A stretch of DNA of 56,040 bases from the IMG/VR virus record IMGVR_UViG_3300027739_000014, positions 1-56,040 of that record; one strand, given 5' to 3'. Origin of the DNA: a virus. A program made the position numbers and the translations under genes. Below, piece after piece: positions 1 to 56,040 of the stretch. Each line of letters opens with the position of its first letter. Position 1 is the stretch's first letter. The notes below the pieces were generated by a model that searched no databases, was not told the DNA's origin, and saw only the letters and a list, made by a program, of their open reading frames with translations.

Positions 1-310
1 ACGCCCGCCCAGGACGAGGCGGGTCGCACGCTCTCCAGATCGCTCGAGAACATGCTCCCATCGGTAAAAACTCGTAGTGTAGGCTCGCTCGGGCCCGTGA
101 TGCCGAAGGCGCCGAGCGCGGCGTCCTGGAAGTCACGATGCTCGGCGGTCCAGGGCTGTCGCGCGGCCTCGGCGCCGGTCTCGCCGTCGGCTTCGGAGTC
201 CCAGGCCAGCAGCGAGGAGCAGGAGAGGAGGAGGATCCAGATCATCGGGCCTCCAGTCCTGGCATGCAGGTGCGGTCGAGCGCGAAGACCCGCGCGTAGG
301 CATCGAAGGG
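1..310. other. GC-rich segment foreign to the rest of the contig
   Basis: The first 300 or so bases are strongly GC-rich (runs such as gcgcggcctcggcgccggtc), while everything after about position 315 is AT-richer phage DNA. The change is abrupt, between roughly 297 and 325. The segment also carries a classic Shine-Dalgarno site (ggagg on the minus strand near 250-254), which the phage genes do not use. I infer a chimeric assembly join or contamination from a high-GC bacterium rather than a biological insertion. It interrupts the giant phage gene, so the true end of that gene is not in this window. Confidence 0.7.
3..245 (-). CDS. 5' end of a lipoprotein gene in the foreign GC-rich segment (partial)
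   Basis: Reading leftwards from an ATG at 243-245, the product starts MIWILLLSCSSLLAW and continues with an acidic, Ala/Glu-rich sequence to the window edge. The hydrophobic start followed by LLLSC fits a lipoprotein signal peptide with Cys9 as the lipidated residue. A ggagg sequence sits at a normal distance before the ATG. GC-rich third positions fit a high-GC Gram-negative such as a myxobacterium or proteobacterium (inference). By chance it lies in the same frame as the giant phage ORF, so automatic callers would fuse the two. About 81 codons are visible and the end is missing. Confidence 0.45.
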   Translation of the reverse strand, partial: MIWILLLSCSSLLAWDSEADGETGAEAARQPWTAEHRDFQDAALGAFGITGPSEPTLRVFTDGSMFSSDLESVRPASSWAG

Positions 311-3300
311 AGCTCGTTTCTTGGCTCGTAAAACTGGCGCTGGTACTTGGACTTTGTATCGTATTGCTTAATGTAATAAACGGCTTCCTTCCTTTCCTTA
401 ACTCATCCACTATTAAAGGAATGACATGCTTTACTTTAATAGCGAGAAGCAACTGATTGACGATATTGAATACCTTGCTGAAATATGGATAGTTATCAAC
501 ACCCATATTAACAGTTCCCTTCTTAATCCCTGCACTTTCTCCCTCTTTCTTTACCTCTTTATCCAGGGCCTCGATAACCGGCTTGATATGCTGTCTCTGG
601 AAGTCAATTATTTCGTGCATGATCTTGGTGACAGCATCATAGTCCTTGCGTAACTGCTGCCCAAGTTCCGGATTATAGAACATACTACCCTCTTCATCAT
701 TGCCAAGAACGTACCAGTTCCTTTCAATGTTCTCCATGTTGAGTTGTCTCCGGGTGAACTGTATGCTCTCTGCAAGCTGTGAGGATATTATTTCCTGTAA
801 TGCAGGACCACCATTGACGATGGCGGCTACCAGGTCATCATAGGACATATTTGCCTCTCTCAGCACCGTTTTCATGGCATAGATTGGTAGGTTGTCCGGC
901 CTTTTAGCGAATGTGGCAGACAAATAGACCCCACCCCTCGTTCTCTGTATAAACTCCTTAAAAAAGTTACCCGTGTTACTGGATCCGGAGGCATCATGGC
1001 TCTCATCCATGATGAAAATTGCGTTTGGAGCAATATTCAAGAAGAAATCCCTTCTTTTTAGGGCATTACCTTTATCAGTATTGAACTGCGAATATGTTGC
1101 CAGGACAAAATTAGTACCCTTCGGAAGCTCTCCTGTCTTTAACATTTGTTCATACTGCTTCTCACTCCAGATAAACATGGCCTCTTCCGTATTAGGCTTG
1201 TAGATCTTAGTCTTTTCTCCCTGATCTTCTTTGTTAAGTATGAATGGTATGTAATTCGGCTTGCCTATGTCGAACAGGTCCCGGTACATATCGGTGAATA
1301 GATTTGCTGTCTTGGTTATGAACACCGGTATGTATCCATTCTCAATAGCATACGATATCACCCCTGCAGCGATCCTTCCTTTTCCTACACCTGTCTGATC
1401 TCCGATAATCGTAGCATCTCCGTTCTCTATATTGAATACGGACATACCAATACCATCAATCTGTGATCCATAAAGCGCGGCAGACAGGTCATCAAGACTG
1501 TTGTACTTGAGTTTTTCCATGACATACTGATCTATGTCACCGACCTCTGCCCTTAGTTGCATAAGTGCATCCTCAAGTTGTTGCGCCATTGCACCAGGCA
1601 CCATCTCGTTTCCGGAAGGTGTTCTGCTCAGTGGCACATACGGAATGACTGCATCTGTCTCCCGGTCTATCAGACCGAGGGATCTTCCAGTACGCTCAAT
1701 AGGTTCTCTAGGCTGCTCTGGTGGTAGATCTCCTGGACTTGCCGGAGGTTGAACTGCTCCACGATCTCCGGTTTTCCGCTTAAACGGGTTCTCAAGGCCC
1801 CGAAGTGGCTTGTCATCTGTGGGCAACGGAGTATCTGGTCCACCTGGGCGGTCAGGCTCGTTTCCGGGACTTGGTTTATGTACATCTCCAGAAGTCGGCT
1901 TCTTTGTTTCTCCGGGACGTTCGCTAGGAGGGCCAGGTACCTCTCCCGGAGGGGGCTGTACAGGTCCGATATCTTCTGTATTCTTTGGGATGGATGAATT
2001 TCTACCACGAATAATCGTACTGTCTCTTCCGATGGCATCCATCTTGGATTGTAAAATAGCTTTTTCATGTGGGTCTGTCGTTATCTTGATTATTCTGTCA
2101 TAGAGTTCTGTCCATCCGGGGACAGGATTATCTCTCTCTGTTCTCTGTGGAGCAATACCTTCAAATGCCGGCTTACGGCCATTGATGAGGATCAGTCTGG
2201 TGGGATAAGAGGTTCCCATCTTTGAATAAAGCTCACCAGGGATCTGTATTACATCCTCTACATAGAAATTTGAATACAGCCAGTTAAAGAATTTGAGATC
2301 TCCCCCGGTCATGTATCCGTCTTTGTCGTATTTCGTATGATCACCTATAATGACTGATGCCTTGCCTTCGTCTGCAAGGTTCTCAAGTGCCATAGCTACC
2401 ATGTAGTGCGTACCTGAGAGTGTATAAGAATATTTCCCTGCTCCCTTGAAATCCCCTGTAACCTGTAATCCAAACGGAGGATTGGTATTGATGGCATAGA
2501 ATAGCGGATGGTCAAACTTATCCTTCAGGCTTTCCCTGGCATCGTAGTTACTCGCGCGATATCCCTGCGATACAAGACTACTGAACCGGTTGGGATCAAT
2601 CTCATTGATGCGGACATTCTTCTGGTTAGCAAAAATCACCAATGCTCCGTGACCACCGGTGGGATCCAGTATTGACTGCACTACATCGGAGTTGGTATAA
2701 ACTCCCATCATATACCCAAGGGGTACGGGTGTGCTGTATTGCTGTAATTCCTTGACCTGGCTCGTTGCAAACCTGTCCTGTAATGGAAATGTATCATAGA
2801 GGGCAACAATGCGGTAGAAACGATCTGAGATCGTCAGAGAGGCATTTTGGGCAATACGTTTTGCCAACATCGTCAGAGCCATTTCTGCCTGATCCCTTAT
2901 CGTGGTCAGATCCGTGATGCCAAACTCATCTTTGGCCATCCTCTTCAAATCTCCGGCATTGCCAATAGATACCCCATTATTGAGATAATATGCGATCCTG
3001 TTGGTGAAGAGATATTTTTTGAGATCTATCAGTTTCTTTTCTCCCTCTTTGATAGCCTCTTCAAGCTGAGTTATCCTTCTGACAATCTTCTCAGGTTTGG
3101 TCCTTTTGTCTCCTTTGGCTATTCTCCGGGCCTCTTGACCTATAAATAACAGAAGATCTCTTGGTGCTATTCCCCCAAAGTGATGCTGTAAGAAACGATA
3201 TGAGCCAATAGCATCCCAATCCATTCCTATATGAGCCATCCATCTCTCTACCTCATTCTCCAGGCGAAGAACATCGGCAAGTAATTCGGCCGGCACGTTT

Positions 3301-6300
3301 GCCATAATGTACGGCTCCAATGAATCACCAGTGCCATCTGCCTTATCCAACGTAGCAAAGATTGATCCTGATGTTATTCTGACCGGATCCCTTGGAACGA
3401 ACTGAATCTCTCCATACTTAATCTGTAATTCAAGTTTTCGTTCTTTTACGCATTCTTTAAGGTTCTCCAGATCGTTCTCCAGTGTCAGTCCTCTTGATGG
3501 TTTTACCGTTGCCCTGCTCCGGATCCATGTAGCCATATCCGGATCGCCAAGTTTCTCAAACTCCTGGGCAACCTCATCATAAGCCTTTGTTCTCTTCGGA
3601 TCGTTATACGGCGGTTCCGGGATTACTTCCTTAACACGGCCTTCGGCAATTCCCTTGCGTAAAGTATCCAGCTTTGCATAGGTGAGGGGATTTCCCTCAA
3701 TAGCCACCACCTTCATCGGGAAGGTTTGCTCTTCTGCAAACAACCCGTCATGGGCCTTGACTTTCTGAAAATACTCTGTCTCTCCCCACTCTTCAACGTG
3801 GCGTATCTCTATGGTCATGCCATTGGGTACACGAAACTTCTTCCCTACCACATCGGAGAAATCATCCTCTGGTTCTTCCGGTGCGTTCATCTTGGCCATG
3901 AGATTGTCCAGATCTTCTTTTCCAAAACTTCTGACCTTCTGGAATTGTTTGGACATTTTCTCCATAACATCTTCCGGCGCATCCATAGATACTGCACCAT
4001 ATCCCTGTTTGAGAAATGGCATGAGTTTATCCAGGACCGGTGCATCTACTTGAGGAATGATCTGTTCAAGCATATCCTCAAAGTCAGTTATCCCGGCATT
4101 GGCAAACTTGCGAACCATGTCCGAAGCGATATTCCGAAGTTGTGTCTTAAGCGCATCGTCCTCACCGCCACTCTCCATGCCAAACCCTGCTGCCGGGGGA
4201 CCTCCCAAAAGATTAAGGAGATCCTTCATGTCCTTGAGATCCTTGGCTACATCTACTTGCTTTTTGACTGGCTTGGTTGGCCCTTTAACTGGTTTACTCG
4301 GGCCTTTAGTCTCAGGAACCGGAGGGCCTCCTGTTGGAGCTTCAGGTTCTTCTCCACCATAGAGTCTGGCTTCTTCTGCTGCCCAGTCTGCTTCAAGTCG
4401 TTTTCTGGCTTCATGTTCTTCTGCTATTGCTTGTTTGTATAACTGAATTTCTTTCTCGTCAATGATACCGGCCTTGGCCGCCTCATTTACTGTCTCCAAT
4501 GTCAGACCACCATACCTCTCAACGAATGTAGTGAATTTGGCATCCTTAATAAGATTGGTGTGTTCTTCGATTGAGACAATTATTTTCGTATCACCATCTC
4601 CTTTAAACACCATCTCACCCCTCTGATACATCTGTTTCAGAGCATCCATGAGATACTGGCTGTGCTGTGTGCCTTTTCCGGATAATAAGATCTTTGCCGC
4701 TTTTGCAAGACCTACCTCTCCCATAGAAGGTGCATCAATACCATATAAGAACTCCCATGACTTTGCCATAAATCCGACAAAATCCTTCAGTCCGGGTTCT
4801 TCTATGGATGTCAGGGTGTCGTATTCTGGCTTTACGCTTATTCTCCTGGCCTTTGAGCCACCTTCATTAAAGACAGTGATCTTCCTTCCCTCAACCTTGA
4901 ACGTGTAGCCTATCTCATTTGACAGGCTATTTATGCGCGGTATTAGCTTGGACTTGGCACTCTTGCTATTGGTGGAGTTATATTCCTCCATAAGAGAGAC
5001 AAGTTCATTATTGGCATAGATCCTTCTTGCCTCTTTGTTCTTTGCCTTTTCTGCAAGATCTTTCTCGGTTGTTTTCTTCTCCTCTTCTGTCTCCGGTTTA
5101 ATTCCACCGGCTTTTTCCCATAACGCAAATTGGCGATCCCATTCCTGTACTGTAATAGGAAATTCCTCGCCTGTTTCCATGTTTCTTACTATCCAACCCT
5201 TATCAGTTGTATCTAGTTCAGAGTTCTCAAAATCAATGGTGCGGAATTGCTGTTCTTTCTTTGCTCTGAATAAGATATCTCCATTTGGCTTTTCTTCTAG
5301 ATCAAAGAACTTCTTTAGTTCCTCAAATATTTTTGGTACTTCTACCTGGTTATTCCGTGACTCCTTCTTTGAAATCAATCCGGCAACATCCTTGGGCAGA
5401 TTGCCCATTGCGTATTTAATGATGTTAGTGGCCAACCCCTGCTTTTGCTCGTCTGTAACGGTGCTTAATAATCCCATTGAAAGGAACTTCTCTCCGTCAA
5501 TATCAATGACCGGCTTCTTTAGTGTCAGTGATGATGCCTCTGTCTCACCATCTGGAGTATATACGATGTACTTATAATCGTTCTTACGATCAAGTATGTT
5601 TGGCTTATACTGGTCCGGGAACTGTGGCTCTGCGGCAGGCGTTACTTTTGGTGCCTCTTTTTCTGGAGTAATTGTAACGGGTTCCTCTCCCTTGCCAATA
5701 AACTCATCAACACTCTTATCGAAGATCTCACCGATGCTCAGATCCTTTATCTCCTTTGTAGGATTGTTAATCTTTCCCCAAGCAAGTTCAACGATGTCGT
5801 TTATATCTTCTTGACTGAAATCACCCTTGGCCTTAATACGGCTCTCGATCTCCGGCATTGATTCAAGGATATAATCCTGCAGCTCTTTCTCAAACTTTAA
5901 ACCTAACTGCTTTTTGGCATATTCGATCTTAGCAATCTCATCCCGGTATGCAGCTCTCTCTTTTCTGCCCTCTCTTCCCTGGAACTTCTCTGCCTGTTTC
6001 TCTATATCTGCGATCTGCTTATCATAAGCCTCTGTTTGCTTTGTAAGCGTTTCCTGTGCCTTGACAAGATTACCCAGAAAATCCTTTGCCGGTGTCTCCA
6101 TGATCTTGCCCGGCTCTCCGTAAGTATATTCCTTTTTGAGTTTTTCCGGAAGTTCAACCGGCTCCATGCCGGCTTTCTTCATCTCGGCTCCCTCTGCCTC
6201 CAGTTGCTTTAGCCTCTTCTCTATTTTCGTAGGCTCTGGTGTCTTGACATAGAACGCACCTGTTGACTTTCCAAGTCCTTTTGCGGGTGGAGGCCCTGCC

Positions 6301-9191
6301 GGTAATGCCTGGAAATCCTTGCCGTAATAACCTTTCTCTGCAAGGACCTCATTGAATACCTGTAATCTCTCGTAATGGTTCTCAAGTCTTAATGCAAGTT
6401 CAAGTCTGCTGCCAACTTTATAGTAAATGTCAGCCTTGACATCTTCGGCCAGAGCCTTTACACTCTTGCCTGTCTCGATATCTATCAGATCAAATCCAAC
6501 TACTGTGCCTCTCTTGGTCTTTAATACTTCATTCACTTCATAATACACATCATCCATCTGAACAACATCCATCGGTTTAACATCTTTTAACGATGATGTT
6601 TTCAGAGTAACAAATCCGTCAAATGCCGGATCGTTATTCATGTTCTCCAGCACCTTGATGGCATCCCTGTTGGCATCAACGGCCATTCTGAGAACGCTTA
6701 CCGGCATTTTTTTGGCATATTCCTCTGTCTCTGCAATCCTTTGCATCTTCAGATCTTTACCAGTGATAGGTTCCTTGGTCATATCCAGCCACCGGTAGAG
6801 TTCTTTTGCAGTATCAGTATATCCTTTTTCGTCTGCAGTTCTGGCAGCATTGAATACCTTGGCTCTCATTTTAGGATTGAAATATCCTGTCCAAGATGCG
6901 CCTCCGCTTTTACCCCACTTGGCTCCAAGGGGTGCTGTCATGGCTTTTTGGCTCCCGGTAGTCAAGGCTCCCATGCCTCCGAAGAAGATACCATTGACAG
7001 TAAGTTCCATCAGGACCCTTTTCGTTACCTCATCGAGATTAGGATAGAGATTATTCATCTCTTCTTTGATCGTGCTATCAGAGAGTAGCGCATTTGCCAT
7101 CGCTGATGTAGCTAATCCGGCCTCCATACCCACCGTTGCACCTACGGCACTCTTATATGCCATATCAATGAACGGTTGCAGGATATTGCCCCATTTGCCC
7201 CTTAATTTGACTTCTGGCAGAAATAGATGTGCGGTATTGATACCGGTCATAAAGCCTGGTGTCATACCCATCATCCCTGTGAAGGCTGCTTCATCTATGG
7301 CAGATGAGATAACTAAACCCTTAAGTTTACTCACACTGGTTGGTTTGACCTCGCTGATCACCTTCCATCCGGTAGGCACCGGGTCTGCAAACCTCAATGT
7401 TCTGGTAAGAGGCTTACCGGCCTCTTTCAATACAGGGTTCTCAATTATCTTCGTGCCATACCTTAATTTACTGATTAATGGTGCAGACTTCAATACGTTT
7501 GTGGCACCACCTATGAGCATAAGCATCGGAAGGTCTGCCATAAGACTTCCGGAAAACGACATGGTTTGCTCAAGGAACCCCGGAGTTATCTGGTCAATCT
7601 CTTCGTCTGTCCAGCCTATACCTTCCCTCATGCCAAGTTCACCCATCTTCTGAAGGATAGTCTGCTCCGTTACCCTGCCTGATATTGGTGTTTCTTGTTT
7701 GGATATCCCCTTAAGGATTGCATCGCCCATGACCTCAAACTGATATTTGGCATCCTTCTTAATGTCCATAGGGCCTTCGTTGGCATAGTACATCCTAGAT
7801 GCAGCTTCAAACATAGCTGTCTTTTCGTACTTCATCTTTTGGGCGTTCTCCATTGCCGGAGAGATTGGGGCCGGCCTAAACCCTACTGTCCGGGCAGCCT
7901 GTTGTGGATCAGCATAGGGTGTTGATGCTTCTTTATACTGTTTTTCAAGCCTTGCATATTCCTCATCCCAAAACTTCTTCTCAACAAACGCATCATTGAC
8001 GATCTGGTGCAGCCTTTCCTTATCTGAAGGATTACTCGTTATTGATCCAGTAATGTTTTTATCAGTATCAATACTCTCATTAAAATCATTGATTTCTTTT
8101 TCAAGGTCTTTCTGCACCTTGATAAGATCAATCTGGGCCTTTTTCCACTCATCTACCTCCGGACTGGTGGCGATTAATGCTCCCTTCAAAGAGTCCTGTG
8201 CGGCCTTCCTCAGTTCCTCGACTTCAGCATAAGCCTCCATCAACTGATCCTGTTTGAGATCGAGTTGTTCTTTCTTCTTTGATAATGGATGGTCCGGTGA
8301 TGATGCTATTGCACCATTGCGGAGTTGCTCCATGTACTTATTGATAAGAGCCAACTGATCTGCATCGGCCTCTGTCTCCGGCTGTAATTTCCTCTGGCCG
8401 GTAACGGGGTCAATGAACGTGCCTGGTTTGGCATCTTTGACATAAGGTTGTGCTTCCTGTTGTACTGCCTGTTCGAGTTTTATGGGATCCCATTTCTCCT
8501 TTAACTTATCAACCATGCTTCTGTTGGCAGTATAATGAAGCATGTCCAGTAACCGGTTACGGTCCTCTTTCGGAATACCCTGCTCCTTAAGGTATTTCTC
8601 AACCTTCTTCTTTTCTCCAAACCCTTCGGTCAGGACATATTGTTCGGGATTGGTCTTGATATAGTTATAGTCCGGATGCTCAAGCAATTTGGGGATTACT
8701 CCGGCTATCTTTTCTTCATTTGCGCGGACTGCCTGAAATGCTTCCGCGGACTTATTGAGATAAGTATCACTGATTACCGGCTTGATTGCGTCTTGCCGGG
8801 CATAGAATTGATCGTAGATTTGCGATTTGTCCACAAAATCTGGATAATCCAGTTCCGGAACGACTGGCTCTTGTTCTTTTTTTTTTGACAGACTGAGTTT
8901 AGCGATATTACTATCAATGAACTTTTGCCTTAATTCCTTGATGGTGTTTACATCTTTAAGGCCCATCTCATTATAATAGGGTGTTGAGATACTGTCAAAA
9001 AACTTCCCAAGAGTATTGCGCTGACTTACTGAGTCCTGGCGATATAACCGTTCATCAGCAAAGAACTGGTCCTTATCTCTCTGGTAAAGGTCTTTTTTTA
9101 CCTTAAGAACATCAGGAGTATAATCTTGTGTCGGCTGATCAACCGGAAGCTCCGGTGCCGCCACTTCTTCTTTTTTGCGCTTTTTATCCAT
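3..9191 (-). CDS. Giant polyvalent virion protein: N6-adenine methyltransferase plus Strawberry-notch-type helicase (DarB-like, 3' truncated)
   Basis: One uninterrupted frame starts at ATG 9191 (MDKKRKKEE) and is still open where the foreign GC-rich DNA begins near 310, giving at least about 2,960 codons. The N-terminal 500 residues are charged and coiled-coil-rich. Around residues 540-745 lie Gly/Ala/Met-rich hydrophobic stretches. Near residue 2175 is a methyltransferase motif I (DPTGGHGAL) and near 2235 motif IV NPPFG, as in gamma-class N6-adenine DNA methylases. A Pro-rich linker (about 2370-2500) leads to a Walker A GDQTGVGKGR (about 2599), a DESH box (about 2730) and SATFAKRP (about 2760), the pattern of Strawberry-notch helicases. 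The helicase C-terminal half is lost. This architecture is known in giant phage proteins such as P1 DarB, which travels in the virion and protects incoming DNA from restriction. Its place at the end of the late operon after internal proteins fits an ejected protein. Catalytic activity is inferred only. Confidence 0.85.
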   Translation of the reverse strand, partial: MDKKRKKEEVAAPELPVDQPTQDYTPDVLKVKKDLYQRDKDQFFADERLYRQDSVSQRNTLGKFFDSISTPYYNEMGLKDVNTIKELRQKFIDSNIAKLSLSKKKEQEPVVPELDYPDFVDKSQIYDQFYARQDAIKPVISDTYLNKSAEAFQAVRANEEKIAGVIPKLLEHPDYNYIKTNPEQYVLTEGFGEKKKVEKYLKEQGIPKEDRNRLLDMLHYTANRSMVDKLKEKWDPIKLEQAVQQEAQPYVKDAKPGTFIDPVTGQRKLQPETEADADQLALINKYMEQLRNGAIASSPDHPLSKKKEQLDLKQDQLMEAYAEVEELRKAAQDSLKGALIATSPEVDEWKKAQIDLIKVQKDLEKEINDFNESIDTDKNITGSITSNPSDKERLHQIVNDAFVEKKFWDEEYARLEKQYKEASTPYADPQQAARTVGFRPAPISPAMENAQKMKYEKTAMFEAASRMYYANEGPMDIKKDAKYQFEVMGDAILKGISKQETPISGRVTEQTILQKMGELGMREGIGWTDEEIDQITPGFLEQTMSFSGSLMADLPMLMLIGGATNVLKSAPLISKLRYGTKIIENPVLKEAGKPLTRTLRFADPVPTGWKVISEVKPTSVSKLKGLVISSAIDEAAFTGMMGMTPGFMTGINTAHLFLPEVKLRGKWGNILQPFIDMAYKSAVGATVGMEAGLATSAMANALLSDSTIKEEMNNLYPNLDEVTKRVLMELTVNGIFFGGMGALTTGSQKAMTAPLGAKWGKSGGASWTGYFNPKMRAKVFNAARTADEKGYTDTAKELYRWLDMTKEPITGKDLKMQRIAETEEYAKKMPVSVLRMAVDANRDAIKVLENMNNDPAFDGFVTLKTSSLKDVKPMDVVQMDDVYYEVNEVLKTKRGTVVGFDLIDIETGKSVKALAEDVKADIYYKVGSRLELALRLENHYERLQVFNEVLAEKGYYGKDFQALPAGPPPAKGLGKSTGAFYVKTPEPTKIEKRLKQLEAEGAEMKKAGMEPVELPEKLKKEYTYGEPGKIMETPAKDFLGNLVKAQETLTKQTEAYDKQIADIEKQAEKFQGREGRKERAAYRDEIAKIEYAKKQLGLKFEKELQDYILESMPEIESRIKAKGDFSQEDINDIVELAWGKINNPTKEIKDLSIGEIFDKSVDEFIGKGEEPVTITPEKEAPKVTPAAEPQFPDQYKPNILDRKNDYKYIVYTPDGETEASSLTLKKPVIDIDGEKFLSMGLLSTVTDEQKQGLATNIIKYAMGNLPKDVAGLISKKESRNNQVEVPKIFEELKKFFDLEEKPNGDILFRAKKEQQFRTIDFENSELDTTDKGWIVRNMETGEEFPITVQEWDRQFALWEKAGGIKPETEEEKKTTEKDLAEKAKNKEARRIYANNELVSLMEEYNSTNSKSAKSKLIPRINSLSNEIGYTFKVEGRKITVFNEGGSKARRISVKPEYDTLTSIEEPGLKDFVGFMAKSWEFLYGIDAPSMGEVGLAKAAKILLSGKGTQHSQYLMDALKQMYQRGEMVFKGDGDTKIIVSIEEHTNLIKDAKFTTFVERYGGLTLETVNEAAKAGIIDEKEIQLYKQAIAEEHEARKRLEADWAAEEARLYGGEEPEAPTGGPPVPETKGPSKPVKGPTKPVKKQVDVAKDLKDMKDLLNLLGGPPAAGFGMESGGEDDALKTQLRNIASDMVRKFANAGITDFEDMLEQIIPQVDAPVLDKLMPFLKQGYGAVSMDAPEDVMEKMSKQFQKVRSFGKEDLDNLMAKMNAPEEPEDDFSDVVGKKFRVPNGMTIEIRHVEEWGETEYFQKVKAHDGLFAEEQTFPMKVVAIEGNPLTYAKLDTLRKGIAEGRVKEVIPEPPYNDPKRTKAYDEVAQEFEKLGDPDMATWIRSRATVKPSRGLTLENDLENLKECVKERKLELQIKYGEIQFVPRDPVRITSGSIFATLDKADGTGDSLEPYIMANVPAELLADVLRLENEVERWMAHIGMDWDAIGSYRFLQHHFGGIAPRDLLLFIGQEARRIAKGDKRTKPEKIVRRITQLEEAIKEGEKKLIDLKKYLFTNRIAYYLNNGVSIGNAGDLKRMAKDEFGITDLTTIRDQAEMALTMLAKRIAQNASLTISDRFYRIVALYDTFPLQDRFATSQVKELQQYSTPVPLGYMMGVYTNSDVVQSILDPTGGHGALVIFANQKNVRINEIDPNRFSSLVSQGYRASNYDARESLKDKFDHPLFYAINTNPPFGLQVTGDFKGAGKYSYTLSGTHYMVAMALENLADEGKASVIIGDHTKYDKDGYMTGGDLKFFNWLYSNFYVEDVIQIPGELYSKMGTSYPTRLILINGRKPAFEGIAPQRTERDNPVPGWTELYDRIIKITTDPHEKAILQSKMDAIGRDSTIIRGRNSSIPKNTEDIGPVQPPPGEVPGPPSERPGETKKPTSGDVHKPSPGNEPDRPGGPDTPLPTDDKPLRGLENPFKRKTGDRGAVQPPASPGDLPPEQPREPIERTGRSLGLIDRETDAVIPYVPLSRTPSGNEMVPGAMAQQLEDALMQLRAEVGDIDQYVMEKLKYNSLDDLSAALYGSQIDGIGMSVFNIENGDATIIGDQTGVGKGRIAAGVISYAIENGYIPVFITKTANLFTDMYRDLFDIGKPNYIPFILNKEDQGEKTKIYKPNTEEAMFIWSEKQYEQMLKTGELPKGTNFVLATYSQFNTDKGNALKRRDFFLNIAPNAIFIMDESHDASGSSNTGNFFKEFIQRTRGGVYLSATFAKRPDNLPIYAMKTVLREANMSYDDLVAAIVNGGPALQEIISSQLAESIQFTRRQLNMENIERNWYVLGNDEEGSMFYNPELGQQLRKDYDAVTKIMHEIIDFQRQHIKPVIEALDKEVKKEGESAGIKKGTVNMGVDNYPYFSKVFNIVNQLLLAIKVKHVIPLIVDELRKGRKPFITLSNTIQSPSTSASFTSQETSSLRCLRAGLRARPHLHARTGGPMIWILLLSCSSLLAWDSEADGETGAEAARQPWTAEHRDFQDAALGAFGITGPSEPTLRVFTDGSMFSSDLESVRPASSWAG

Positions 9192-9193
9192 GT

Positions 9194-10834
9194 CTATTGT
9201 TCAAGGGCCTTGAATAGATCCTCGGTGGTTTTCGTTTTATCCTCAAACAAATTATTGATTTTGGACGTACTATTCAACTGTGTCTCCATATCATTGATGT
9301 ACTTGTCATACGGGGTCCAATCTTGCTTATTCTCTTTTGCTGCCGTAAAGAGATCCTGTTTTACCTCATCATAAGGTACAATGGATGTTTCTGTATAAGA
9401 CTGCGTTCTTCCAGAGGAATCTGGCATGTAAATATTGAATTGATCTCCCAACGATGCTGCCTGTCCTTCCTTGACCTGTTTGTACGACAATCCAAAGTGA
9501 ATGTATGGTTTGTACTGTATCTGGTGAGGCGGAGCCATGCCCTGTTCCCTGGCACTGGCGTTCTCAAGTCTTATCTGCTCAAGAACATGCAATGGTATCC
9601 TCTCACCTGGCTTGATTGTCTCGGTAATCATCTCCGTACCCCTGGGATCCTTGACCTTTATTGCCATTGCTTTTGTGGCAACCGGGTACATGTTTGCCTC
9701 TACCGGAACTGCCGGGATTGCCTTGCCCTTGCCTTCTACCTGGCCGGTGATAGCATTTATGTTATTGGCAGAACCCATGATAGTTATGTTCTTAAACCCA
9801 AAGGTTGCTGCAATAGGTATGCGTCCAACACCCTCATAGGGTACAACTTTGTCACCACTCTTGCTTGATGTGTTGTAGTAGATATCCCTGACCTGCGGTT
9901 GGACAGGGTAATTGCCCGTAGTATCTTTCTCTGGAATACCATAGCCGGCTCCCATACCCCCTGTTCCGGAAATCCCCTGCTCATAACCTTTCTTTACCGG
10001 ATATTCTGGACCGTAATTCTGCATGATCCAATCCTCTTTGTTCATCACTCCCTTTTCCGGATCGGCCTCAAACATCTTATCTACGGCATTCTTTATGTTT
10101 GTAGGTGCGGCCTTATATGCCTTGAGGATACCGGCTTTTGCTCTTGCAGGATCAACACCTTCCCAGGTTGACTTGCCCCATTTACCAGTAGTCTCGTCAA
10201 TAATAAATCTACTGACGGTCTTATCTGTGCCAGGAACAAATTTCGGTATAGCCGCTTGAAAATATTTACCGGCATCCACCGGCCTTGCCTTACCAACAAT
10301 AAGTTCTTTTGACAACGGACTTCTTCCAAGAACGCCACCCTCTGCTTTCATCCATTTATCAATCTGTTCCTGTGTTGCATTAATGTCAATGTCTCTCTCT
10401 TCTTCTGGTTTCCCGGCCTGTTGATTTATTATTTTTTCAACATCGCCAATCGTTGCTTTCTCCTGCTGCCAGACATCGTGTTTCTGTTTAATGTCTGCCA
10501 ACTTTGTTCTGAATGCTTTTGCAATCTTCCTCTCTGCTCCGCTGGAAGGATCGTAGATGTTATATCCTTTACTTCCAAGTTCTACATATTGATCTTTAAG
10601 ATTTTCAAGTTCACCACTTATCTCATCATAGCCCTGCTGATCTTCCCATCCCTTGATGTCAAGGTCAATGAGTTTCTTCCCGGCCTCAAAGTCCTTATCT
10701 CTTTTTTCCTTGAGTGCCTGACCATATTGTAGCCTTTCAAGCCGTACTCTTTGTACTGCCTGTACCGGATCGTATGATGATGGCCCGAAAAATGGTGCCG
10801 CTACAAAGCCGGGATCTATTTTACCGTTTGCCAT
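9194..10834 (-). CDS. Putative internal/ejected virion protein, 546 aa
   Basis: No family recognised. The first 170 residues are highly charged and predicted helical (runs rich in Lys, Glu, Asp and Gln), consistent with a coiled coil. The middle and C-terminal parts (about 280-500) are Gly/Pro/Tyr-rich and more beta-like. There is no signal peptide. It lies 2 bases upstream of the giant polyvalent gene and 9 bases downstream of a small alanine/glutamine-rich protein, in one co-directional operon. In podoviruses, proteins at this place after the tail genes are usually internal core or ejected proteins; that role is inferred from position alone. Confidence 0.6.
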   Translation of the reverse strand: MANGKIDPGFVAAPFFGPSSYDPVQAVQRVRLERLQYGQALKEKRDKDFEAGKKLIDLDIKGWEDQQGYDEISGELENLKDQYVELGSKGYNIYDPSSGAERKIAKAFRTKLADIKQKHDVWQQEKATIGDVEKIINQQAGKPEEERDIDINATQEQIDKWMKAEGGVLGRSPLSKELIVGKARPVDAGKYFQAAIPKFVPGTDKTVSRFIIDETTGKWGKSTWEGVDPARAKAGILKAYKAAPTNIKNAVDKMFEADPEKGVMNKEDWIMQNYGPEYPVKKGYEQGISGTGGMGAGYGIPEKDTTGNYPVQPQVRDIYYNTSSKSGDKVVPYEGVGRIPIAATFGFKNITIMGSANNINAITGQVEGKGKAIPAVPVEANMYPVATKAMAIKVKDPRGTEMITETIKPGERIPLHVLEQIRLENASAREQGMAPPHQIQYKPYIHFGLSYKQVKEGQAASLGDQFNIYMPDSSGRTQSYTETSIVPYDEVKQDLFTAAKENKQDWTPYDKYINDMETQLNSTSKINNLFEDKTKTTEDLFKALEQ

Positions 10835-10843
10835 TTCTATTAA

Positions 10844-11533
10844 TTATTTAATTCCGAAAGCCGGAACATTAAGTGTTGTATTTTGCTTTTTGGTAATCTG
10901 AGCAATAATATCTGCCAAGTCTTTCTCGGAAACTGCTGATCCTCCTGTCCCTTTTCCTAATAATGAGGAAAGGATGTCCGTATTCTGCGTGGCAGTAGCA
11001 ACGCCCCCGATATTCTTTACTGCCGCCATGACGTTCTGCCCACCGGACTCTCTCAATGCCTGTGCTGCCTGTGCTGCCTGTAAGTATGGCATTTCCTTAT
11101 TCCAGTAGTCAACTCGTCTTTCTTCCTGATAAACTGGTCCCTGCAGAACATCCATGTACTGACCCTGTGCCTGGTATCTCTGCTGTGCTGCCTGTGCTGC
11201 CATCTGAGTATAGTTCTTTTGCTGACCAAGAACAAGTTTATCGAGCAATCCATAAGCCTCTGCACCGGATCCAAGTTGTGATGCTGCCCTCAGTCCTGAT
11301 GCGGTTGCTCCGGCAATCTCATTGCGATAGATCTCCCCTCCGGGAATATCCTGGTCAAGTTGACGGGCATAGGCATATCCCTGAAGGTCCTTTATGGACT
11401 GTGAGGTTGTTGCTTTTGGTCGGGGATATTGCTCTTCAAGTTTATCTGCCTTCTTCTCCTGAAACGCACCCCAGATACCTTGTACTGCGGATGTCGCTGC
11501 CCCTATTAATGCTGCTATTGTTACTGGATCCAT
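10844..11533 (-). CDS. Putative internal virion protein (T7 gp14-like type), 229 aa
   Basis: The product opens with a short hydrophobic, small-residue stretch (MDPVTIAALIGAATSAVQGI, residues 1-20) and then turns Ala/Gln/Tyr-rich and mainly helical. A glycine-rich loop lies near 190-200 (GKGTGGS). This plan, a single N-terminal membrane-active helix followed by an Ala/Gln-rich helical body, is what internal core or ejection proteins of podoviruses such as T7 gp14 look like. It sits between the stabilization-protein C-terminal piece and the 546-residue internal protein. Function is inferred from composition and position. Confidence 0.6.
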   Translation of the reverse strand: MDPVTIAALIGAATSAVQGIWGAFQEKKADKLEEQYPRPKATTSQSIKDLQGYAYARQLDQDIPGGEIYRNEIAGATASGLRAASQLGSGAEAYGLLDKLVLGQQKNYTQMAAQAAQQRYQAQGQYMDVLQGPVYQEERRVDYWNKEMPYLQAAQAAQALRESGGQNVMAAVKNIGGVATATQNTDILSSLLGKGTGGSAVSEKDLADIIAQITKKQNTTLNVPAFGIK

Positions 11534-11545
11534 GATATTGTCTTT

Positions 11546-14224
11546 TTAGCCACTTCTTTCACTGTCTGTTGATAAAACTATTACTGAGTAAATCCTTACT
11601 TTTTCATCGTGTTCCTCCGTTCTCAATCTTACATAGCAATATCTTCCTCTTATCTCTCTCCCGTTCATCGTCCTGGCGTTCATTGTTGCAAAGTTACCAG
11701 GACTATTCTCATCCTTGAGTATTCTGCCATAATAAATGCCCTCCGACTTATTCCAAACAGCAACATACGTTTCCATAAGCACATAAGAGGCTTCATAGGG
11801 AATTAGGATATATCTGCTATTGCAATCAAACTGATGATCGGCATAGACGGCTAGAGAATTGAAAACCTTATTCTTTTCAGGATTGACATTGCTGACAAAC
11901 TGAACATCACCTACCGTTGGAACCTTTGCCCATTCAAGCCAACCCTGTCCCTCATCCACATTCATTATGTAAAGTTTCTGACGATACATGTGGGCAAACC
12001 ATATTCCCAGATGAACATAAGATTCTGTCTGTTGATCTATCCTGGTTATCCACCGGCCATGATGTTCGCTGAAGATCGCTCCCCAGACTACTCCGTTCAT
12101 GTTCCAGTTAACCCAGATCTCATTATGCTCTACATTGGCACCAGAATTAACCAGTAATAAGCGAGATCCACCTTGAAGCGTTATCCATGCTGAAAGATCC
12201 CGGAACCATCTCTTCATCTTATAGTCAGAGATAGGTAGTTGTCCATTGGGTGCTGAACGTATGTATTTACCTTCGCTATTATCCCAATAATACAAGTTCC
12301 TATCATTAACCAAAACACTGTCCGGGTGCTGGCAGCCATAATTTGTTGACTCTTCCCTTGATGTGCCAAGAAGATTCTGAACCAAAGTGTAATTGCTTAA
12401 TCCTCCATCGGCACTGAATGTCTGCACCCTGTTGATATAGATGCTTGTTTCTTTGTACATCTGAAGGACCTTGAGAGTAAATCCTATTTCTCTCAATGCA
12501 GTTATGTCTCCATTCTTTCTTGGTAAATCAACAAAGTCATTATACATGAATAGGGCAATATTGTTTACCTGAGTACCCTCAAGCAGTCTGCCTCCGTTTC
12601 TTATTCTCTCATGCAATGCTACCTGTTGCTGACTCACATCCCATAAGAATGGCCAACCCTGAGAGGTTAAGGCTGTCTGAAGATCCCACCAGTCACTCGG
12701 AGCAATGCTTTCTGCATAAAATGGCACTACGTTTACCGTTCCGGATTCATAGTTCAGTCTGAAATACTTCCAGCAATCATTGGCTGTATTAAATATCTGT
12801 GCCTTTGTTGTGGTATTTCCATAAAGATCTATTACTTGGTCTATGTCTCCTTTATGATATTTATTGCCATTTGCGTCAATACCTATCTCAAAGACCATCC
12901 CTGTACCATAGAATATGGTTGTTCCCAGACCTTTTCGTGGCCTATAAACTTCTACGAGAATATCATTTGCACCCTCAACCCATTCCGTAGGGGCATTTAC
13001 GGCCTGTACGATAAGCCACTCGCCTCCAACCGCATCACCATACATGGTACTGGTTCTCTCAATCTCATAATCGAAGTTTTCCTCAAATTCCGTAACATCA
13101 CCAGAACCAGTATCTATTGTGCCGATAAGCCTTAATCTATCTCCATGCTCCCATATATAGTCAGGAACTTTCCATCGGAGATTATTAATTCTTGTTTCAT
13201 CCAAGGTATCCTGAATCATTACTGCCCATCTGTCATGAGTAAGATCCTTGATGTCATTGATCCTAATCTGAAGGAAATAATCCATAGATATATTTCCGGA
13301 ATAAACAATCTCGTAAGTTGTTGCCCAATCCGGGGGCCGGTGATTTATGTTAAAAGTGAGATAAGCAATAGTTGTTGTAAGAACATCCGGTAATCCATTT
13401 GGATTACCTTTCATATACCAGGGCAAATAAATATCGAAGTCATCTGTCTTAATGACTGAGCATCTTCTTGCTATTTCATCTTTATATACAAGTCCAAAGC
13501 CATGAACTGCACCATACTTCAATACTGGATACTTTGTGACAGTTCCATAAGAAGTGTAATATGCGCTAACCTCATAGCCATAATCCGGGAAAACATCAGT
13601 AAAGTTTCCTTCGCTTGGTGGTGGAAATGTATGATAAACTCTATCTAATGGCCAGAAATCAAGCCAGAATGGATATACAACCGGATCTGCATCTGAAGTT
13701 ACTCTTGAGGGTCCCCAATTAGGATGAGCCAACATTGCAGCGTTTAGACCTACCGTCACATCATACCAGTTGTCTCCTGCTTGGGCCACATAAGATACAA
13801 TATATGCGATGTCATTCTTTGTATCATCAACTCTTAGATAATAAACATCACCGGAAGTAACAGGATTTGGTATAAGAACATGGGCGGAGACATAAAATCG
13901 AGTGTTTCTTGTTATTTCTCCTCCTGGCGTTGGATCCCAAGAATATGGAGGTTTTCTTTGTGAAATATAAACATCCAGATTAATCGTGGTAAAATCTACT
14001 GATATGTCCGAATAATCAACATCAACCGACATATCTGGCTTAATAGTATCATACCCTTCAGTTATCTTTCCAAATACAACCGCATTGCCGGATATCAACT
14101 CCATGTGTCCAGCTTTTATTGGCACATAGGTAAAGGGTATGGCTATCGCTTCGGCAGCGATTTGTTCTTTAATCCTGTCGTTGTAAAACTTTATGTCAAT
14201 ATCTTGATTATGTCCGTAAAGCAT
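11546..14224 (-). CDS. Tail stabilization (muzzle-like) protein, C-terminal portion, 892 aa
   Basis: A beta-rich, Trp/Tyr-rich protein resembling the second half of the large tail stabilization proteins of crAss-like phages (P22 gp10-like role at the tail tip). Diagnostic stretches are the block near residues 237-262 (YGAVHGFGLVYKDEIARR) and HRPPDWATTYEIVYSGN near 295-312. The last 300 residues show propeller-like repeats (NEIWVNWNMNGVVWGAIF and similar). It has its own ATG but lacks the N-terminal block of the family, which is found in the gene at 18654-20654. I therefore read it as one part of a protein split over several ORFs. Start chosen because the ATG lies 7 bases after the previous stop. 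Confidence 0.65.
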   Translation of the reverse strand: MLYGHNQDIDIKFYNDRIKEQIAAEAIAIPFTYVPIKAGHMELISGNAVVFGKITEGYDTIKPDMSVDVDYSDISVDFTTINLDVYISQRKPPYSWDPTPGGEITRNTRFYVSAHVLIPNPVTSGDVYYLRVDDTKNDIAYIVSYVAQAGDNWYDVTVGLNAAMLAHPNWGPSRVTSDADPVVYPFWLDFWPLDRVYHTFPPPSEGNFTDVFPDYGYEVSAYYTSYGTVTKYPVLKYGAVHGFGLVYKDEIARRCSVIKTDDFDIYLPWYMKGNPNGLPDVLTTTIAYLTFNINHRPPDWATTYEIVYSGNISMDYFLQIRINDIKDLTHDRWAVMIQDTLDETRINNLRWKVPDYIWEHGDRLRLIGTIDTGSGDVTEFEENFDYEIERTSTMYGDAVGGEWLIVQAVNAPTEWVEGANDILVEVYRPRKGLGTTIFYGTGMVFEIGIDANGNKYHKGDIDQVIDLYGNTTTKAQIFNTANDCWKYFRLNYESGTVNVVPFYAESIAPSDWWDLQTALTSQGWPFLWDVSQQQVALHERIRNGGRLLEGTQVNNIALFMYNDFVDLPRKNGDITALREIGFTLKVLQMYKETSIYINRVQTFSADGGLSNYTLVQNLLGTSREESTNYGCQHPDSVLVNDRNLYYWDNSEGKYIRSAPNGQLPISDYKMKRWFRDLSAWITLQGGSRLLLVNSGANVEHNEIWVNWNMNGVVWGAIFSEHHGRWITRIDQQTESYVHLGIWFAHMYRQKLYIMNVDEGQGWLEWAKVPTVGDVQFVSNVNPEKNKVFNSLAVYADHQFDCNSRYILIPYEASYVLMETYVAVWNKSEGIYYGRILKDENSPGNFATMNARTMNGREIRGRYCYVRLRTEEHDEKVRIYSVIVLSTDSERSG

Positions 14225-14231
14225 CTGACAT

Positions 14232-14657
14232 TTAACTTACATAGATTATCCCAAGTGAGTTCCATTCTATCGTTGAAGTGCCGTTTGTGACAATCTGGTT
14301 AGTGGTAAAATCAATGATACATCTTATTGGAGATGTTGACAAACTTCCTCCTACAAACGCATAGACACATCCATAGCGGTAACTTAGTGTTGCCGAAGGA
14401 CCTATAACAACATTGGCCGCATCGAGGAAAGCATTGTTCCCATCATAGGATTGCACTCTTCCGGTAATAGGCATACCTTCTACTGGATAAGGTCCACTGG
14501 CTGCGATCCTCCTGTCTACAACACCACTCTGTCCTGCGAATTGGTGTTGTGCGGGATCGGGTGTATATTGGTCATTAAGAAGCATAAGTCTTAAATCTTC
14601 TGCTACCCAGGCATCAACTATTGCCTTTTTTACAAATCTTGGTACTACGCTTGCCAT
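14232..14657 (-). CDS. Small tail-associated protein, 141 aa, unknown
   Basis: An N-terminal helix (about 1-27, charged/hydrophobic) is followed by a Gly/Ser/Tyr-rich beta-type sequence with no Cys clusters beyond C97 and C113. It lies between the PL9-like tail spike (16 bases upstream) and the stabilization-protein C-terminal piece (7 bases downstream), so it is expressed with tail parts. It could be a spike adaptor or tail-tip subunit. No family recognised; the assignment to the tail is from position. Confidence 0.55.
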   Translation of the reverse strand: MASVVPRFVKKAIVDAWVAEDLRLMLLNDQYTPDPAQHQFAGQSGVVDRRIAASGPYPVEGMPITGRVQSYDGNNAFLDAANVVIGPSATLSYRYGCVYAFVGGSLSTSPIRCIIDFTTNQIVTNGTSTIEWNSLGIIYVS

Positions 14658-14673
14658 GATATTTCGTTTTTAA

Positions 14674-17463
14674 TTAATTCAAAGGTTCTGTCCATAAAAG
14701 TATTGTTAAAGTATCACCTGGAGATGATGCAACTGTCATATTTACTGAGAATGGTCCATTAGATTCCATGTTATTCATCTCAATGTAAGTCGGGGTAACG
14801 CCATAAACATATCCGGAATTATTTCTTCTAATCATTATTCTCAAATTCAATAACGCACCTTCGCCAAATTGTGAGTGCCAGGGAATACAATCAAATACAA
14901 CCAATGTTGATCCTACTGCATTATAAGCATTATACTCATCAATATACATGTGAGTTTCACTTGGATGATTAATAACATTAACAGATATTGGTAGCGGTGC
15001 AGCTCCCTGGGTTACGGTTAATAAGACGTTATTCAAATAAGGAGTATTATCCTCTATCGTAATTACACCGGTCCTCTCTGCTCCGTTGTTCTGAGAATTT
15101 GGGTATAATGCCAGTGTTGTTCCGGAAGCGATCTGGCCTCCTTCCAGTACCTCTACCGCATCATCGTCATTCCAGACAGTCATCCATGCCGGTATATCCC
15201 TGACAAACATCGGTATTGTTGGAACTGAATGGGTAATAGTTGTTTCATACTTGATACCGACTCCGGGTGCGCCAATATATTCAAATGCTCCTATGGACGG
15301 TATCGCGTTCCAACCATAGCCATCTCCGTCATAACCATTGGCACCGCCCAGGTTAATCCCGGCATTTCTTAGATCTGAACCAGTTTCTAGGTGCAAAAAA
15401 TCTAGCTTCGGCAAACTACCATCACTTTGTCTTACACCATCTAGGACTGAATCTATAAGACTTTTAAAATCCGCATCTGTAACTGTAACTACACCATTCC
15501 ATGAATTATGGTCATTGGTTGCTCCGGCTGCTACTACGGCATTAACATTACTGTTTGAATATGCAATATTGTTTCTTAGGATATTTGCGATACCAAGTGG
15601 TCTGTTAAATTCAAAGCCGTTATAATTTCCAAAGGCCACATTGTTATATAACCACATGATGCAACTGAAATCTGCCGTATTCTGGTCAAATCCATTAACC
15701 ATATTTCTAACAGCCAATGAATTTTTTACGGTTCTCAGATGTTCGGTTGCATGGTCAGTAAAGCAAGGTCCTAGTTTAAATCCATTGCCATCAGCCCCAC
15801 CACCATAAGGAGTTATTCCTTCATCACTATACCCATTCCAAAACGCCCAGCATCTATCTATCTCAATATACCCATCGTGGTCAAAGAAATCCCATCCATC
15901 ATCACAGCAACACCATGCCCTACACCCATAGAAATATAGAAATGTAGAGGTATCTCCACCTGTCGCATTAAATCCGTTTGCATTTTCATAGTTGTGATAA
16001 GGATCTGCAAGGTGATGAGCATCACAGTTTCTCCAAGTAATATGATGTGATTGGTTCACTACAAAACCATATCCACCAAGATGGTCCGCATCGCATAATT
16101 CGATAGTACAATAAGTACATGTTGTATGGAATATTCCCGACACTCCTCCTGTCTGCAATGCTGTCTGTGCTAGTCCTGTTACTCTTAATCCCTTAATATT
16201 TAGATAGTCACAACTATAAACATAGAGTGCAATGATGTATGTATAAGTCGGAACTACATTATCAAGATTTAATACTGGAGATTCGTCAGGATAATTTAAA
16301 ATATTGATTGGATTTAATGCTGTACCATGAAGATGATGCCATCTGCTAAATGCGGATGCTGAATTGGCATAGGTCGTTCTGTAAATACCTCCTCTGATAT
16401 ATGCTAGATCTCCGGCAACCATTACGTCATCCAATCTCTCCCATGTTTTAAATGGTGAATTAAATGATCCATCATTAGTATCACTTCCCCAGTTTGCTAC
16501 ATAATAATCTGCACCAATATCTGTTGCTGAACCATATATCCTGGCTCCGACCTGCCATGTCCCATCCTGATTTTGATAATCAGTTAGTCTATCAAGATCC
16601 CAAGTAGCACCCAACGCTAAACCAGTAAGATATGTTGTTCCAAGGTTTACTCCATAATTCAATCTTGCGCGTGGAACGAAAGTGATGGTATCAAAGAAAT
16701 TTGGATTTATAACAACCGAATGAGTATCATAACCTAATGCCCTCCATTGCGCCCAAGTATATATTGAACCCAGATAATTGAATGATGGAAGATTATCTCC
16801 TTCTTCGCACCAATATATGTTGTAGTCACACTCAAATCCCGTCAGACAGCCGGCATTGCCTACCCAGATACTATTAATCCCTTTATAGACTGTGTAAAAG
16901 ATATTGTTCTTAATTTTTGCACCGGACGCTGAACCAACGGGACTTATATCTGAATTTTCATAAACCTCTACTAGAGATCTGTTACAAACTGCACTGGTAA
17001 GTGAACTGTAAAGGGTGTTGTTATAAATCTTAATCCCATTCATTCCCTTAACAACTATCCCTGGCTTTCCGTTCTTGACGATATTGTACGCAACCATCCC
17101 GGATGTATCCGTCATGCCATTGCTCTTGCGTACAATGCCCATTGGCACTCCGTCAAGATAATTGTATTTTACATGGACATTAATGTTGTATCCGGTAAAT
17201 ATTCCGTGCGTAATGATACTTAATGAGGGTGTTCCTCCCCAGACTAACTTGTTTCCGTAAATAAGCGCACCATCGAGATTGTTATTATAAGCATTGACAT
17301 TCTCATCTCCAGAGCATAGCATATATCCCTGAGTATTTAAAGAAGAAATGAAGTTTCTCCTATAAATAAGATCAGTATCCGTAAGTCTGGGGATATTAAC
17401 TCCTGTCCAGACCGGGGTATCTGTATTAATGGTTGATGTGCCTTCTATGAGTAATTGAGCCAT
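14674..17463 (-). CDS. Tail spike: two beta-helices with PL9-like polysaccharide lyase and BACON domain, 929 aa
   Basis: Residues 1 to about 315 form one right-handed beta-helix-type region (repeated YNNTLY, KNNIFY motifs), paralogous to the secreted protein at 23178-24302. Residues 318 to about 730 match the family 9 pectate-lyase pattern: GSDTNDGSF, an early IRGGIYR, GCRAW, DDGWD (521-525) and GNGFKLG with Lys563. In the Erwinia PL9 enzyme, Asp residues in DDGWD bind calcium and the Lys is the catalytic base. The usual ADGF aspartate is Asn here (NANGF, 494-498), so one calcium ligand may be altered. Residues about 745-820 fit a BACON domain (IPAWMTVW, ALYPNS, ERTGVITI, LLTVTQGAA), common in Bacteroidota surface proteins. 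There is no signal peptide, as expected for a virion spike. Likely role: capsule or surface glycan recognition and degradation at adsorption. Confidence 0.75.
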   Translation of the reverse strand: MAQLLIEGTSTINTDTPVWTGVNIPRLTDTDLIYRRNFISSLNTQGYMLCSGDENVNAYNNNLDGALIYGNKLVWGGTPSLSIITHGIFTGYNINVHVKYNYLDGVPMGIVRKSNGMTDTSGMVAYNIVKNGKPGIVVKGMNGIKIYNNTLYSSLTSAVCNRSLVEVYENSDISPVGSASGAKIKNNIFYTVYKGINSIWVGNAGCLTGFECDYNIYWCEEGDNLPSFNYLGSIYTWAQWRALGYDTHSVVINPNFFDTITFVPRARLNYGVNLGTTYLTGLALGATWDLDRLTDYQNQDGTWQVGARIYGSATDIGADYYVANWGSDTNDGSFNSPFKTWERLDDVMVAGDLAYIRGGIYRTTYANSASAFSRWHHLHGTALNPINILNYPDESPVLNLDNVVPTYTYIIALYVYSCDYLNIKGLRVTGLAQTALQTGGVSGIFHTTCTYCTIELCDADHLGGYGFVVNQSHHITWRNCDAHHLADPYHNYENANGFNATGGDTSTFLYFYGCRAWCCCDDGWDFFDHDGYIEIDRCWAFWNGYSDEGITPYGGGADGNGFKLGPCFTDHATEHLRTVKNSLAVRNMVNGFDQNTADFSCIMWLYNNVAFGNYNGFEFNRPLGIANILRNNIAYSNSNVNAVVAAGATNDHNSWNGVVTVTDADFKSLIDSVLDGVRQSDGSLPKLDFLHLETGSDLRNAGINLGGANGYDGDGYGWNAIPSIGAFEYIGAPGVGIKYETTITHSVPTIPMFVRDIPAWMTVWNDDDAVEVLEGGQIASGTTLALYPNSQNNGAERTGVITIEDNTPYLNNVLLTVTQGAAPLPISVNVINHPSETHMYIDEYNAYNAVGSTLVVFDCIPWHSQFGEGALLNLRIMIRRNNSGYVYGVTPTYIEMNNMESNGPFSVNMTVASSPGDTLTILLWTEPLN

Positions 17464-17466
17464 TGC

Positions 17467-18651
17467 TTAAGTATCATCAAATTCATCATAATCCCATTCA
17501 AATTCATCTTCTGTTGCCAGTAGAAACATGTTTATTGGCGTAGATGTCGGTGTGCCTAATGCCAGTCCCAAAAAAGCTGGTAAGGAAATTCCACTACCCG
17601 TTACAATCGGGAGAGGAATTGTAATAACCAGAGTTGTTAATTCTGTCTGTAAAAGCGTATTGGTTTCATAGGCCCTCTCTTCAGCACTAAACTTATCAAT
17701 TTCTTCAACCAAAAACCATGTTGACGGATCCTGACTGCTCCTGCCGATGATCTTGATCTTCCTGACCTCCTCTGTCCCGGTGTTTACCCTAATCTTAAGA
17801 TAATTGTTTAGTGAAATAACCTCTGTGGCCAATCCTGTTGCTATCTCTTCCTCTCCGTTGGGCATTGCCACTATACAGGCCGGAGAATAGGTACTCTCTC
17901 TCCAGTCCATGTAAACATAGTTATACGCAAACTGAAAGAGAGTCTGTCTTAAGTTATTAATTTTTCGTGTATCATCAGTCTGATATTCAACTGTAGGAGC
18001 AAGTTTGGGTGGCATTGGGGCAAAGTAAAAATTCTCCACCTTCATGGTGTAATAGCAATCTTCTACCATACAAAGTCTGGTCCAATATGCTGTCCATGCA
18101 ATAGGATTATAACCGATGTTAGATATCACGCATTTGTACATGTATTTGCCTTCCGAAATGATCTGGTTCTCATAGTAATAAATATCATCAGTCCATTCGG
18201 TAATGCTTGTGTTTTGACCATATCCTATGCCGTGATAATATGAGGTCTTTGCTCTCTCAATGTCTATCTGGTAGATCGGGTTCAGGTTATCAGTCCATAT
18301 TATCTTTCCATTGATAATTCTGGCATTATAGATTTTATAATCCTCGTCAAAACCTATTGAATTTGCAGCATCATAATAGACAACATTTTGCGCCCTGGTG
18401 TCTATGTCCACTTCTATTATCCATGCTGCATGATAATAATTATCAATGTAGAAGAGATATAATTTCCTATTCTCCGGATCAACACATTTACCATTTAGCA
18501 AAATGTTTGAGACATACGAATCAACTTCCGGAAACGGACCGGGAGATGACCGTAATAACCTCACAGATAGATAGTGAGATTTTAAAGCAAAAGAATTTAT
18601 TGCTTCTCCACTATTATGTGCCAGGTCTATTGTCTGTACAAGTTGTCCCAT
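17467..18651 (-). CDS. Tail stabilization protein, middle portion, 394 aa
   Basis: The sequence has the propeller-like repeats seen in crAss-like stabilization proteins: KLYLFYIDN, YHAAWIIEVD, NARIINGKIIWTDNLNPIYQIDIERAK (residues about 64-140). Around 235-262 it has a region (NLRQTLFQFAYNYVYMDW) also typical of that family. It lacks the N-terminal block, which is encoded by the next gene upstream (ends 2 bases before this start), and its own C-terminus ends in an acidic tail (EFEWDYDEFDDT). Together with 18654-20654 and 11546-14224 it would rebuild one large stabilization protein. The tail-spike gene follows 3 bases later. Confidence 0.6.
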   Translation of the reverse strand: MGQLVQTIDLAHNSGEAINSFALKSHYLSVRLLRSSPGPFPEVDSYVSNILLNGKCVDPENRKLYLFYIDNYYHAAWIIEVDIDTRAQNVVYYDAANSIGFDEDYKIYNARIINGKIIWTDNLNPIYQIDIERAKTSYYHGIGYGQNTSITEWTDDIYYYENQIISEGKYMYKCVISNIGYNPIAWTAYWTRLCMVEDCYYTMKVENFYFAPMPPKLAPTVEYQTDDTRKINNLRQTLFQFAYNYVYMDWRESTYSPACIVAMPNGEEEIATGLATEVISLNNYLKIRVNTGTEEVRKIKIIGRSSQDPSTWFLVEEIDKFSAEERAYETNTLLQTELTTLVITIPLPIVTGSGISLPAFLGLALGTPTSTPINMFLLATEDEFEWDYDEFDDT

Positions 18652-18653
18652 TT

Positions 18654-20654
18654 TTATGGTGTATCGCCCCAGAATATGTCAAGTAAAAATGCTTCCGCAA
18701 GTAACTCTATCTGAGCATCTGTTAATACAATTCCCGATTTAATTATTCCTATTGCTGTAATTTCATACGGTGGACTATCGGAATATCTGACAACCGTTCT
18801 ATGATAATTAAAGTCAACGAGATCTCCAGTAGTCACTTGTTCCTGTACTCCGGCACCGGTAAACCATAAGTTGTCCTCGTCATCCAATATAAAGTCAGGA
18901 GAACTTTCTAGTACAAATAATGAGCCTGAAGAATATGGAATATAATTGGTTGCAAAATCTCTCACCAGGATTGCTATTCTTCTTCCGTCTGTTGCACTTA
19001 TTAAGTGATCGCTTTCTATTTCTCCAATCCACAGGAAATCTAAGAGATCTATTACGCTTCCCCAGGCCAGAAGATTTATCAGAACGATTGCATCTTGAGT
19101 TATAAGATGATAGTAAGATGTCATGCCGGATCCATCTGGTGCTGCATTGGTCCCTGACAAGTCTAGCCTATCACCAAGTCTCCATTCCCCTACTCCCGTA
19201 ACCGCATCAAATGTTGTAAGGAATAAACTAACGCTGGTAGATATAAGGTTATTGTTTAAGAAATCATAGTTCCGTTGGCCTGCAACATCTGTACCCCATG
19301 TCGCATAAGGAGTAACCGAGTCCAGAAGATTTTCAGATGCGTTAAGTATCCTAAGTTTTGGTAATGATGCCGGTAATGTGAGGATTAGTAATTCATTATT
19401 CCGCAAATCGAGTATTTCAAGATCTGCAATAGTGAGAGTATTGACAATAAAATTGATTAATGAATTATCATTTGCAATAAAGGACTGCCACAAAACTGTT
19501 CCTGTCGGGAATACGATATTATTAATGTTATTATTGGAAATATCAATCGTTCCAAATCTTGATAGGTAAGTCATACTTATCGCAATCAGATTATTATTGG
19601 AGATATCAAACTTACCTGCGTTGGTTCTCCATGTATATGGAACTGATATTGCCGTTAATAGATTGTCTGATAGATCTATCTCTGCATAATCTGTCAATGA
19701 TCCAAATTTCCATGTTTGTAGTGAAATACTTGTTAATAAATTTGAGGACAGATCAATTTTCTCAAGACTTGTACAAACAGGAGATATTGTGATACTCGTT
19801 ATTTCTACTTCATCTGCGACAATAGATTTAAGATGTGAGCAGTTATAAATATTAATGGTTCCACCACCGGCCAGATAGGTGTGTTTAATTGCTATTGGCA
19901 CATCATCAAGAAAATACATCTGGCCAACACCATCTCCCCAATCTATATATATAAATCCATCTCCGGTTAATGTCATTTCAAATTCACCGTCAATGGATGT
20001 TACTATAACTACATGTATCAAAATACTCGGTACAATTTCATCATATAACCAAAATTGAGTTCTGGTCTTTAGTAACTCATAACCAAAATCTCCATATTTC
20101 CCTGCTCCAAGTGCCGAAAAACCGTATGAGTCAACTGCATCTGTGTTTGGAGCCAGCCACCGGACTTCGCCAGGTACTTTTAGTTTGCCTCCGGCTGTTG
20201 CCTGTCCTCCAAGATGATTGAATAAGATAAGCCAGTCTGCCAGTGATGCTATCTTCCATCCATCAGGACAGAATCCCGGTTGGTGGATCATCTGCCAATT
20301 ATAGAGGCCGCCATAAATATCCCTGTTTGCCTCAATATCTCCATAAACCTTTGATCCGAAATAATTCCTGGCATAGTTCTTCTTCATCCAGGTCTGGGTG
20401 CCTATTGTTACACTCTCATATCCTTCATAGACAAACCCTCCTCCAATAGAACCTCCATAATAAGTTGGTAGAATAGCGTCAATAATCAGTTCTACCTCAC
20501 CCTGTAATGTCTCCATAATACCAATGCCCTGCTGCTCCTCGCTTGAGGCAACGCGCATGTTTAAGGCATCGGTATATTCGCCTGGCTGAAGATCGGCAGG
20601 GTTATCGTCCTTATTAAGACCTATGTTAAACCTATGGAGGTCCTTGTTCTGCAT
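18654..20654 (-). CDS. Stabilization-protein N-terminus fused to FISUMP, PKD-like and leucine-rich repeat adhesin, 666 aa
   Basis: Residues 1-57 carry the family start of crAss-like stabilization proteins (FNIGLNKDDNPADLQPGEYTDALNMR). Residues about 78-205 match the Fibrobacter succinogenes paralogous domain (FISUMP): VTIGTQTWMKKNY, GGLYNW, CPDGWKIASLADW, GGKLKV, SYGFSALGAG. Residues about 208-275 form a PKD-like sandwich (YIDWGDG, KHTYLAGG). Residues about 280-450 are leucine-rich-type repeats built on LEKIDLSSNLLTSI, IDLSDNLLTAI, FDISNNNLIAI, IDISNNNINNI. The last 200 residues are unassigned. A virion piece joined to glycan- or protein-binding modules suggests a receptor-binding or decoration role, which is inference. 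It overlaps the upstream ring-protein gene by one base, so translation is probably coupled. Confidence 0.65.
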   Translation of the reverse strand: MQNKDLHRFNIGLNKDDNPADLQPGEYTDALNMRVASSEEQQGIGIMETLQGEVELIIDAILPTYYGGSIGGGFVYEGYESVTIGTQTWMKKNYARNYFGSKVYGDIEANRDIYGGLYNWQMIHQPGFCPDGWKIASLADWLILFNHLGGQATAGGKLKVPGEVRWLAPNTDAVDSYGFSALGAGKYGDFGYELLKTRTQFWLYDEIVPSILIHVVIVTSIDGEFEMTLTGDGFIYIDWGDGVGQMYFLDDVPIAIKHTYLAGGGTINIYNCSHLKSIVADEVEITSITISPVCTSLEKIDLSSNLLTSISLQTWKFGSLTDYAEIDLSDNLLTAISVPYTWRTNAGKFDISNNNLIAISMTYLSRFGTIDISNNNINNIVFPTGTVLWQSFIANDNSLINFIVNTLTIADLEILDLRNNELLILTLPASLPKLRILNASENLLDSVTPYATWGTDVAGQRNYDFLNNNLISTSVSLFLTTFDAVTGVGEWRLGDRLDLSGTNAAPDGSGMTSYYHLITQDAIVLINLLAWGSVIDLLDFLWIGEIESDHLISATDGRRIAILVRDFATNYIPYSSGSLFVLESSPDFILDDEDNLWFTGAGVQEQVTTGDLVDFNYHRTVVRYSDSPPYEITAIGIIKSGIVLTDAQIELLAEAFLLDIFWGDTP

Positions 20655-21430
20655 TATCTCTTCGGTGTTTGCCTTGAGGTACTGAACAACATCTGCCTGT
20701 ACTCTTCTGCCGTAAAGATATCTTGGAAGTCACGAAGCATCGCTACTGCCTTGTCGTGATTGTCTTCTCTCCTTGCCTTCTCTGCCTGTGATATTCGCGG
20801 ATCATTCTCTACCATCTGCCAGAGAATATACGTCCTCACTGCCGGCTCTGCTTCTCTGGGTATGGTCGTGGATCCGGTCAGGTTCACTCCGGATGAGATA
20901 TATTCAAGGACGATATAATTGTCCGTGATGGTGCCTGTAAAGGCGAATGTGCGTCTTTCTCTGTCAAACCGGTATGAAGCATCACTGATACCGCCAGACA
21001 TCCCGTAAAGGCCTCCTACGAACTGGCCGCATCGGATATGATCTGAGAAATAGACCAATGATGAAGCATCTGTCGTGTCATTTGCATCTGTGTTGCTGAA
21101 ATTCTCAAGTCCGTCTGTTGATGTCCTGGGGAGAAGGATCTTATCGTGACGATGAATCACCTTCAGTTTCCCATTGGACGGAATACCCACTTTCAGCCAG
21201 TCAACAAAGTCTGCCGGCAGAGATACAACCTTACTCGTTGGATCCACGTTTATATAGACAACCTCAATATTATCAAGATGCCAGAGATTGAGTTCGGTAT
21301 AACCTTCGATAGCCAGTTGCATCAAATGGAAATAATCCCTCATTGTGTAGTCTTTTACCCTGTTCAGGGTTGACATCACAACCTTTCTCAGACTGACTAC
21401 CCCTGCTATTTTTGGTGCTGCTATACTCAT
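20654..21430 (-). CDS. Putative ring/head-tail connector protein, 258 aa
   Basis: The N-terminal third is helical with a pattern typical of podovirus tail-tube or adaptor subunits (MRDYFHLMQLAIEGYTELNLW, residues about 29-49), then a beta segment VVSLPADFVDWLKVGIP (68-84). The C-terminus is helical and charged (residues 210-258). It is followed by a similar-sized structural gene and lies between the portal/capsid block and the tail tip. In crAss-like phages several related proteins form stacked rings below the portal. No catalytic motif is present. The family assignment rests on the N-terminal pattern and position. Confidence 0.6.
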   Translation of the reverse strand: MSIAAPKIAGVVSLRKVVMSTLNRVKDYTMRDYFHLMQLAIEGYTELNLWHLDNIEVVYINVDPTSKVVSLPADFVDWLKVGIPSNGKLKVIHRHDKILLPRTSTDGLENFSNTDANDTTDASSLVYFSDHIRCGQFVGGLYGMSGGISDASYRFDRERRTFAFTGTITDNYIVLEYISSGVNLTGSTTIPREAEPAVRTYILWQMVENDPRISQAEKARREDNHDKAVAMLRDFQDIFTAEEYRQMLFSTSRQTPKR

Positions 21431-21438
21431 CTCTCAAC

Positions 21439-22119
21439 TTATTGATTAGGCCTGTTGGCGTTCATGTCGTTTACCGTATCCTCCGGCAGTTTTGCCCTTA
21501 ACAACTCGATGACCTGTTTTACAAGCAGATCTTCCTGTCCTGATGGCATTGCTACATCATCATAATCATCAATCTGATCCAGAGGAACGATCATCTTTAC
21601 GTTAAAATATGTTAAGGTTGGTGGTGCTATGTATAATGATATCGGAATATGATCGCATTTGAGAATATGCGTTTCAATGCCGGCTCCCGTGTCGTTCTGT
21701 TCCAACCGGAAATATGGCGTTGTGTCTGTGGTATAAACTTCCAACTCGCTGAAGATAGGTATTGCGCCACTTTCAAGGTAGGCAAAGGCTATGTTTTCAT
21801 TTGTTGCAGATGACACCTGCCGGATCCCCATATTGTTTGGTAATTGTATTGGTGGGTAGGGAAGTCTTAAATTGCCTGTCAAGAAACCTCCGACAACTGC
21901 ATCATTATACAGAGCAAGTGAGTAAGTTCTTGTCCAGGCATCCAGTTGACTATAATCGCTGAACTTTTTACCATTAAGCCATGTCATATAGACGGCCTGA
22001 TTATAGGCTATCTCCAGATGTTTCTTAATGATCTCCGGATGGTATTGTGATAACATATCATCCGGCAGTTCTGATGCCAGGAAGTCAGAAACAAGTTCAA
22101 CGAGATTGATCTTTTTCAT
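21439..22119 (-). CDS. Putative ring/connector protein, 226 aa
   Basis: The protein starts with a helix (NLVELVSDFLASELPDD) and a second helix with YNQAVYMTWLNGKKFSDYSQLD (residues about 37-58), then a beta-rich core (about 95-185) and a C-terminal helix (LLVKQVIELLRAKL). This helix-beta-helix plan matches ring proteins found between portal and stabilization protein in crAss-like phages. Its start overlaps the end of the upstream 63-residue gene by 4 bases (ATGA), indicating coupled translation. Function by position. Confidence 0.55.
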   Translation of the reverse strand: MKKINLVELVSDFLASELPDDMLSQYHPEIIKKHLEIAYNQAVYMTWLNGKKFSDYSQLDAWTRTYSLALYNDAVVGGFLTGNLRLPYPPIQLPNNMGIRQVSSATNENIAFAYLESGAIPIFSELEVYTTDTTPYFRLEQNDTGAGIETHILKCDHIPISLYIAPPTLTYFNVKMIVPLDQIDDYDDVAMPSGQEDLLVKQVIELLRAKLPEDTVNDMNANRPNQ

Positions 22120-22307
22120 TTCTTCTTAGATTTCTCAATTTTGCGACCACCGATATCAATCATCTTCTTACCGGCACTCGTCATCACATTTGACTTGAAA
22201 GTAGGCTTACCGGCCTTTCTAGCGGTCAGTCTGCCACCCATGTAGGCTTTCATGCCCGTATCAACGAGCCTCTTGCCTCTCTGGTACTGTTTTGTTTTAT
22301 CTGGCAT
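22116..22307 (-). CDS. Small basic protein, 63 aa, unknown
   Basis: A very Lys/Arg-rich protein (KTKQYQRGKRLVDTGMKAYMGGRLTARKAGK) ending in KIEKSKKK. No domain recognised. It overlaps the downstream ring gene by 4 bases and starts 2 bases after the end of another small basic gene. Its charge suggests nucleic-acid or capsid-interior binding, which is a guess. Confidence 0.5.
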   Translation of the reverse strand: MPDKTKQYQRGKRLVDTGMKAYMGGRLTARKAGKPTFKSNVMTSAGKKMIDIGGRKIEKSKKK

Positions 22308-22309
22308 GA

Positions 22310-22459
22310 TTACTTCTTTTTTGGTGTTTTACCCTGTGTCCAACCGCCTCCCTTTTTTCTCTTAATTCCCGTGCTTGATGAGCATATTGCATAAGCGGAG
22401 GATTTGCTTCTGCCCTGTGCCTGTACTTTGCTTACACATCTTTCTAGTTTCTTTGGCAT
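22310..22459 (-). CDS. Small basic Lys/Ser-rich phage protein, 49 aa
   Basis: The ATG lies at 22457-22459 and the TAA at 22310-22312. The product begins MPKKLERCVSKVQAQGRSK and ends in a Lys/Gly-rich tail (KRKKGGGW, KTPKKK). The motif ERCVSKVQAQG...SSAYAICSSS resembles a family of tiny phage proteins with C-x-x-K-V-x-x-x-G...AYAIC that often lie near structural genes. Spacing is tight: 11 bases after the stop of the 233-residue gene and 2 bases before the next start. Role unknown. Confidence 0.6.
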   Translation of the reverse strand: MPKKLERCVSKVQAQGRSKSSAYAICSSSTGIKRKKGGGWTQGKTPKKK

Positions 22460-22470
22460 CTCTTTTAGTT

Positions 22471-23172
22471 TTAAATACCTTGTTGAATTTTCGTATTAGC
22501 GTACTGGACGATATCTGCCTCACGGAGATTAACGCCCATGTATTCAAGTATCATCCTTACAAGGTCCATGTGTTCGTCCTGGGGCCACTCAAACTCTGTT
22601 GACGATGCGGCATTATAGGTGATGTAACCCTCAAACTGATTATATTCAAAGATAGGTTCTACCGGCCACCGCCAGTATGCAAAGTCAACGGCTGTAATTG
22701 TTATCGGATAGATCTGTATGCCGGTGCTACGCATGATACCTATCGGATACATTGTGGTAGGTGCTTTTGTATAATTGCCTCTCCGCGCTGTTCCTTCTGT
22801 CTCCCGAAGGATCTCCACCTGTCTAGGTACAGGGATGGACACACCGTCAATGGTAGTGTCCCTATTATACGTTATCTGGTCCCTGTGAGCATAGTCAGAC
22901 GGATATGGGAGTAACCCTGCCACGCATGCTGTATTTGACAAGAACATCTTGAATGCCTTCATGTCATCAGCGTTCTTCAGAGTTATTTCTACAAATTCTC
23001 TGGGAATCGGTCTGCCAGGTTGGTATTCTGCCGGAAGTCCAAACTTCTTCTTATACTTGTCAATGTTGACAACCTTTATCAACTGTCTGAACCGATCAGG
23101 ACCCCAGATGTTTCCTGCATAGTCCTTATTCAGAATTAACTCTACCAACTCATACATCTCGAATAAGGTCAT
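22471..23172 (-). CDS. Putative ring/connector protein, 233 aa
   Basis: It starts with a helix (LFEMYELVELILNKDYAGNIWGPDRF), has a hydrophobic central segment (KAFKMFLSNTACVAGLLP, about 73-90) and ends helical with EHMDLVRMILEYMGVNLREADIVQYA. The central DFAYWRWPVEPIF (about 168-180) is typical of structural adaptor proteins of crAss-like phages. It is the first gene of the ring-protein group, next to the accessory cassette whose last gene ends 5 bases before. No enzyme motif. Structural role inferred. Confidence 0.55.
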   Translation of the reverse strand: MTLFEMYELVELILNKDYAGNIWGPDRFRQLIKVVNIDKYKKKFGLPAEYQPGRPIPREFVEITLKNADDMKAFKMFLSNTACVAGLLPYPSDYAHRDQITYNRDTTIDGVSIPVPRQVEILRETEGTARRGNYTKAPTTMYPIGIMRSTGIQIYPITITAVDFAYWRWPVEPIFEYNQFEGYITYNAASSTEFEWPQDEHMDLVRMILEYMGVNLREADIVQYANTKIQQGI

Positions 23173-23177
23173 CGTCT

Positions 23178-24302
23178 TTAGTATTGAATGAATATTTCAC
23201 CTTCCTTGAAAAACATCTTACCCGTCTTTAGCGGTATGTTTACCGTATCTCCTGAGATAACGTACCCTTTCTCATAAAAGATCGTCATTCCCCCTTCATA
23301 CACCCTCGCCCCCTGTTGCCAATACATACCATTCTGTCTTACCAAAGGTACATCTTTCCCAACCTCCCAATGAGCATTAGCAGCAATACCCATATTAAAC
23401 TCAGTCCAGGTTCCCCATTCCACTCTCCATGATGGTACCAAACTTTCTGTATCAATAAAGTATGGATCTCTTAACTGAGAATGAGTATCATATCCGTGTT
23501 CTCTCCACTGGGTTAATGTATGTCTCACTCCGGCAATAGTAAAGATCGGTTCTCCTGCCTCACACCAATAAACATTATAGTCACATTCAAATCCCTGTAA
23601 ACAATCTTCTTCCATTACGTTGATATTAATAATCTGTCTTTTGGTATAGAAGATATTGTTCTTGATCTTTGTGTTATGTGCCCTGCCGAATGCGTCAGGA
23701 TGACCGGAGGATGTGTCGGTGTTCATGTAAACATCAATCAGACCGCGCCAGGTTCCGATGCCTGGACCAACATATACCGAATCTTCGCTATAAAAGGTAT
23801 TATTATAAATCCTTACTCCGTTCATTCCTTTAACTACAACGCCAACGGCAGGAGGATTACGAATGATATTGTAAGCCACTACCCCGGAAGTATCAGTCAA
23901 TCCATTTGACTTACGAACAATACCCATTGGAACGTAATTGAGATAATTATACATGATCCTTGCGTCCGTATTATATCCTGTAAATATCCCATGAGTAATT
24001 GTATTGGCATTCTGATCTCCGGTCCAGTTGAACTTGTTACCAATTATCTGTTCACCACGAAGATTATTGGTATATCCTGACGGCACTTCATATCCTGCTT
24101 CCAGCATATACCCGTTTTTGTTACAGGTCTGAACATAGTTGTTCTTAAAGGTGAAAGTCGTAGGAACGGTTTTTGGAAAGACTACCCCATATCCTACATC
24201 GCAGTTGATGGTATCAATCTTTGTCTGTCCTTCAATGGTCAAAACAACTTGCGCCGATAAAATCGGCGGCAATAATAACATTATGAATATCAGCCACTTC
24301 AT
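23178..24302 (-). CDS. Secreted beta-helix protein, paralogue of the tail-spike N-terminal half, 374 aa
   Basis: Residues 1-18 are a clear signal peptide (MKWLIFIMLLLPPILSAQ). The rest is a right-handed beta-helix-type region that aligns with residues 1 to about 310 of the tail spike at 14674-17463: both contain NTITHGIFTGYN or SIITHGIFTGYN, VPMGIVRKSNG, VVKGMNG, KIKNNIFY, GFECDYN and WR..GYDTHS. It ends FFKEGEIFIQY and lacks the PL9 and BACON parts. A signal peptide on a phage spike relative suggests export to the periplasm or surface of the infected cell. The start overlaps the upstream HYR lipoprotein stop by 4 bases. Confidence 0.7.
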   Translation of the reverse strand: MKWLIFIMLLLPPILSAQVVLTIEGQTKIDTINCDVGYGVVFPKTVPTTFTFKNNYVQTCNKNGYMLEAGYEVPSGYTNNLRGEQIIGNKFNWTGDQNANTITHGIFTGYNTDARIMYNYLNYVPMGIVRKSNGLTDTSGVVAYNIIRNPPAVGVVVKGMNGVRIYNNTFYSEDSVYVGPGIGTWRGLIDVYMNTDTSSGHPDAFGRAHNTKIKNNIFYTKRQIININVMEEDCLQGFECDYNVYWCEAGEPIFTIAGVRHTLTQWREHGYDTHSQLRDPYFIDTESLVPSWRVEWGTWTEFNMGIAANAHWEVGKDVPLVRQNGMYWQQGARVYEGGMTIFYEKGYVISGDTVNIPLKTGKMFFKEGEIFIQY

Positions 24303-24871
24303 TTTATTGTGAATGTATCATTATCGCTAACCCATGTAATCACTCTTCCACCATATCCGGTAGTGGCATGTGCAGGAGAGGTCCATGTCAGCATCATCTT
24401 TTCATTATATTGATTATCTGATCTCAGACTGTCCGGTACTGAACTCCAATCATAATTGGCATCAAAAAATGCCTCTTGCTCCGCTACCATTTTGTCTGCC
24501 TGATCGTACATATTATTTATCTTGATCCAATTATCAGCAAGTAAATCTCCGGTAGGAGTAATTACGGGTGGTTGTGAATCTTTTGCTGTTACCGTAAAAC
24601 TAACTTCACTAAAATTATTAAATGCGTCCGTCGCTCTAATCACTACCGTAACCACAGGATTTGTAATGCTCAAAATAGTGCCAGGAGCCGGTGTCTGAAC
24701 CACGCTCTTAATGCTACAATTATCGGTCACAATAACCATTGGTACATAGTTAGGTAGTGGAGCTTCACAATTTGCCCCAACCATAACATACTGTGGAGGT
24801 ATCTGCGAAAGCAGACATGTACAACTGCTTGCAAGAAGCATAACCGCAAAAAGAATTGTTAGTTTTTTCAT
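24299..24871 (-). CDS. Lipoprotein with a HYR (hyalin-repeat) domain, 190 aa
   Basis: Residues 1-17 form a lipoprotein signal with lipobox LASSC (Cys17). Residues about 45-105 fit a HYR-type immunoglobulin-like domain: VTDNCSI, APGTILSI, VVTVVIRATDAFNNFSEVSFTVTAKDSQPPVI. The C-terminus is unassigned. It is coupled to the secreted beta-helix gene (4-base overlap) and lies 4 bases upstream of a DUF5675 gene's end. Two exported proteins in one phage operon suggest a change to the host envelope, for example superinfection exclusion or adhesion; that is inference. Confidence 0.65.
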   Translation of the reverse strand: MKKLTILFAVMLLASSCTCLLSQIPPQYVMVGANCEAPLPNYVPMVIVTDNCSIKSVVQTPAPGTILSITNPVVTVVIRATDAFNNFSEVSFTVTAKDSQPPVITPTGDLLADNWIKINNMYDQADKMVAEQEAFFDANYDWSSVPDSLRSDNQYNEKMMLTWTSPAHATTGYGGRVITWVSDNDTFTIK

Positions 24872-24875
24872 TATC

Positions 24876-25322
24876 TTATCGTATTATTAGTTTGAATTTT
24901 GGTGGAAGAATTGTTCTTAATAAATCCATTGCCTTGGTGCTATCCTGTACGTCTATGTTTCCGTCATTGTTTATGTCAAAAAACTTTAATCCTACAAGGA
25001 TACATCCAAGGGTATCAACTTTTCTCAGGTCTTTCATAATGGCTCTTTCCAGTAGCATTTTTTCAGATGCGTAGTTGCCAATATGAATGATTATATTAGA
25101 CCGGTTTGGTACATCCTTTACAAGAAAACATATTCCAAATTTCTGAGAATGTATGCGTTCGCACTCGTATTCACCTGGGGGGATGCAGGAAATATCTTTG
25201 TGATTTTCAAGGTACGGCAGTTCCAGGCTCTTGACCTGGGCAACTACCGTATCCTCGTCAATCACCAAGAAACAGCCTTGTGTCTGCTTCTCAAGATAAG
25301 ATCTGCCAATTACTGCGAACAT
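24876..25322 (-). CDS. DUF5675-family protein with a calcium-binding-type loop, 148 aa
   Basis: The core matches DUF5675: SLELPYLENHKDISCIPPGEYECER (about 32-56), FLVKDVPNRSNIIIHIGN (66-83) and GCILVG (106-111). Residues 116-127 (DINNDGNIDVQD) have the spacing of an EF-hand/dockerin loop, as sometimes seen in this family. No catalytic role is established. These proteins are often found near holins or lysis genes, as here: the start overlaps the stop of a holin-like gene in a TAATG. Possibly envelope- or lysis-related. Confidence 0.65.
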   Translation of the reverse strand: MFAVIGRSYLEKQTQGCFLVIDEDTVVAQVKSLELPYLENHKDISCIPPGEYECERIHSQKFGICFLVKDVPNRSNIIIHIGNYASEKMLLERAIMKDLRKVDTLGCILVGLKFFDINNDGNIDVQDSTKAMDLLRTILPPKFKLIIR

Positions 25323-25528
25323 TATACAGGCTCGCTTTGCTTAAAGAATATCCCGATCAATGCAACAACCCCGGCAATTACCGATGAAATAAGGGGTAAG
25401 GCCTGTGAAGATTGTTCGGGTGTAACAATGCCGAAACCTACAAGAACTGCAAACACAAGTGCGATAATTGATAATACTGTCTGCATCCAAGTTGCAGACC
25501 ATTCTCTTTTTGTACTTTTTGCTTTCAT
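25322..25528 (-). CDS. Holin-like small membrane protein, 68 aa
   Basis: Two hydrophobic segments, about 15-33 (MQTVLSIIALVFAVLVGFG) and 44-62 (LPLISSVIAGVVALIGIFF), separated by a short polar turn (IVTPEQSSQA), with a basic N-terminus (KAKSTKREW). This is the plan of a two-helix holin. Neighbours support lysis: DUF5675 downstream (TAATG coupling), metacaspase 10 bases upstream. No sequence family named. Confidence 0.6.
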   Translation of the reverse strand: MKAKSTKREWSATWMQTVLSIIALVFAVLVGFGIVTPEQSSQALPLISSVIAGVVALIGIFFKQSEPV

Positions 25529-25538
25529 AATTTAACTT

Positions 25539-26294
25539 TTAAGTGAATACTAATCTATTTTGAAGATCAATGTTTCCTTCTATTGTAGGATGTTGATCGA
25601 AGTTTTTATTTGGAAGGTAAAGACACACCTGTTCAAACCATTTGCGATAAGTAAAGTTCCTGTCCAGACAGTTCCAGAAATAGAATGAAAACGCACCGTT
25701 AAAAACTCCGTTAATTTCCGCATCGGCAGAAGTTTCATTCTCTGCACAGGCAGAAAAAATAATAACGTCACCCATAGGATGTATTGCCTTTTTTATCCTG
25801 TTGTATGAAGGCAAACATTTTTTTGGAGGCATAAAACGAGCCTTGCTATTCAATGCTCTTGGCTTATTCCCTGAGAAGCAACTGTCGAGAATTAATACGA
25901 AAGTAACACCTTGGGGAATGTCTTTTAGCAATTCTTCAGTTTCATCGTCAATGAAGTTCCCGTCATAAAGATAAAGTGTTTCGTCCACGCCGTCAGGCTC
26001 ATCCCCGTGAACATCCTTCACATAACTTCCGTGACCGCTGTAAGCGACTATTATTATGTCACCAGAAACAGCGTTTTGTTTTGCATAAAGCACTTGATCT
26101 CTGAGTGTGCGCCTTGTTACATCACTATCCTTAAACGGTCTTATCTGAAAGTCGGGTATTTGACTTGCTGCCAGCAGCATATCATTATTACATCCGTTCA
26201 GATCGTTTTTTGAGCCTTTGTAGTCGTTAATTGATAGCAATATTGCGACCTTATTTGAGTGTTCCCACGCTATCGGTTTTCTTTTGAAGCACAT
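25539..26294 (-). CDS. Phage-encoded metacaspase-like cysteine protease (peptidase C14 type), 251 aa
   Basis: A complete caspase-fold domain without a prodomain. The p20 part has KVAILLSINDY (15-25), then DLNGCNNDM, the catalytic His motif YSGHGS (His88) and the catalytic Cys motif LILDSCFSG (Cys139). Between them lies DEPDGVDETLYLYD (98-111), the acidic signature of type I metacaspases that cut after Arg/Lys. The p10 part has IIFSACAENETSADA (178-192), NGAFSFYFWNCL and QHPTIEGN. So both catalytic residues and the substrate-pocket region are present. It begins inside a TAATG overlap with the upstream coiled-coil membrane protein and is followed by a holin-like gene. Possible roles are cleavage of a host or phage protein at lysis, maturation of virion proteins, or interference with caspase-based defence. 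None is shown by the sequence. Confidence 0.85.
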   Translation of the reverse strand: MCFKRKPIAWEHSNKVAILLSINDYKGSKNDLNGCNNDMLLAASQIPDFQIRPFKDSDVTRRTLRDQVLYAKQNAVSGDIIIVAYSGHGSYVKDVHGDEPDGVDETLYLYDGNFIDDETEELLKDIPQGVTFVLILDSCFSGNKPRALNSKARFMPPKKCLPSYNRIKKAIHPMGDVIIFSACAENETSADAEINGVFNGAFSFYFWNCLDRNFTYRKWFEQVCLYLPNKNFDQHPTIEGNIDLQNRLVFT

Positions 26295-26701
26295 TATTTT
26301 AACGCATTAACAATATTCCATAACTCGCGCAGTCCAAAATAGTCCAGTAACCCTACGATAATCGCCACCGATCCAATAAATATCAACAATAACGCCCACC
26401 AATTCTTTTTCATCCATTGGTAAGGTTTGTGGCTTCCGGTTTTAACGTGTTCTTTAAACTCTAGAACAACTTCTGCCCTCTTGTTGCTTTCTCTCTGTAA
26501 CTCCGCGACAGTGCCGTTCAGTTCTTTAAGATGTTCCTTTATGTCTTTAAGATCTTTGTTTGTTATCCATGCAGTTGCCGCAAGATCTTTATGCACACCC
26601 TTTATGCCGTCTGTTATAGCATTACGGATATCATTATGAGCATTTAGATTGTTTAATTGAATGTCCTCTACGGCTTTAAATATAAGAGTTAGATCTGCCA
26701 T
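26294..26701 (-). CDS. Coiled-coil protein with a C-terminal membrane anchor (XhlA-like plan), 135 aa
   Basis: Residues 1-95 are helical and charged, with heptad-like spacing around KDLKDIKEHLKELNGTVAELQRE (about 50-72). Residues about 101-123 (WWALLLIFIGSVAIIVGLLDYFG) form one membrane helix. The order, a cytoplasmic coiled coil then a membrane helix, resembles XhlA-type holin partners or holin-associated proteins. The stop overlaps the start of the metacaspase gene (TAATG), so the two are made together. It could anchor or regulate the protease at the membrane. Confidence 0.6.
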   Translation of the reverse strand: MADLTLIFKAVEDIQLNNLNAHNDIRNAITDGIKGVHKDLAATAWITNKDLKDIKEHLKELNGTVAELQRESNKRAEVVLEFKEHVKTGSHKPYQWMKKNWWALLLIFIGSVAIIVGLLDYFGLRELWNIVNALK

Positions 26702-27073
26702 TTATATCGCTTGATTAATTGTGTACCAATATTCAAATCCATCATATAGAAAAACAACAATGTTTACAACGCCGGCTGTCTCTACATAGGCGAATGAACT
26801 GTTAGATTTACGAAATCCATTGAAGACTGGTATGTGTGTTCCATCTCCAATCAGTCTATAAATTGCCCCAAAACCGGGAATAGGTGTTAACACTATGCTT
26901 GGCGCGAGCGTGTCGTTTGTAATTAATGTATGTTCACAAACAGTACATCCTCTATTAAATGGAATAGCTACATTATATGATGCTGTCTGTGCATATAAAT
27001 CGCCAAAATTATTTGCCAATTTTGCTGTTAGAGCTACACCATTATCTCCTACTAATACCGTTTGATTTGCCAT
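26702..27073 (-). CDS. Small beta-rich structural protein, 123 aa, unknown
   Basis: A Gly/Asn/Val-rich, beta-type protein with one CxxC (TVCEHT region is C-V-C-E, C43 and C46). No signal peptide. It ends 1 base before the coiled-coil membrane protein and starts 11 bases after the 1025-residue protein. It could be a small tail-fibre or decoration subunit. No family recognised. Confidence 0.5.
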   Translation of the reverse strand: MANQTVLVGDNGVALTAKLANNFGDLYAQTASYNVAIPFNRGCTVCEHTLITNDTLAPSIVLTPIPGFGAIYRLIGDGTHIPVFNGFRKSNSSFAYVETAGVVNIVVFLYDGFEYWYTINQAI

Positions 27074-27084
27074 ATTCTATTTGC

Positions 27085-30000
27085 TTATGTTAATAACTCT
27101 AGTGTTGCCGATAATGCGTTTGTGAGTTCATAAGATAATTCATTCTGAGTAATCCATAAAACATCTTTATCCTCATTATAAGATATTAATGTTGTAGTTG
27201 AAGATTCATAAGTTCCTGTTCCACAAACAAATTCGTATGTCAACGTACTTGGATTAATCCTTAAAACTGAAGGCACAACTGTTTCACCCCCTCCGTTAAC
27301 ATAAGATATTCTATTTCTAATTCCACTAAATATTATGCCATTGCTTGTTATTGCATGGTTATCTTTCATTTTATAATTTGAATACCAATCACCAAATCCA
27401 GTTTTAGCATCTACCGCATTAGTGGCACATGGAATAAGTAACTTATCAAACTCGGTAAAATCTATAAATCCAAAAGGCATTCGGGCTATAAGTGTTGATT
27501 TGTGAATAATATATATTGGAATACACCAATAACCGCCACTGAGTTCTACCGTTATATCTGAAGAAACTAAGTATTCTTGATAAAACATTATGTAATCTCC
27601 GCATAATACCAGTCTTCCAAAATATTGTCTTCCAAGCCATGCGGCATCTCGTATTTCAATATTAAAATATATTGATTTGTTATTAAGATCACTCGCGCTG
27701 ACAACACTTCTTATATCAACAATCTTTACTATTGGATATTGGTTTATAAGATCTTCGGTTCCTGTGTGTAAAACTCCAAGACTATCAGCAAATGAACAAT
27801 TCATCATTGCACGAATCTCTGTTCTAAATAGTCCAATAAATAAATAATCACCATCATTTCCAAGACCAGACTGCATAAATTGGTCACTCGATTTTAATAA
27901 TGTAATCAATCTGTCCCTTGCCTCATTATCGCTTTCACCAGACTCTTTATAGATATTAATCCAACTTAAAACCGCTGTCTCTACGGCTGCATTAGAGTAG
28001 TTAGCACCCGTTAATCCAAGTTGATTATACCTTAGATCATAAGAATAGGCAAAATTTATATCATAGGCACAATCAATTTTTGTATCAACCAAAATCCCTG
28101 TACCCAGATAATTTAACCAATCAATAACGCCAAATACTATTCCGTCCATATAAGAAAGTTGTCTTCGATGTTGTGCTGTATAGTATAATAATGGACTATT
28201 AAGAGACATAAAAGTCATATCCAATACGGAAATTGTTTGTTTCTTAATATTTGCTCCGGATGTATTAAGGCCATTTATGAAATCTACTATTATTATTGTA
28301 CCTGGATAACCAATCAATATTAAATATCTATCATTTACCAATAAACTTGATTCTATACTAATAGGATTGGGTAGGTATGTTTTTTCCGTAAGATCATTAA
28401 GATTATAAATAAGTAATGGCTCATATCTGGTTCCGATAACTAAAACAATGTCCTCAACTTCGTAAACATTTTCAGGATATCCATAAATAGCAGTTAAATT
28501 ATTTAATTCAGTTATTCTTACGAAGATGTGATTAATGTCATTAAAACTTTTTATCTCGGCAGTATAAATATTTTGATTTAGTTCTTTAATATCTATAGCT
28601 AAATAAAGAATATCAAAAACATTCAAATATTCAAAATCCTCATAATCATAATAATTGTCTTCATCGGTTAAGTCTAATATTTCTATTGTTCCTCCCTTAT
28701 CTGTATCATTTAACTCTCTTATAAGAAATCCTAGCGGGTTAGTGTCTGGATCATAATAAAAAGAAGGATCACTAGTATCTACATAAACAAACTTACTTCC
28801 ATACGGCTGGATTGCATGATCTCCTCTAGGAAAGCATTCATTCCCTTGATAATCCTCTATTATTGCCATCCATGTATCACTATCATCATATCCATATTGA
28901 TTATGGAAATTGCATAGATAATATGATACACTAGCACTATTTTCAAAATAATAATCTTCTCTTGTAATTATTCCTCTTGTAATATGATTAAATCTATGTT
29001 TATCTAGTAGGTCGGGATGGAGGAAATCACCTGTCTCTCTGTCAATATAGTGAGCATACATAGGTCTGGAAATACCCTCATAAGATGCCATCATCAGATA
29101 TTTATTAACCTGGGCGGCACCAAAACCATAAAATAAACCTACTGCCCACCAATTTTCATCATACGACGCTTCACTAGTAAATACTGTTGTACAATTATGT
29201 GGTACTGCCGACAAGCTAGTAAATGATTCAATATCCGTAATATGTGAACCCATGTCTAAGGCCTCATACGGAGAGTCGGTGTTTGATACAAGTATAAAAG
29301 CATTAATAATATTATTTAAGTCGGCAAGGCACCATCTATCCTCTCCGGAATAATAACATCTATAAAATACACGAAGATAAATACTTGCTGTTCCTTCATT
29401 TATTTTACTATCATCTTCATGTACATAAATTCTGTCAAATTTTATAGTAGTACCTGATGTTCCTACAAGTTGAGGCAGTGTGGCATTTGCAATAATAGTA
29501 GCCTTGATATTATCAAACAACATATCATTTGCTCCAGATCCGTGCGTAGAGGCTTTAATGTACTTGCCAGTAAAAATTGACAATGCAAACGTAAATGTAA
29601 ATTTTATTCCAAATTTTCGTACAGCAACTCTTTCAAGTTCCTCGTCCGTATTATCAAAAACATATTTCCATTGGTTTTCAACAACGGAATACTCACCTAT
29701 GCTTGGACTATTAGTCCACCCATGCAGAGGAATTATCAAATTCCCATCTTCAGAAATACCCGTTGATTGATATGTGCCGCGACGAGGCTCTATAAAATTA
29801 AATAAATACGGAGAACCGATGCCCCACCCATACGGCCTATCGTACGTTGAATTTTTAAGTACATCTAAGAGAGTAAGTTCAAATTTCTCGTTTTTAGTAA
29901 AATCCCAAATGTAAATAGTTGGGTCAAAAGTCCCGTTTTGTGGTGCTATAAAATTTCCTAATAGATTACTATTATGAAGATTATATATTGCCTCATTTTC

Positions 30001-30162
30001 ACTAGATCTAACTGGCACTGTAAAAAGTTTTGGAAAAAGTGAATCTGGAAAAATAGTGAAATATTGACCATTTGAAAGTTGAATAACGCAGACATACCTA
30101 CCATTAAAATCGTATAAATTAACCGCAGAAATTCCAAGTGATAATAATAGTTTATAACTCAT
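27085..30162 (-). CDS. Large beta-rich virion or adhesin protein, 1025 aa, unknown family
   Basis: The protein is rich in Tyr, Asn, Asp, Ile and Ser, with repeated short beta strands such as YVCVIQLSNGQYFTIFPDSLF (starts at residue 24) and YLILIGYPGTIIIVDFING. The pattern suggests beta-propeller or similar repeats, with no catalytic motif seen. There is no signal peptide. The gene is clearly AT-richer than the capsid and TerL genes. It overlaps the upstream 257-residue gene by 4 bases, and both belong to the adhesin-like block 27-32 kb. Likely a large tail-fibre or appendage protein. Confidence 0.55.
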   Translation of the reverse strand: MSYKLLLSLGISAVNLYDFNGRYVCVIQLSNGQYFTIFPDSLFPKLFTVPVRSSENEAIYNLHNSNLLGNFIAPQNGTFDPTIYIWDFTKNEKFELTLLDVLKNSTYDRPYGWGIGSPYLFNFIEPRRGTYQSTGISEDGNLIIPLHGWTNSPSIGEYSVVENQWKYVFDNTDEELERVAVRKFGIKFTFTFALSIFTGKYIKASTHGSGANDMLFDNIKATIIANATLPQLVGTSGTTIKFDRIYVHEDDSKINEGTASIYLRVFYRCYYSGEDRWCLADLNNIINAFILVSNTDSPYEALDMGSHITDIESFTSLSAVPHNCTTVFTSEASYDENWWAVGLFYGFGAAQVNKYLMMASYEGISRPMYAHYIDRETGDFLHPDLLDKHRFNHITRGIITREDYYFENSASVSYYLCNFHNQYGYDDSDTWMAIIEDYQGNECFPRGDHAIQPYGSKFVYVDTSDPSFYYDPDTNPLGFLIRELNDTDKGGTIEILDLTDEDNYYDYEDFEYLNVFDILYLAIDIKELNQNIYTAEIKSFNDINHIFVRITELNNLTAIYGYPENVYEVEDIVLVIGTRYEPLLIYNLNDLTEKTYLPNPISIESSLLVNDRYLILIGYPGTIIIVDFINGLNTSGANIKKQTISVLDMTFMSLNSPLLYYTAQHRRQLSYMDGIVFGVIDWLNYLGTGILVDTKIDCAYDINFAYSYDLRYNQLGLTGANYSNAAVETAVLSWINIYKESGESDNEARDRLITLLKSSDQFMQSGLGNDGDYLFIGLFRTEIRAMMNCSFADSLGVLHTGTEDLINQYPIVKIVDIRSVVSASDLNNKSIYFNIEIRDAAWLGRQYFGRLVLCGDYIMFYQEYLVSSDITVELSGGYWCIPIYIIHKSTLIARMPFGFIDFTEFDKLLIPCATNAVDAKTGFGDWYSNYKMKDNHAITSNGIIFSGIRNRISYVNGGGETVVPSVLRINPSTLTYEFVCGTGTYESSTTTLISYNEDKDVLWITQNELSYELTNALSATLELLT

Positions 30163-30932
30163 ATTATTTGCGTTATATTGATAATTCCTAATTCGTCAAG
30201 TTTTACCACATTAAAAGTAAGAATAGATGCTGTTGTTAGCGTTGTATATCTCTGTGTTAAACCATCAATGTAAGTATTACCATCCTGACAAACTGTTTCT
30301 ATGTTTGTATGGTCATAGTTAATATACCAATAAAATATTATATCAAACAGATTATTAATAGCATAATTAAAATTAGCTTGGAAATGGATTTTTACATTAA
30401 AATTACATGGAGCAGTAAGGTTAGTAAGTCTAATATTTAAAATCTTATGTCTAAGCGATTGAGCAAAATTAGTTTGGCGATAAATAATATCATAATGTAA
30501 TTTTGATGGATAGTAGTTTGGTATAATTATATTTAGTTCAGTAAGTTCCGGATAAATCATCATATTGCTTCCAAAATAATGACTAATCACCGGGGATATA
30601 ATAAAAGGTTCTAGATCAAAACACAATATCTTTCCGTATGCAAGGTTTCTTTTTATTTCTCCATCAATATAAACAGTATCTCCGGGCATAGTGATTAATA
30701 ACTTATCCTGTGGTGCTGTTATGGTAAAAGTCCTTGGATCTAATACATTGAAGAGAGTTAAGTTTGGCTCAATAGGTAATGAAATTATGTCAACCTGGGC
30801 CTCAATAGAATAGGTTTCAATACTTATCCCATTGAAAAAGGTATAATATACTACATTACCCGCAAGGACCGATTTGCCCGGATAATATTCACGAGTACCG
30901 CTTACTAACCAGTTTTTGAGAAGTATGCTCAT
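30159..30932 (-). CDS. Beta-rich protein, 257 aa, probable tail appendage, unknown
   Basis: No family recognised. The sequence is rich in aromatic and beta-branched residues (WYINYDHTNIET, YGKILCFDLEPFIISP) with no signal peptide or membrane segment. It begins immediately after the stop of the Ig/Fn3/BspA-like protein and overlaps the 1025-residue gene by 4 bases, so the three are probably co-translated as parts of one appendage. Low GC content as in its neighbours. Confidence 0.5.
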   Translation of the reverse strand: MSILLKNWLVSGTREYYPGKSVLAGNVVYYTFFNGISIETYSIEAQVDIISLPIEPNLTLFNVLDPRTFTITAPQDKLLITMPGDTVYIDGEIKRNLAYGKILCFDLEPFIISPVISHYFGSNMMIYPELTELNIIIPNYYPSKLHYDIIYRQTNFAQSLRHKILNIRLTNLTAPCNFNVKIHFQANFNYAINNLFDIIFYWYINYDHTNIETVCQDGNTYIDGLTQRYTTLTTASILTFNVVKLDELGIINITQII

Positions 30933-32297
30933 TTATAATAATCCCCCATCTACTATGATCCAAAGATCATCCGCTATAAGAGACGCTCTTGCCGCTTGGC
31001 CACCTCCTGCGACTGAATACTTACTAGCAATTTGAAATGTTAATGAGTTTGCAACATCTCCTGCTGCCCATGCAATAAGTGTTGCGTCATAATTAGTAGA
31101 AGTTCCTGGTAGATTAATATCAGATGTAACGGAAACTATGTTTGAGAGATTTGTTGCAGATGCAAGAGAAAATCCTGCCAATGACTGTTTAAAACTAGTG
31201 CAAAACCTAAGCATAGATGTAAAATCGGTCACTAGAGATGTATTAAAATGCAATACACTACCATTAAATAATGCACAAAACTGGAACATCCTATTCATAT
31301 CGGTCACATGGGACGTATTTGGATTATCAATATAATTAGCTGTTAAATTAAGGCAGCCATTAAAAACTGAAACCGTTGTTGACCACTTAATATTCCCCCA
31401 TTGATCAAGACTAGTTGGCTTTGCACGGTCGGTTCCAGTTTCCGCATAAGCAAAACATGAAAGAGAACCCCTTATCTTCACCTGGTAGATTCCTGGTGCA
31501 GCATAAACATGTGTTTTTGTCCCTGTTGTGGTAAATGTTTCTTCACCGCCTCCAGCACCCCAGTCAATATAATAATTTCCTGCGTCTTTAGCGGTAACGG
31601 GTAAAATAAAGGTATTGTTTGCGCTACCAGGCAGAGCAGTGTTAATAGTCATCTTAAAATAGGTGTCAATGATATTGCTCTCAATACTTTCTATCACACC
31701 ATTATATGCTACTACATAGAAATAATATAACTCTCCTGCGGTTAATCCTGTGGCAGTATAAGTATTAACATTTGCGAGCGTAGTTCCTTTCTCAATATAA
31801 TTTAATCCACCATCCGTAGAGATGTAAATACGATAACCTGTTTCGCTTGAAGAAAGGTCTGTCCAAGATAAATCTACCTCCGTATCTCTATAAACTATGG
31901 CATAAAGATCTATTGGTCCAAAGAAAGCTGTTACTGTAAAATTGACAAAACTAGATGCCTGATCTCCAGAAATATTTTTAATGGGATTTAAAGCCGGCCT
32001 AGTATAACTAACTGAGATAACACCTACATCACTAAATGGAACTGTTGTAGTAAGTGTAACTACTGCACCGAGAATGTTAACACTCCCAATGGTTTTTCCG
32101 GCAATAACAAATGCCGTTGTTGCAGGTATGCTTGTTATATCAAGAATCTGATCAAAAGTTATATTAACTTTATCTAAATCTGTATTGGCTATCTCAGCAG
32201 ATAAAGGATAAGGTCCTGATACAATAGTCCTATTGGCCTTTATGCGGCCACTTGATAGTATTCCCATTTCACTTATTCCTATTTGTTTGAGTCCCAT
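30933..32297 (-). CDS. Multi-domain adhesin: Ig-like, fibronectin III, PKD-like and BspA-like repeats, 454 aa
   Basis: In order: residues about 28-122 an Ig-like domain of the SwmB type (YPLSAEIANTDLDKVNITFDQ); about 127-210 a fibronectin type III domain (VDLSWTDLSSSETGYRIYIS, YYFYVVAYN); about 214-277 a PKD-like domain (YYIDWGAGG, THVYAAPGIYQVKI); about 325-395 two BspA-like/DUF285 repeats (TSHVTDMNRMFQFC, TSLVTDFTSMLRFC); and a C-terminal block YDATLIAW...SKYSVAGGGQAARASLI typical of such repeats. The PKD-like domain resembles that in the gene at 18654-20654. No signal peptide, so it is likely a virion adhesin rather than secreted. Confidence 0.7.
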   Translation of the reverse strand: MGLKQIGISEMGILSSGRIKANRTIVSGPYPLSAEIANTDLDKVNITFDQILDITSIPATTAFVIAGKTIGSVNILGAVVTLTTTVPFSDVGVISVSYTRPALNPIKNISGDQASSFVNFTVTAFFGPIDLYAIVYRDTEVDLSWTDLSSSETGYRIYISTDGGLNYIEKGTTLANVNTYTATGLTAGELYYFYVVAYNGVIESIESNIIDTYFKMTINTALPGSANNTFILPVTAKDAGNYYIDWGAGGGEETFTTTGTKTHVYAAPGIYQVKIRGSLSCFAYAETGTDRAKPTSLDQWGNIKWSTTVSVFNGCLNLTANYIDNPNTSHVTDMNRMFQFCALFNGSVLHFNTSLVTDFTSMLRFCTSFKQSLAGFSLASATNLSNIVSVTSDINLPGTSTNYDATLIAWAAGDVANSLTFQIASKYSVAGGGQAARASLIADDLWIIVDGGLL

Positions 32298-32303
32298 GAC
32301 CGG

Positions 32304-32630
32304 TTATTTTAAGAACCAGACCTTGAAGAGTCCCAATGTAGGGACCAGCTTTGTGTATCTACCTTCAAAGATGCAGTATTGAGGATATGTGTAACCGAGA
32401 TATTTTGGGTTTACAACCCTAGATACGCCTGGTCTGCCGCCTTTTGCAATGACGTACTCCTCCTCCATCTCGTCCATCGTATCGCCATTCTCATCAAGAC
32501 ACATAAATGCCGTGACTATTTTTCCAGTAAAATCGTGTGCTGCCGGGGAGATGATGTCCCATACTTCGGGTGTTCCTGCTCCTCCATTGCCTATTGCAAC
32601 GTCATTTTTGTTTGTCTGAAAGCCACTCAT
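32304..32630 (-). CDS. Small structural protein, 108 aa, unknown
   Basis: A mixed alpha/beta protein with a central YVIAKGGRPGVSRVVNPKYLG and a C-terminal EGRYTKLVPTLGLFKVWFLK. No signal peptide. It is the first gene after the candidate terminator at 32680-32746, and lies 6 bases before the multi-domain adhesin. Possibly a connector between the virion and the adhesin block. No family recognised. Confidence 0.5.
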   Translation of the reverse strand: MSGFQTNKNDVAIGNGGAGTPEVWDIISPAAHDFTGKIVTAFMCLDENGDTMDEMEEEYVIAKGGRPGVSRVVNPKYLGYTYPQYCIFEGRYTKLVPTLGLFKVWFLK

Positions 32631-32679
32631 GGTAGTCTATTTTTTTGTTAAAGTTATAAAAAGCATCAAATATAAAGAC

Positions 32680-32746
32680 AGCGGATGTGCTATTATCCGC
32701 TGCCAACAATTTCTATATGAAAGAACATGGTTGTATTTATACAACC
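32680..32746 (-). terminator. Two hairpins at the end of the post-capsid gene, possible terminator
   Basis: Hairpin one: AGCGGAT at 32680-32686 pairs with ATCCGCT at 32695-32701. Hairpin two: GGTTGTA at 32729-32735 pairs with TACAACC at 32740-32746, loop TTTA, and covers the stop codon of the gene ending at 32737. On the minus strand the first stem is followed by gtctttatatttg, a weak T tract. A transcription boundary between the capsid block and the adhesin block is plausible. Confidence 0.4.
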
Positions 32747-33621
32747 GCTTTCGCTCTCTTCGTTTTTCCAATAAGATCCACTGTCTCCTGAAATTCCTTG
32801 TTTCCCATGTAGTAATCATACATGGCATCGTTGGGATCCGCTGACGGAGGAACCTTTATTATCTTGGTGGCCTTCTTGCCTTCCTCAAGCCAGAGCCATT
32901 CCTTCTTCACCACATCGTATTTAAGGTATCCCTTATCAACGATCTCCTGTATCTTTCCCCTGATGACGATCAGTTCTTCCATATTCGTCATCTCCATGAA
33001 CTTCTGATGACCGTGTTGCGGGTCACGCATGACCTGGTGTTCTATGGCCATCTTTACCTGGGCAAAGGTGAGGTTATCAACATTCTTGATGAAATAGGCT
33101 TTGGCCAGTGCCCTTAATCTCTCTTCTGAAAGTCCAAAGTCTTTGTTCCAGATCATTGTCTTTACACCTGAGATCAGGGATTCTCTTTCTGCCTTTCTCT
33201 CTGCATCCGTGATCAGGTCCTCAAACATGAACTTGATAGTTTTGCCCTGGTTCTCTCCACCCTTGCAATACTGTGACTTGGTGTAAAGGAACCACACCAA
33301 CTCGATATCCGTTTCCTCAAACGGTCTGCGGCCATTAAAACGAAAGTTCTTTGGTGTATATTTTTTCAGTCCGTGTTCTTTGATGATCACGTTCTCTGCA
33401 TATCTCCACTGATCTGTGCCTAACTTTGTCTTGACTGTTGCTGTCAACGGCCAGGACATTGAGTTTGGTTTATCCGGGAGTTTATTCTGCTTTGATCTGC
33501 TCGGAACAATACGTTCCGGAGGGTAGATAATTGTCAACGGCCACTTTCCATGAAAGCGTTCATTGATTGTTTTCACATCTGTTGGTGCCAACTTGTACGG
33601 TTCTTCATTCTTGTATAACAT
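32737..33621 (-). CDS. Conserved phage protein downstream of the major capsid gene, 294 aa
   Basis: No domain recognised. The sequence is Lys/Glu-rich with a possible DNA- or nucleoprotein-binding helical C-terminal half (DVVKKEWLWLEEGKK, YYMGNKEFQETVDLIGKTKRAK). I chose the ATG at 33621 (MLYKNEEPYK). A longer reading from a GTG at 33678 would run through the terminator hairpin at 33650-33683 and is unlikely. The gene follows the capsid gene directly, where crAss-like phages carry head-completion or decoration genes. Role unknown. Confidence 0.6.
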   Translation of the reverse strand: MLYKNEEPYKLAPTDVKTINERFHGKWPLTIIYPPERIVPSRSKQNKLPDKPNSMSWPLTATVKTKLGTDQWRYAENVIIKEHGLKKYTPKNFRFNGRRPFEETDIELVWFLYTKSQYCKGGENQGKTIKFMFEDLITDAERKAERESLISGVKTMIWNKDFGLSEERLRALAKAYFIKNVDNLTFAQVKMAIEHQVMRDPQHGHQKFMEMTNMEELIVIRGKIQEIVDKGYLKYDVVKKEWLWLEEGKKATKIIKVPPSADPNDAMYDYYMGNKEFQETVDLIGKTKRAKAVV

Positions 33622-33639
33622 AGCCTTTAAGTATTGGTT

Positions 33640-33683
33640 TAAAAAATCAAAAAGGAGAGAGGTTTTTAAGCCTCTCACCTTTT
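33640..33683 (-). terminator. Intrinsic terminator directly after the major capsid gene
   Basis: On the minus strand a 13-base stem (AAAAGGTGAGAGG, then CCTCTCTCCTTTT, one mismatch, loop CTTAAAAA) lies at 33650-33683 and is followed by a T tract (TGATTTTTT, 33641-33649). It begins 9 bases after the capsid stop codon. This fits partial termination that raises capsid mRNA over downstream genes. Confidence 0.65.
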
Positions 33684-33692
33684 ATGTTAAAG

Positions 33693-35066
33693 TTAGACTT
33701 CCATCAAAACGAACTGGTTGCCTCCACGGAAATGCGCTCCAATATGCGCACGCATGTAGGTGTACCTGCTGTCAAACTCAGTTACCTTCAGTCCTTCACC
33801 GGCACCGCCAACCTGCCAGACTTCCATCCTGCGGTTGTACTTGCCAAGGCCACGATAGCGGCATCCAATAGATGACACCATGTTGCCAGATACAGGATCC
33901 TTACGTTTGTTGATAGGCATCCAGATACCCATTCTCGGAGCCTCATAACCTGTGGCACCGTAAAGTTTTGGGTTATTGAATACGCCCATCCTCTTCATAA
34001 GGAACGTCCTCTCGGACTTCGTGAGGTAGGTGAAGTTCACTGAAGCACTCAGAGCTTCGTTGTTGTTGAAAAGAACACTGTTGGTGGCCTGTTTCGTATA
34101 ATTGATATTGGTGTTTGCGAAATACGTTACAAGTCCATTCTCAATGTCCTGATGGAGAGATATACCCAAAAGACCAAGGATGTAGTTTCCTGCATGTTCA
34201 CGGTCCAGGGTATTATCCATTTCATCAAATTCGTCAACATCAAATGCTCCTTGAGCATAGGTCTGCTCGTTCCCTACTCGTCTGATGTAAGGAATCATAC
34301 CTTCAGTGGTCTTTATTGGCCGGCCCGTGTCCGGGTCTATCAGTCCTGCGTTGGTAGTGATCTTGTTCCACAGCAATGCTCCGTCAATTTTCAGAGCCAT
34401 GCGATAGTCAATATCTACCTGTCCAAGAAAATAGTATGCAGGGATAGCCTGTCCACGACTGGTCACGTTGAACCATGTCTGGTTGACCATTTCTGTTCCG
34501 GTGTAACCGATGGTTTCCTTGATGATCTGAGCCACGTTGTCATACCTCCAAACGCCACGAATGGCACCATCTGGCTGACCTGACCCTTCTGACCATGCAT
34601 CTGTGAAAATCACAAGTTCTTCACCTGCGGCAAGAGCCGGGAACTGGTCTGATACCTCGTTAGGCTCAACGGTAAGAACCGGTGCGCCAGGAACGGTAGT
34701 GTCAATGTCAATGATCGAACCCGGAACTTCATTTGGGAATAGGATCTGATCCCAAAGTCTTGGATAGAAGTTATTATTCACATCAAGGTCCTGTGCATCC
34801 AGGGTGAAGGAGATAGGATCTCCTACAGCCGGTTGTACAACGGGATCAAGGACATGTATAATCTCATGTATCCTGTTCTCTTCCCAATGTCCGTATTCGT
34901 CAAGTGATACCTGTTCCTCAAATCCCATTGATCTGAGTAACTGGAAATACGATGCTCCCTGATCGCCAAAGCGACTGAAAAGCACGTTCAGATTCTCCGG
35001 TTTATGAATATCAAATCCGGATACAATGTCTGAGGCATATATTTGTGCGATTGCTTCTGGTCCCAT
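33693..35066 (-). CDS. Major capsid protein, 457 aa
   Basis: Length, acidic composition and gene order (after a scaffold-like gene, portal and TerL) fit the HK97-fold major capsid protein of crAss-like and related podoviruses. Visible blocks include EQVSLDEYGHWEENRIHEIIHV, an internal WFNVTSRGQAIPAYYFLGQVDIDYRMALKIDGALLW, and a C-terminal MRAHIGAHFRGGNQFVLMEV. No catalytic motif is expected. The ATG at 35066 follows an A/T-rich leader without a Shine-Dalgarno site. A terminator stem follows the stop codon. Confidence 0.75.
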   Translation of the reverse strand: MGPEAIAQIYASDIVSGFDIHKPENLNVLFSRFGDQGASYFQLLRSMGFEEQVSLDEYGHWEENRIHEIIHVLDPVVQPAVGDPISFTLDAQDLDVNNNFYPRLWDQILFPNEVPGSIIDIDTTVPGAPVLTVEPNEVSDQFPALAAGEELVIFTDAWSEGSGQPDGAIRGVWRYDNVAQIIKETIGYTGTEMVNQTWFNVTSRGQAIPAYYFLGQVDIDYRMALKIDGALLWNKITTNAGLIDPDTGRPIKTTEGMIPYIRRVGNEQTYAQGAFDVDEFDEMDNTLDREHAGNYILGLLGISLHQDIENGLVTYFANTNINYTKQATNSVLFNNNEALSASVNFTYLTKSERTFLMKRMGVFNNPKLYGATGYEAPRMGIWMPINKRKDPVSGNMVSSIGCRYRGLGKYNRRMEVWQVGGAGEGLKVTEFDSRYTYMRAHIGAHFRGGNQFVLMEV

Positions 35067-35116
35067 TTTATAGGATGTTAATTGTTAAACATAAATATTT
35101 GCCTCTCACTCTACTG

Positions 35117-36262
35117 TTATCTCCGGTCCATCTCAGCCTGGAATGCCTTCTTCTTGGCCTCTTCTTCTTCGTTTATGTCTCCACGATCTACGAGAGGCTG
35201 ATCATCACCGCCCAATTTTGATGGGTTGTGATAATACTTTAAACTTTCCTCTTTTGTCAGACTTCTTGCCTTCTCAAAAATAGCATGATTGGCAAGTGCT
35301 TCATTTCTGGCCTTGATTTCAGAATACATAAATCTTGCTATTATGTCAATGTTTTTCTCATTAGCTTCCATCTGGTTGCTGATAGCAAAATCCAATGCGT
35401 CTTTCTGAACGGCCTTTAATGTTTCAGGGGGTACAACAAAGTTTATAATAGGTTCTTTGCTGTTCGGCAGGAAATAGGGTATCGTAGATAACTTCTCTCC
35501 CATTGCCTTGTTTGCCCTGTCCCAGATAGTGTTTGCCTGGGTAGTCTGTTCTGGAGTCCATTGAATGATCTTTGGCTGCTCTGGTTCCGGTTCGGGGATA
35601 GTCAATTTCCCCTTTAATGCTAGAAGCATTGCTTTAGCCTTGGCTCCCTCTTGGGCAAGGCCAATTTTGTTTACTTCCAGATCTTCTTCGTCCACTTGTG
35701 AAGGATCCACATTATAGGTTTTCTCTATATGCTTGCGAAGTTGTGGCTCCTTTACTATGAGTTCCGGGTTTTCCAACTGTCTTGCCAGGATAATTGCGTT
35801 CATGTAGTCCATGTTCGCAATGTCAGATCCGTGCAAGCGGTTGAATACATCAAAACTCTTGATGCCTGTCGTTCTTACAAACTCGTTGAACAAAGCCACA
35901 TCATCGTTTGCAAAGTTCGATTTCGGTTTTGTCGCAAGTTTGCCGGAGAGATCGTTCTTCTCTGCGGTAAGTGCGTCAACCTGTTGTCTCAACTGGTCGG
36001 CCTCTTTAAGTCTTTCAGGAATATTGATTTTTTTCAACTCTTCAACTGATGAAAACTGATCACCGAAAATCTCTTTCAGTATGCCAGTCGCATCAGCCGG
36101 GGGTGCTGCTTCGCTCTTGGGTGGTACCGGCGGTTGTGCCGGTGGTTGAGGTGGTGCCGGTTCTCCGGCAATTTGCCGCATGATATCCTCTGGATCCACG
36201 CCCTCAATACCTTTTAACGCATCTAATTCTGCTTCTCTGCCTTGTAATCCTGGTTTTGTCAT
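35117..36262 (-). CDS. Scaffold-like protein, 381 aa
   Basis: A Pro-rich N-terminal segment (EPAPPQPPAQPPVPPK, about 33-48) is followed by an acidic, helical body with a probable coiled coil (about 82-112, KEADQLRQQVDALTAEKNDLSGKL). The C-terminus is charged (NEEEEAKKKAFQAEMDRR). Position between portal and capsid genes and the helical, charged composition are typical of capsid scaffolding proteins. No protease domain is visible. Confidence 0.65.
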   Translation of the reverse strand: MTKPGLQGREAELDALKGIEGVDPEDIMRQIAGEPAPPQPPAQPPVPPKSEAAPPADATGILKEIFGDQFSSVEELKKINIPERLKEADQLRQQVDALTAEKNDLSGKLATKPKSNFANDDVALFNEFVRTTGIKSFDVFNRLHGSDIANMDYMNAIILARQLENPELIVKEPQLRKHIEKTYNVDPSQVDEEDLEVNKIGLAQEGAKAKAMLLALKGKLTIPEPEPEQPKIIQWTPEQTTQANTIWDRANKAMGEKLSTIPYFLPNSKEPIINFVVPPETLKAVQKDALDFAISNQMEANEKNIDIIARFMYSEIKARNEALANHAIFEKARSLTKEESLKYYHNPSKLGGDDQPLVDRGDINEEEEAKKKAFQAEMDRR

Positions 36263-36292
36263 AGCAATGAGTTTAGTTACAAATATAGTTTA

Positions 36293-38599
36293 TTATGCCG
36301 ATTGTGCTACTGGTGCCTGTGATGCTACTGCAGTCTTTTCGATGGCGTTCATCGTTGACTGAAGAGCAATCTTTTCTTTCTCCCTGGTGTGATTCAGACC
36401 TGCGTATTTCTCTTCCAATTCTTTTAACGCAGTCTCAAACCTAATCTTTTCGTCAGTCTCAAACCTAATCTTTTCAAGTTCACCCTTCTGCTTTGACTGT
36501 ATGCCTTCCAATTCTCTTTGCTTGTCCAGCATCATATTTTCTCGCTGAAGCTGCAACTGCTGTTCTTTATTTTTTGTACTCCGATAGTTGAGAAATGCTT
36601 CTGCATATTTGAGATTTCCGTTCTCAAGTAATCTCTCTATAAGCAAAAAGTCAGGTAACTCGATTCCTTTGTTGCCATCCCTGTCAGTTGCCATAGCCGC
36701 TATCGCTGCCTGGCGAATGGTTTCTTTTCGTTTCTCGGTAGGTTTGGCCTCGTACTTGATATAGTAATTGGCATCAACGACATCGGCTCCAACACTGATG
36801 ATCTGTACTCCGGCCCTGCCCAGAACCGGTACATAGCCATCGTATGCCTTCTTGTTGTGCTTTATGAGTAACTGCATACGAAGACATACATTCTTTGCCA
36901 CCCTCTCTTTTGTCGTGATATAAGCGTTATAGATAGGCCGTAAGGCATTGTTTGTAGCAGCAATAGCCAGTTCTGATCCGCCAACGGATTGTTCCGGATT
37001 CGGATTAGACGCATCTGCGACTTGGTTGACACCTGTTACCTCCCTGATGAAGTTGATATACAGGTCAAAGATCTTAATAAACTCATCAAGCTGCTGGCCC
37101 AGACCTCCACTGAGTTCCTGAATAGGCCGGTAGCCTCCCGGTATGTTTGGCTGACCCTTGTGGGTCGTGGCTTTGTAGAGTAAGTCTCCACTCTGCTTCC
37201 GGATCTTCAATATTTCCAAAGGCTCCATCTTGTTACCGCCAAGTTTCATATTCTGAAGGGCGGTGTATTCGATAGAGATACCGGGAGGGGCGGCCATCGC
37301 CAGCGCATTTTGCAGCTTAATGTGAGCCAGTGCTATCTGGTGCAAGCACGGCTCGGCAGACATAACGATTGACTTATCTGGTCTTTTATAGAAATGATAG
37401 GATAATGCTACCTCTTTACCCTCTGGCCTGGGTATGTCGTGTTGTAGGCCGAAATCATACATAACGTCTGTTCCAATAACCCACTTAGCCTTGTAAACGA
37501 CATGAATATCATAGACATTTGTTTTCTTCTTCTCTGTGTCTCTGACCATTCCCCAATCTTCTTCATAAGTAAGATCTTCGCCATATTGTGTTTTCCTGGT
37601 AGTCCAGTATTCGCTATTGACTGACTTCCATTCAAAATCCAGGACATCAATTTTGAAATTACCCCATTTATAAGTAGCATCCTCGCAAGAAACACCTATG
37701 TCAAGATCGCTGAGAGTAATGTTACCATTAATCCCGTTGTATTGTTTTGCCAGTTTATTAATAACTGTCCGGTCAACACTTGGATCCTGCTTAATGATCG
37801 TTTCTACGGTTTCCTGCACAATCTCCCCGGCATATCTCATGTTCCTGTGATCGTAGGAACTGGAATACTGGCCTACAAACATGGCGGGATCCACGTACCT
37901 GGTCTTTACCTTTCCAACATAGTTGTCCGTATAGTCTTTTACACAAATGGCGTTGAATGTAACCATGTCACGGACCATCTTCATCTTTGTCTGTTTCCAA
38001 TCGGAGATGTAAAAGGTATAATCAAGACCCTCTTCCATCTCTGTCTCCCGGCTCAACTTAAAGCCTCCCATGCTTGTGTAGAGATCCAGTTCCTCAACAC
38101 TCTCCGGCATAAACTTCTTTCTTTTTTCCAGGCCCAGGCCGGCTTCGATCTCATTCACCATATCTGCAAACTGCATGTCAAATGCGGTACGCAACTTCTG
38201 TTCTTCTTTTTCCTTGCTGCTTTTTGGGTCAACGGCTGTGGCTACAACCTGATGCTCTGTCTGCTCCATCATGCCCTCGATCACGCGCATGAACTTTGGC
38301 ATTACTGAGAATACGTCAAAGTCCACGTTCATGTATCCTTCCATAGCACCATCTTCCTCACTCTCATCCAGAAGGATCTTTTGATACTTCAAAACATTCT
38401 GGTTGCCGTTGGCTAGGTCACGGAGTTCCTGTATCTCTTTAAGTCTGTTGTAGGGAATACATGTGAGGTTTTTCAACCATTGCGAGACAATGGCCTCGGC
38501 CCATTTTTTTGCCCAACTCTTCCCCTTCTTTTTCGGATTAATATTATCGTCTGGGAACGGATATGAGCCTGTGCTATACTGGTCGTATGGTACTACCAT
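36293..38599 (-). CDS. Portal protein, 768 aa
   Basis: Large protein in the portal position between TerL and scaffold. It has an N-terminal basic region (NPKKKGKSWAKKWAEAIVSQWLKN), a central alpha/beta body, the stretch DLYINFIREVTGVNQVADASNP (about 523-544) typical of portal stem/wing regions in crAss-like phages, and a long C-terminal coiled coil (about 680-760, QLQLQRENMMLDKQRELEGIQ) that would form the barrel. The coiled coil includes a near-duplicated segment (EKIRFETDEKIRFETALKE). Forms the DNA entry ring of the capsid. Confidence 0.75.
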   Translation of the reverse strand: MVVPYDQYSTGSYPFPDDNINPKKKGKSWAKKWAEAIVSQWLKNLTCIPYNRLKEIQELRDLANGNQNVLKYQKILLDESEEDGAMEGYMNVDFDVFSVMPKFMRVIEGMMEQTEHQVVATAVDPKSSKEKEEQKLRTAFDMQFADMVNEIEAGLGLEKRKKFMPESVEELDLYTSMGGFKLSRETEMEEGLDYTFYISDWKQTKMKMVRDMVTFNAICVKDYTDNYVGKVKTRYVDPAMFVGQYSSSYDHRNMRYAGEIVQETVETIIKQDPSVDRTVINKLAKQYNGINGNITLSDLDIGVSCEDATYKWGNFKIDVLDFEWKSVNSEYWTTRKTQYGEDLTYEEDWGMVRDTEKKKTNVYDIHVVYKAKWVIGTDVMYDFGLQHDIPRPEGKEVALSYHFYKRPDKSIVMSAEPCLHQIALAHIKLQNALAMAAPPGISIEYTALQNMKLGGNKMEPLEILKIRKQSGDLLYKATTHKGQPNIPGGYRPIQELSGGLGQQLDEFIKIFDLYINFIREVTGVNQVADASNPNPEQSVGGSELAIAATNNALRPIYNAYITTKERVAKNVCLRMQLLIKHNKKAYDGYVPVLGRAGVQIISVGADVVDANYYIKYEAKPTEKRKETIRQAAIAAMATDRDGNKGIELPDFLLIERLLENGNLKYAEAFLNYRSTKNKEQQLQLQRENMMLDKQRELEGIQSKQKGELEKIRFETDEKIRFETALKELEEKYAGLNHTREKEKIALQSTMNAIEKTAVASQAPVAQSA

Positions 38600-38627
38600 T
38601 CTTAAAAATTTTTATAAAGTTAGATTT

Positions 38628-40868
38628 TTATTTCGGCTTGTAATATCTTTTCTTGATGTAAGCGTCTATCTCGTATTCCTGTTCATCCAACTTCGCCATC
38701 TCATCATAGATGCCGTGTGTGCCAAGCAACGCATATCCGCCTGCCGTAAACAGGTCATAGTTAGTCATATCTTCCGGCCCCTCAATGTCTCTACATTCTT
38801 CCAGGACTTCGATATGTTTTTCCGTATCTGCCTCGTTCTCTATCCAGGTCATCCATTCGGTGAAGATATCCTGTTTGATCTTTTCGCTGGTCTGCCCTCC
38901 GGGTGTCTTGCCAAACTCAAAGGTTTTTGGATCCACTTTGTAGAGCAAGTATCCACCATATCCTCTTTCATCAAAATAATCCCAGAGAAACGGTACGTTT
39001 ATTTCCGGAAACATCTGTACTCCGTAATAGACGCACATCTTTATCATGTCCTCGCCATATTCATTCTTGTCAAATGTCCTGTTGGCATAGGTACATGCGA
39101 AGTTGCGCCTCAGACTGAAATCGCCATCCTTAAGTTTTCCTTTCTTAACAACGGCACCGCCACCCTTTGATTTGCGGTTCCCCTCTGTCTTATTGAACTT
39201 AAACGGGTCCCCTCCGGCCACACCCCATTGAGTGTTCCCTGGCATCCATGTCTCTTCGTCCTCGCTCCAATATTTGCGATTTGCCTCTCTCTCTTCAAGT
39301 TGGTGGCTTACAACGAATTTTCCAGTAGGCTTTAGACGAAAAACGACATCCGAATCTCTTTTGTTATCCTTCCACTCAAAATCTCCCCTGGTTGTCATTG
39401 CACGGCTGAATGACAGGTCATCAATGTATGTCTCCAACTTATTCATATTGAATCCGGATGACTTTGCTGCTGTGCGGAAACACTCTGCAAACCTTATCGG
39501 GTATAGCCGGATCTCTTCCGAAAGACCTTCCTGGTCTCCGGCATCTATATAACCTTTCCTTCGGTTTAGAAGATATTCTCTGGCTCCGATCTTATGTCCG
39601 ATATACTCTGCCTGGCGTTTATTTGGTGTTCCGACAACACTCATCCCATACTCGTCAATGAATCCCTGTAACCCATCGTCCGCAGGAATGAATAAGACTG
39701 CCAGTCCGGATCTCGTTTGCCCGTTTGGAGTCCTGATGTAGTAATCACTCATCATGCACTGATGTTTGAATACACGGCCACCACCACGCTCCATCTCGCC
39801 AACGGTTGAGGTTTTTATAGTATATCCAATGATCTCAGATCCCATGACCAGACACTCTTTGACAACCGTGTGCCGGTCCCAACACGACAGACCTTTCTTT
39901 AATTTACCAACCTCGTCATCGTGATGGAAGTACAGTTTATCTCCGTCATAGGCTGACGGATCGGCCATTTCGTAGTTTATGCCAGACTCAAGACCCAGTT
40001 CTGATGTTGACAATGCTCCCCGGCTTGACAATCTCTTTGCCGGTGGAGAGAAGGATAGTTCTGATTTTGGAGAGGTAGATCCTTCATAGTTAGGTTTGAA
40101 GAAGAATGGCAGTTTTTTCCAGGGTCCTACAAGGTGTCTCAGGAAGCATTTGCGGGACTGTTCATCATTCATGGATTGGATGCCTCCCCAGGCTCCCATC
40201 GTGCGACTGATGATCTCGTAGTTGATACACTCGGCCTTATATGTGGCTCCTTCCCTACGGTGTTTGGGATAATTGAACCCGTAAAACAATCTTTTGCCAA
40301 ACTCTATCCACTCATATTCCCCGGCATTGTTCTTTACCGCAAACCCCTTTCCATCGCATCTGGGTGCTTTTGTCTCATTAAAGATCTTTCGTGCAAATAA
40401 GAAGAACCTGCGGTCTCTGTCCCTGTATTTTGGCAGTCCAACGTCAATGTTCCACCACGCGCAATAGAAATAGTGCCATCCATCTATGTATGTCGGCACC
40501 CCGTTGTTAAAGAACCAGTATCCATTGAGCCTGTAATACCAGGATTTTTTCATAAACTCTATCTCATGCTCGTAGATATCCTTGTTATTCTCTATCTCGG
40601 CCCAGATCTCGTCAAGGGTTTCATATTTTATCTGAAGTTCCTTGAGTTTTTTTGACAGTCTTGGCGGTTGCCATTTCTGTTCTGCAGCCGGTAGGCCAAA
40701 TCCGTCTATCAGATGATAGTCCGGTGCTTCAGGAAGATCTATTTTTATCGGGATAAGATCTTTGTCATCCTTATTTACCCATACAAATCTGTCCGCATAG
40801 TCATACTGCGCCAATATTGTTGGATTAACCTCTCTGCCATATCTCTTTAAGAGTTGTAGTGGCCCCAT
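38628..40868 (-). CDS. Terminase large subunit (TerL), 746 aa
   Basis: DNA-packaging motor. The ATPase domain has a Walker A-like PKHRREGATYKAE (Lys/Arg at 202-211) and a Walker B KLYFHHDDE (Asp318, Glu319). The nuclease domain has GVAGGDPFKFNK (Asp554) and a later acidic region EIDAYI. The N-terminal 100 residues, rich in aromatics (WFFNNGVPTYIDGWHYFYCAWW), precede the ATPase as in crAss-like terminases. It follows the glycan cassette and precedes the portal gene, both on the same strand. Confidence 0.85.
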   Translation of the reverse strand: MGPLQLLKRYGREVNPTILAQYDYADRFVWVNKDDKDLIPIKIDLPEAPDYHLIDGFGLPAAEQKWQPPRLSKKLKELQIKYETLDEIWAEIENNKDIYEHEIEFMKKSWYYRLNGYWFFNNGVPTYIDGWHYFYCAWWNIDVGLPKYRDRDRRFFLFARKIFNETKAPRCDGKGFAVKNNAGEYEWIEFGKRLFYGFNYPKHRREGATYKAECINYEIISRTMGAWGGIQSMNDEQSRKCFLRHLVGPWKKLPFFFKPNYEGSTSPKSELSFSPPAKRLSSRGALSTSELGLESGINYEMADPSAYDGDKLYFHHDDEVGKLKKGLSCWDRHTVVKECLVMGSEIIGYTIKTSTVGEMERGGGRVFKHQCMMSDYYIRTPNGQTRSGLAVLFIPADDGLQGFIDEYGMSVVGTPNKRQAEYIGHKIGAREYLLNRRKGYIDAGDQEGLSEEIRLYPIRFAECFRTAAKSSGFNMNKLETYIDDLSFSRAMTTRGDFEWKDNKRDSDVVFRLKPTGKFVVSHQLEEREANRKYWSEDEETWMPGNTQWGVAGGDPFKFNKTEGNRKSKGGGAVVKKGKLKDGDFSLRRNFACTYANRTFDKNEYGEDMIKMCVYYGVQMFPEINVPFLWDYFDERGYGGYLLYKVDPKTFEFGKTPGGQTSEKIKQDIFTEWMTWIENEADTEKHIEVLEECRDIEGPEDMTNYDLFTAGGYALLGTHGIYDEMAKLDEQEYEIDAYIKKRYYKPK

Positions 40869-40870
40869 GA

Positions 40871-41464
40871 CTAGTTATGGACAAAAAGTGGTTTCTCTAT
40901 ATGGATAATCTTCAATGCCATTTTTCTGCATAATGCACCACATTCTACGGCAAATGTACCATCTGCCGAGTGGTTTGTGTTTTTAAAGCCAATCTTCTTT
41001 GCAATATCCAATCTGGTTATAAAGGATCCCATGTCAATGTAGTCTATTCTTAACTGTGACTGAAGGACTCCGTACTGAAGATATGAATGAAGGGTGTCGC
41101 AAAAGACAAGTCCTACACGGGTAGTACAGAGCCTCAGCATCATCTCTACAAATTTCGGAACATAATAGTTGTCATCATTGGTTATGAGAAGATAGTCTGA
41201 GTGGTTGAATGGCAGTTTTTTTAACTGCAAGTCTCTGTTAGGATGGCCAAAGCTGCCATTTACAGATGGCGTTTCTATAAAAGTTATCCTTTTATCCTGT
41301 TCATATTCGCGCATGTATATTATCATTTCATCCGGTGCCGGTCCGTCATGAACGACATACAATCTCCATCGCGGATCTGTCTGAAGCTGCAAACTGGTTA
41401 TGAGAATACGCAAAGGCAATGTCCTTTGATAAACCGTGCAGATTATATGTAAAATGCCGGTCAT
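40871..41464 (-). CDS. GT2-type glycosyltransferase, 197 aa
   Basis: A compact GT-A-like domain: N-terminal LHIICTVYQR and VVHDGPAPDE (about 37-46, Asp40), then the metal-binding TNDDNYY (Asn96-Asn99). The short length suggests a minimal transferase. It probably transfers a sugar from a nucleotide donor; donor and acceptor unknown. It lies between TerL (2 bases downstream) and a second GT-like gene (4-base overlap). Confidence 0.7.
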   Translation of the reverse strand: MTGILHIICTVYQRTLPLRILITSLQLQTDPRWRLYVVHDGPAPDEMIIYMREYEQDKRITFIETPSVNGSFGHPNRDLQLKKLPFNHSDYLLITNDDNYYVPKFVEMMLRLCTTRVGLVFCDTLHSYLQYGVLQSQLRIDYIDMGSFITRLDIAKKIGFKNTNHSADGTFAVECGALCRKMALKIIHIEKPLFVHN

Positions 41465-42174
41465 CTTTTTCGGTAGTTATTCTCTGGATAAACGAGGTTA
41501 TAATGCCCTCTTCCGGATATCAACCTCTCTTTGCTGTTGTATCCGGAGTTGTGTATTTCAAAGGCTTTTGCCTCCTTGTTTGAGCCGATCCAGAACTCTC
41601 TTTTAAAACGCCAGGGATCATCGAGATAGGAATGGTCAAGTGTGTTGATATAATCTGTTCTTGCCCACCAAAAGTTTCCGGAGAAATGCGGCCAGTATCC
41701 CAGGGGAGTATCTTTATTCCACATCACTCCGCAGCAATCATATCCTTTCTCAAGAATCTTTATGCTGTCACACCATTTTTCTATGGCAAAATATTCCATA
41801 TATCTTCTCCATGATTCTGTTGGTGCGGTGAGTTGAGTAATGCCTTTAGTGTGAAAATAGCAAACATAGTCTCCGGGGTTTTTTGCCGAATAGTCTCTTA
41901 TAAACTTTAAAGTATCGGACTCATCTTTGTTATCGTCATAGACCATGATGGTGATCTTAGAACTATCCATCGCGCTATCAATCTTTCCACAGAACCACCT
42001 TAACCACTCCAGATGCTTGGAAGACTTTTCTGTTTTCGGATTAATTACCCCAATATAAAATTTGTCACATGCTTCTAACAGGCCCGAATTGATTACGTTC
42101 TCCATCTGGTCGGTAATCATGTCAACACAATGATCTATCAGATACACATGATAGGCAGCAACGATCTTTTTCAT
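41461..42174 (-). CDS. GT-A-like glycosyltransferase, 237 aa
   Basis: The motif YFHTKGI (106-112), then WRRYMEYFAIEKW, GYDCCGV and HFSGNFWWAR (163-172) define a family also seen in the neighbour at 43373-43927 (YFHLKGV, GYDISSV, RFSGNYFWFDR). These are sugar-transfer-type proteins of phages and bacteria. The end overlaps the GT2 gene by 4 bases, the start overlaps the methyltransferase gene by 4 bases. Acceptor unknown; likely acts with the methyltransferase on a glycan. Confidence 0.65.
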   Translation of the reverse strand: MKKIVAAYHVYLIDHCVDMITDQMENVINSGLLEACDKFYIGVINPKTEKSSKHLEWLRWFCGKIDSAMDSSKITIMVYDDNKDESDTLKFIRDYSAKNPGDYVCYFHTKGITQLTAPTESWRRYMEYFAIEKWCDSIKILEKGYDCCGVMWNKDTPLGYWPHFSGNFWWARTDYINTLDHSYLDDPWRFKREFWIGSNKEAKAFEIHNSGYNSKERLISGRGHYNLVYPENNYRKR

Positions 42175-43394
42175 AATATCTTGATATCGGGAAACATTAC
42201 AATGAATTTTCCATCATACTGACCTTTTAAAGACTCGATGATGTAATCACGAAAGTTATGAGCCAGGATAAGGATGTAGTCAATATGGTTGTCTTTTAAA
42301 ACATCCCGGCTGACTACCTCTATGCCGGTGCCTGGCACGAACTTATTTTGTTTGAAAGGGGTATCATCAATGATGAACTTCATAATGGAATAGTCAATTC
42401 CGCAAGTGTTTAGAAACACACAACCCTTTGCGGCCGCACCAAACCCTGCGATGACCTTTCCCTGAGAGATCAGGTCCGCAATGAACTTCTGAAACTCCTC
42501 AATCTTCTGGTGTGTTCGTTTGCCCCATTTTATGCAATACTCTTCCGTAAGTGTCTTTTCAAGATTGAGAAAAGATGCTATGGTGGTATCCGGTGTTCGT
42601 GATGATGTTTTCTTGGCACTCAAGACCCGGAGGGTGCCGGCGTGCATGTCGTGGTAAGAAACATTGATGACCTTTAACCCTTCCTGGTCAAGCAGATCTA
42701 TGATGTTTTGCAGACAGTAGTAGTACACATGTTCGTGATAGATCTGGTCGTAGTTGTCGTTGGCAAGGGTTGTGAGGATATATGGAAACTCCAAGCACCA
42801 TATTCCATCGTTTGTGAGTGACTGCCGGATCCCGCGGACGAAAGACCTGATAGGTTCGGTATGCTGAAATACGTTTGTTGAGGTGATAAGTTTTGCCTTA
42901 TATGGCAATCTGATCTTATCGTCAAAATACTCGCAGATATATTCGATGCTGATCTCCTTATTGATGTCAATGAAGCTGCGGCTGCAATCAATGTTGATGT
43001 ATGTTGGGGACCGGTTCTCTTTCTTAAACTCCAAAAGAAGGCTTCCATCATTGCCGCCAATATCCACAACAATATCATCCTTCTGCAATGTGATAAACCA
43101 CGACAGGTAATCATACATGTTGGCGCAATGGTCCAGGTATGGCTTGTTGACTCCGGAACGGTAAAGATAGTTCAGAAAGATGCCGTCCCGGTCAACACAC
43201 TCGGTCAGGCTGGTCAACTTACTTTCCGGGAAGAATTGAATAGCCAGGGGAAATTTTTCGCAGTCAAGAGATTCTTGCATTGTCAGGCAAAGGTTATTTA
43301 CCAATGGCACTTTGCCCAGGTTAAGGTATTCTACGGACTCCTTACTTCCACTAATTGGACATTGGGTTATTTTCATGGTTTTGAGTATATCCAA
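42171..43394 (-). CDS. Sugar C-methyltransferase-like SAM enzyme, 407 aa
   Basis: Three-part layout of the deoxysugar C-methyltransferases (TylCIII/NovU/TcaB9 type): an N-terminal domain (about 1-75), a Rossmann methyltransferase domain with the SAM motif VVDIGGNDGS (109-118), and a C-terminal domain with GFGAAAKGCVFLN (about 310-325). DQIYHEHVYYY (216-226) contains the conserved HEH (His220, His222) seen near the active site of this family. The N-terminal domain usually binds zinc through four Cys; only C12 and other isolated Cys are seen here, so the metal site looks degenerate. Likely methylates a sugar ring made by or attached through the neighbouring transferases. Confidence 0.7.
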   Translation of the reverse strand: MDILKTMKITQCPISGSKESVEYLNLGKVPLVNNLCLTMQESLDCEKFPLAIQFFPESKLTSLTECVDRDGIFLNYLYRSGVNKPYLDHCANMYDYLSWFITLQKDDIVVDIGGNDGSLLLEFKKENRSPTYINIDCSRSFIDINKEISIEYICEYFDDKIRLPYKAKLITSTNVFQHTEPIRSFVRGIRQSLTNDGIWCLEFPYILTTLANDNYDQIYHEHVYYYCLQNIIDLLDQEGLKVINVSYHDMHAGTLRVLSAKKTSSRTPDTTIASFLNLEKTLTEEYCIKWGKRTHQKIEEFQKFIADLISQGKVIAGFGAAAKGCVFLNTCGIDYSIMKFIIDDTPFKQNKFVPGTGIEVVSRDVLKDNHIDYILILAHNFRDYIIESLKGQYDGKFIVMFPDIKIL

Positions 43395-43927
43395 TATTCT
43401 GCATTAAAGCGATCTGTCTGATCTATTTCGGAAAGTGGTTTTAGCCGTGATAATCTTTTACGATCAAACCAAAAGTAATTTCCGGAAAATCTTTTGGGTA
43501 TAGACAGGTAGTTTACCGAAGAGATATCATATCCTGTTTCAATAAGATCCTTATGATGCTGCCACTGACTGAGCATTATGAAATTAAGAAACATCCTCTC
43601 TTTCGTCTGCATGGTATCTTTTGGCCTGGTTACACCTTTGAGATGAAAATAGAAACCAACATAATTACTGGGGTCCTGCTCTATAAGTTTCAATGTGGCA
43701 AACTCATATTCAAGAGGATTTGTTGTTTGATAGCATAATGCAAACTTCATTTTTGGATATAATAATTGCATTAATTTATCAATATCTTGTTGTGATCCAA
43801 TACATCCCATCTTAATCTCGGCACAACTATCGTAGAGATGGGATGCAACCAATATATTCAACTGTTCATTTACGATAGCCTCCCAGTTGTTGATGAGGTA
43901 CAGATGCCAATAGCCTTTTATAATCAT
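43373..43927 (-). CDS. GT-A-like glycosyltransferase, paralogue of 41461-42174, 184 aa
   Basis: Same pattern as the gene at 41461-42174: YFHLKGV (93-99), GYDISSV, RFSGNYFWFDRKRL. It is shorter and lacks the C-terminal extension. It overlaps the methyltransferase by 22 bases and the upstream 212-residue gene by 4 bases, so expression is coupled. A small variant of the same enzyme family. Confidence 0.6.
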   Translation of the reverse strand: MIIKGYWHLYLINNWEAIVNEQLNILVASHLYDSCAEIKMGCIGSQQDIDKLMQLLYPKMKFALCYQTTNPLEYEFATLKLIEQDPSNYVGFYFHLKGVTRPKDTMQTKERMFLNFIMLSQWQHHKDLIETGYDISSVNYLSIPKRFSGNYFWFDRKRLSRLKPLSEIDQTDRFNAEYWIYSKP

Positions 43928-44562
43928 GTGTCCTTGATTGAGATTGGTGATTCTCCGTTCTGTGTTTTTTTCGCAATATCCTCCGGTCTTAACTGCAATC
44001 GCTCATCCTCCATGTAACGTAGGATCTCATCCTTGAGATATGGATTGTTATCCTGGTTGAGTATTTCCATAAGCGTATCTTCCAACTCCGTCTGAATATT
44101 TCGCGCGTCACCGATTTGCTTTGTAGATCCTCCCATGATATCCAGCATGATTGAGTAGTAGGATGTCTCGATGCTAACAAGGAAAGCATATTTAAAATTT
44201 CTGTGGAGTCTGACATATTCTACTATTTTTTGATTTACAATTCTGTTTCTTCCTTTCAGTAGATCTTCTATTGGTGGCGCAAAGATACCTCCTCCGGTGT
44301 CTTCAAATCCTACATCGTGGGCCACCTCAATCTTTCTCTTCAGGACATCGGAGTATTTCTTCCGGTAGGGGGAGTTCTTATCATACATGCAAAGGATATA
44401 TTTCAACAATAGATCGTTGTCGATGCCCTCTCCGGGATCCAGCCGGAACGCGCGGACCTTGGCCAACTCCTTGTAAAACTTCAGCACACCGGATCCCTCC
44501 GGTACCCTGGCCGGATTATACATCATCTGGGAAAACTCTCTCTCGTTGAACTGGCTCTTCAT
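43924..44562 (-). CDS. Unknown protein, 212 aa, helical
   Basis: No family recognised. Mostly helical, acidic C-terminus (EDTLMEILNQDNNPYLKDEILRYMEDE). It lies in the operon between the GT cassette and the GroES-like protein, overlapping the latter by 4 bases. A small terminase role is possible by size and by nearness to TerL, but the typical HTH is not seen. Confidence 0.5.
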   Translation of the reverse strand: MKSQFNEREFSQMMYNPARVPEGSGVLKFYKELAKVRAFRLDPGEGIDNDLLLKYILCMYDKNSPYRKKYSDVLKRKIEVAHDVGFEDTGGGIFAPPIEDLLKGRNRIVNQKIVEYVRLHRNFKYAFLVSIETSYYSIMLDIMGGSTKQIGDARNIQTELEDTLMEILNQDNNPYLKDEILRYMEDERLQLRPEDIAKKTQNGESPISIKDT

Positions 44563-45257
44563 AGTTTTGCAAAGATATATCTGCGCTGAACTCTCCAGTA
44601 TTTATTCCCTCCGTCAATGTTTGCATGAAGGTCATACTCCAATGGCAGATCAGTAATCTTCTTCATCACAACCATGTCTCCCGGATTGATAGATACCCCT
44701 TCATCCGTATGCCCGTCCACATAAGCCTCATTTGGCCGGCCTAGGTATTTTACTTTTCCGTAAACAACTCCGGTAAGCGATTTTTTATCAGAACGAAACA
44801 TGGTCAGGCCAACCTTCTCCATCCTCTTATCCTGGGCATTGATCTCCGGACTGTCACATGGCTCGATCAGACAGTAACCATTGATAGGAACTATTATCCC
44901 ATCTCTTACTGCGGCAAAGATATTCTGGTATTGTGTCCAGATGTATTTCTGGCCATCCTCTACAATGGCTCTCATTGTTTCCGGACGCAATGCGTTGACA
45001 ACGGCCAGGTAATAGATCACAACCCTGTCACCTAACCTGAGTTCAAGAGGTGTTTTCCAGGGCATCCCTATGTTTGGGATCCCAGTATAAGAAAGTCTTT
45101 TGGGAAGACCGTAGACAATACCTGTAACCGTTGCATGTTTCTCAACCTCGAAGGTGGTATCAATGTATAGTTCGGTTCCATTCTTAAGTTTAATCAGATC
45201 ATTGTCCTTGTCTAATCTTATCATTACGAAGTTGCCGAATGTTTGCTTGTGCTGCAT
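44559..45257 (-). CDS. Tandem GroES-like (gp31-type) co-chaperonin candidate, 232 aa
   Basis: Two related halves. Half 1 (about 7-130): FGNFVMIRLDK, VTGIVYGLP, LRLGDRVVIYY. Half 2 (about 120-232): IIVPINGYCLIEP, LTGVVYGKVKYLG, INPGDMVVMKK, and WRVQRRYIFAKL. This matches the GroES strand order, [VI][ML]IxL, then GxVxxxG, then xxGDxVVxxx, twice. A mobile-loop-like insertion lies in each half. Phages such as T4 encode GroES substitutes to fold capsid proteins. If true, it would act with the host GroEL. The fusion of two copies is unusual. An ATG at 45224 is an alternative start, but it would cut the first strand. Confidence 0.6.
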   Translation of the reverse strand: MQHKQTFGNFVMIRLDKDNDLIKLKNGTELYIDTTFEVEKHATVTGIVYGLPKRLSYTGIPNIGMPWKTPLELRLGDRVVIYYLAVVNALRPETMRAIVEDGQKYIWTQYQNIFAAVRDGIIVPINGYCLIEPCDSPEINAQDKRMEKVGLTMFRSDKKSLTGVVYGKVKYLGRPNEAYVDGHTDEGVSINPGDMVVMKKITDLPLEYDLHANIDGGNKYWRVQRRYIFAKL

Positions 45258-45546
45258 AATCCTTGTTCTTAATTGCTATTGTCTGTCCGTTAATTTCCTC
45301 AAACCTTATCTGTCCTTTCTTCTCAAGCGTTTTAAAACGGTTAGCCATCGCCCTTTTATTCTTGCGTGACATGTTTTTAAACATGAGCAGTTCTGTCTTT
45401 CTGAGATTAATGTTCTGGCCGTTGTATTTGATTACCACATAGTCGTTGATAACCTCTGTTGCCTTTGGCGGTTCCGGACGAGATACTGGTTTGGTCCACA
45501 ACCAGTATCTTATCCTTCTCCATAACTTTTTCAGAAAAGTTACCAT
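45199..45546 (-). CDS. Basic protein, 115 aa, unknown
   Basis: N-terminal basic aromatic segment (LKKLWRRIRYWLWTKP), middle VVIKYNGQNINLRKTEL, then a helical basic region (MFKNMSRKNKRAMANRFKTLEKKG). It overlaps the downstream GroES-like gene by 59 bases (45199-45257) and the upstream Pro/Lys-rich gene by 7. No domain recognised. Possible nucleic-acid binding. Confidence 0.5.
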   Translation of the reverse strand: MVTFLKKLWRRIRYWLWTKPVSRPEPPKATEVINDYVVIKYNGQNINLRKTELLMFKNMSRKNKRAMANRFKTLEKKGQIRFEEINGQTIAIKNKDYAAQANIRQLRNDKIRQGQ

Positions 45547-45863
45547 ACCGGAGGTTTTTGAGATTTAAACTTTACGTTCAGATCTGCAATTTCCTTCTCG
45601 CCTTCGGCAACCACCTTGGGATTATCGCTCTGCATCTTCGCGCGCGCAACAGCCATTGTGGTTTTGATGTCATCCATCGTAAGCCGTTTCTCCGGCTCTG
45701 GTGGTACAGGAATAAATTTTGGTTTTTCTTCCACTGCTGGAGCCGGCACCGATAATTCCTTTACGATGTCTTTCTTCACAACGGGTTTTTTTGCCACTGT
45801 CTTTTTCACTACCACCGGAGGCGGTGTTACTTTTTTCTGTGTCAGTTCTTTTTTCTTTGTCAT
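45540..45863 (-). CDS. Lys/Pro-rich small protein, 107 aa, unknown
   Basis: Very Lys/Pro/Val-rich N-terminal half (KKVTPPPVVVKKTVAKKPVVKKD), then an acidic/helical segment (DIKTTMAVARAKMQSDNPKVV). Low complexity and probably disordered. I chose ATG 45863 (MTKKKEL); an upstream ATG at 45890 would leave only 7 bases after the terminator T tract. No family recognised. Confidence 0.45.
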   Translation of the reverse strand: MTKKKELTQKKVTPPPVVVKKTVAKKPVVKKDIVKELSVPAPAVEEKPKFIPVPPEPEKRLTMDDIKTTMAVARAKMQSDNPKVVAEGEKEIADLNVKFKSQKPPVW

Positions 45864-45897
45864 AACTCTTGATTTTAATTGGTCAGTCAAATTTATG

Positions 45898-45928
45898 AAA
45901 AAACCCCCTCATTGGAAAAACGAGGGGG
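45898..45928 (-). terminator. Intrinsic terminator upstream of the Lys/Pro-rich gene
   Basis: On the minus strand CCCCCTC (45922-45928) pairs with GAGGGGG (45904-45910), loop of 11 bases, followed by a run of six T (45898-45903). It separates the DnaD-like gene (ending 46036) from the 45.9-40.9 kb group. Confidence 0.7.
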
Positions 45929-46035
45929 CCGTTCTTGCTATGAACAAGAAAGCAGAACATACAGTCGGCATCTGTATGGTGTCAAAGTTATATCTTTTTC
46001 CTTGTTCCATTAAATTTTCAGGTAAGTATGTTTTA

Positions 46036-46542
46036 CTATCGTTCACCGGTTAATAGATCTGCACGAAATTGTTCCAACTCTTTCTCCAATCTTTCATCCT
46101 CAATTTTTTTTCTTTTTTCAAAATCAGCAAAAGATTCTTCTTTCTTATCATTCTTAATCATTCTTGTTTGTTGTTGGTTGTTTGTTGATTGATTGTTAAT
46201 TGGTGTGTTAGTTTGTTTGTTGGCATCGCTTTCCTCGATTTGATAAGCATCATAGTTGCAAATAGTTATAATACTATATTTGTTTGTTGATTTGATTGTT
46301 ATTTCGCCTGTTGATTTTAGACGGCCTAAACTCGTTCTAATTGACTGGTAACTGACACCAGTTGCGCGTTTGATGCTATTTAAACTGCTGATTGTTGATG
46401 CTTTGTTGACCATAATGCCTTTCCACTTCTTATCTTTATGATTCACAGTGAGTAATAGGTAGAGAAAAATTCGGAAAGTATTGTCGTCTTGAAACCACTC
46501 CCAATTCAGTATTTTTCTGTGTATTTTAATCCATCCTTCCAT
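46036..46542 (-). CDS. DnaD/replication-initiator-type winged-helix protein, 168 aa
   Basis: N-terminal GWIKIHRKILNWEWFQDDNTFRIFLYLLLTVN (about 3-34) and STISSLNSIKRATGVSYQSIRTSLGRLKSTGEI (about 48-80) form a winged-helix domain common in phage replication proteins and DnaD-like N-termini. The rest is Gln/Asn-rich and charged. I chose the ATG at 46542, since an extension to 46587 (MSHPWGERLSF) reads through a hairpin. Probably DNA-binding; whether it loads helicase or regulates is open. Confidence 0.6.
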   Translation of the reverse strand: MEGWIKIHRKILNWEWFQDDNTFRIFLYLLLTVNHKDKKWKGIMVNKASTISSLNSIKRATGVSYQSIRTSLGRLKSTGEITIKSTNKYSIITICNYDAYQIEESDANKQTNTPINNQSTNNQQQTRMIKNDKKEESFADFEKRKKIEDERLEKELEQFRADLLTGER

Positions 46543-46570
46543 AGTCACACTTTTAAAGGAGAGGCGTTCC

Positions 46571-46616
46571 CCCCAGGGGTGTGACATCCGCGTTTGGCAA
46601 CAGCAGATCCCTGGGG
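46571..46616. other. Long-looped hairpin upstream of the DnaD-like gene
   Basis: CCCCAGGGGT at 46571-46580 pairs with ATCCCTGGGG at 46607-46616, one mismatch in ten, with a 26-base loop. It lies in the leader of the winged-helix gene on the minus strand. It could be an RNA leader structure or a protein site. No U tract follows on either strand. Confidence 0.45.
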
Positions 46617-46646
46617 AGTAGCCTCAGTATTTTATTGATAGTCACA

Positions 46647-47522
46647 CTATTTTTTATCCTGCAGAAGTCCATTCTTCTTGCAAAACCTTGTTACTCGTTT
46701 ATAAAGTTCCGGTTCCTCAAGCTGTAAGCGCATATTCACCCTGCGCATCATCGTGTAATCCCTCTTTGTGGTCCCCCATAGATGAGTATATTTTAACTTA
46801 TCAGGGATCACGGTGACATCTTCTGCAATAACCTTGACCTTCTTGCGGAGATTGTGCATCTTGATAAGGCTGGCAGCGAAATACTGCTCATGGAAGAGGT
46901 TCTGGTGGATCAGTACGCCCTTATGTTTTCGGAAAAAGATATCCTGGTTCTCTTCGGCAAAGATGTATTCCGCGGAACACTCAATCCACTCCTTAAAGAA
47001 CTCCAACTTATTACCCCCACAGATCCCGCAGTTGTAGGCAAAGTCCAAAACTTCGTTATCAACAATTTTCTGAGGCTTTACCGGAGCATCAGCGAAACAT
47101 GGCCGCATCATGTCGTAATACTTATAGCCGTCCAATTCCATTGGCTCATGGCTCTGGAAGCAAAGATCAGCCTTGAGGATACGTTTGGGCAGAGGATCCC
47201 AGAGAAACACATCATTGTCAATATGCACGAAAGGTACTTCCTGTTCGTTATAAGCAAGGAGTTTGCCATACGCCCAGAAGAAGGCCGACACTCGGTTCAT
47301 CTCCTTCAACTTGTCGTTATAATGGGTTACTGGTAGGCCGATCTGTTTAAACATCTCGATAGCCCAGGGAGTGCTGACCATGTGGACCTCTTTAAAATGT
47401 CTTGAGGCACACCATACAGCCAGTGCGGTAGTGTATAGGAAGTCCGAATACTTTACGAATCCGCACTTGTTTACAAAATCTTCATCAGAATTGAAATAGG
47501 AAAAAACCACTCTGTTTATCAT
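46647..47522 (-). CDS. Glycosyltransferase-like protein (GT-A type, DUF6734-like), 291 aa
   Basis: Motif VHIDNDVFLW (99-108, Asp102 and Asp104) is a DxD metal site typical of GT-A enzymes. Further motifs: YNCGICGGNKLEF (about 162-174) and KYTHLWGTTKRDY (about 244-256). It resembles a family of phage/Bacteroidota glycosyltransferase-like proteins. It stands apart from the four-gene glycan cassette at 41-44 kb. Donor and acceptor unknown. Confidence 0.65.
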   Translation of the reverse strand: MINRVVFSYFNSDEDFVNKCGFVKYSDFLYTTALAVWCASRHFKEVHMVSTPWAIEMFKQIGLPVTHYNDKLKEMNRVSAFFWAYGKLLAYNEQEVPFVHIDNDVFLWDPLPKRILKADLCFQSHEPMELDGYKYYDMMRPCFADAPVKPQKIVDNEVLDFAYNCGICGGNKLEFFKEWIECSAEYIFAEENQDIFFRKHKGVLIHQNLFHEQYFAASLIKMHNLRKKVKVIAEDVTVIPDKLKYTHLWGTTKRDYTMMRRVNMRLQLEEPELYKRVTRFCKKNGLLQDKK

Positions 47523-47540
47523 AATTGCCGATATTAGGAT

Positions 47541-47582
47541 AAAAAAAGGGGGAGGGTTAGAAAGTCAGGTCAGACCCTCCCC
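47541..47582 (-). terminator. Strong intrinsic terminator after the small twin gene
   Basis: On the minus strand GGGGAGGGT (47574-47582) pairs perfectly with ACCCTCCCC (47549-47557), loop of 16 bases, followed by a T run (47541-47547). It lies between the gene ending at 47602 and the GT gene start at 47522. Confidence 0.75.
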
Positions 47583-47601
47583 GGAAACATGGAAAAAAGT
47601 A

Positions 47602-47847
47602 TTAAACAAAAAGACCGCCAATGGCGTCACCCAGGTAATAACCCGTAGTGTTAGCATATCCACCGCAAAGGATGTCAACTGCCGTATCGAAACGCCACCG
47701 CAGTTCATTCTTATCAATGACTTGGGTTACGCATTTGTGGATGTGGTGATACTGATCACCGTCCTTGTATCCCTCCGGCTGGTAGTCCAGCTTCTCGGTT
47801 GCGAGAATTTTGAGGTCTATTTTTCCCTGAACATAATTTATTGCCAT
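47602..47847 (-). CDS. Small twin-tail protein A, 81 aa
   Basis: No family known. N-terminus AINYVQGKIDLKILATEKLDY, middle WRFDTAVDILCGGYANTTG. Its last 24 residues (from DILCGGYAN to GGLFV) are identical to those of the next gene, 47878-48138, although nearly every codon differs. Gly/Tyr-rich hydrophobic tail. Lies between a terminator and its twin. Perhaps a capsid-decoration or pilus/fibre-like subunit; nothing proves it. Confidence 0.6.
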   Translation of the reverse strand: MAINYVQGKIDLKILATEKLDYQPEGYKDGDQYHHIHKCVTQVIDKNELRWRFDTAVDILCGGYANTTGYYLGDAIGGLFV

Positions 47848-47877
47848 TTCTTTATTTTTTTAAAGAGTTAAACATCA

Positions 47878-48138
47878 TTAAACAAACAAGCCACCGATTG
47901 CATCTCCAAGATAGTAGCCAGTGGTATTGGCATAACCGCCACAGAGTATATCAATGGCTGTTGCCCACCTCCATCTCCAGTCATTGTAGTCCATGTTGAT
48001 TGGACGGCATTTATGATCCTGGTTCCATTGCTGTTCGTGGTGTTCAACACCTTGTCTCGTCTGAGGATTAGACTTGTCCACCTCCAGGCACACCTTGGCA
48101 TGAAGGTCTATATATGATCTCACATAAGTAGTTGCCAT
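47878..48138 (-). CDS. Small twin-tail protein B, 86 aa
   Basis: Tandem paralogue of 47602-47847. N-terminus ATTYVRSYIDLHAKVCLEVDK and central WRWATAIDILCGGYAN. The body is divergent (extra HHEQQWNQDHKCRP), while the final 24 residues are identical to the twin. The spacing between the genes is 30 bases. Presumably a surface- or assembly-related pair. Confidence 0.6.
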   Translation of the reverse strand: MATTYVRSYIDLHAKVCLEVDKSNPQTRQGVEHHEQQWNQDHKCRPINMDYNDWRWRWATAIDILCGGYANTTGYYLGDAIGGLFV

Positions 48139-48156
48139 TTTCTTAAGTATTAGTTA

Positions 48157-48735
48157 TTAAATTAGTGGAATTTCGATGTGTTTGATGATGCCATAGGCAA
48201 TCTTGTTGCCGTCATTGCCAAAAGGAACAACATACAGATCAAGTCCACCTAACAGGGCCACATCCATATTGGCCGTGATCTTTTCAGTTGTCGTACTGGT
48301 AACAGGCGTTTCTGCTGCTGCAACAGTTAGTGCAGAGGAGAAGGACGGATCTGTATCTACAAGAAAACCACAGGTAGTTGCAACATTATTGCTCTCTACT
48401 TTTGCGGAAAAATACAGCGTCATTGTATCTGTATCAAGGATGAGATCTCCCATCCATACTTCTACCGGTGGCAACGTAGCCAGTTCCCATCCTCTCGTCA
48501 AAACAAGGTAAGCATCAGCATATCTTCCCTGATACTCATTCAAAAGAAGTTCCATCATCGGAAGATCCTTTACAAACTTCTCCTGTTGACGCTCACGGCC
48601 GGGACGTTTCTGTATTGCCCCCTTGTTTGTGTCCCAGGTGATTCTCTCTTCCAGAAAACTAAACCGGGTCTTTATCCTCACATTTCTCAGATGTGAGGCG
48701 GTACCCTGTCTGGATCCAATCGTAATTCTTGCCAT
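48157..48735 (-). CDS. Structural-type protein, 192 aa, unknown
   Basis: N-terminal basic, helical part (ARITIGSRQGTASHLRNVRIKTRF), then a Thr/Val/Ala-rich beta-rich part (about 100-190). No domain recognised. It precedes the twin-tail pair, 18 bases away. A TAATTTTG sequence (minus, 48764-48771) upstream resembles a Bacteroidota -7 box, without a clear TTTG at -33. Confidence 0.5.
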   Translation of the reverse strand: MARITIGSRQGTASHLRNVRIKTRFSFLEERITWDTNKGAIQKRPGRERQQEKFVKDLPMMELLLNEYQGRYADAYLVLTRGWELATLPPVEVWMGDLILDTDTMTLYFSAKVESNNVATTCGFLVDTDPSFSSALTVAAAETPVTSTTTEKITANMDVALLGGLDLYVVPFGNDGNKIAYGIIKHIEIPLI

Positions 48736-48782
48736 TTTTCACTTGGTTTTAAATGGTTACACTCAAAATTATCGTTATAAAG

Positions 48783-49184
48783 TTAAGTCTTTTTCCGTAG
48801 TAGGGCGTAGATGTTCTTATTTTCTTCATCATCTACCGATCTCTCACAGATAATGAATGTGAATCTATCAGGACAGGTTGCCCCTGCCGGTCGTGATGTA
48901 ACAGTCCAGGTCTTATCCATCACCAACGAAGCCAGATCTACCGAATTAAACACCGCGCCACCTCTTCCATTCTTTCTTAATCGGTAGGTACTGCCTACTG
49001 AAATAAAAAACTCACTGGGGACATCTCCCTGAAAGACATCCACCAGTGAGCCGTGACGAACATTTAATCTGACTAACGCCACATTTGACAGTATGACCAC
49101 CCCACGCCTGGTAAATGATATCGTGGCTAACTTATTATGGCTCTTGTTGGCCAATCCCTCCCTGGTCAACCGAACAAATTTCAT
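48783..49184 (-). CDS. Unknown protein, 133 aa
   Basis: Beta-rich, basic protein (MKFVRLTREGLANKSHNKLATISFTRRGVVILSNVALVRL). No domain recognised. Overlaps the upstream lipoprotein gene by 4 bases (ATGA). No signal peptide. May be a capsid or regulatory protein. Confidence 0.5.
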   Translation of the reverse strand: MKFVRLTREGLANKSHNKLATISFTRRGVVILSNVALVRLNVRHGSLVDVFQGDVPSEFFISVGSTYRLRKNGRGGAVFNSVDLASLVMDKTWTVTSRPAGATCPDRFTFIICERSVDDEENKNIYALLRKKT

Positions 49185-49390
49185 CTCCCATCAAATATCT
49201 TACCCCAGATATTCTCGTTGTAGTGCCTCTTTGGATTAAATTGGTTCTTTTTGTGCAGCTTTGGGTAATCTGCCCTCTCTTTGGCAGCCTTTGTGTCATT
49301 GTACGCAGCACACTTGCTCGTAGCAGTACGGTAACTTGAACACGACATCAGTAACAATGTCATCACAATTAATAACGCGATCTTTTTCAT
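49181..49390 (-). CDS. Small lipoprotein, 69 aa
   Basis: Signal peptide MKKIALLIVMTLLLMSC with Cys17 at the lipobox (LLMSC), then a short basic, hydrophilic body. Such phage lipoproteins are common as Rz1-like spanin subunits or superinfection-exclusion proteins. It is coupled to the gene at 48783-49184. The Pro-rich body typical of Rz1 is absent. Confidence 0.6.
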   Translation of the reverse strand: MKKIALLIVMTLLLMSCSSYRTATSKCAAYNDTKAAKERADYPKLHKKNQFNPKRHYNENIWGKIFDGR

Positions 49391-49402
49391 AGCAATATGG
49401 TT

Positions 49403-49729
49403 TTAGGTGTTATCTTCATTCTTTACAACAGGTGGCATAACCTTAATCTCCGGTCCCTTCTGTTCGGTCTTATCCACCTGCCCGGATACTAATCGTAGCA
49501 ACTGATCAACCTCCACCCCTTCCCTGGCTACTATCACCAGGTACCAGTACAAGACATTACTCATGCTGATGATCTTGCTCATCCTCTCATACTCCCCTCC
49601 AAACTTATTCCGGGGATCCAGACTTAAATTCATCAGTAACATGGCATCATGCAGCTTGTTTAGGACATCCTTGCCATCTTCTGCCTTTAACTCCTTCATC
49701 TGTGCAACCAACTCTTCTACTGTTCTCAT
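49403..49729 (-). CDS. Small helical protein, 108 aa, unknown
   Basis: Helical, charged N-terminal half (TVEELVAQMKELKAEDGKDVLNKLHDAM), then a hydrophobic helix near MSNVLYWYLVIVAREGVEVDQLL. No family recognised. Between small genes of the same direction (12 bases on each side). Confidence 0.5.
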   Translation of the reverse strand: MRTVEELVAQMKELKAEDGKDVLNKLHDAMLLMNLSLDPRNKFGGEYERMSKIISMSNVLYWYLVIVAREGVEVDQLLRLVSGQVDKTEQKGPEIKVMPPVVKNEDNT

Positions 49730-49741
49730 ATCTCTTAGTTT

Positions 49742-50023
49742 TTAGTTCCTGTTATATCCACTCATCCTTTCCCTTCCATTTACCCTCTGCTTTCCCTTAT
49801 ACAGCGTAAAACTACGAAAGATCATATAATCCCCCTCTACTAATACATCCCTCTTCTTCCTGCTGAATATGTACGTTAACCGGTCCCTCTTTATTCCCGT
49901 CATCCCTTCCAGTGTTACCAGGTTCGTGCAATTACTCACCATACAGTCTGTCAAATCATCCGTTATCGCCTTTCCCCCCAGGCAAACTACTGTGTAAATC
50001 CTCTGTATCCTCTTCCGGTTCAT
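49742..50023 (-). CDS. Small HTH-like protein, 93 aa
   Basis: The section VTLEGMTGIKRDRLTYIFSRKKRDVLVEGDYMIFRS (about 37-72) has the layout of small phage proteins with a helix-turn-helix and a short wing. It is the first gene of the long minus-strand transcription unit, next to the divergence region. A regulatory role is plausible but not shown. Confidence 0.5.
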   Translation of the reverse strand: MNRKRIQRIYTVVCLGGKAITDDLTDCMVSNCTNLVTLEGMTGIKRDRLTYIFSRKKRDVLVEGDYMIFRSFTLYKGKQRVNGRERMSGYNRN

Positions 50024-50068
50024 AATCGTGTAAAATCAGCCATTACAACTTAGCGGCCCGTACACTTG

Positions 50069-50076
50069 CAAAGCTA
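50069..50076 (-). promoter_or_regulatory. Possible -7 box for the minus-strand unit
   Basis: The minus strand reads TAGCTTTG, which matches the Bacteroidota -7 consensus TAnnTTTG. A TTTG lies upstream but at 25 bases rather than the usual 19-20, so the pair is weak. It would drive the gene starting at 50023. Confidence 0.35.
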
Positions 50077-50228
50077 ATTTAATTTACGACATAGGACTAC
50101 GCAAAATGGTAAAAAGTTATTAACAAGTAATTAATTTTATACCAAAGTGAGCGTCTGCCTGCGGTCTATGTATATATTTCAGGCTCGGTCGCGCGAACCC
50201 AAATCGGATTTGCGTACCCGCCCCCCCT

Positions 50229-50246
50229 GCCTGGGCCTCTCCAGGC
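50229..50246. other. GC hairpin in the divergence region
   Basis: GCCTGG (50229-50234) pairs with CCAGGC (50241-50246), loop of 6 bases, followed on the plus strand by gtttt. It could be a weak terminator or part of an origin. Confidence 0.35.
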
Positions 50247-50517
50247 GTTTTGTGTCCGTGCCTTTAAAGTGGTTCTGCCCTGTCCAACAACAAAATAAAG
50301 CGTTCTGACCTGTTGTTGATAGGGTAGGGGAGAGGATCTATAAACACAATGCCTTCATGTTCTATTTAACATAATGATAATTATGGGCAATGTAGTCAGC
50401 CATCATGTCATGCCTGTCTGAGTGTGTCATCCCTGCATCCTGTGAGCCTGTAAATGTGGCCTCTTTTGTGCTTGATACAATTCAATGAACGTACATAATG
50501 AATGGTGTGGATGATGC

Positions 50518-50561
50518 GTTAAATGGGTTGAAATGCTTAAATTTGCGTGTTAAATGGGTTG
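50518..50561. repeat. Direct repeat of 13 bases upstream of the first plus-strand gene
   Basis: GTTAAATGGGTTG occurs at 50518-50530 and 50549-50561, 31 bases apart (start to start), three helical turns. Located 24 bases before the ATG at 50585. Fits a repressor operator or small iteron set. Confidence 0.5.
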
Positions 50562-50584
50562 TTAACCTCTTGAGAGTTGCATAA

Positions 50585-51136
50585 ATGAATGAGAACCTGT
50601 CCCCTGCGCCATCCTTGCCTCCTTCTCTGGCTTATCTGTATTCAAACCTATCAATGGAAGAACAAAGGGTCTTTCATAAGGTGTTCAATAGTATGTGGGG
50701 TGTTGTTGCTCCCTTGAAGCGGTTCGTTCATCATGGTGGTGTCATGTATGCCTATTGGGTTGCTGATAAACTGCGTGAAGAACATAACCTCACCAATGTG
50801 GAGTTATCCCTGCTCATGTATTTGTATCATGTGTCTGGTGGTGGCAGACAGGTCATTGATGGTGTAGATCTCCTCGCTGCTCCCTCCTTCCCCTGCTCGT
50901 ATAACTATTGGATGGTGTTGTCCGGTCAGTTTAAACAACGTGGTTATATCGTGCGTTCTGTTCGTAACCCTGCTAAACCATATACATCTGGGTATCGTGC
51001 AAAGGGAATGAGATACATAAGACTAACCGACAAAGCAATTAACTTGATACATGATATGGATAGAGAGTTGTACAGGCGGTTGCGGTCTTGTACGTTCAAC
51101 GATGTGGTGTGTGGATATGGAAAAGGGCAGATATAA
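50585..51136 (+). CDS. Winged-helix-like candidate regulator, 183 aa
   Basis: A plus-strand gene. The part EEHNLTNVELSLLMYLYHVSGG (about 65-86) followed by YWMVLSGQFKQRGYIVRSVRNP (about 108-129) and RYIRLTDKAINLIHDMDRELYRRL (about 144-167) resembles a MarR-like winged-helix fold: helix 3, recognition helix and wing, then a C-terminal helix. It lies beside repeats in the divergence region, as expected for a regulator. The product ends in a hairpin that overlaps the stop codon. Function inferred. Confidence 0.55.
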   Translation: MNENLSPAPSLPPSLAYLYSNLSMEEQRVFHKVFNSMWGVVAPLKRFVHHGGVMYAYWVADKLREEHNLTNVELSLLMYLYHVSGGGRQVIDGVDLLAAPSFPCSYNYWMVLSGQFKQRGYIVRSVRNPAKPYTSGYRAKGMRYIRLTDKAINLIHDMDRELYRRLRSCTFNDVVCGYGKGQI

Positions 51137-51145
51137 CTCTGCCCT
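51124..51145 (-). terminator. Bidirectional hairpin between convergent genes
   Basis: AGGGCAGA (51124-51131) pairs with TCTGCCCT (51138-51145), loop TATAAC. The minus strand has a short TTTT after the stem. It separates the plus gene ending at 51136 from the minus gene ending at 51170. Confidence 0.6.
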
Positions 51146-51169
51146 CTGTCCTGTGGTCTTATTTGAGGT

Positions 51170-51535
51170 TTAAATAACTCCCATTGCAATCCCCTGTTTC
51201 AGCATGTACTCTGAACTGCACCAATGTATTTGATTAATGATAACATTGATGTTCGTCTTGTGGTCTGCTTCATTGCCTTCATCATCCATGCCAATAATCA
51301 TTGACTTGCCAAGAATAGCATATACAAAGCCATTGAACATCCATCCGGCCTGTGGTGCATCCTCATTGAACTCAATCCATGCCTCTTCGTTGCAGTATAG
51401 CACATCTCTGTTAGGATAAGTGATAGGTGCTTCAATCATGTGGCAGTCTAAGAGCCTGTAAATGTCCTTGAGGCTTCCGGTTGTTTCAACCTGTGTTACT
51501 TCCTTTGTGTCTGGGTTAATTAAAATTGCTTTCAT
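51170..51535 (-). CDS. DUF3846-like phage protein, 121 aa
   Basis: N-terminus KAILINPDTKEVTQVE and SLKDIYRLLDCHMIEAP, then DVLYCNEEAW and ILGKSMIIGMDDEGN (about 45-90) match DUF3846, a small family of phage/plasmid proteins with unknown role. It is the last gene of a short minus-strand group that starts at 52043. It has an AACACACA leader. Confidence 0.7.
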   Translation of the reverse strand: MKAILINPDTKEVTQVETTGSLKDIYRLLDCHMIEAPITYPNRDVLYCNEEAWIEFNEDAPQAGWMFNGFVYAILGKSMIIGMDDEGNEADHKTNINVIINQIHWCSSEYMLKQGIAMGVI

Positions 51536-51547
51536 TGTCGTGTGTGT

Positions 51548-51793
51548 TTATAGGTTATTAATCAGTTGCATTAATTCATCCGGTTTGCGGTCATCCTTGA
51601 CGTTGTTACAGGCAAGTGCATAGAATATTGAACTCCCCATAACAAGATTGTCATAGGGGTCAATAATAGGGTCAATGGTCTTAATCTCATTGACATTTAA
51701 CCATGTTGATTTTGGTTCGGTTGTCTTGAAATAGCGTTCTTCTTTTGAGTGCCATATCCATGACCATGTACATTTAAGAATGTGTGTTCTCAT
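51548..51793 (-). CDS. Small protein, 81 aa, unknown
   Basis: Trp/Lys-rich N-terminal part (MRTHILKCTWSWIWHSKEERYFKTTEPKSTW), then a mixed part ending QLINNL. I chose the ATG at 51793 (MRTHILK), which directly follows AAGGAG just after the upstream stop; a longer reading to 51823 overlaps the upstream gene. No family recognised. Confidence 0.45.
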   Translation of the reverse strand: MRTHILKCTWSWIWHSKEERYFKTTEPKSTWLNVNEIKTIDPIIDPYDNLVMGSSIFYALACNNVKDDRKPDELMQLINNL

Positions 51794-51797
51794 CTCC

Positions 51798-52043
51798 TTA
51801 TTTATTAGTGTGTTTGACTTCAATTATAGCCTTCCAACATGAGTCGCAAACATAGTCAGAAGGGTATGGGTCTATGCAGTTCTGAAATGCCACCCATTGT
51901 TCGGGCGTGTACTCTGGGATTGCCTCCTGTTCTCTCCGGTAGTCACCTACAAATGACATGATTAACAGGGTAATGAATAAGGCCAACGTAACAACGATTA
52001 GGCCGATGTTCATCTGTTCTTCTACGTTCTTGGTTTTCATCAT
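51798..52043 (-). CDS. Small single-pass membrane protein, 81 aa
   Basis: One membrane helix (about 11-32, MNIGLIVVTLALFITLLIMSF), then a soluble part with a CDSCW near the C-terminus (CDSCWKAIIEVKHTNK). The CxxC and an upstream Cys may bind metal or be redox-active. First gene of the minus group driven from the 52.1 kb divergent promoter. Confidence 0.5.
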   Translation of the reverse strand: MMKTKNVEEQMNIGLIVVTLALFITLLIMSFVGDYRREQEAIPEYTPEQWVAFQNCIDPYPSDYVCDSCWKAIIEVKHTNK

Positions 52044-52083
52044 CTTGCGTGTTTTAGTGTGTGTTCTGCGTTGTTTGATACTG

Positions 52084-52114
52084 CAATATTATACTATATA
52101 ATAACACGAACAAA
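52084..52114 (-). promoter_or_regulatory. Bacteroidota-type promoter for the minus genes at 52043
   Basis: The minus strand reads TTTG (52111-52114), 19 bases, TAATATTG (52084-52091), close to the Bacteroidota consensus TTTG-N19-TAnnTTTG. The start codon of the gene at 52043 is about 40 bases downstream. Confidence 0.55.
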
Positions 52115-52159
52115 TTTATTTTGACGAATAGTTCGTTTTTTTTGACGAACGGATTTGTT
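52106..52159. promoter_or_regulatory. Dyad operator array between divergent promoters
   Basis: Half sites ACGAAC at 52106-52111 and 52145-52150 flank a palindrome ACGAATAGTTCGT (52124-52136). AACAAAT (52109-52115) and ATTTGTT (52153-52159) form an outer inverted repeat. The array overlaps the TTTG elements of both promoters, so a bound protein could block both. Confidence 0.55.
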
Positions 52160-52184
52160 GGTTTAATATATTAGTGTATCTTCA
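52154..52184 (+). promoter_or_regulatory. Bacteroidota-type promoter for the plus early genes
   Basis: TTTG (52154-52157), 19 bases, TATCTTCA (52177-52184), similar to TTTG-N19-TAnnTTTG. The gene starts at 52215, about 30 bases downstream. Mirrors the minus promoter. Confidence 0.5.
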
Positions 52185-52214
52185 CATCGTATTAATAACA
52201 TAATAACACACACA

Positions 52215-52874
52215 ATGAACACACGACAATTAGAATTGCAAGAACCAGATGCTAAACTGCTCTACATGGGTAAGTCAGCATTGTCAGACAGGGACATTAT
52301 GTCTTTAATTCTGGCAGGGAGTGACAACAAGAACAAGGCTGACAAGGTATTGAAAGCCTCAGATTTCAATTTTGATAGTATGTCAAAGTATTGTTACACC
52401 GATTTGAAAGCGTTCGGATTATCCCATTTACAGGCCGTTCGCTGCATTGCAGTTATTGAGTTCGCCAAGCGGTTGAATATACACAGGGTTGACGAACAGA
52501 CACAAATTAGGTCAAGTTCAGACATCTTTGCTTACATGTCCCCCATCCTCTCAGACCTTGACCATGAGGAATTTTGGGCAATCCTGTTGAACAGGGCAAA
52601 CCGCATCATTAAGCGTGTCAAAATCTCACAGGGTGGCATAGCGGGAACGGTCACCGACATCCGCATATTGTTCAAACATGCCATTAATGACCTTGCCTGT
52701 GGCCTTGTGGTATGCCATAACCATCCCTCTGGCAATACCTCTCCCTCTGATAGTGACATCCGCATAACTCAGAAGATTAAGGAGACAGGGAACATTATGG
52801 ACATACAGGTATTAGACCATGTAATTATCGCCAAGAGTGAACACTATTCCTTTGCAGATAACGGAACGCTATAA
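52215..52874 (+). CDS. radC: RadC-like JAB-domain protein, 219 aa
   Basis: The C-terminal half is a JAB/MPN metalloprotease-like domain: Glu residues in HEEFWAILLN (about 117-126), and the HNHPSGNTSPSDSD motif with His168, His170, Ser172 and Asp179/181, which bind zinc in this family. The N-terminal part (about 1-90) has a helix-hairpin-helix-like LKAFGLSHLQAVRC as in RadC. The molecular function of RadC is not settled; such genes are common in phages, plasmids and ICEs. Confidence 0.85.
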   Translation: MNTRQLELQEPDAKLLYMGKSALSDRDIMSLILAGSDNKNKADKVLKASDFNFDSMSKYCYTDLKAFGLSHLQAVRCIAVIEFAKRLNIHRVDEQTQIRSSSDIFAYMSPILSDLDHEEFWAILLNRANRIIKRVKISQGGIAGTVTDIRILFKHAINDLACGLVVCHNHPSGNTSPSDSDIRITQKIKETGNIMDIQVLDHVIIAKSEHYSFADNGTL

Positions 52875-52896
52875 CACTAACTAACACACAAATAAC

Positions 52897-53220
52897 ATGG
52901 AAACAATTTACATTTTCAACTACTCACCGAAGGCCATTGTTGTCGTGGGTGACACCAAGCCAATTCACGGACTACTCAAGAACGCAGGGGGCAAATGGAA
53001 CGCCCGATTAACCGATTTAAGGACAGGGAACAAGTTTGGAGGTTGGGTATATCATCATACTCGTTTGGCTTCCATACAGGCCACATTAACGGCCAATGCA
53101 ATCAAGTTCGCAATGGAGAGGCCGTCAAGCCTCTCCTCCCTCTCATCCACAGGTCGGGATTATATCCAAGACCCTGCTGAAATAGATGCTGACAACTTTT
53201 GCCAACGTAACAATATCTGA
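52897..53220 (+). CDS. Small mobile-element protein, 107 aa
   Basis: The first 50 residues (YSPKAIVVVGDTKPIHGLLKNAGGKWNARLT, with GGWVY) match a motif often found in Bacteroidota mobile elements, sometimes fused to larger proteins: KA[IF]VVxGDTKPIxxxLxxxGGKxNxRL. The last half is Ser-rich and disordered. It follows the RadC-like gene with an AACACACA leader. Role unknown. Confidence 0.6.
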   Translation: METIYIFNYSPKAIVVVGDTKPIHGLLKNAGGKWNARLTDLRTGNKFGGWVYHHTRLASIQATLTANAIKFAMERPSSLSSLSSTGRDYIQDPAEIDADNFCQRNNI

Positions 53221-53222
53221 AC

Positions 53223-53606
53223 ATGGCACAGACAGGACTATTCACAGGCGAAGAGATGCGTGGTACAGGTCAGATGAACATGCTGAACTCCATAGACCAC
53301 CAAGAGGACAGGATTAAAAGCCTCCGCAAACAGGTACACCATTACCATTATGATGCAGGGCATGGATGGTTAGAGGTGGAACTTGCTGACCTTTCAAAAT
53401 TAGGCATAAGCCATGCTATCTCCGGTTTCTCATTCAGACATGGTGACAAAGCATATTTGGAAGAAGATAGCGATGCGGTTCTCTATATTAACACACTCTT
53501 CCCGAACCGACATGTTGACCCCGAATATCCGATATTTCAAGACCACATGAGGGGTATAAATGATGGTGACAACTCACACATCAGAAGATACGCACACTAC
53601 AAATAA
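53223..53606 (+). CDS. Small mobile-element protein, 127 aa
   Basis: Contains YHYDAGHGWLEVELADLSKLGISHAISGFSFRHGDKAYLEEDSDAVLYI (about 40-88), a pattern found in small plasmid/phage proteins of Bacteroidota and Gram-positives (HGDGHGWLEV...LGIxxxISxFSYxxGxxxYLEED). Role unknown. Start is 2 bases after the stop of the previous gene. Confidence 0.65.
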   Translation: MAQTGLFTGEEMRGTGQMNMLNSIDHQEDRIKSLRKQVHHYHYDAGHGWLEVELADLSKLGISHAISGFSFRHGDKAYLEEDSDAVLYINTLFPNRHVDPEYPIFQDHMRGINDGDNSHIRRYAHYK

Positions 53607-53616
53607 CATGAACAAC

Positions 53617-53640
53617 GCCTCCCTGCTACGGCAGGGGGGC
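53617..53640 (+). other. Very stable UACG-loop hairpin between early genes
   Basis: GCCTCCCTGC (53617-53626) pairs with GCAGGGGGGC (53631-53640) over 10 bp with one wobble, loop TACG. The closing C-UACG-G is the extra-stable UNCG class tetraloop. No T tract, so not an ordinary terminator; it may stabilise or process the mRNA. Confidence 0.6.
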
Positions 53641-53656
53641 ATAAAAACAAAAGACA

Positions 53657-53854
53657 ATGGCAATACTTATTAGAATTGGAGACAGAGTACAACGCAATCA
53701 AGTCGGTGACTATACTCATGGCCGTAGAGGAGATGTTGTTGATATTAATGGTGAAAGACTGAGGGTAAAATGGGATATGTTCCCAAGTGGTGTAATGATG
53801 AAAACCCCTGTTCGTACATGGGTGAATGTAAAGAGACTTGTTAAAATAGGATAA
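53657..53854 (+). CDS. Small KOW/SH3-like protein, 65 aa
   Basis: IGDRVQRNQVGDYTHGRRGDVVDINGERLRVKWD (about 7-40) has the layout of a small SH3/KOW barrel (GDxV...GxxGxVxxINGxxxxVxW). A short basic C-terminus (RTWVNVKRLVKIG). It lies right after the hairpin. Function unknown. Confidence 0.55.
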   Translation: MAILIRIGDRVQRNQVGDYTHGRRGDVVDINGERLRVKWDMFPSGVMMKTPVRTWVNVKRLVKIG

Positions 53855-53863
53855 CACACAAAC

Positions 53864-54106
53864 ATGAAAAAAACATATCATATATCAACCTACAAAGAGG
53901 TTTTTATTGAAGCAACCACCAAAAAAGAATGTATTGCTATAATGAAGCAATATGAGCAAAAGGGGTGGAAAGCTGATAAGCCTATTAGAAAAGGAGATTG
54001 GGATAGTTCTGGTTTAATTTACTATGTATTTATGAGTAAAGAAACAGGCGGATATATCAATGCTCCTCCTACCGACATAACTGCGAACCCTCATACATTT
54101 AATTAA
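53864..54106 (+). CDS. Small protein, 80 aa, unknown
   Basis: Charged alpha/beta protein (MKKTYHISTYKEVFIEATTKKECIAIMKQYEQKGW). No family recognised. AACACACA leader before ATG. Part of the early operon. Confidence 0.5.
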   Translation: MKKTYHISTYKEVFIEATTKKECIAIMKQYEQKGWKADKPIRKGDWDSSGLIYYVFMSKETGGYINAPPTDITANPHTFN

Positions 54107-54129
54107 TAAATCTTTAAACACACAAAACA

Positions 54130-55404
54130 ATGACAACTACACAGATTAGTACCAAAGACAACCGCACACCTATCTATTACATAGGTCTTGTGCGTGAAGG
54201 CCGTAAACTCATCATACAGGCCAAAGAAAGCGTTGATGAGTTATCATGTGAGATAACTGACTACTTAGGGCCAAGACAGGTAAGCAAGGCCACGATTGAG
54301 GCAAATAAGACCATCCTTCTGGAAGGCTTTAAGGCCGACCCGAAATACCGCAACTGCGACATGGTTGAGGTACAAGAGCCGGAAGAGGTTTACACAAGGC
54401 CGGAGGTCACAAAGTTCAAACAGATAGCATACCTTGAGCAGATGCAAAAGAAAATGATGGACTTAAACCAAAGTATGCACGACTTAAACATGCTTTGGCA
54501 GAAGGATATGCAGTTTGACTTGGATATGAACGATTATCTTGCCAACCAATACCCTTTTAACTTCTCTTTTGATGACCTTGTTATAGAGGCTGATGTTTGG
54601 TATCAGAAAGGTTGGGTTGCTTTAAATCAAAAGATAAAGGTATTGCAGGGGTATCCGGCTGATAAGGTGTACGGCACACAGAATAACGAGCAGAAGGTTG
54701 AAGAGCCTTCTGCTCCCTACTACACTCCCGAAGAGGCACAGGGCAAATGGATATGCGCCTACGATACAATGTGCGGTGGATGGGATTGTGTCCGCTATTC
54801 CGGTGGTGACAAAGATGGCTATCCTGTCCTGTATGGCAGTAAGAGAGAGGTTGAGGCTGATGATTTCTTTGATGGTGAGGATGACTTTGCAATATTGGCT
54901 ACTGAGTTCATTGAAGGCCGCAAGGCTTTCTTTGGTGCTAATGGCCTACACATTGAAGGCATACCCATAGTTAAAGGCTACCGGATTAAGGGCAACAAGA
55001 CAACCATGAGGGCAGAAGAACCGGAGGCAAAGTATGAGATTAAGGTTGCAAAGGCATGGCAGAGTTCGGAGTTCTTCCCAAATGGCCTTGACATCATTGC
55101 TCTGGAGTTAGATTACAGGGACAGAATAAAATTACTTGGTGCAATAGAAAAGTGCAAATTGTATGGCTATGACCATATAGCCGTTCATGCAGGGAGAGGA
55201 GCAGAATATCTCACAAATGAGGGAGATGAGGTTGAGTTTTACACCGATGTTGAGTATTTTAAAGTATTCAATGATTGTGTATATTTCTATGCACAGAGCA
55301 AGTATGATAGCGGTTGCCAAGTTGAAAGCGAACGCATTGTAATTACAAACAACTTGGCTATTGAGTTACCCGACCATGTTGAATACGAAGTTGAACAACA
55401 ATAA
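54130..55404 (+). CDS. Early protein, 424 aa, unknown
   Basis: Mixed alpha/beta protein: N-terminal part (IYYIGLVREGRKLIIQAKESVDEL, about 15-38), a Pro/Glu linker, a Trp/Gly-rich central part (WICAYDTMCGGWDCVRYSGGDKDGYP, about 206-231) and an acidic C-terminus. No catalytic motif recognised. It lies between small early genes and the PcfK-like gene, with AACACACA leader. Confidence 0.55.
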   Translation: MTTTQISTKDNRTPIYYIGLVREGRKLIIQAKESVDELSCEITDYLGPRQVSKATIEANKTILLEGFKADPKYRNCDMVEVQEPEEVYTRPEVTKFKQIAYLEQMQKKMMDLNQSMHDLNMLWQKDMQFDLDMNDYLANQYPFNFSFDDLVIEADVWYQKGWVALNQKIKVLQGYPADKVYGTQNNEQKVEEPSAPYYTPEEAQGKWICAYDTMCGGWDCVRYSGGDKDGYPVLYGSKREVEADDFFDGEDDFAILATEFIEGRKAFFGANGLHIEGIPIVKGYRIKGNKTTMRAEEPEAKYEIKVAKAWQSSEFFPNGLDIIALELDYRDRIKLLGAIEKCKLYGYDHIAVHAGRGAEYLTNEGDEVEFYTDVEYFKVFNDCVYFYAQSKYDSGCQVESERIVITNNLAIELPDHVEYEVEQQ

Positions 55405-55415
55405 TAACACACACC

Positions 55416-55889
55416 ATGAAAGCAACAGAGACATTTAAAGGCGTTATCAAGGCTTATTGCGATGAGAGGGCGTTATCAGATTTCCCCTTCTCTGAGGCAT
55501 TAAAGAAGGCCGATAGGAACATTGAGGATTGTGTTACATACATTCTCAATGAGGTCAAGAAAAGCGGATGCGAAGGCTTTGCTGACCAAGAGATATTCAA
55601 CATGGCAGTACACTACTATGAGGCCGAAAAGGTTGAGATAGGGGATAAGTCTATTAGTGCCAACGTGGTGGTGAACCATCATATTGACAAGCCAAAGCCA
55701 ACTGCCATTGCCAAGTCAGACAAGAAGGCTTCCGCACCCAAGACAGAGAAGAAGGCAGATACCAAGCCAACCATTGCTCCGATGAGTGTCATCAAGAATA
55801 TTACAGATAAGTATTTTGATGCCAAGAAGGAGGAAGAACCAAAGAAGGATGGGGATAAGCCTCAGTTCATTCAAACCTCATTATTCTGA
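55416..55889 (+). CDS. PcfK-like protein, 157 aa
   Basis: The first 80 residues match the PcfK pattern: ETFKGVIKAYCDERA, NIEDCVTYILNEVKKSGCEGFADQEIFNMAVHYYEAEKV. The C-terminal half is Lys/Ala/Pro-rich and disordered, ending in IQTSLF. PcfK was first described on the enterococcal conjugative plasmid pCF10; its function is not settled. It is followed by PcfJ-like, the same order as in many Bacteroidota elements. Confidence 0.75.
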   Translation: MKATETFKGVIKAYCDERALSDFPFSEALKKADRNIEDCVTYILNEVKKSGCEGFADQEIFNMAVHYYEAEKVEIGDKSISANVVVNHHIDKPKPTAIAKSDKKASAPKTEKKADTKPTIAPMSVIKNITDKYFDAKKEEEPKKDGDKPQFIQTSLF

Positions 55890-55893
55890 TACC

Positions 55894-56040
55894 ATGAGGC
55901 CAAAGACAGAGATACAGAAGGAAGTTGACAGATATAGTCACCACCTTCACAAATTCACGGCAGAACAGAAGAGGTATGCCTACGACAATGTGTTTACTGC
56001 CCATGTCTATAAGACAAAGGACAAGGCCACCTGTCTGACA
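55894..56040 (+). CDS. PcfJ-like protein, 5' end (truncated by the window edge)
   Basis: ATG at 55894, 4 bases after the PcfK stop. The 49 visible codons (MRPKTEIQKEVDRYSHHLHK, FTAEQKRYAYDNVF, YKTKDKATCLT) match the start of PcfJ-like proteins of Bacteroidota, where a Cys-rich zinc ribbon follows. The window ends before the diagnostic part. Identification leans on the N-terminal pattern and on the PcfK neighbour. Confidence 0.6.
   Translation, partial: MRPKTEIQKEVDRYSHHLHKFTAEQKRYAYDNVFTAHVYKTKDKATCLT

Follow-up and report, generated by a model that had tools for sequence, protein, structure and literature searches.

Caspase-type proteases in bacteria are discussed as effectors of host defence or of programmed death. 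What, then, is such an enzyme doing among the genes of a tailed phage? The question is raised by the 56,040-nt stretch IMGVR_UViG_3300027739_000014 (the window, in what follows), which carries on its minus strand, at 25539..26294, a gene for a whole metacaspase. That the window comes from a tailed phage is clear from its portal (PHROG 6547, E 1e-73) and terminase (PHROG 6681, E 4e-72) proteins, alongside further virion proteins. The same phage is present in two other IMG/VR records: one is identical across 20.7 kb, and the second, a 76-kb contig, has 99.99% identity to the window across 55.7 kb.

The first-pass annotation had placed the gene and its neighbours correctly, and its reading of the product as an intact protease of the metacaspase type is borne out. 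The protein (251 aa; N-half, then His segment, then Cys half with a p10-like part) matches Pfam Peptidase_C14 with an E value of 2.5e-24 over residues 15-240, far beyond the family cut-off. Both of the motifs singled out earlier are there: YSGHGS with the catalytic His88 (codon 26031..26033), found in all 49 aligned rows with a residue at this position, and LDSCFSG with the catalytic Cys139 (codon 25878..25880), found in 50 of 50. When modelled by AlphaFold (AF2) together with 50 relatives, the protease gave a pLDDT of 90.9 and a pTM of 0.89, and Foldseek retrieved GSU0716 as its best PDB match (3bij, E 3e-17, TMq 0.74), with plant metacaspases 9 and 4, MALT1, and the Candida, trypanosome and yeast metacaspases among the further matches. 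In this confident model, strands 80-86 and 131-137 stop right ahead of His88 and Cys139, as the dyad would require; in the caspase fold these two strands are neighbours. Pairs within the phage clade described below have omega values of 0.06-0.15, i.e., the gene is under purifying selection in these relatives.

Which bonds might this enzyme cut? His88, Cys139, Asp38, Asp104, Asp116, Asp117 and Asp137 vary hardly or not at all among the 50 relatives, and Cys35 is near-invariant too. We take the S1 pocket to be formed by Cys35, Asp38 (codon 26181..26183) and Asp137, residue roles known from TbMCA2 and Yca1 and mapped via alignment with solved metacaspases. The acidic stretch DEPDGVDE, to which the pocket had previously been assigned, is a loop past the catalytic His in the same alignment. 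The pocket residues, read in the light of other metacaspases, predict specificity for Arg/Lys. Position 146 (Cys+7; codon 25857..25859), Asp in Yca1, is Arg in the window and Arg or Lys in 49 of the 50 relatives, which, by the same comparison, predicts that Ca2+ control is altered or absent. The idea of a Ca2+-influx trigger, whereby opening of the holin would activate a Ca2+-dependent metacaspase, was downgraded because of this replacement. As a separate observation, residue 2 is Cys in an MC opening that recurs, usually as MCF or MCW before a Lys and with no evident signal peptide, in the metacaspases of the window, L192, L011, L161, L275, L179, L190, L293, L294 and L295.

The closest relatives among characterized enzymes are the type I metacaspases (MEROPS C14B; Yca1, C. 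glabrata Mca1, T. brucei MCA2; also GSU0716). They have the same fold and His/Cys dyad and share with the window protease the pocket residues and a p20 followed by a p10-like region; unlike them, the phage protein has no prodomain, has Arg/Lys in place of the Yca1 Asp at Cys+7, and its gene belongs to the lysis cassette of a tailed phage. Orthocaspases and metacaspase-like proteases of prokaryotes are C14 proteases too, and some of them have a C-terminal membrane helix (PMC3501461). A review defines this group by a p20 without p10 (PMC5756287), and the window protease falls outside the definition: its p10-like part is modelled by AlphaFold, the profile can be aligned to Yca1 and Mca1 over both of their halves, and the p10 region lies C-terminal to p20, the type I order.

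Another question concerns whose gene this is. PHROGs contained no family matching the window protease, INPHARED gave a single relative, distant and of canonical order, from a phage of 485 kb, and the BFVD matches at E < 0.001 were all named for viruses of eukaryotes, none for a tailed phage. Profile scans of IMG/VR were more productive, with 60 and then 82 relatives, and 21 in a third scan; when the window protein, DUF5675 or the G002 protein (see below) was used singly as a query against viral contigs, only the same phages came back. In a tree of 68 proteins, the window protein lies inside a 12-row, all-virus clade (SH-aLRT 99), and in a second tree, for which the His segment was left out, the clade comprises 22 proteins, all of phage (100/99). 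The bacterial relatives, from Zoogloeaceae and other Pseudomonadota, KSB1 and Bacteroidales, fall outside the phage clade. Homologues confined to host genomes, which would have refuted the first-pass reading, are therefore not what is seen. With regard to bacterial forms, the trees place metacaspases with a C-terminal membrane helix from bacterial MAGs (L193, L195 and L237 from KSB1; L194 from Bacteroidales) close to the phage forms L012, L015 and L166. Distant viral metacaspases in L018, L035 and L020 adjoin portal or terminase genes, not lysis genes, and a different role is possible for them.

To judge from sequence comparison, the metacaspase gene is accessory in these phages, because 26 other contigs picked for a related terminase include none with a Pfam C14 match (0/26); one of them, G002, has a rearranged copy overlooked by Pfam C14 at E 0.001. 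The relatives lacking the gene retain DUF5675 and coiled-coil genes; the metacaspase is therefore not required for lysis.

The company kept by the gene is what makes it worth a closer look. On the minus strand, the order is a 123-aa gene, a 135-aa coiled coil (26294..26701), the metacaspase, a 68-aa two-helix gene (25322..25528), a DUF5675 gene of 148 aa (24876..25322) and two secreted proteins of 190 aa (24299..24871) and 374 aa (23178..24302), conserved neighbours of the cassette with 67% and 64% identity, respectively, in L192. As had been seen at the outset, the metacaspase start lies inside the stop of the coiled-coil gene (TAATG, 26292..26296); a TAATG overlap of the same kind joins the end of the holin-like gene to the DUF5675 start, and the gap between metacaspase and holin-like gene is 10 nt. 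The metacaspase gene is ∼10 kb from the portal and terminase genes.

Does this arrangement recur? One case is L192, 10 kb of sequence that binning has assigned to a bacterial MAG, in which a coiled coil, a metacaspase (48% identity; 11-nt overlap with the coiled-coil gene), a two-helix gene and DUF5675 reproduce the order of the window, with flanking proteins 64-67% identical. G002, whose TerL is 85% identical, has two coiled-coil genes, the rearranged metacaspase, again with its start at TAATG, a 2-TM gene and DUF5675 (60%). Elsewhere the cassette includes recognized endolysins: L294 has a coiled coil, an M15 endolysin (PDB match 2mxz, an L-alanyl-D-glutamate peptidase, E 5.6e-9), a metacaspase and a two-helix gene 54% identical to that of the window; L165 has a coiled coil, a CHAP endolysin and a metacaspase; in L179 and L306 the metacaspase is followed by a multi-TM gene (3-TM in L179) and then an M15 endolysin; and in L012 it is followed by an N-acetylmuramidase. 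L293 and L190 have the order coiled coil, DUF5675, metacaspase, TM gene, and L159 has DUF5675, metacaspase, two-helix gene.

These impressions can be put into numbers. The clade was surveyed by hand in 22 contigs, one contig per near-identical gene, of which 21 continue past the metacaspase, with ORFs in the other loci called by a simple longest-ORF rule. A holin-like gene with 1-4 TM segments, from one of two homologous families, lies no more than two genes downstream in 15 of the 21, and is absent just downstream in six (L011, L160, L161, L162, L164 and L305). A coiled-coil membrane protein lies within three genes upstream in about 9 of 22 contigs, and DUF5675, M15 or CHAP within three genes in 11 of 22. 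The expectation that the protease and coiled-coil genes form a conserved pair holds in part: their order recurs in L192 and, with the rearranged protease, in G002, but it is the holin that accompanies the protease more consistently. In a cruder survey of 55 loci, with which this agrees, small proteins with at least two membrane helices made up 13/207 of the genes within two positions of the metacaspase and 2/211 at five or more (Fisher p 0.003, for loci that are not independent); five endolysin PHROGs are among the top 25 near families, and none is among the top 25 far families. The metacaspase of the window is a member of a recurrent cassette, and the proposal that the protease, partnered by a tail-anchored coiled coil, belongs to a lysis-like cassette of a late phage operon is supported.

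The assignment of the neighbours rests, for the holin and the coiled coil, on size, topology or hydropathy, and weak profile matches. As annotated earlier, the coiled-coil protein has a single membrane helix (residues 101-119), and its predicted anatomy, a cytosolic coiled coil with a C-terminal anchor, is XhlA-like; there was no XhlA profile match at E 0.1, nor in the relatives at 0.05. Its relative in G002 is 39-41% identical. The 68-aa protein, also named holin-like before, has two hydrophobic segments and weak matches to PHROG 565 (E 2.8e-4) and Holin_SPP1 (E 0.0066; E 0.0025, also weak, for its L192 counterpart), and homologues of its gene (E 1e-25 to 9e-6) follow the metacaspase in L294, L192, L159 and L016. 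The DUF5675 assignment of the 148-aa protein stands at E 1e-19; a profile search found no PDB relative. A role as an L,D-transpeptidase-like enzyme was considered and dropped, given that the resemblance is limited to a His/Cys motif. The motif itself, IHxGN...GCI with His80 and Cys107, is invariant in the DUF5675 proteins of the window, L192, L275, L273, L274, L272 and L159, and is reminiscent of a His/Cys transpeptidase site. Among the best 25 of 37 Pfam families on the phage's 76-kb contig, which may be incomplete, there was no canonical endolysin.

To our knowledge, the lysis cassettes of SPP1 and PBSX have the layout closest to that of the window. In SPP1 (gp24.1, endolysin gp25, gp26) and PBSX (XhlA, XhlB, XlyA), a tail-anchored protein and a two-helix holin are placed around an enzyme gene, as here; the phages are unrelated to that of the window as far as is known, and their cassettes differ in that the window encloses a protease and has no XhlA profile match. 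The SPP1 cassette consists of an XhlA-type gene, an endolysin and an XhlB-type holin (PMC6316719), so that the layout, for which the first-pass annotation knew of no standard lysis system, has a partial precedent, to which a protease in the middle is added here. In L272, which has no metacaspase, DUF5675 is flanked by coiled coil and holin, the place of the endolysin in SPP1. The literature searched, with subscription journals mostly outside its reach, described no metacaspase in a phage lysis cassette and no rearrangement of the His segment of the kind found in G002.

This rearrangement is a story of its own. The window protein has the ordinary order of segments; in G002, ∼50 residues with the catalytic His are gone from the middle of the protein and are found at the C-terminus, where a His-segment profile matches them with an E value of 2.6e-4 (0 of 2000 shuffles matched). 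The same order is present in L176, L177, L179, L180, L188, L189, L190, L293, L294, L295/L296 and L304, with E values for the moved segment as low as 8e-18. In all, the rearranged form is seen in 13 contigs including G002, which represent about 11 distinct genes and, going by sample numbers, 11-12 metagenomes, and makes up half of the sampled phage clade; INPHARED has no full-length match to it. Coordinates of the rearranged (A-C-B) genes are 6782-7579 in L275, 9971-10771 in L179, 9767-10585 in L189, 5427-6236 in L293, 7971-8774 in L294 and 7986-8768 in L295. They too adjoin holin, DUF5675 or M15 endolysin genes. In every rearranged form SGHG has become S[S/T/C]HG, the His, the Cys and the pocket Asp ahead of the Cys are kept, and omega values of 0.07-0.125 in pairs of these genes denote purifying selection. 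The data are compatible with a single origin (p-AU 0.32), though the best tree has three changes. AlphaFold gave a pTM of 0.67 for the G002 form, with the moved segment mostly below a pLDDT of 50.

Rearranged caspase folds have precedents: type III metacaspases of algae have p10 ahead of p20 (PMC5756287), and caspase-2 has been circularly permuted by engineering (PMC7760212). In the phage proteins, unlike type III, the N-half is followed by the Cys half with p10 and then by the His segment, and p20 is not intact. As read from the alignments, this is a transposition of a segment in which p20 itself is split, not a circular permutation. Such proteins may be under-annotated, because the one example tested, that of G002, went undetected by Pfam C14 at E 0.001. 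If active, they offer a natural experiment on how much rewiring the caspase fold tolerates.

How would the protease reach a membrane? Relatives without a coiled-coil partner often have a candidate anchor of their own, judged by eye and by hydrophobic moment: an amphipathic N-terminal helix in L162 (MKALLKRIWEWIKALFQRP), L160, L164, L026, L031, L023 and L159, or a C-terminal membrane or amphipathic helix in L167, L166 and L015 and in the bacterial L193-L195 and L237. Membrane docking, like late expression, Arg/Lys specificity and action at lysis, is what we infer from sequence.

A role of the metacaspase in lysis is probable. The fuller proposal, in which a late phage metacaspase joins the lysis module as its third component, has about an even chance. 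On the cytoplasmic membrane, the enzyme would be docked at the inner face, in trans through the coiled-coil protein in the window phage and, in relatives, by its own amphipathic N-terminal helix or C-terminal membrane helix instead. It would cleave after Arg/Lys, probably without a Ca2+ need of the yeast or trypanosome kind. At lysis time a membrane neighbour would be cut, most likely the coiled coil at its Lys-rich juxtamembrane stretch, or else the holin; the cut would release or complete membrane disruption, while the wall would be attacked by DUF5675, or by the endolysin in other cassettes. That an adjacent membrane protein is the substrate is a tentative suggestion, somewhat on the doubtful side, which draws on an analogy with bacterial gasdermin operons, set in an SPP1-like two-holin layout. 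In these operons a caspase-like protease is encoded beside a membrane protein activated by that protease (PMC9612521). The likeness is in the pairing of a caspase-like protease with a membrane-active protein; the phage cassettes differ in consisting of phage lysis genes rather than a defence island, and no gasdermin was seen in them with profiles that did not include a gasdermin-specific model. The broadest reading, in which a membrane-docked metacaspase is an unrecognised third lysis enzyme that works jointly with holin and endolysin, and in which its fold has been naturally rebuilt in this family of phages, with the His strand C-terminal and still active, falls a little short of an even chance. 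If true, phages would wield caspase-class enzymes to kill on purpose, and what a protease adds to lysis would become directly testable.

Other explanations can be offered for the same gene. The enzyme might be a general executioner with no substrate in the cassette, degrading cytoplasmic or inner-membrane proteins of the host late in infection, which would ease lysis or recycle amino acids; a broad Arg/Lys specificity, predicted from the conserved Cys35, Asp38 and Asp137, its location in a lysis module and the C-terminal membrane anchors of bacterial relatives would all suit this role, but the close linkage with a coiled-coil membrane protein of its own and with a holin speaks for a local activity over a bulk one, and we consider it unlikely. 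A little less likely still is a moron-like function in anti-defence or superinfection exclusion, by which the enzyme would disable competing phages, or abortive systems of the host that caspases or proteases trigger. The accessory distribution is compatible with it, as are a weak match to the PADLOC caspase model (E 1.1e-6), a bacterial relative in L196 near TIR-like and patatin-like genes (recognized by eye), and the fact that caspase-like proteases are host death effectors (PMC9612521). Across unrelated phages, however, the gene stays beside holin, endolysin and DUF5675 genes. Anti-defence genes are usually found in early or variable regions.

The processing of virion proteins, which had been among the roles first proposed, is disfavoured. 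In L018 and L035 a related metacaspase adjoins the portal gene, the usual place of a prohead protease; yet phages with TerL 62-81% identical have no C14 match, so that head assembly does not need the metacaspase, and canonical head-maturation protease PHROGs (4 families among those listed) occur farther away in the metacaspase contigs. For these two reasons a virion or prohead maturation protease was rejected as the main reading, and the position of the window gene, ∼10 kb from portal and terminase amid lysis-like genes, also points away from it; it is improbable. More improbable yet is a catalytically dead scaffold that merely docks the cassette proteins. Bacterial pseudo-orthocaspases do exist (PMC6426788), but the His, Cys and pocket residues are near-invariant here, even in the rearranged forms, and omega is low. 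As for host contamination or an assembly artefact, all the records are metagenomic, which would leave room for one; against this, the same gene is found in three records with portal, terminase and virion genes, and L192 has a syntenic cassette, so that the chance is negligible.

Some further features of these genomes deserve mention. On the minus strand, window positions 1-9190 hold an open frame of ∼2,920 codons that reaches the left end of the window; in a longer contig, L288, a ∼2,920-codon frame (1581-7310 and 7331-16090 being the two intervals concerned) is followed by one of ∼1,910 codons. A gene with a RadC-like JAB domain at 52215-52874 of the window is 49% identical to a gene of L192 located ∼5 kb from its cassette. 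Finally, several GIY-YIG-like homing endonuclease genes ('SGIYQIQSKIKPERIYIGSA', by eye) are inserted between virion genes of relatives, at 8527-9285 and 10675-11397 in L275, 5093-5392 in L273 and 676-1407 in L274, and are absent from these places in the window.
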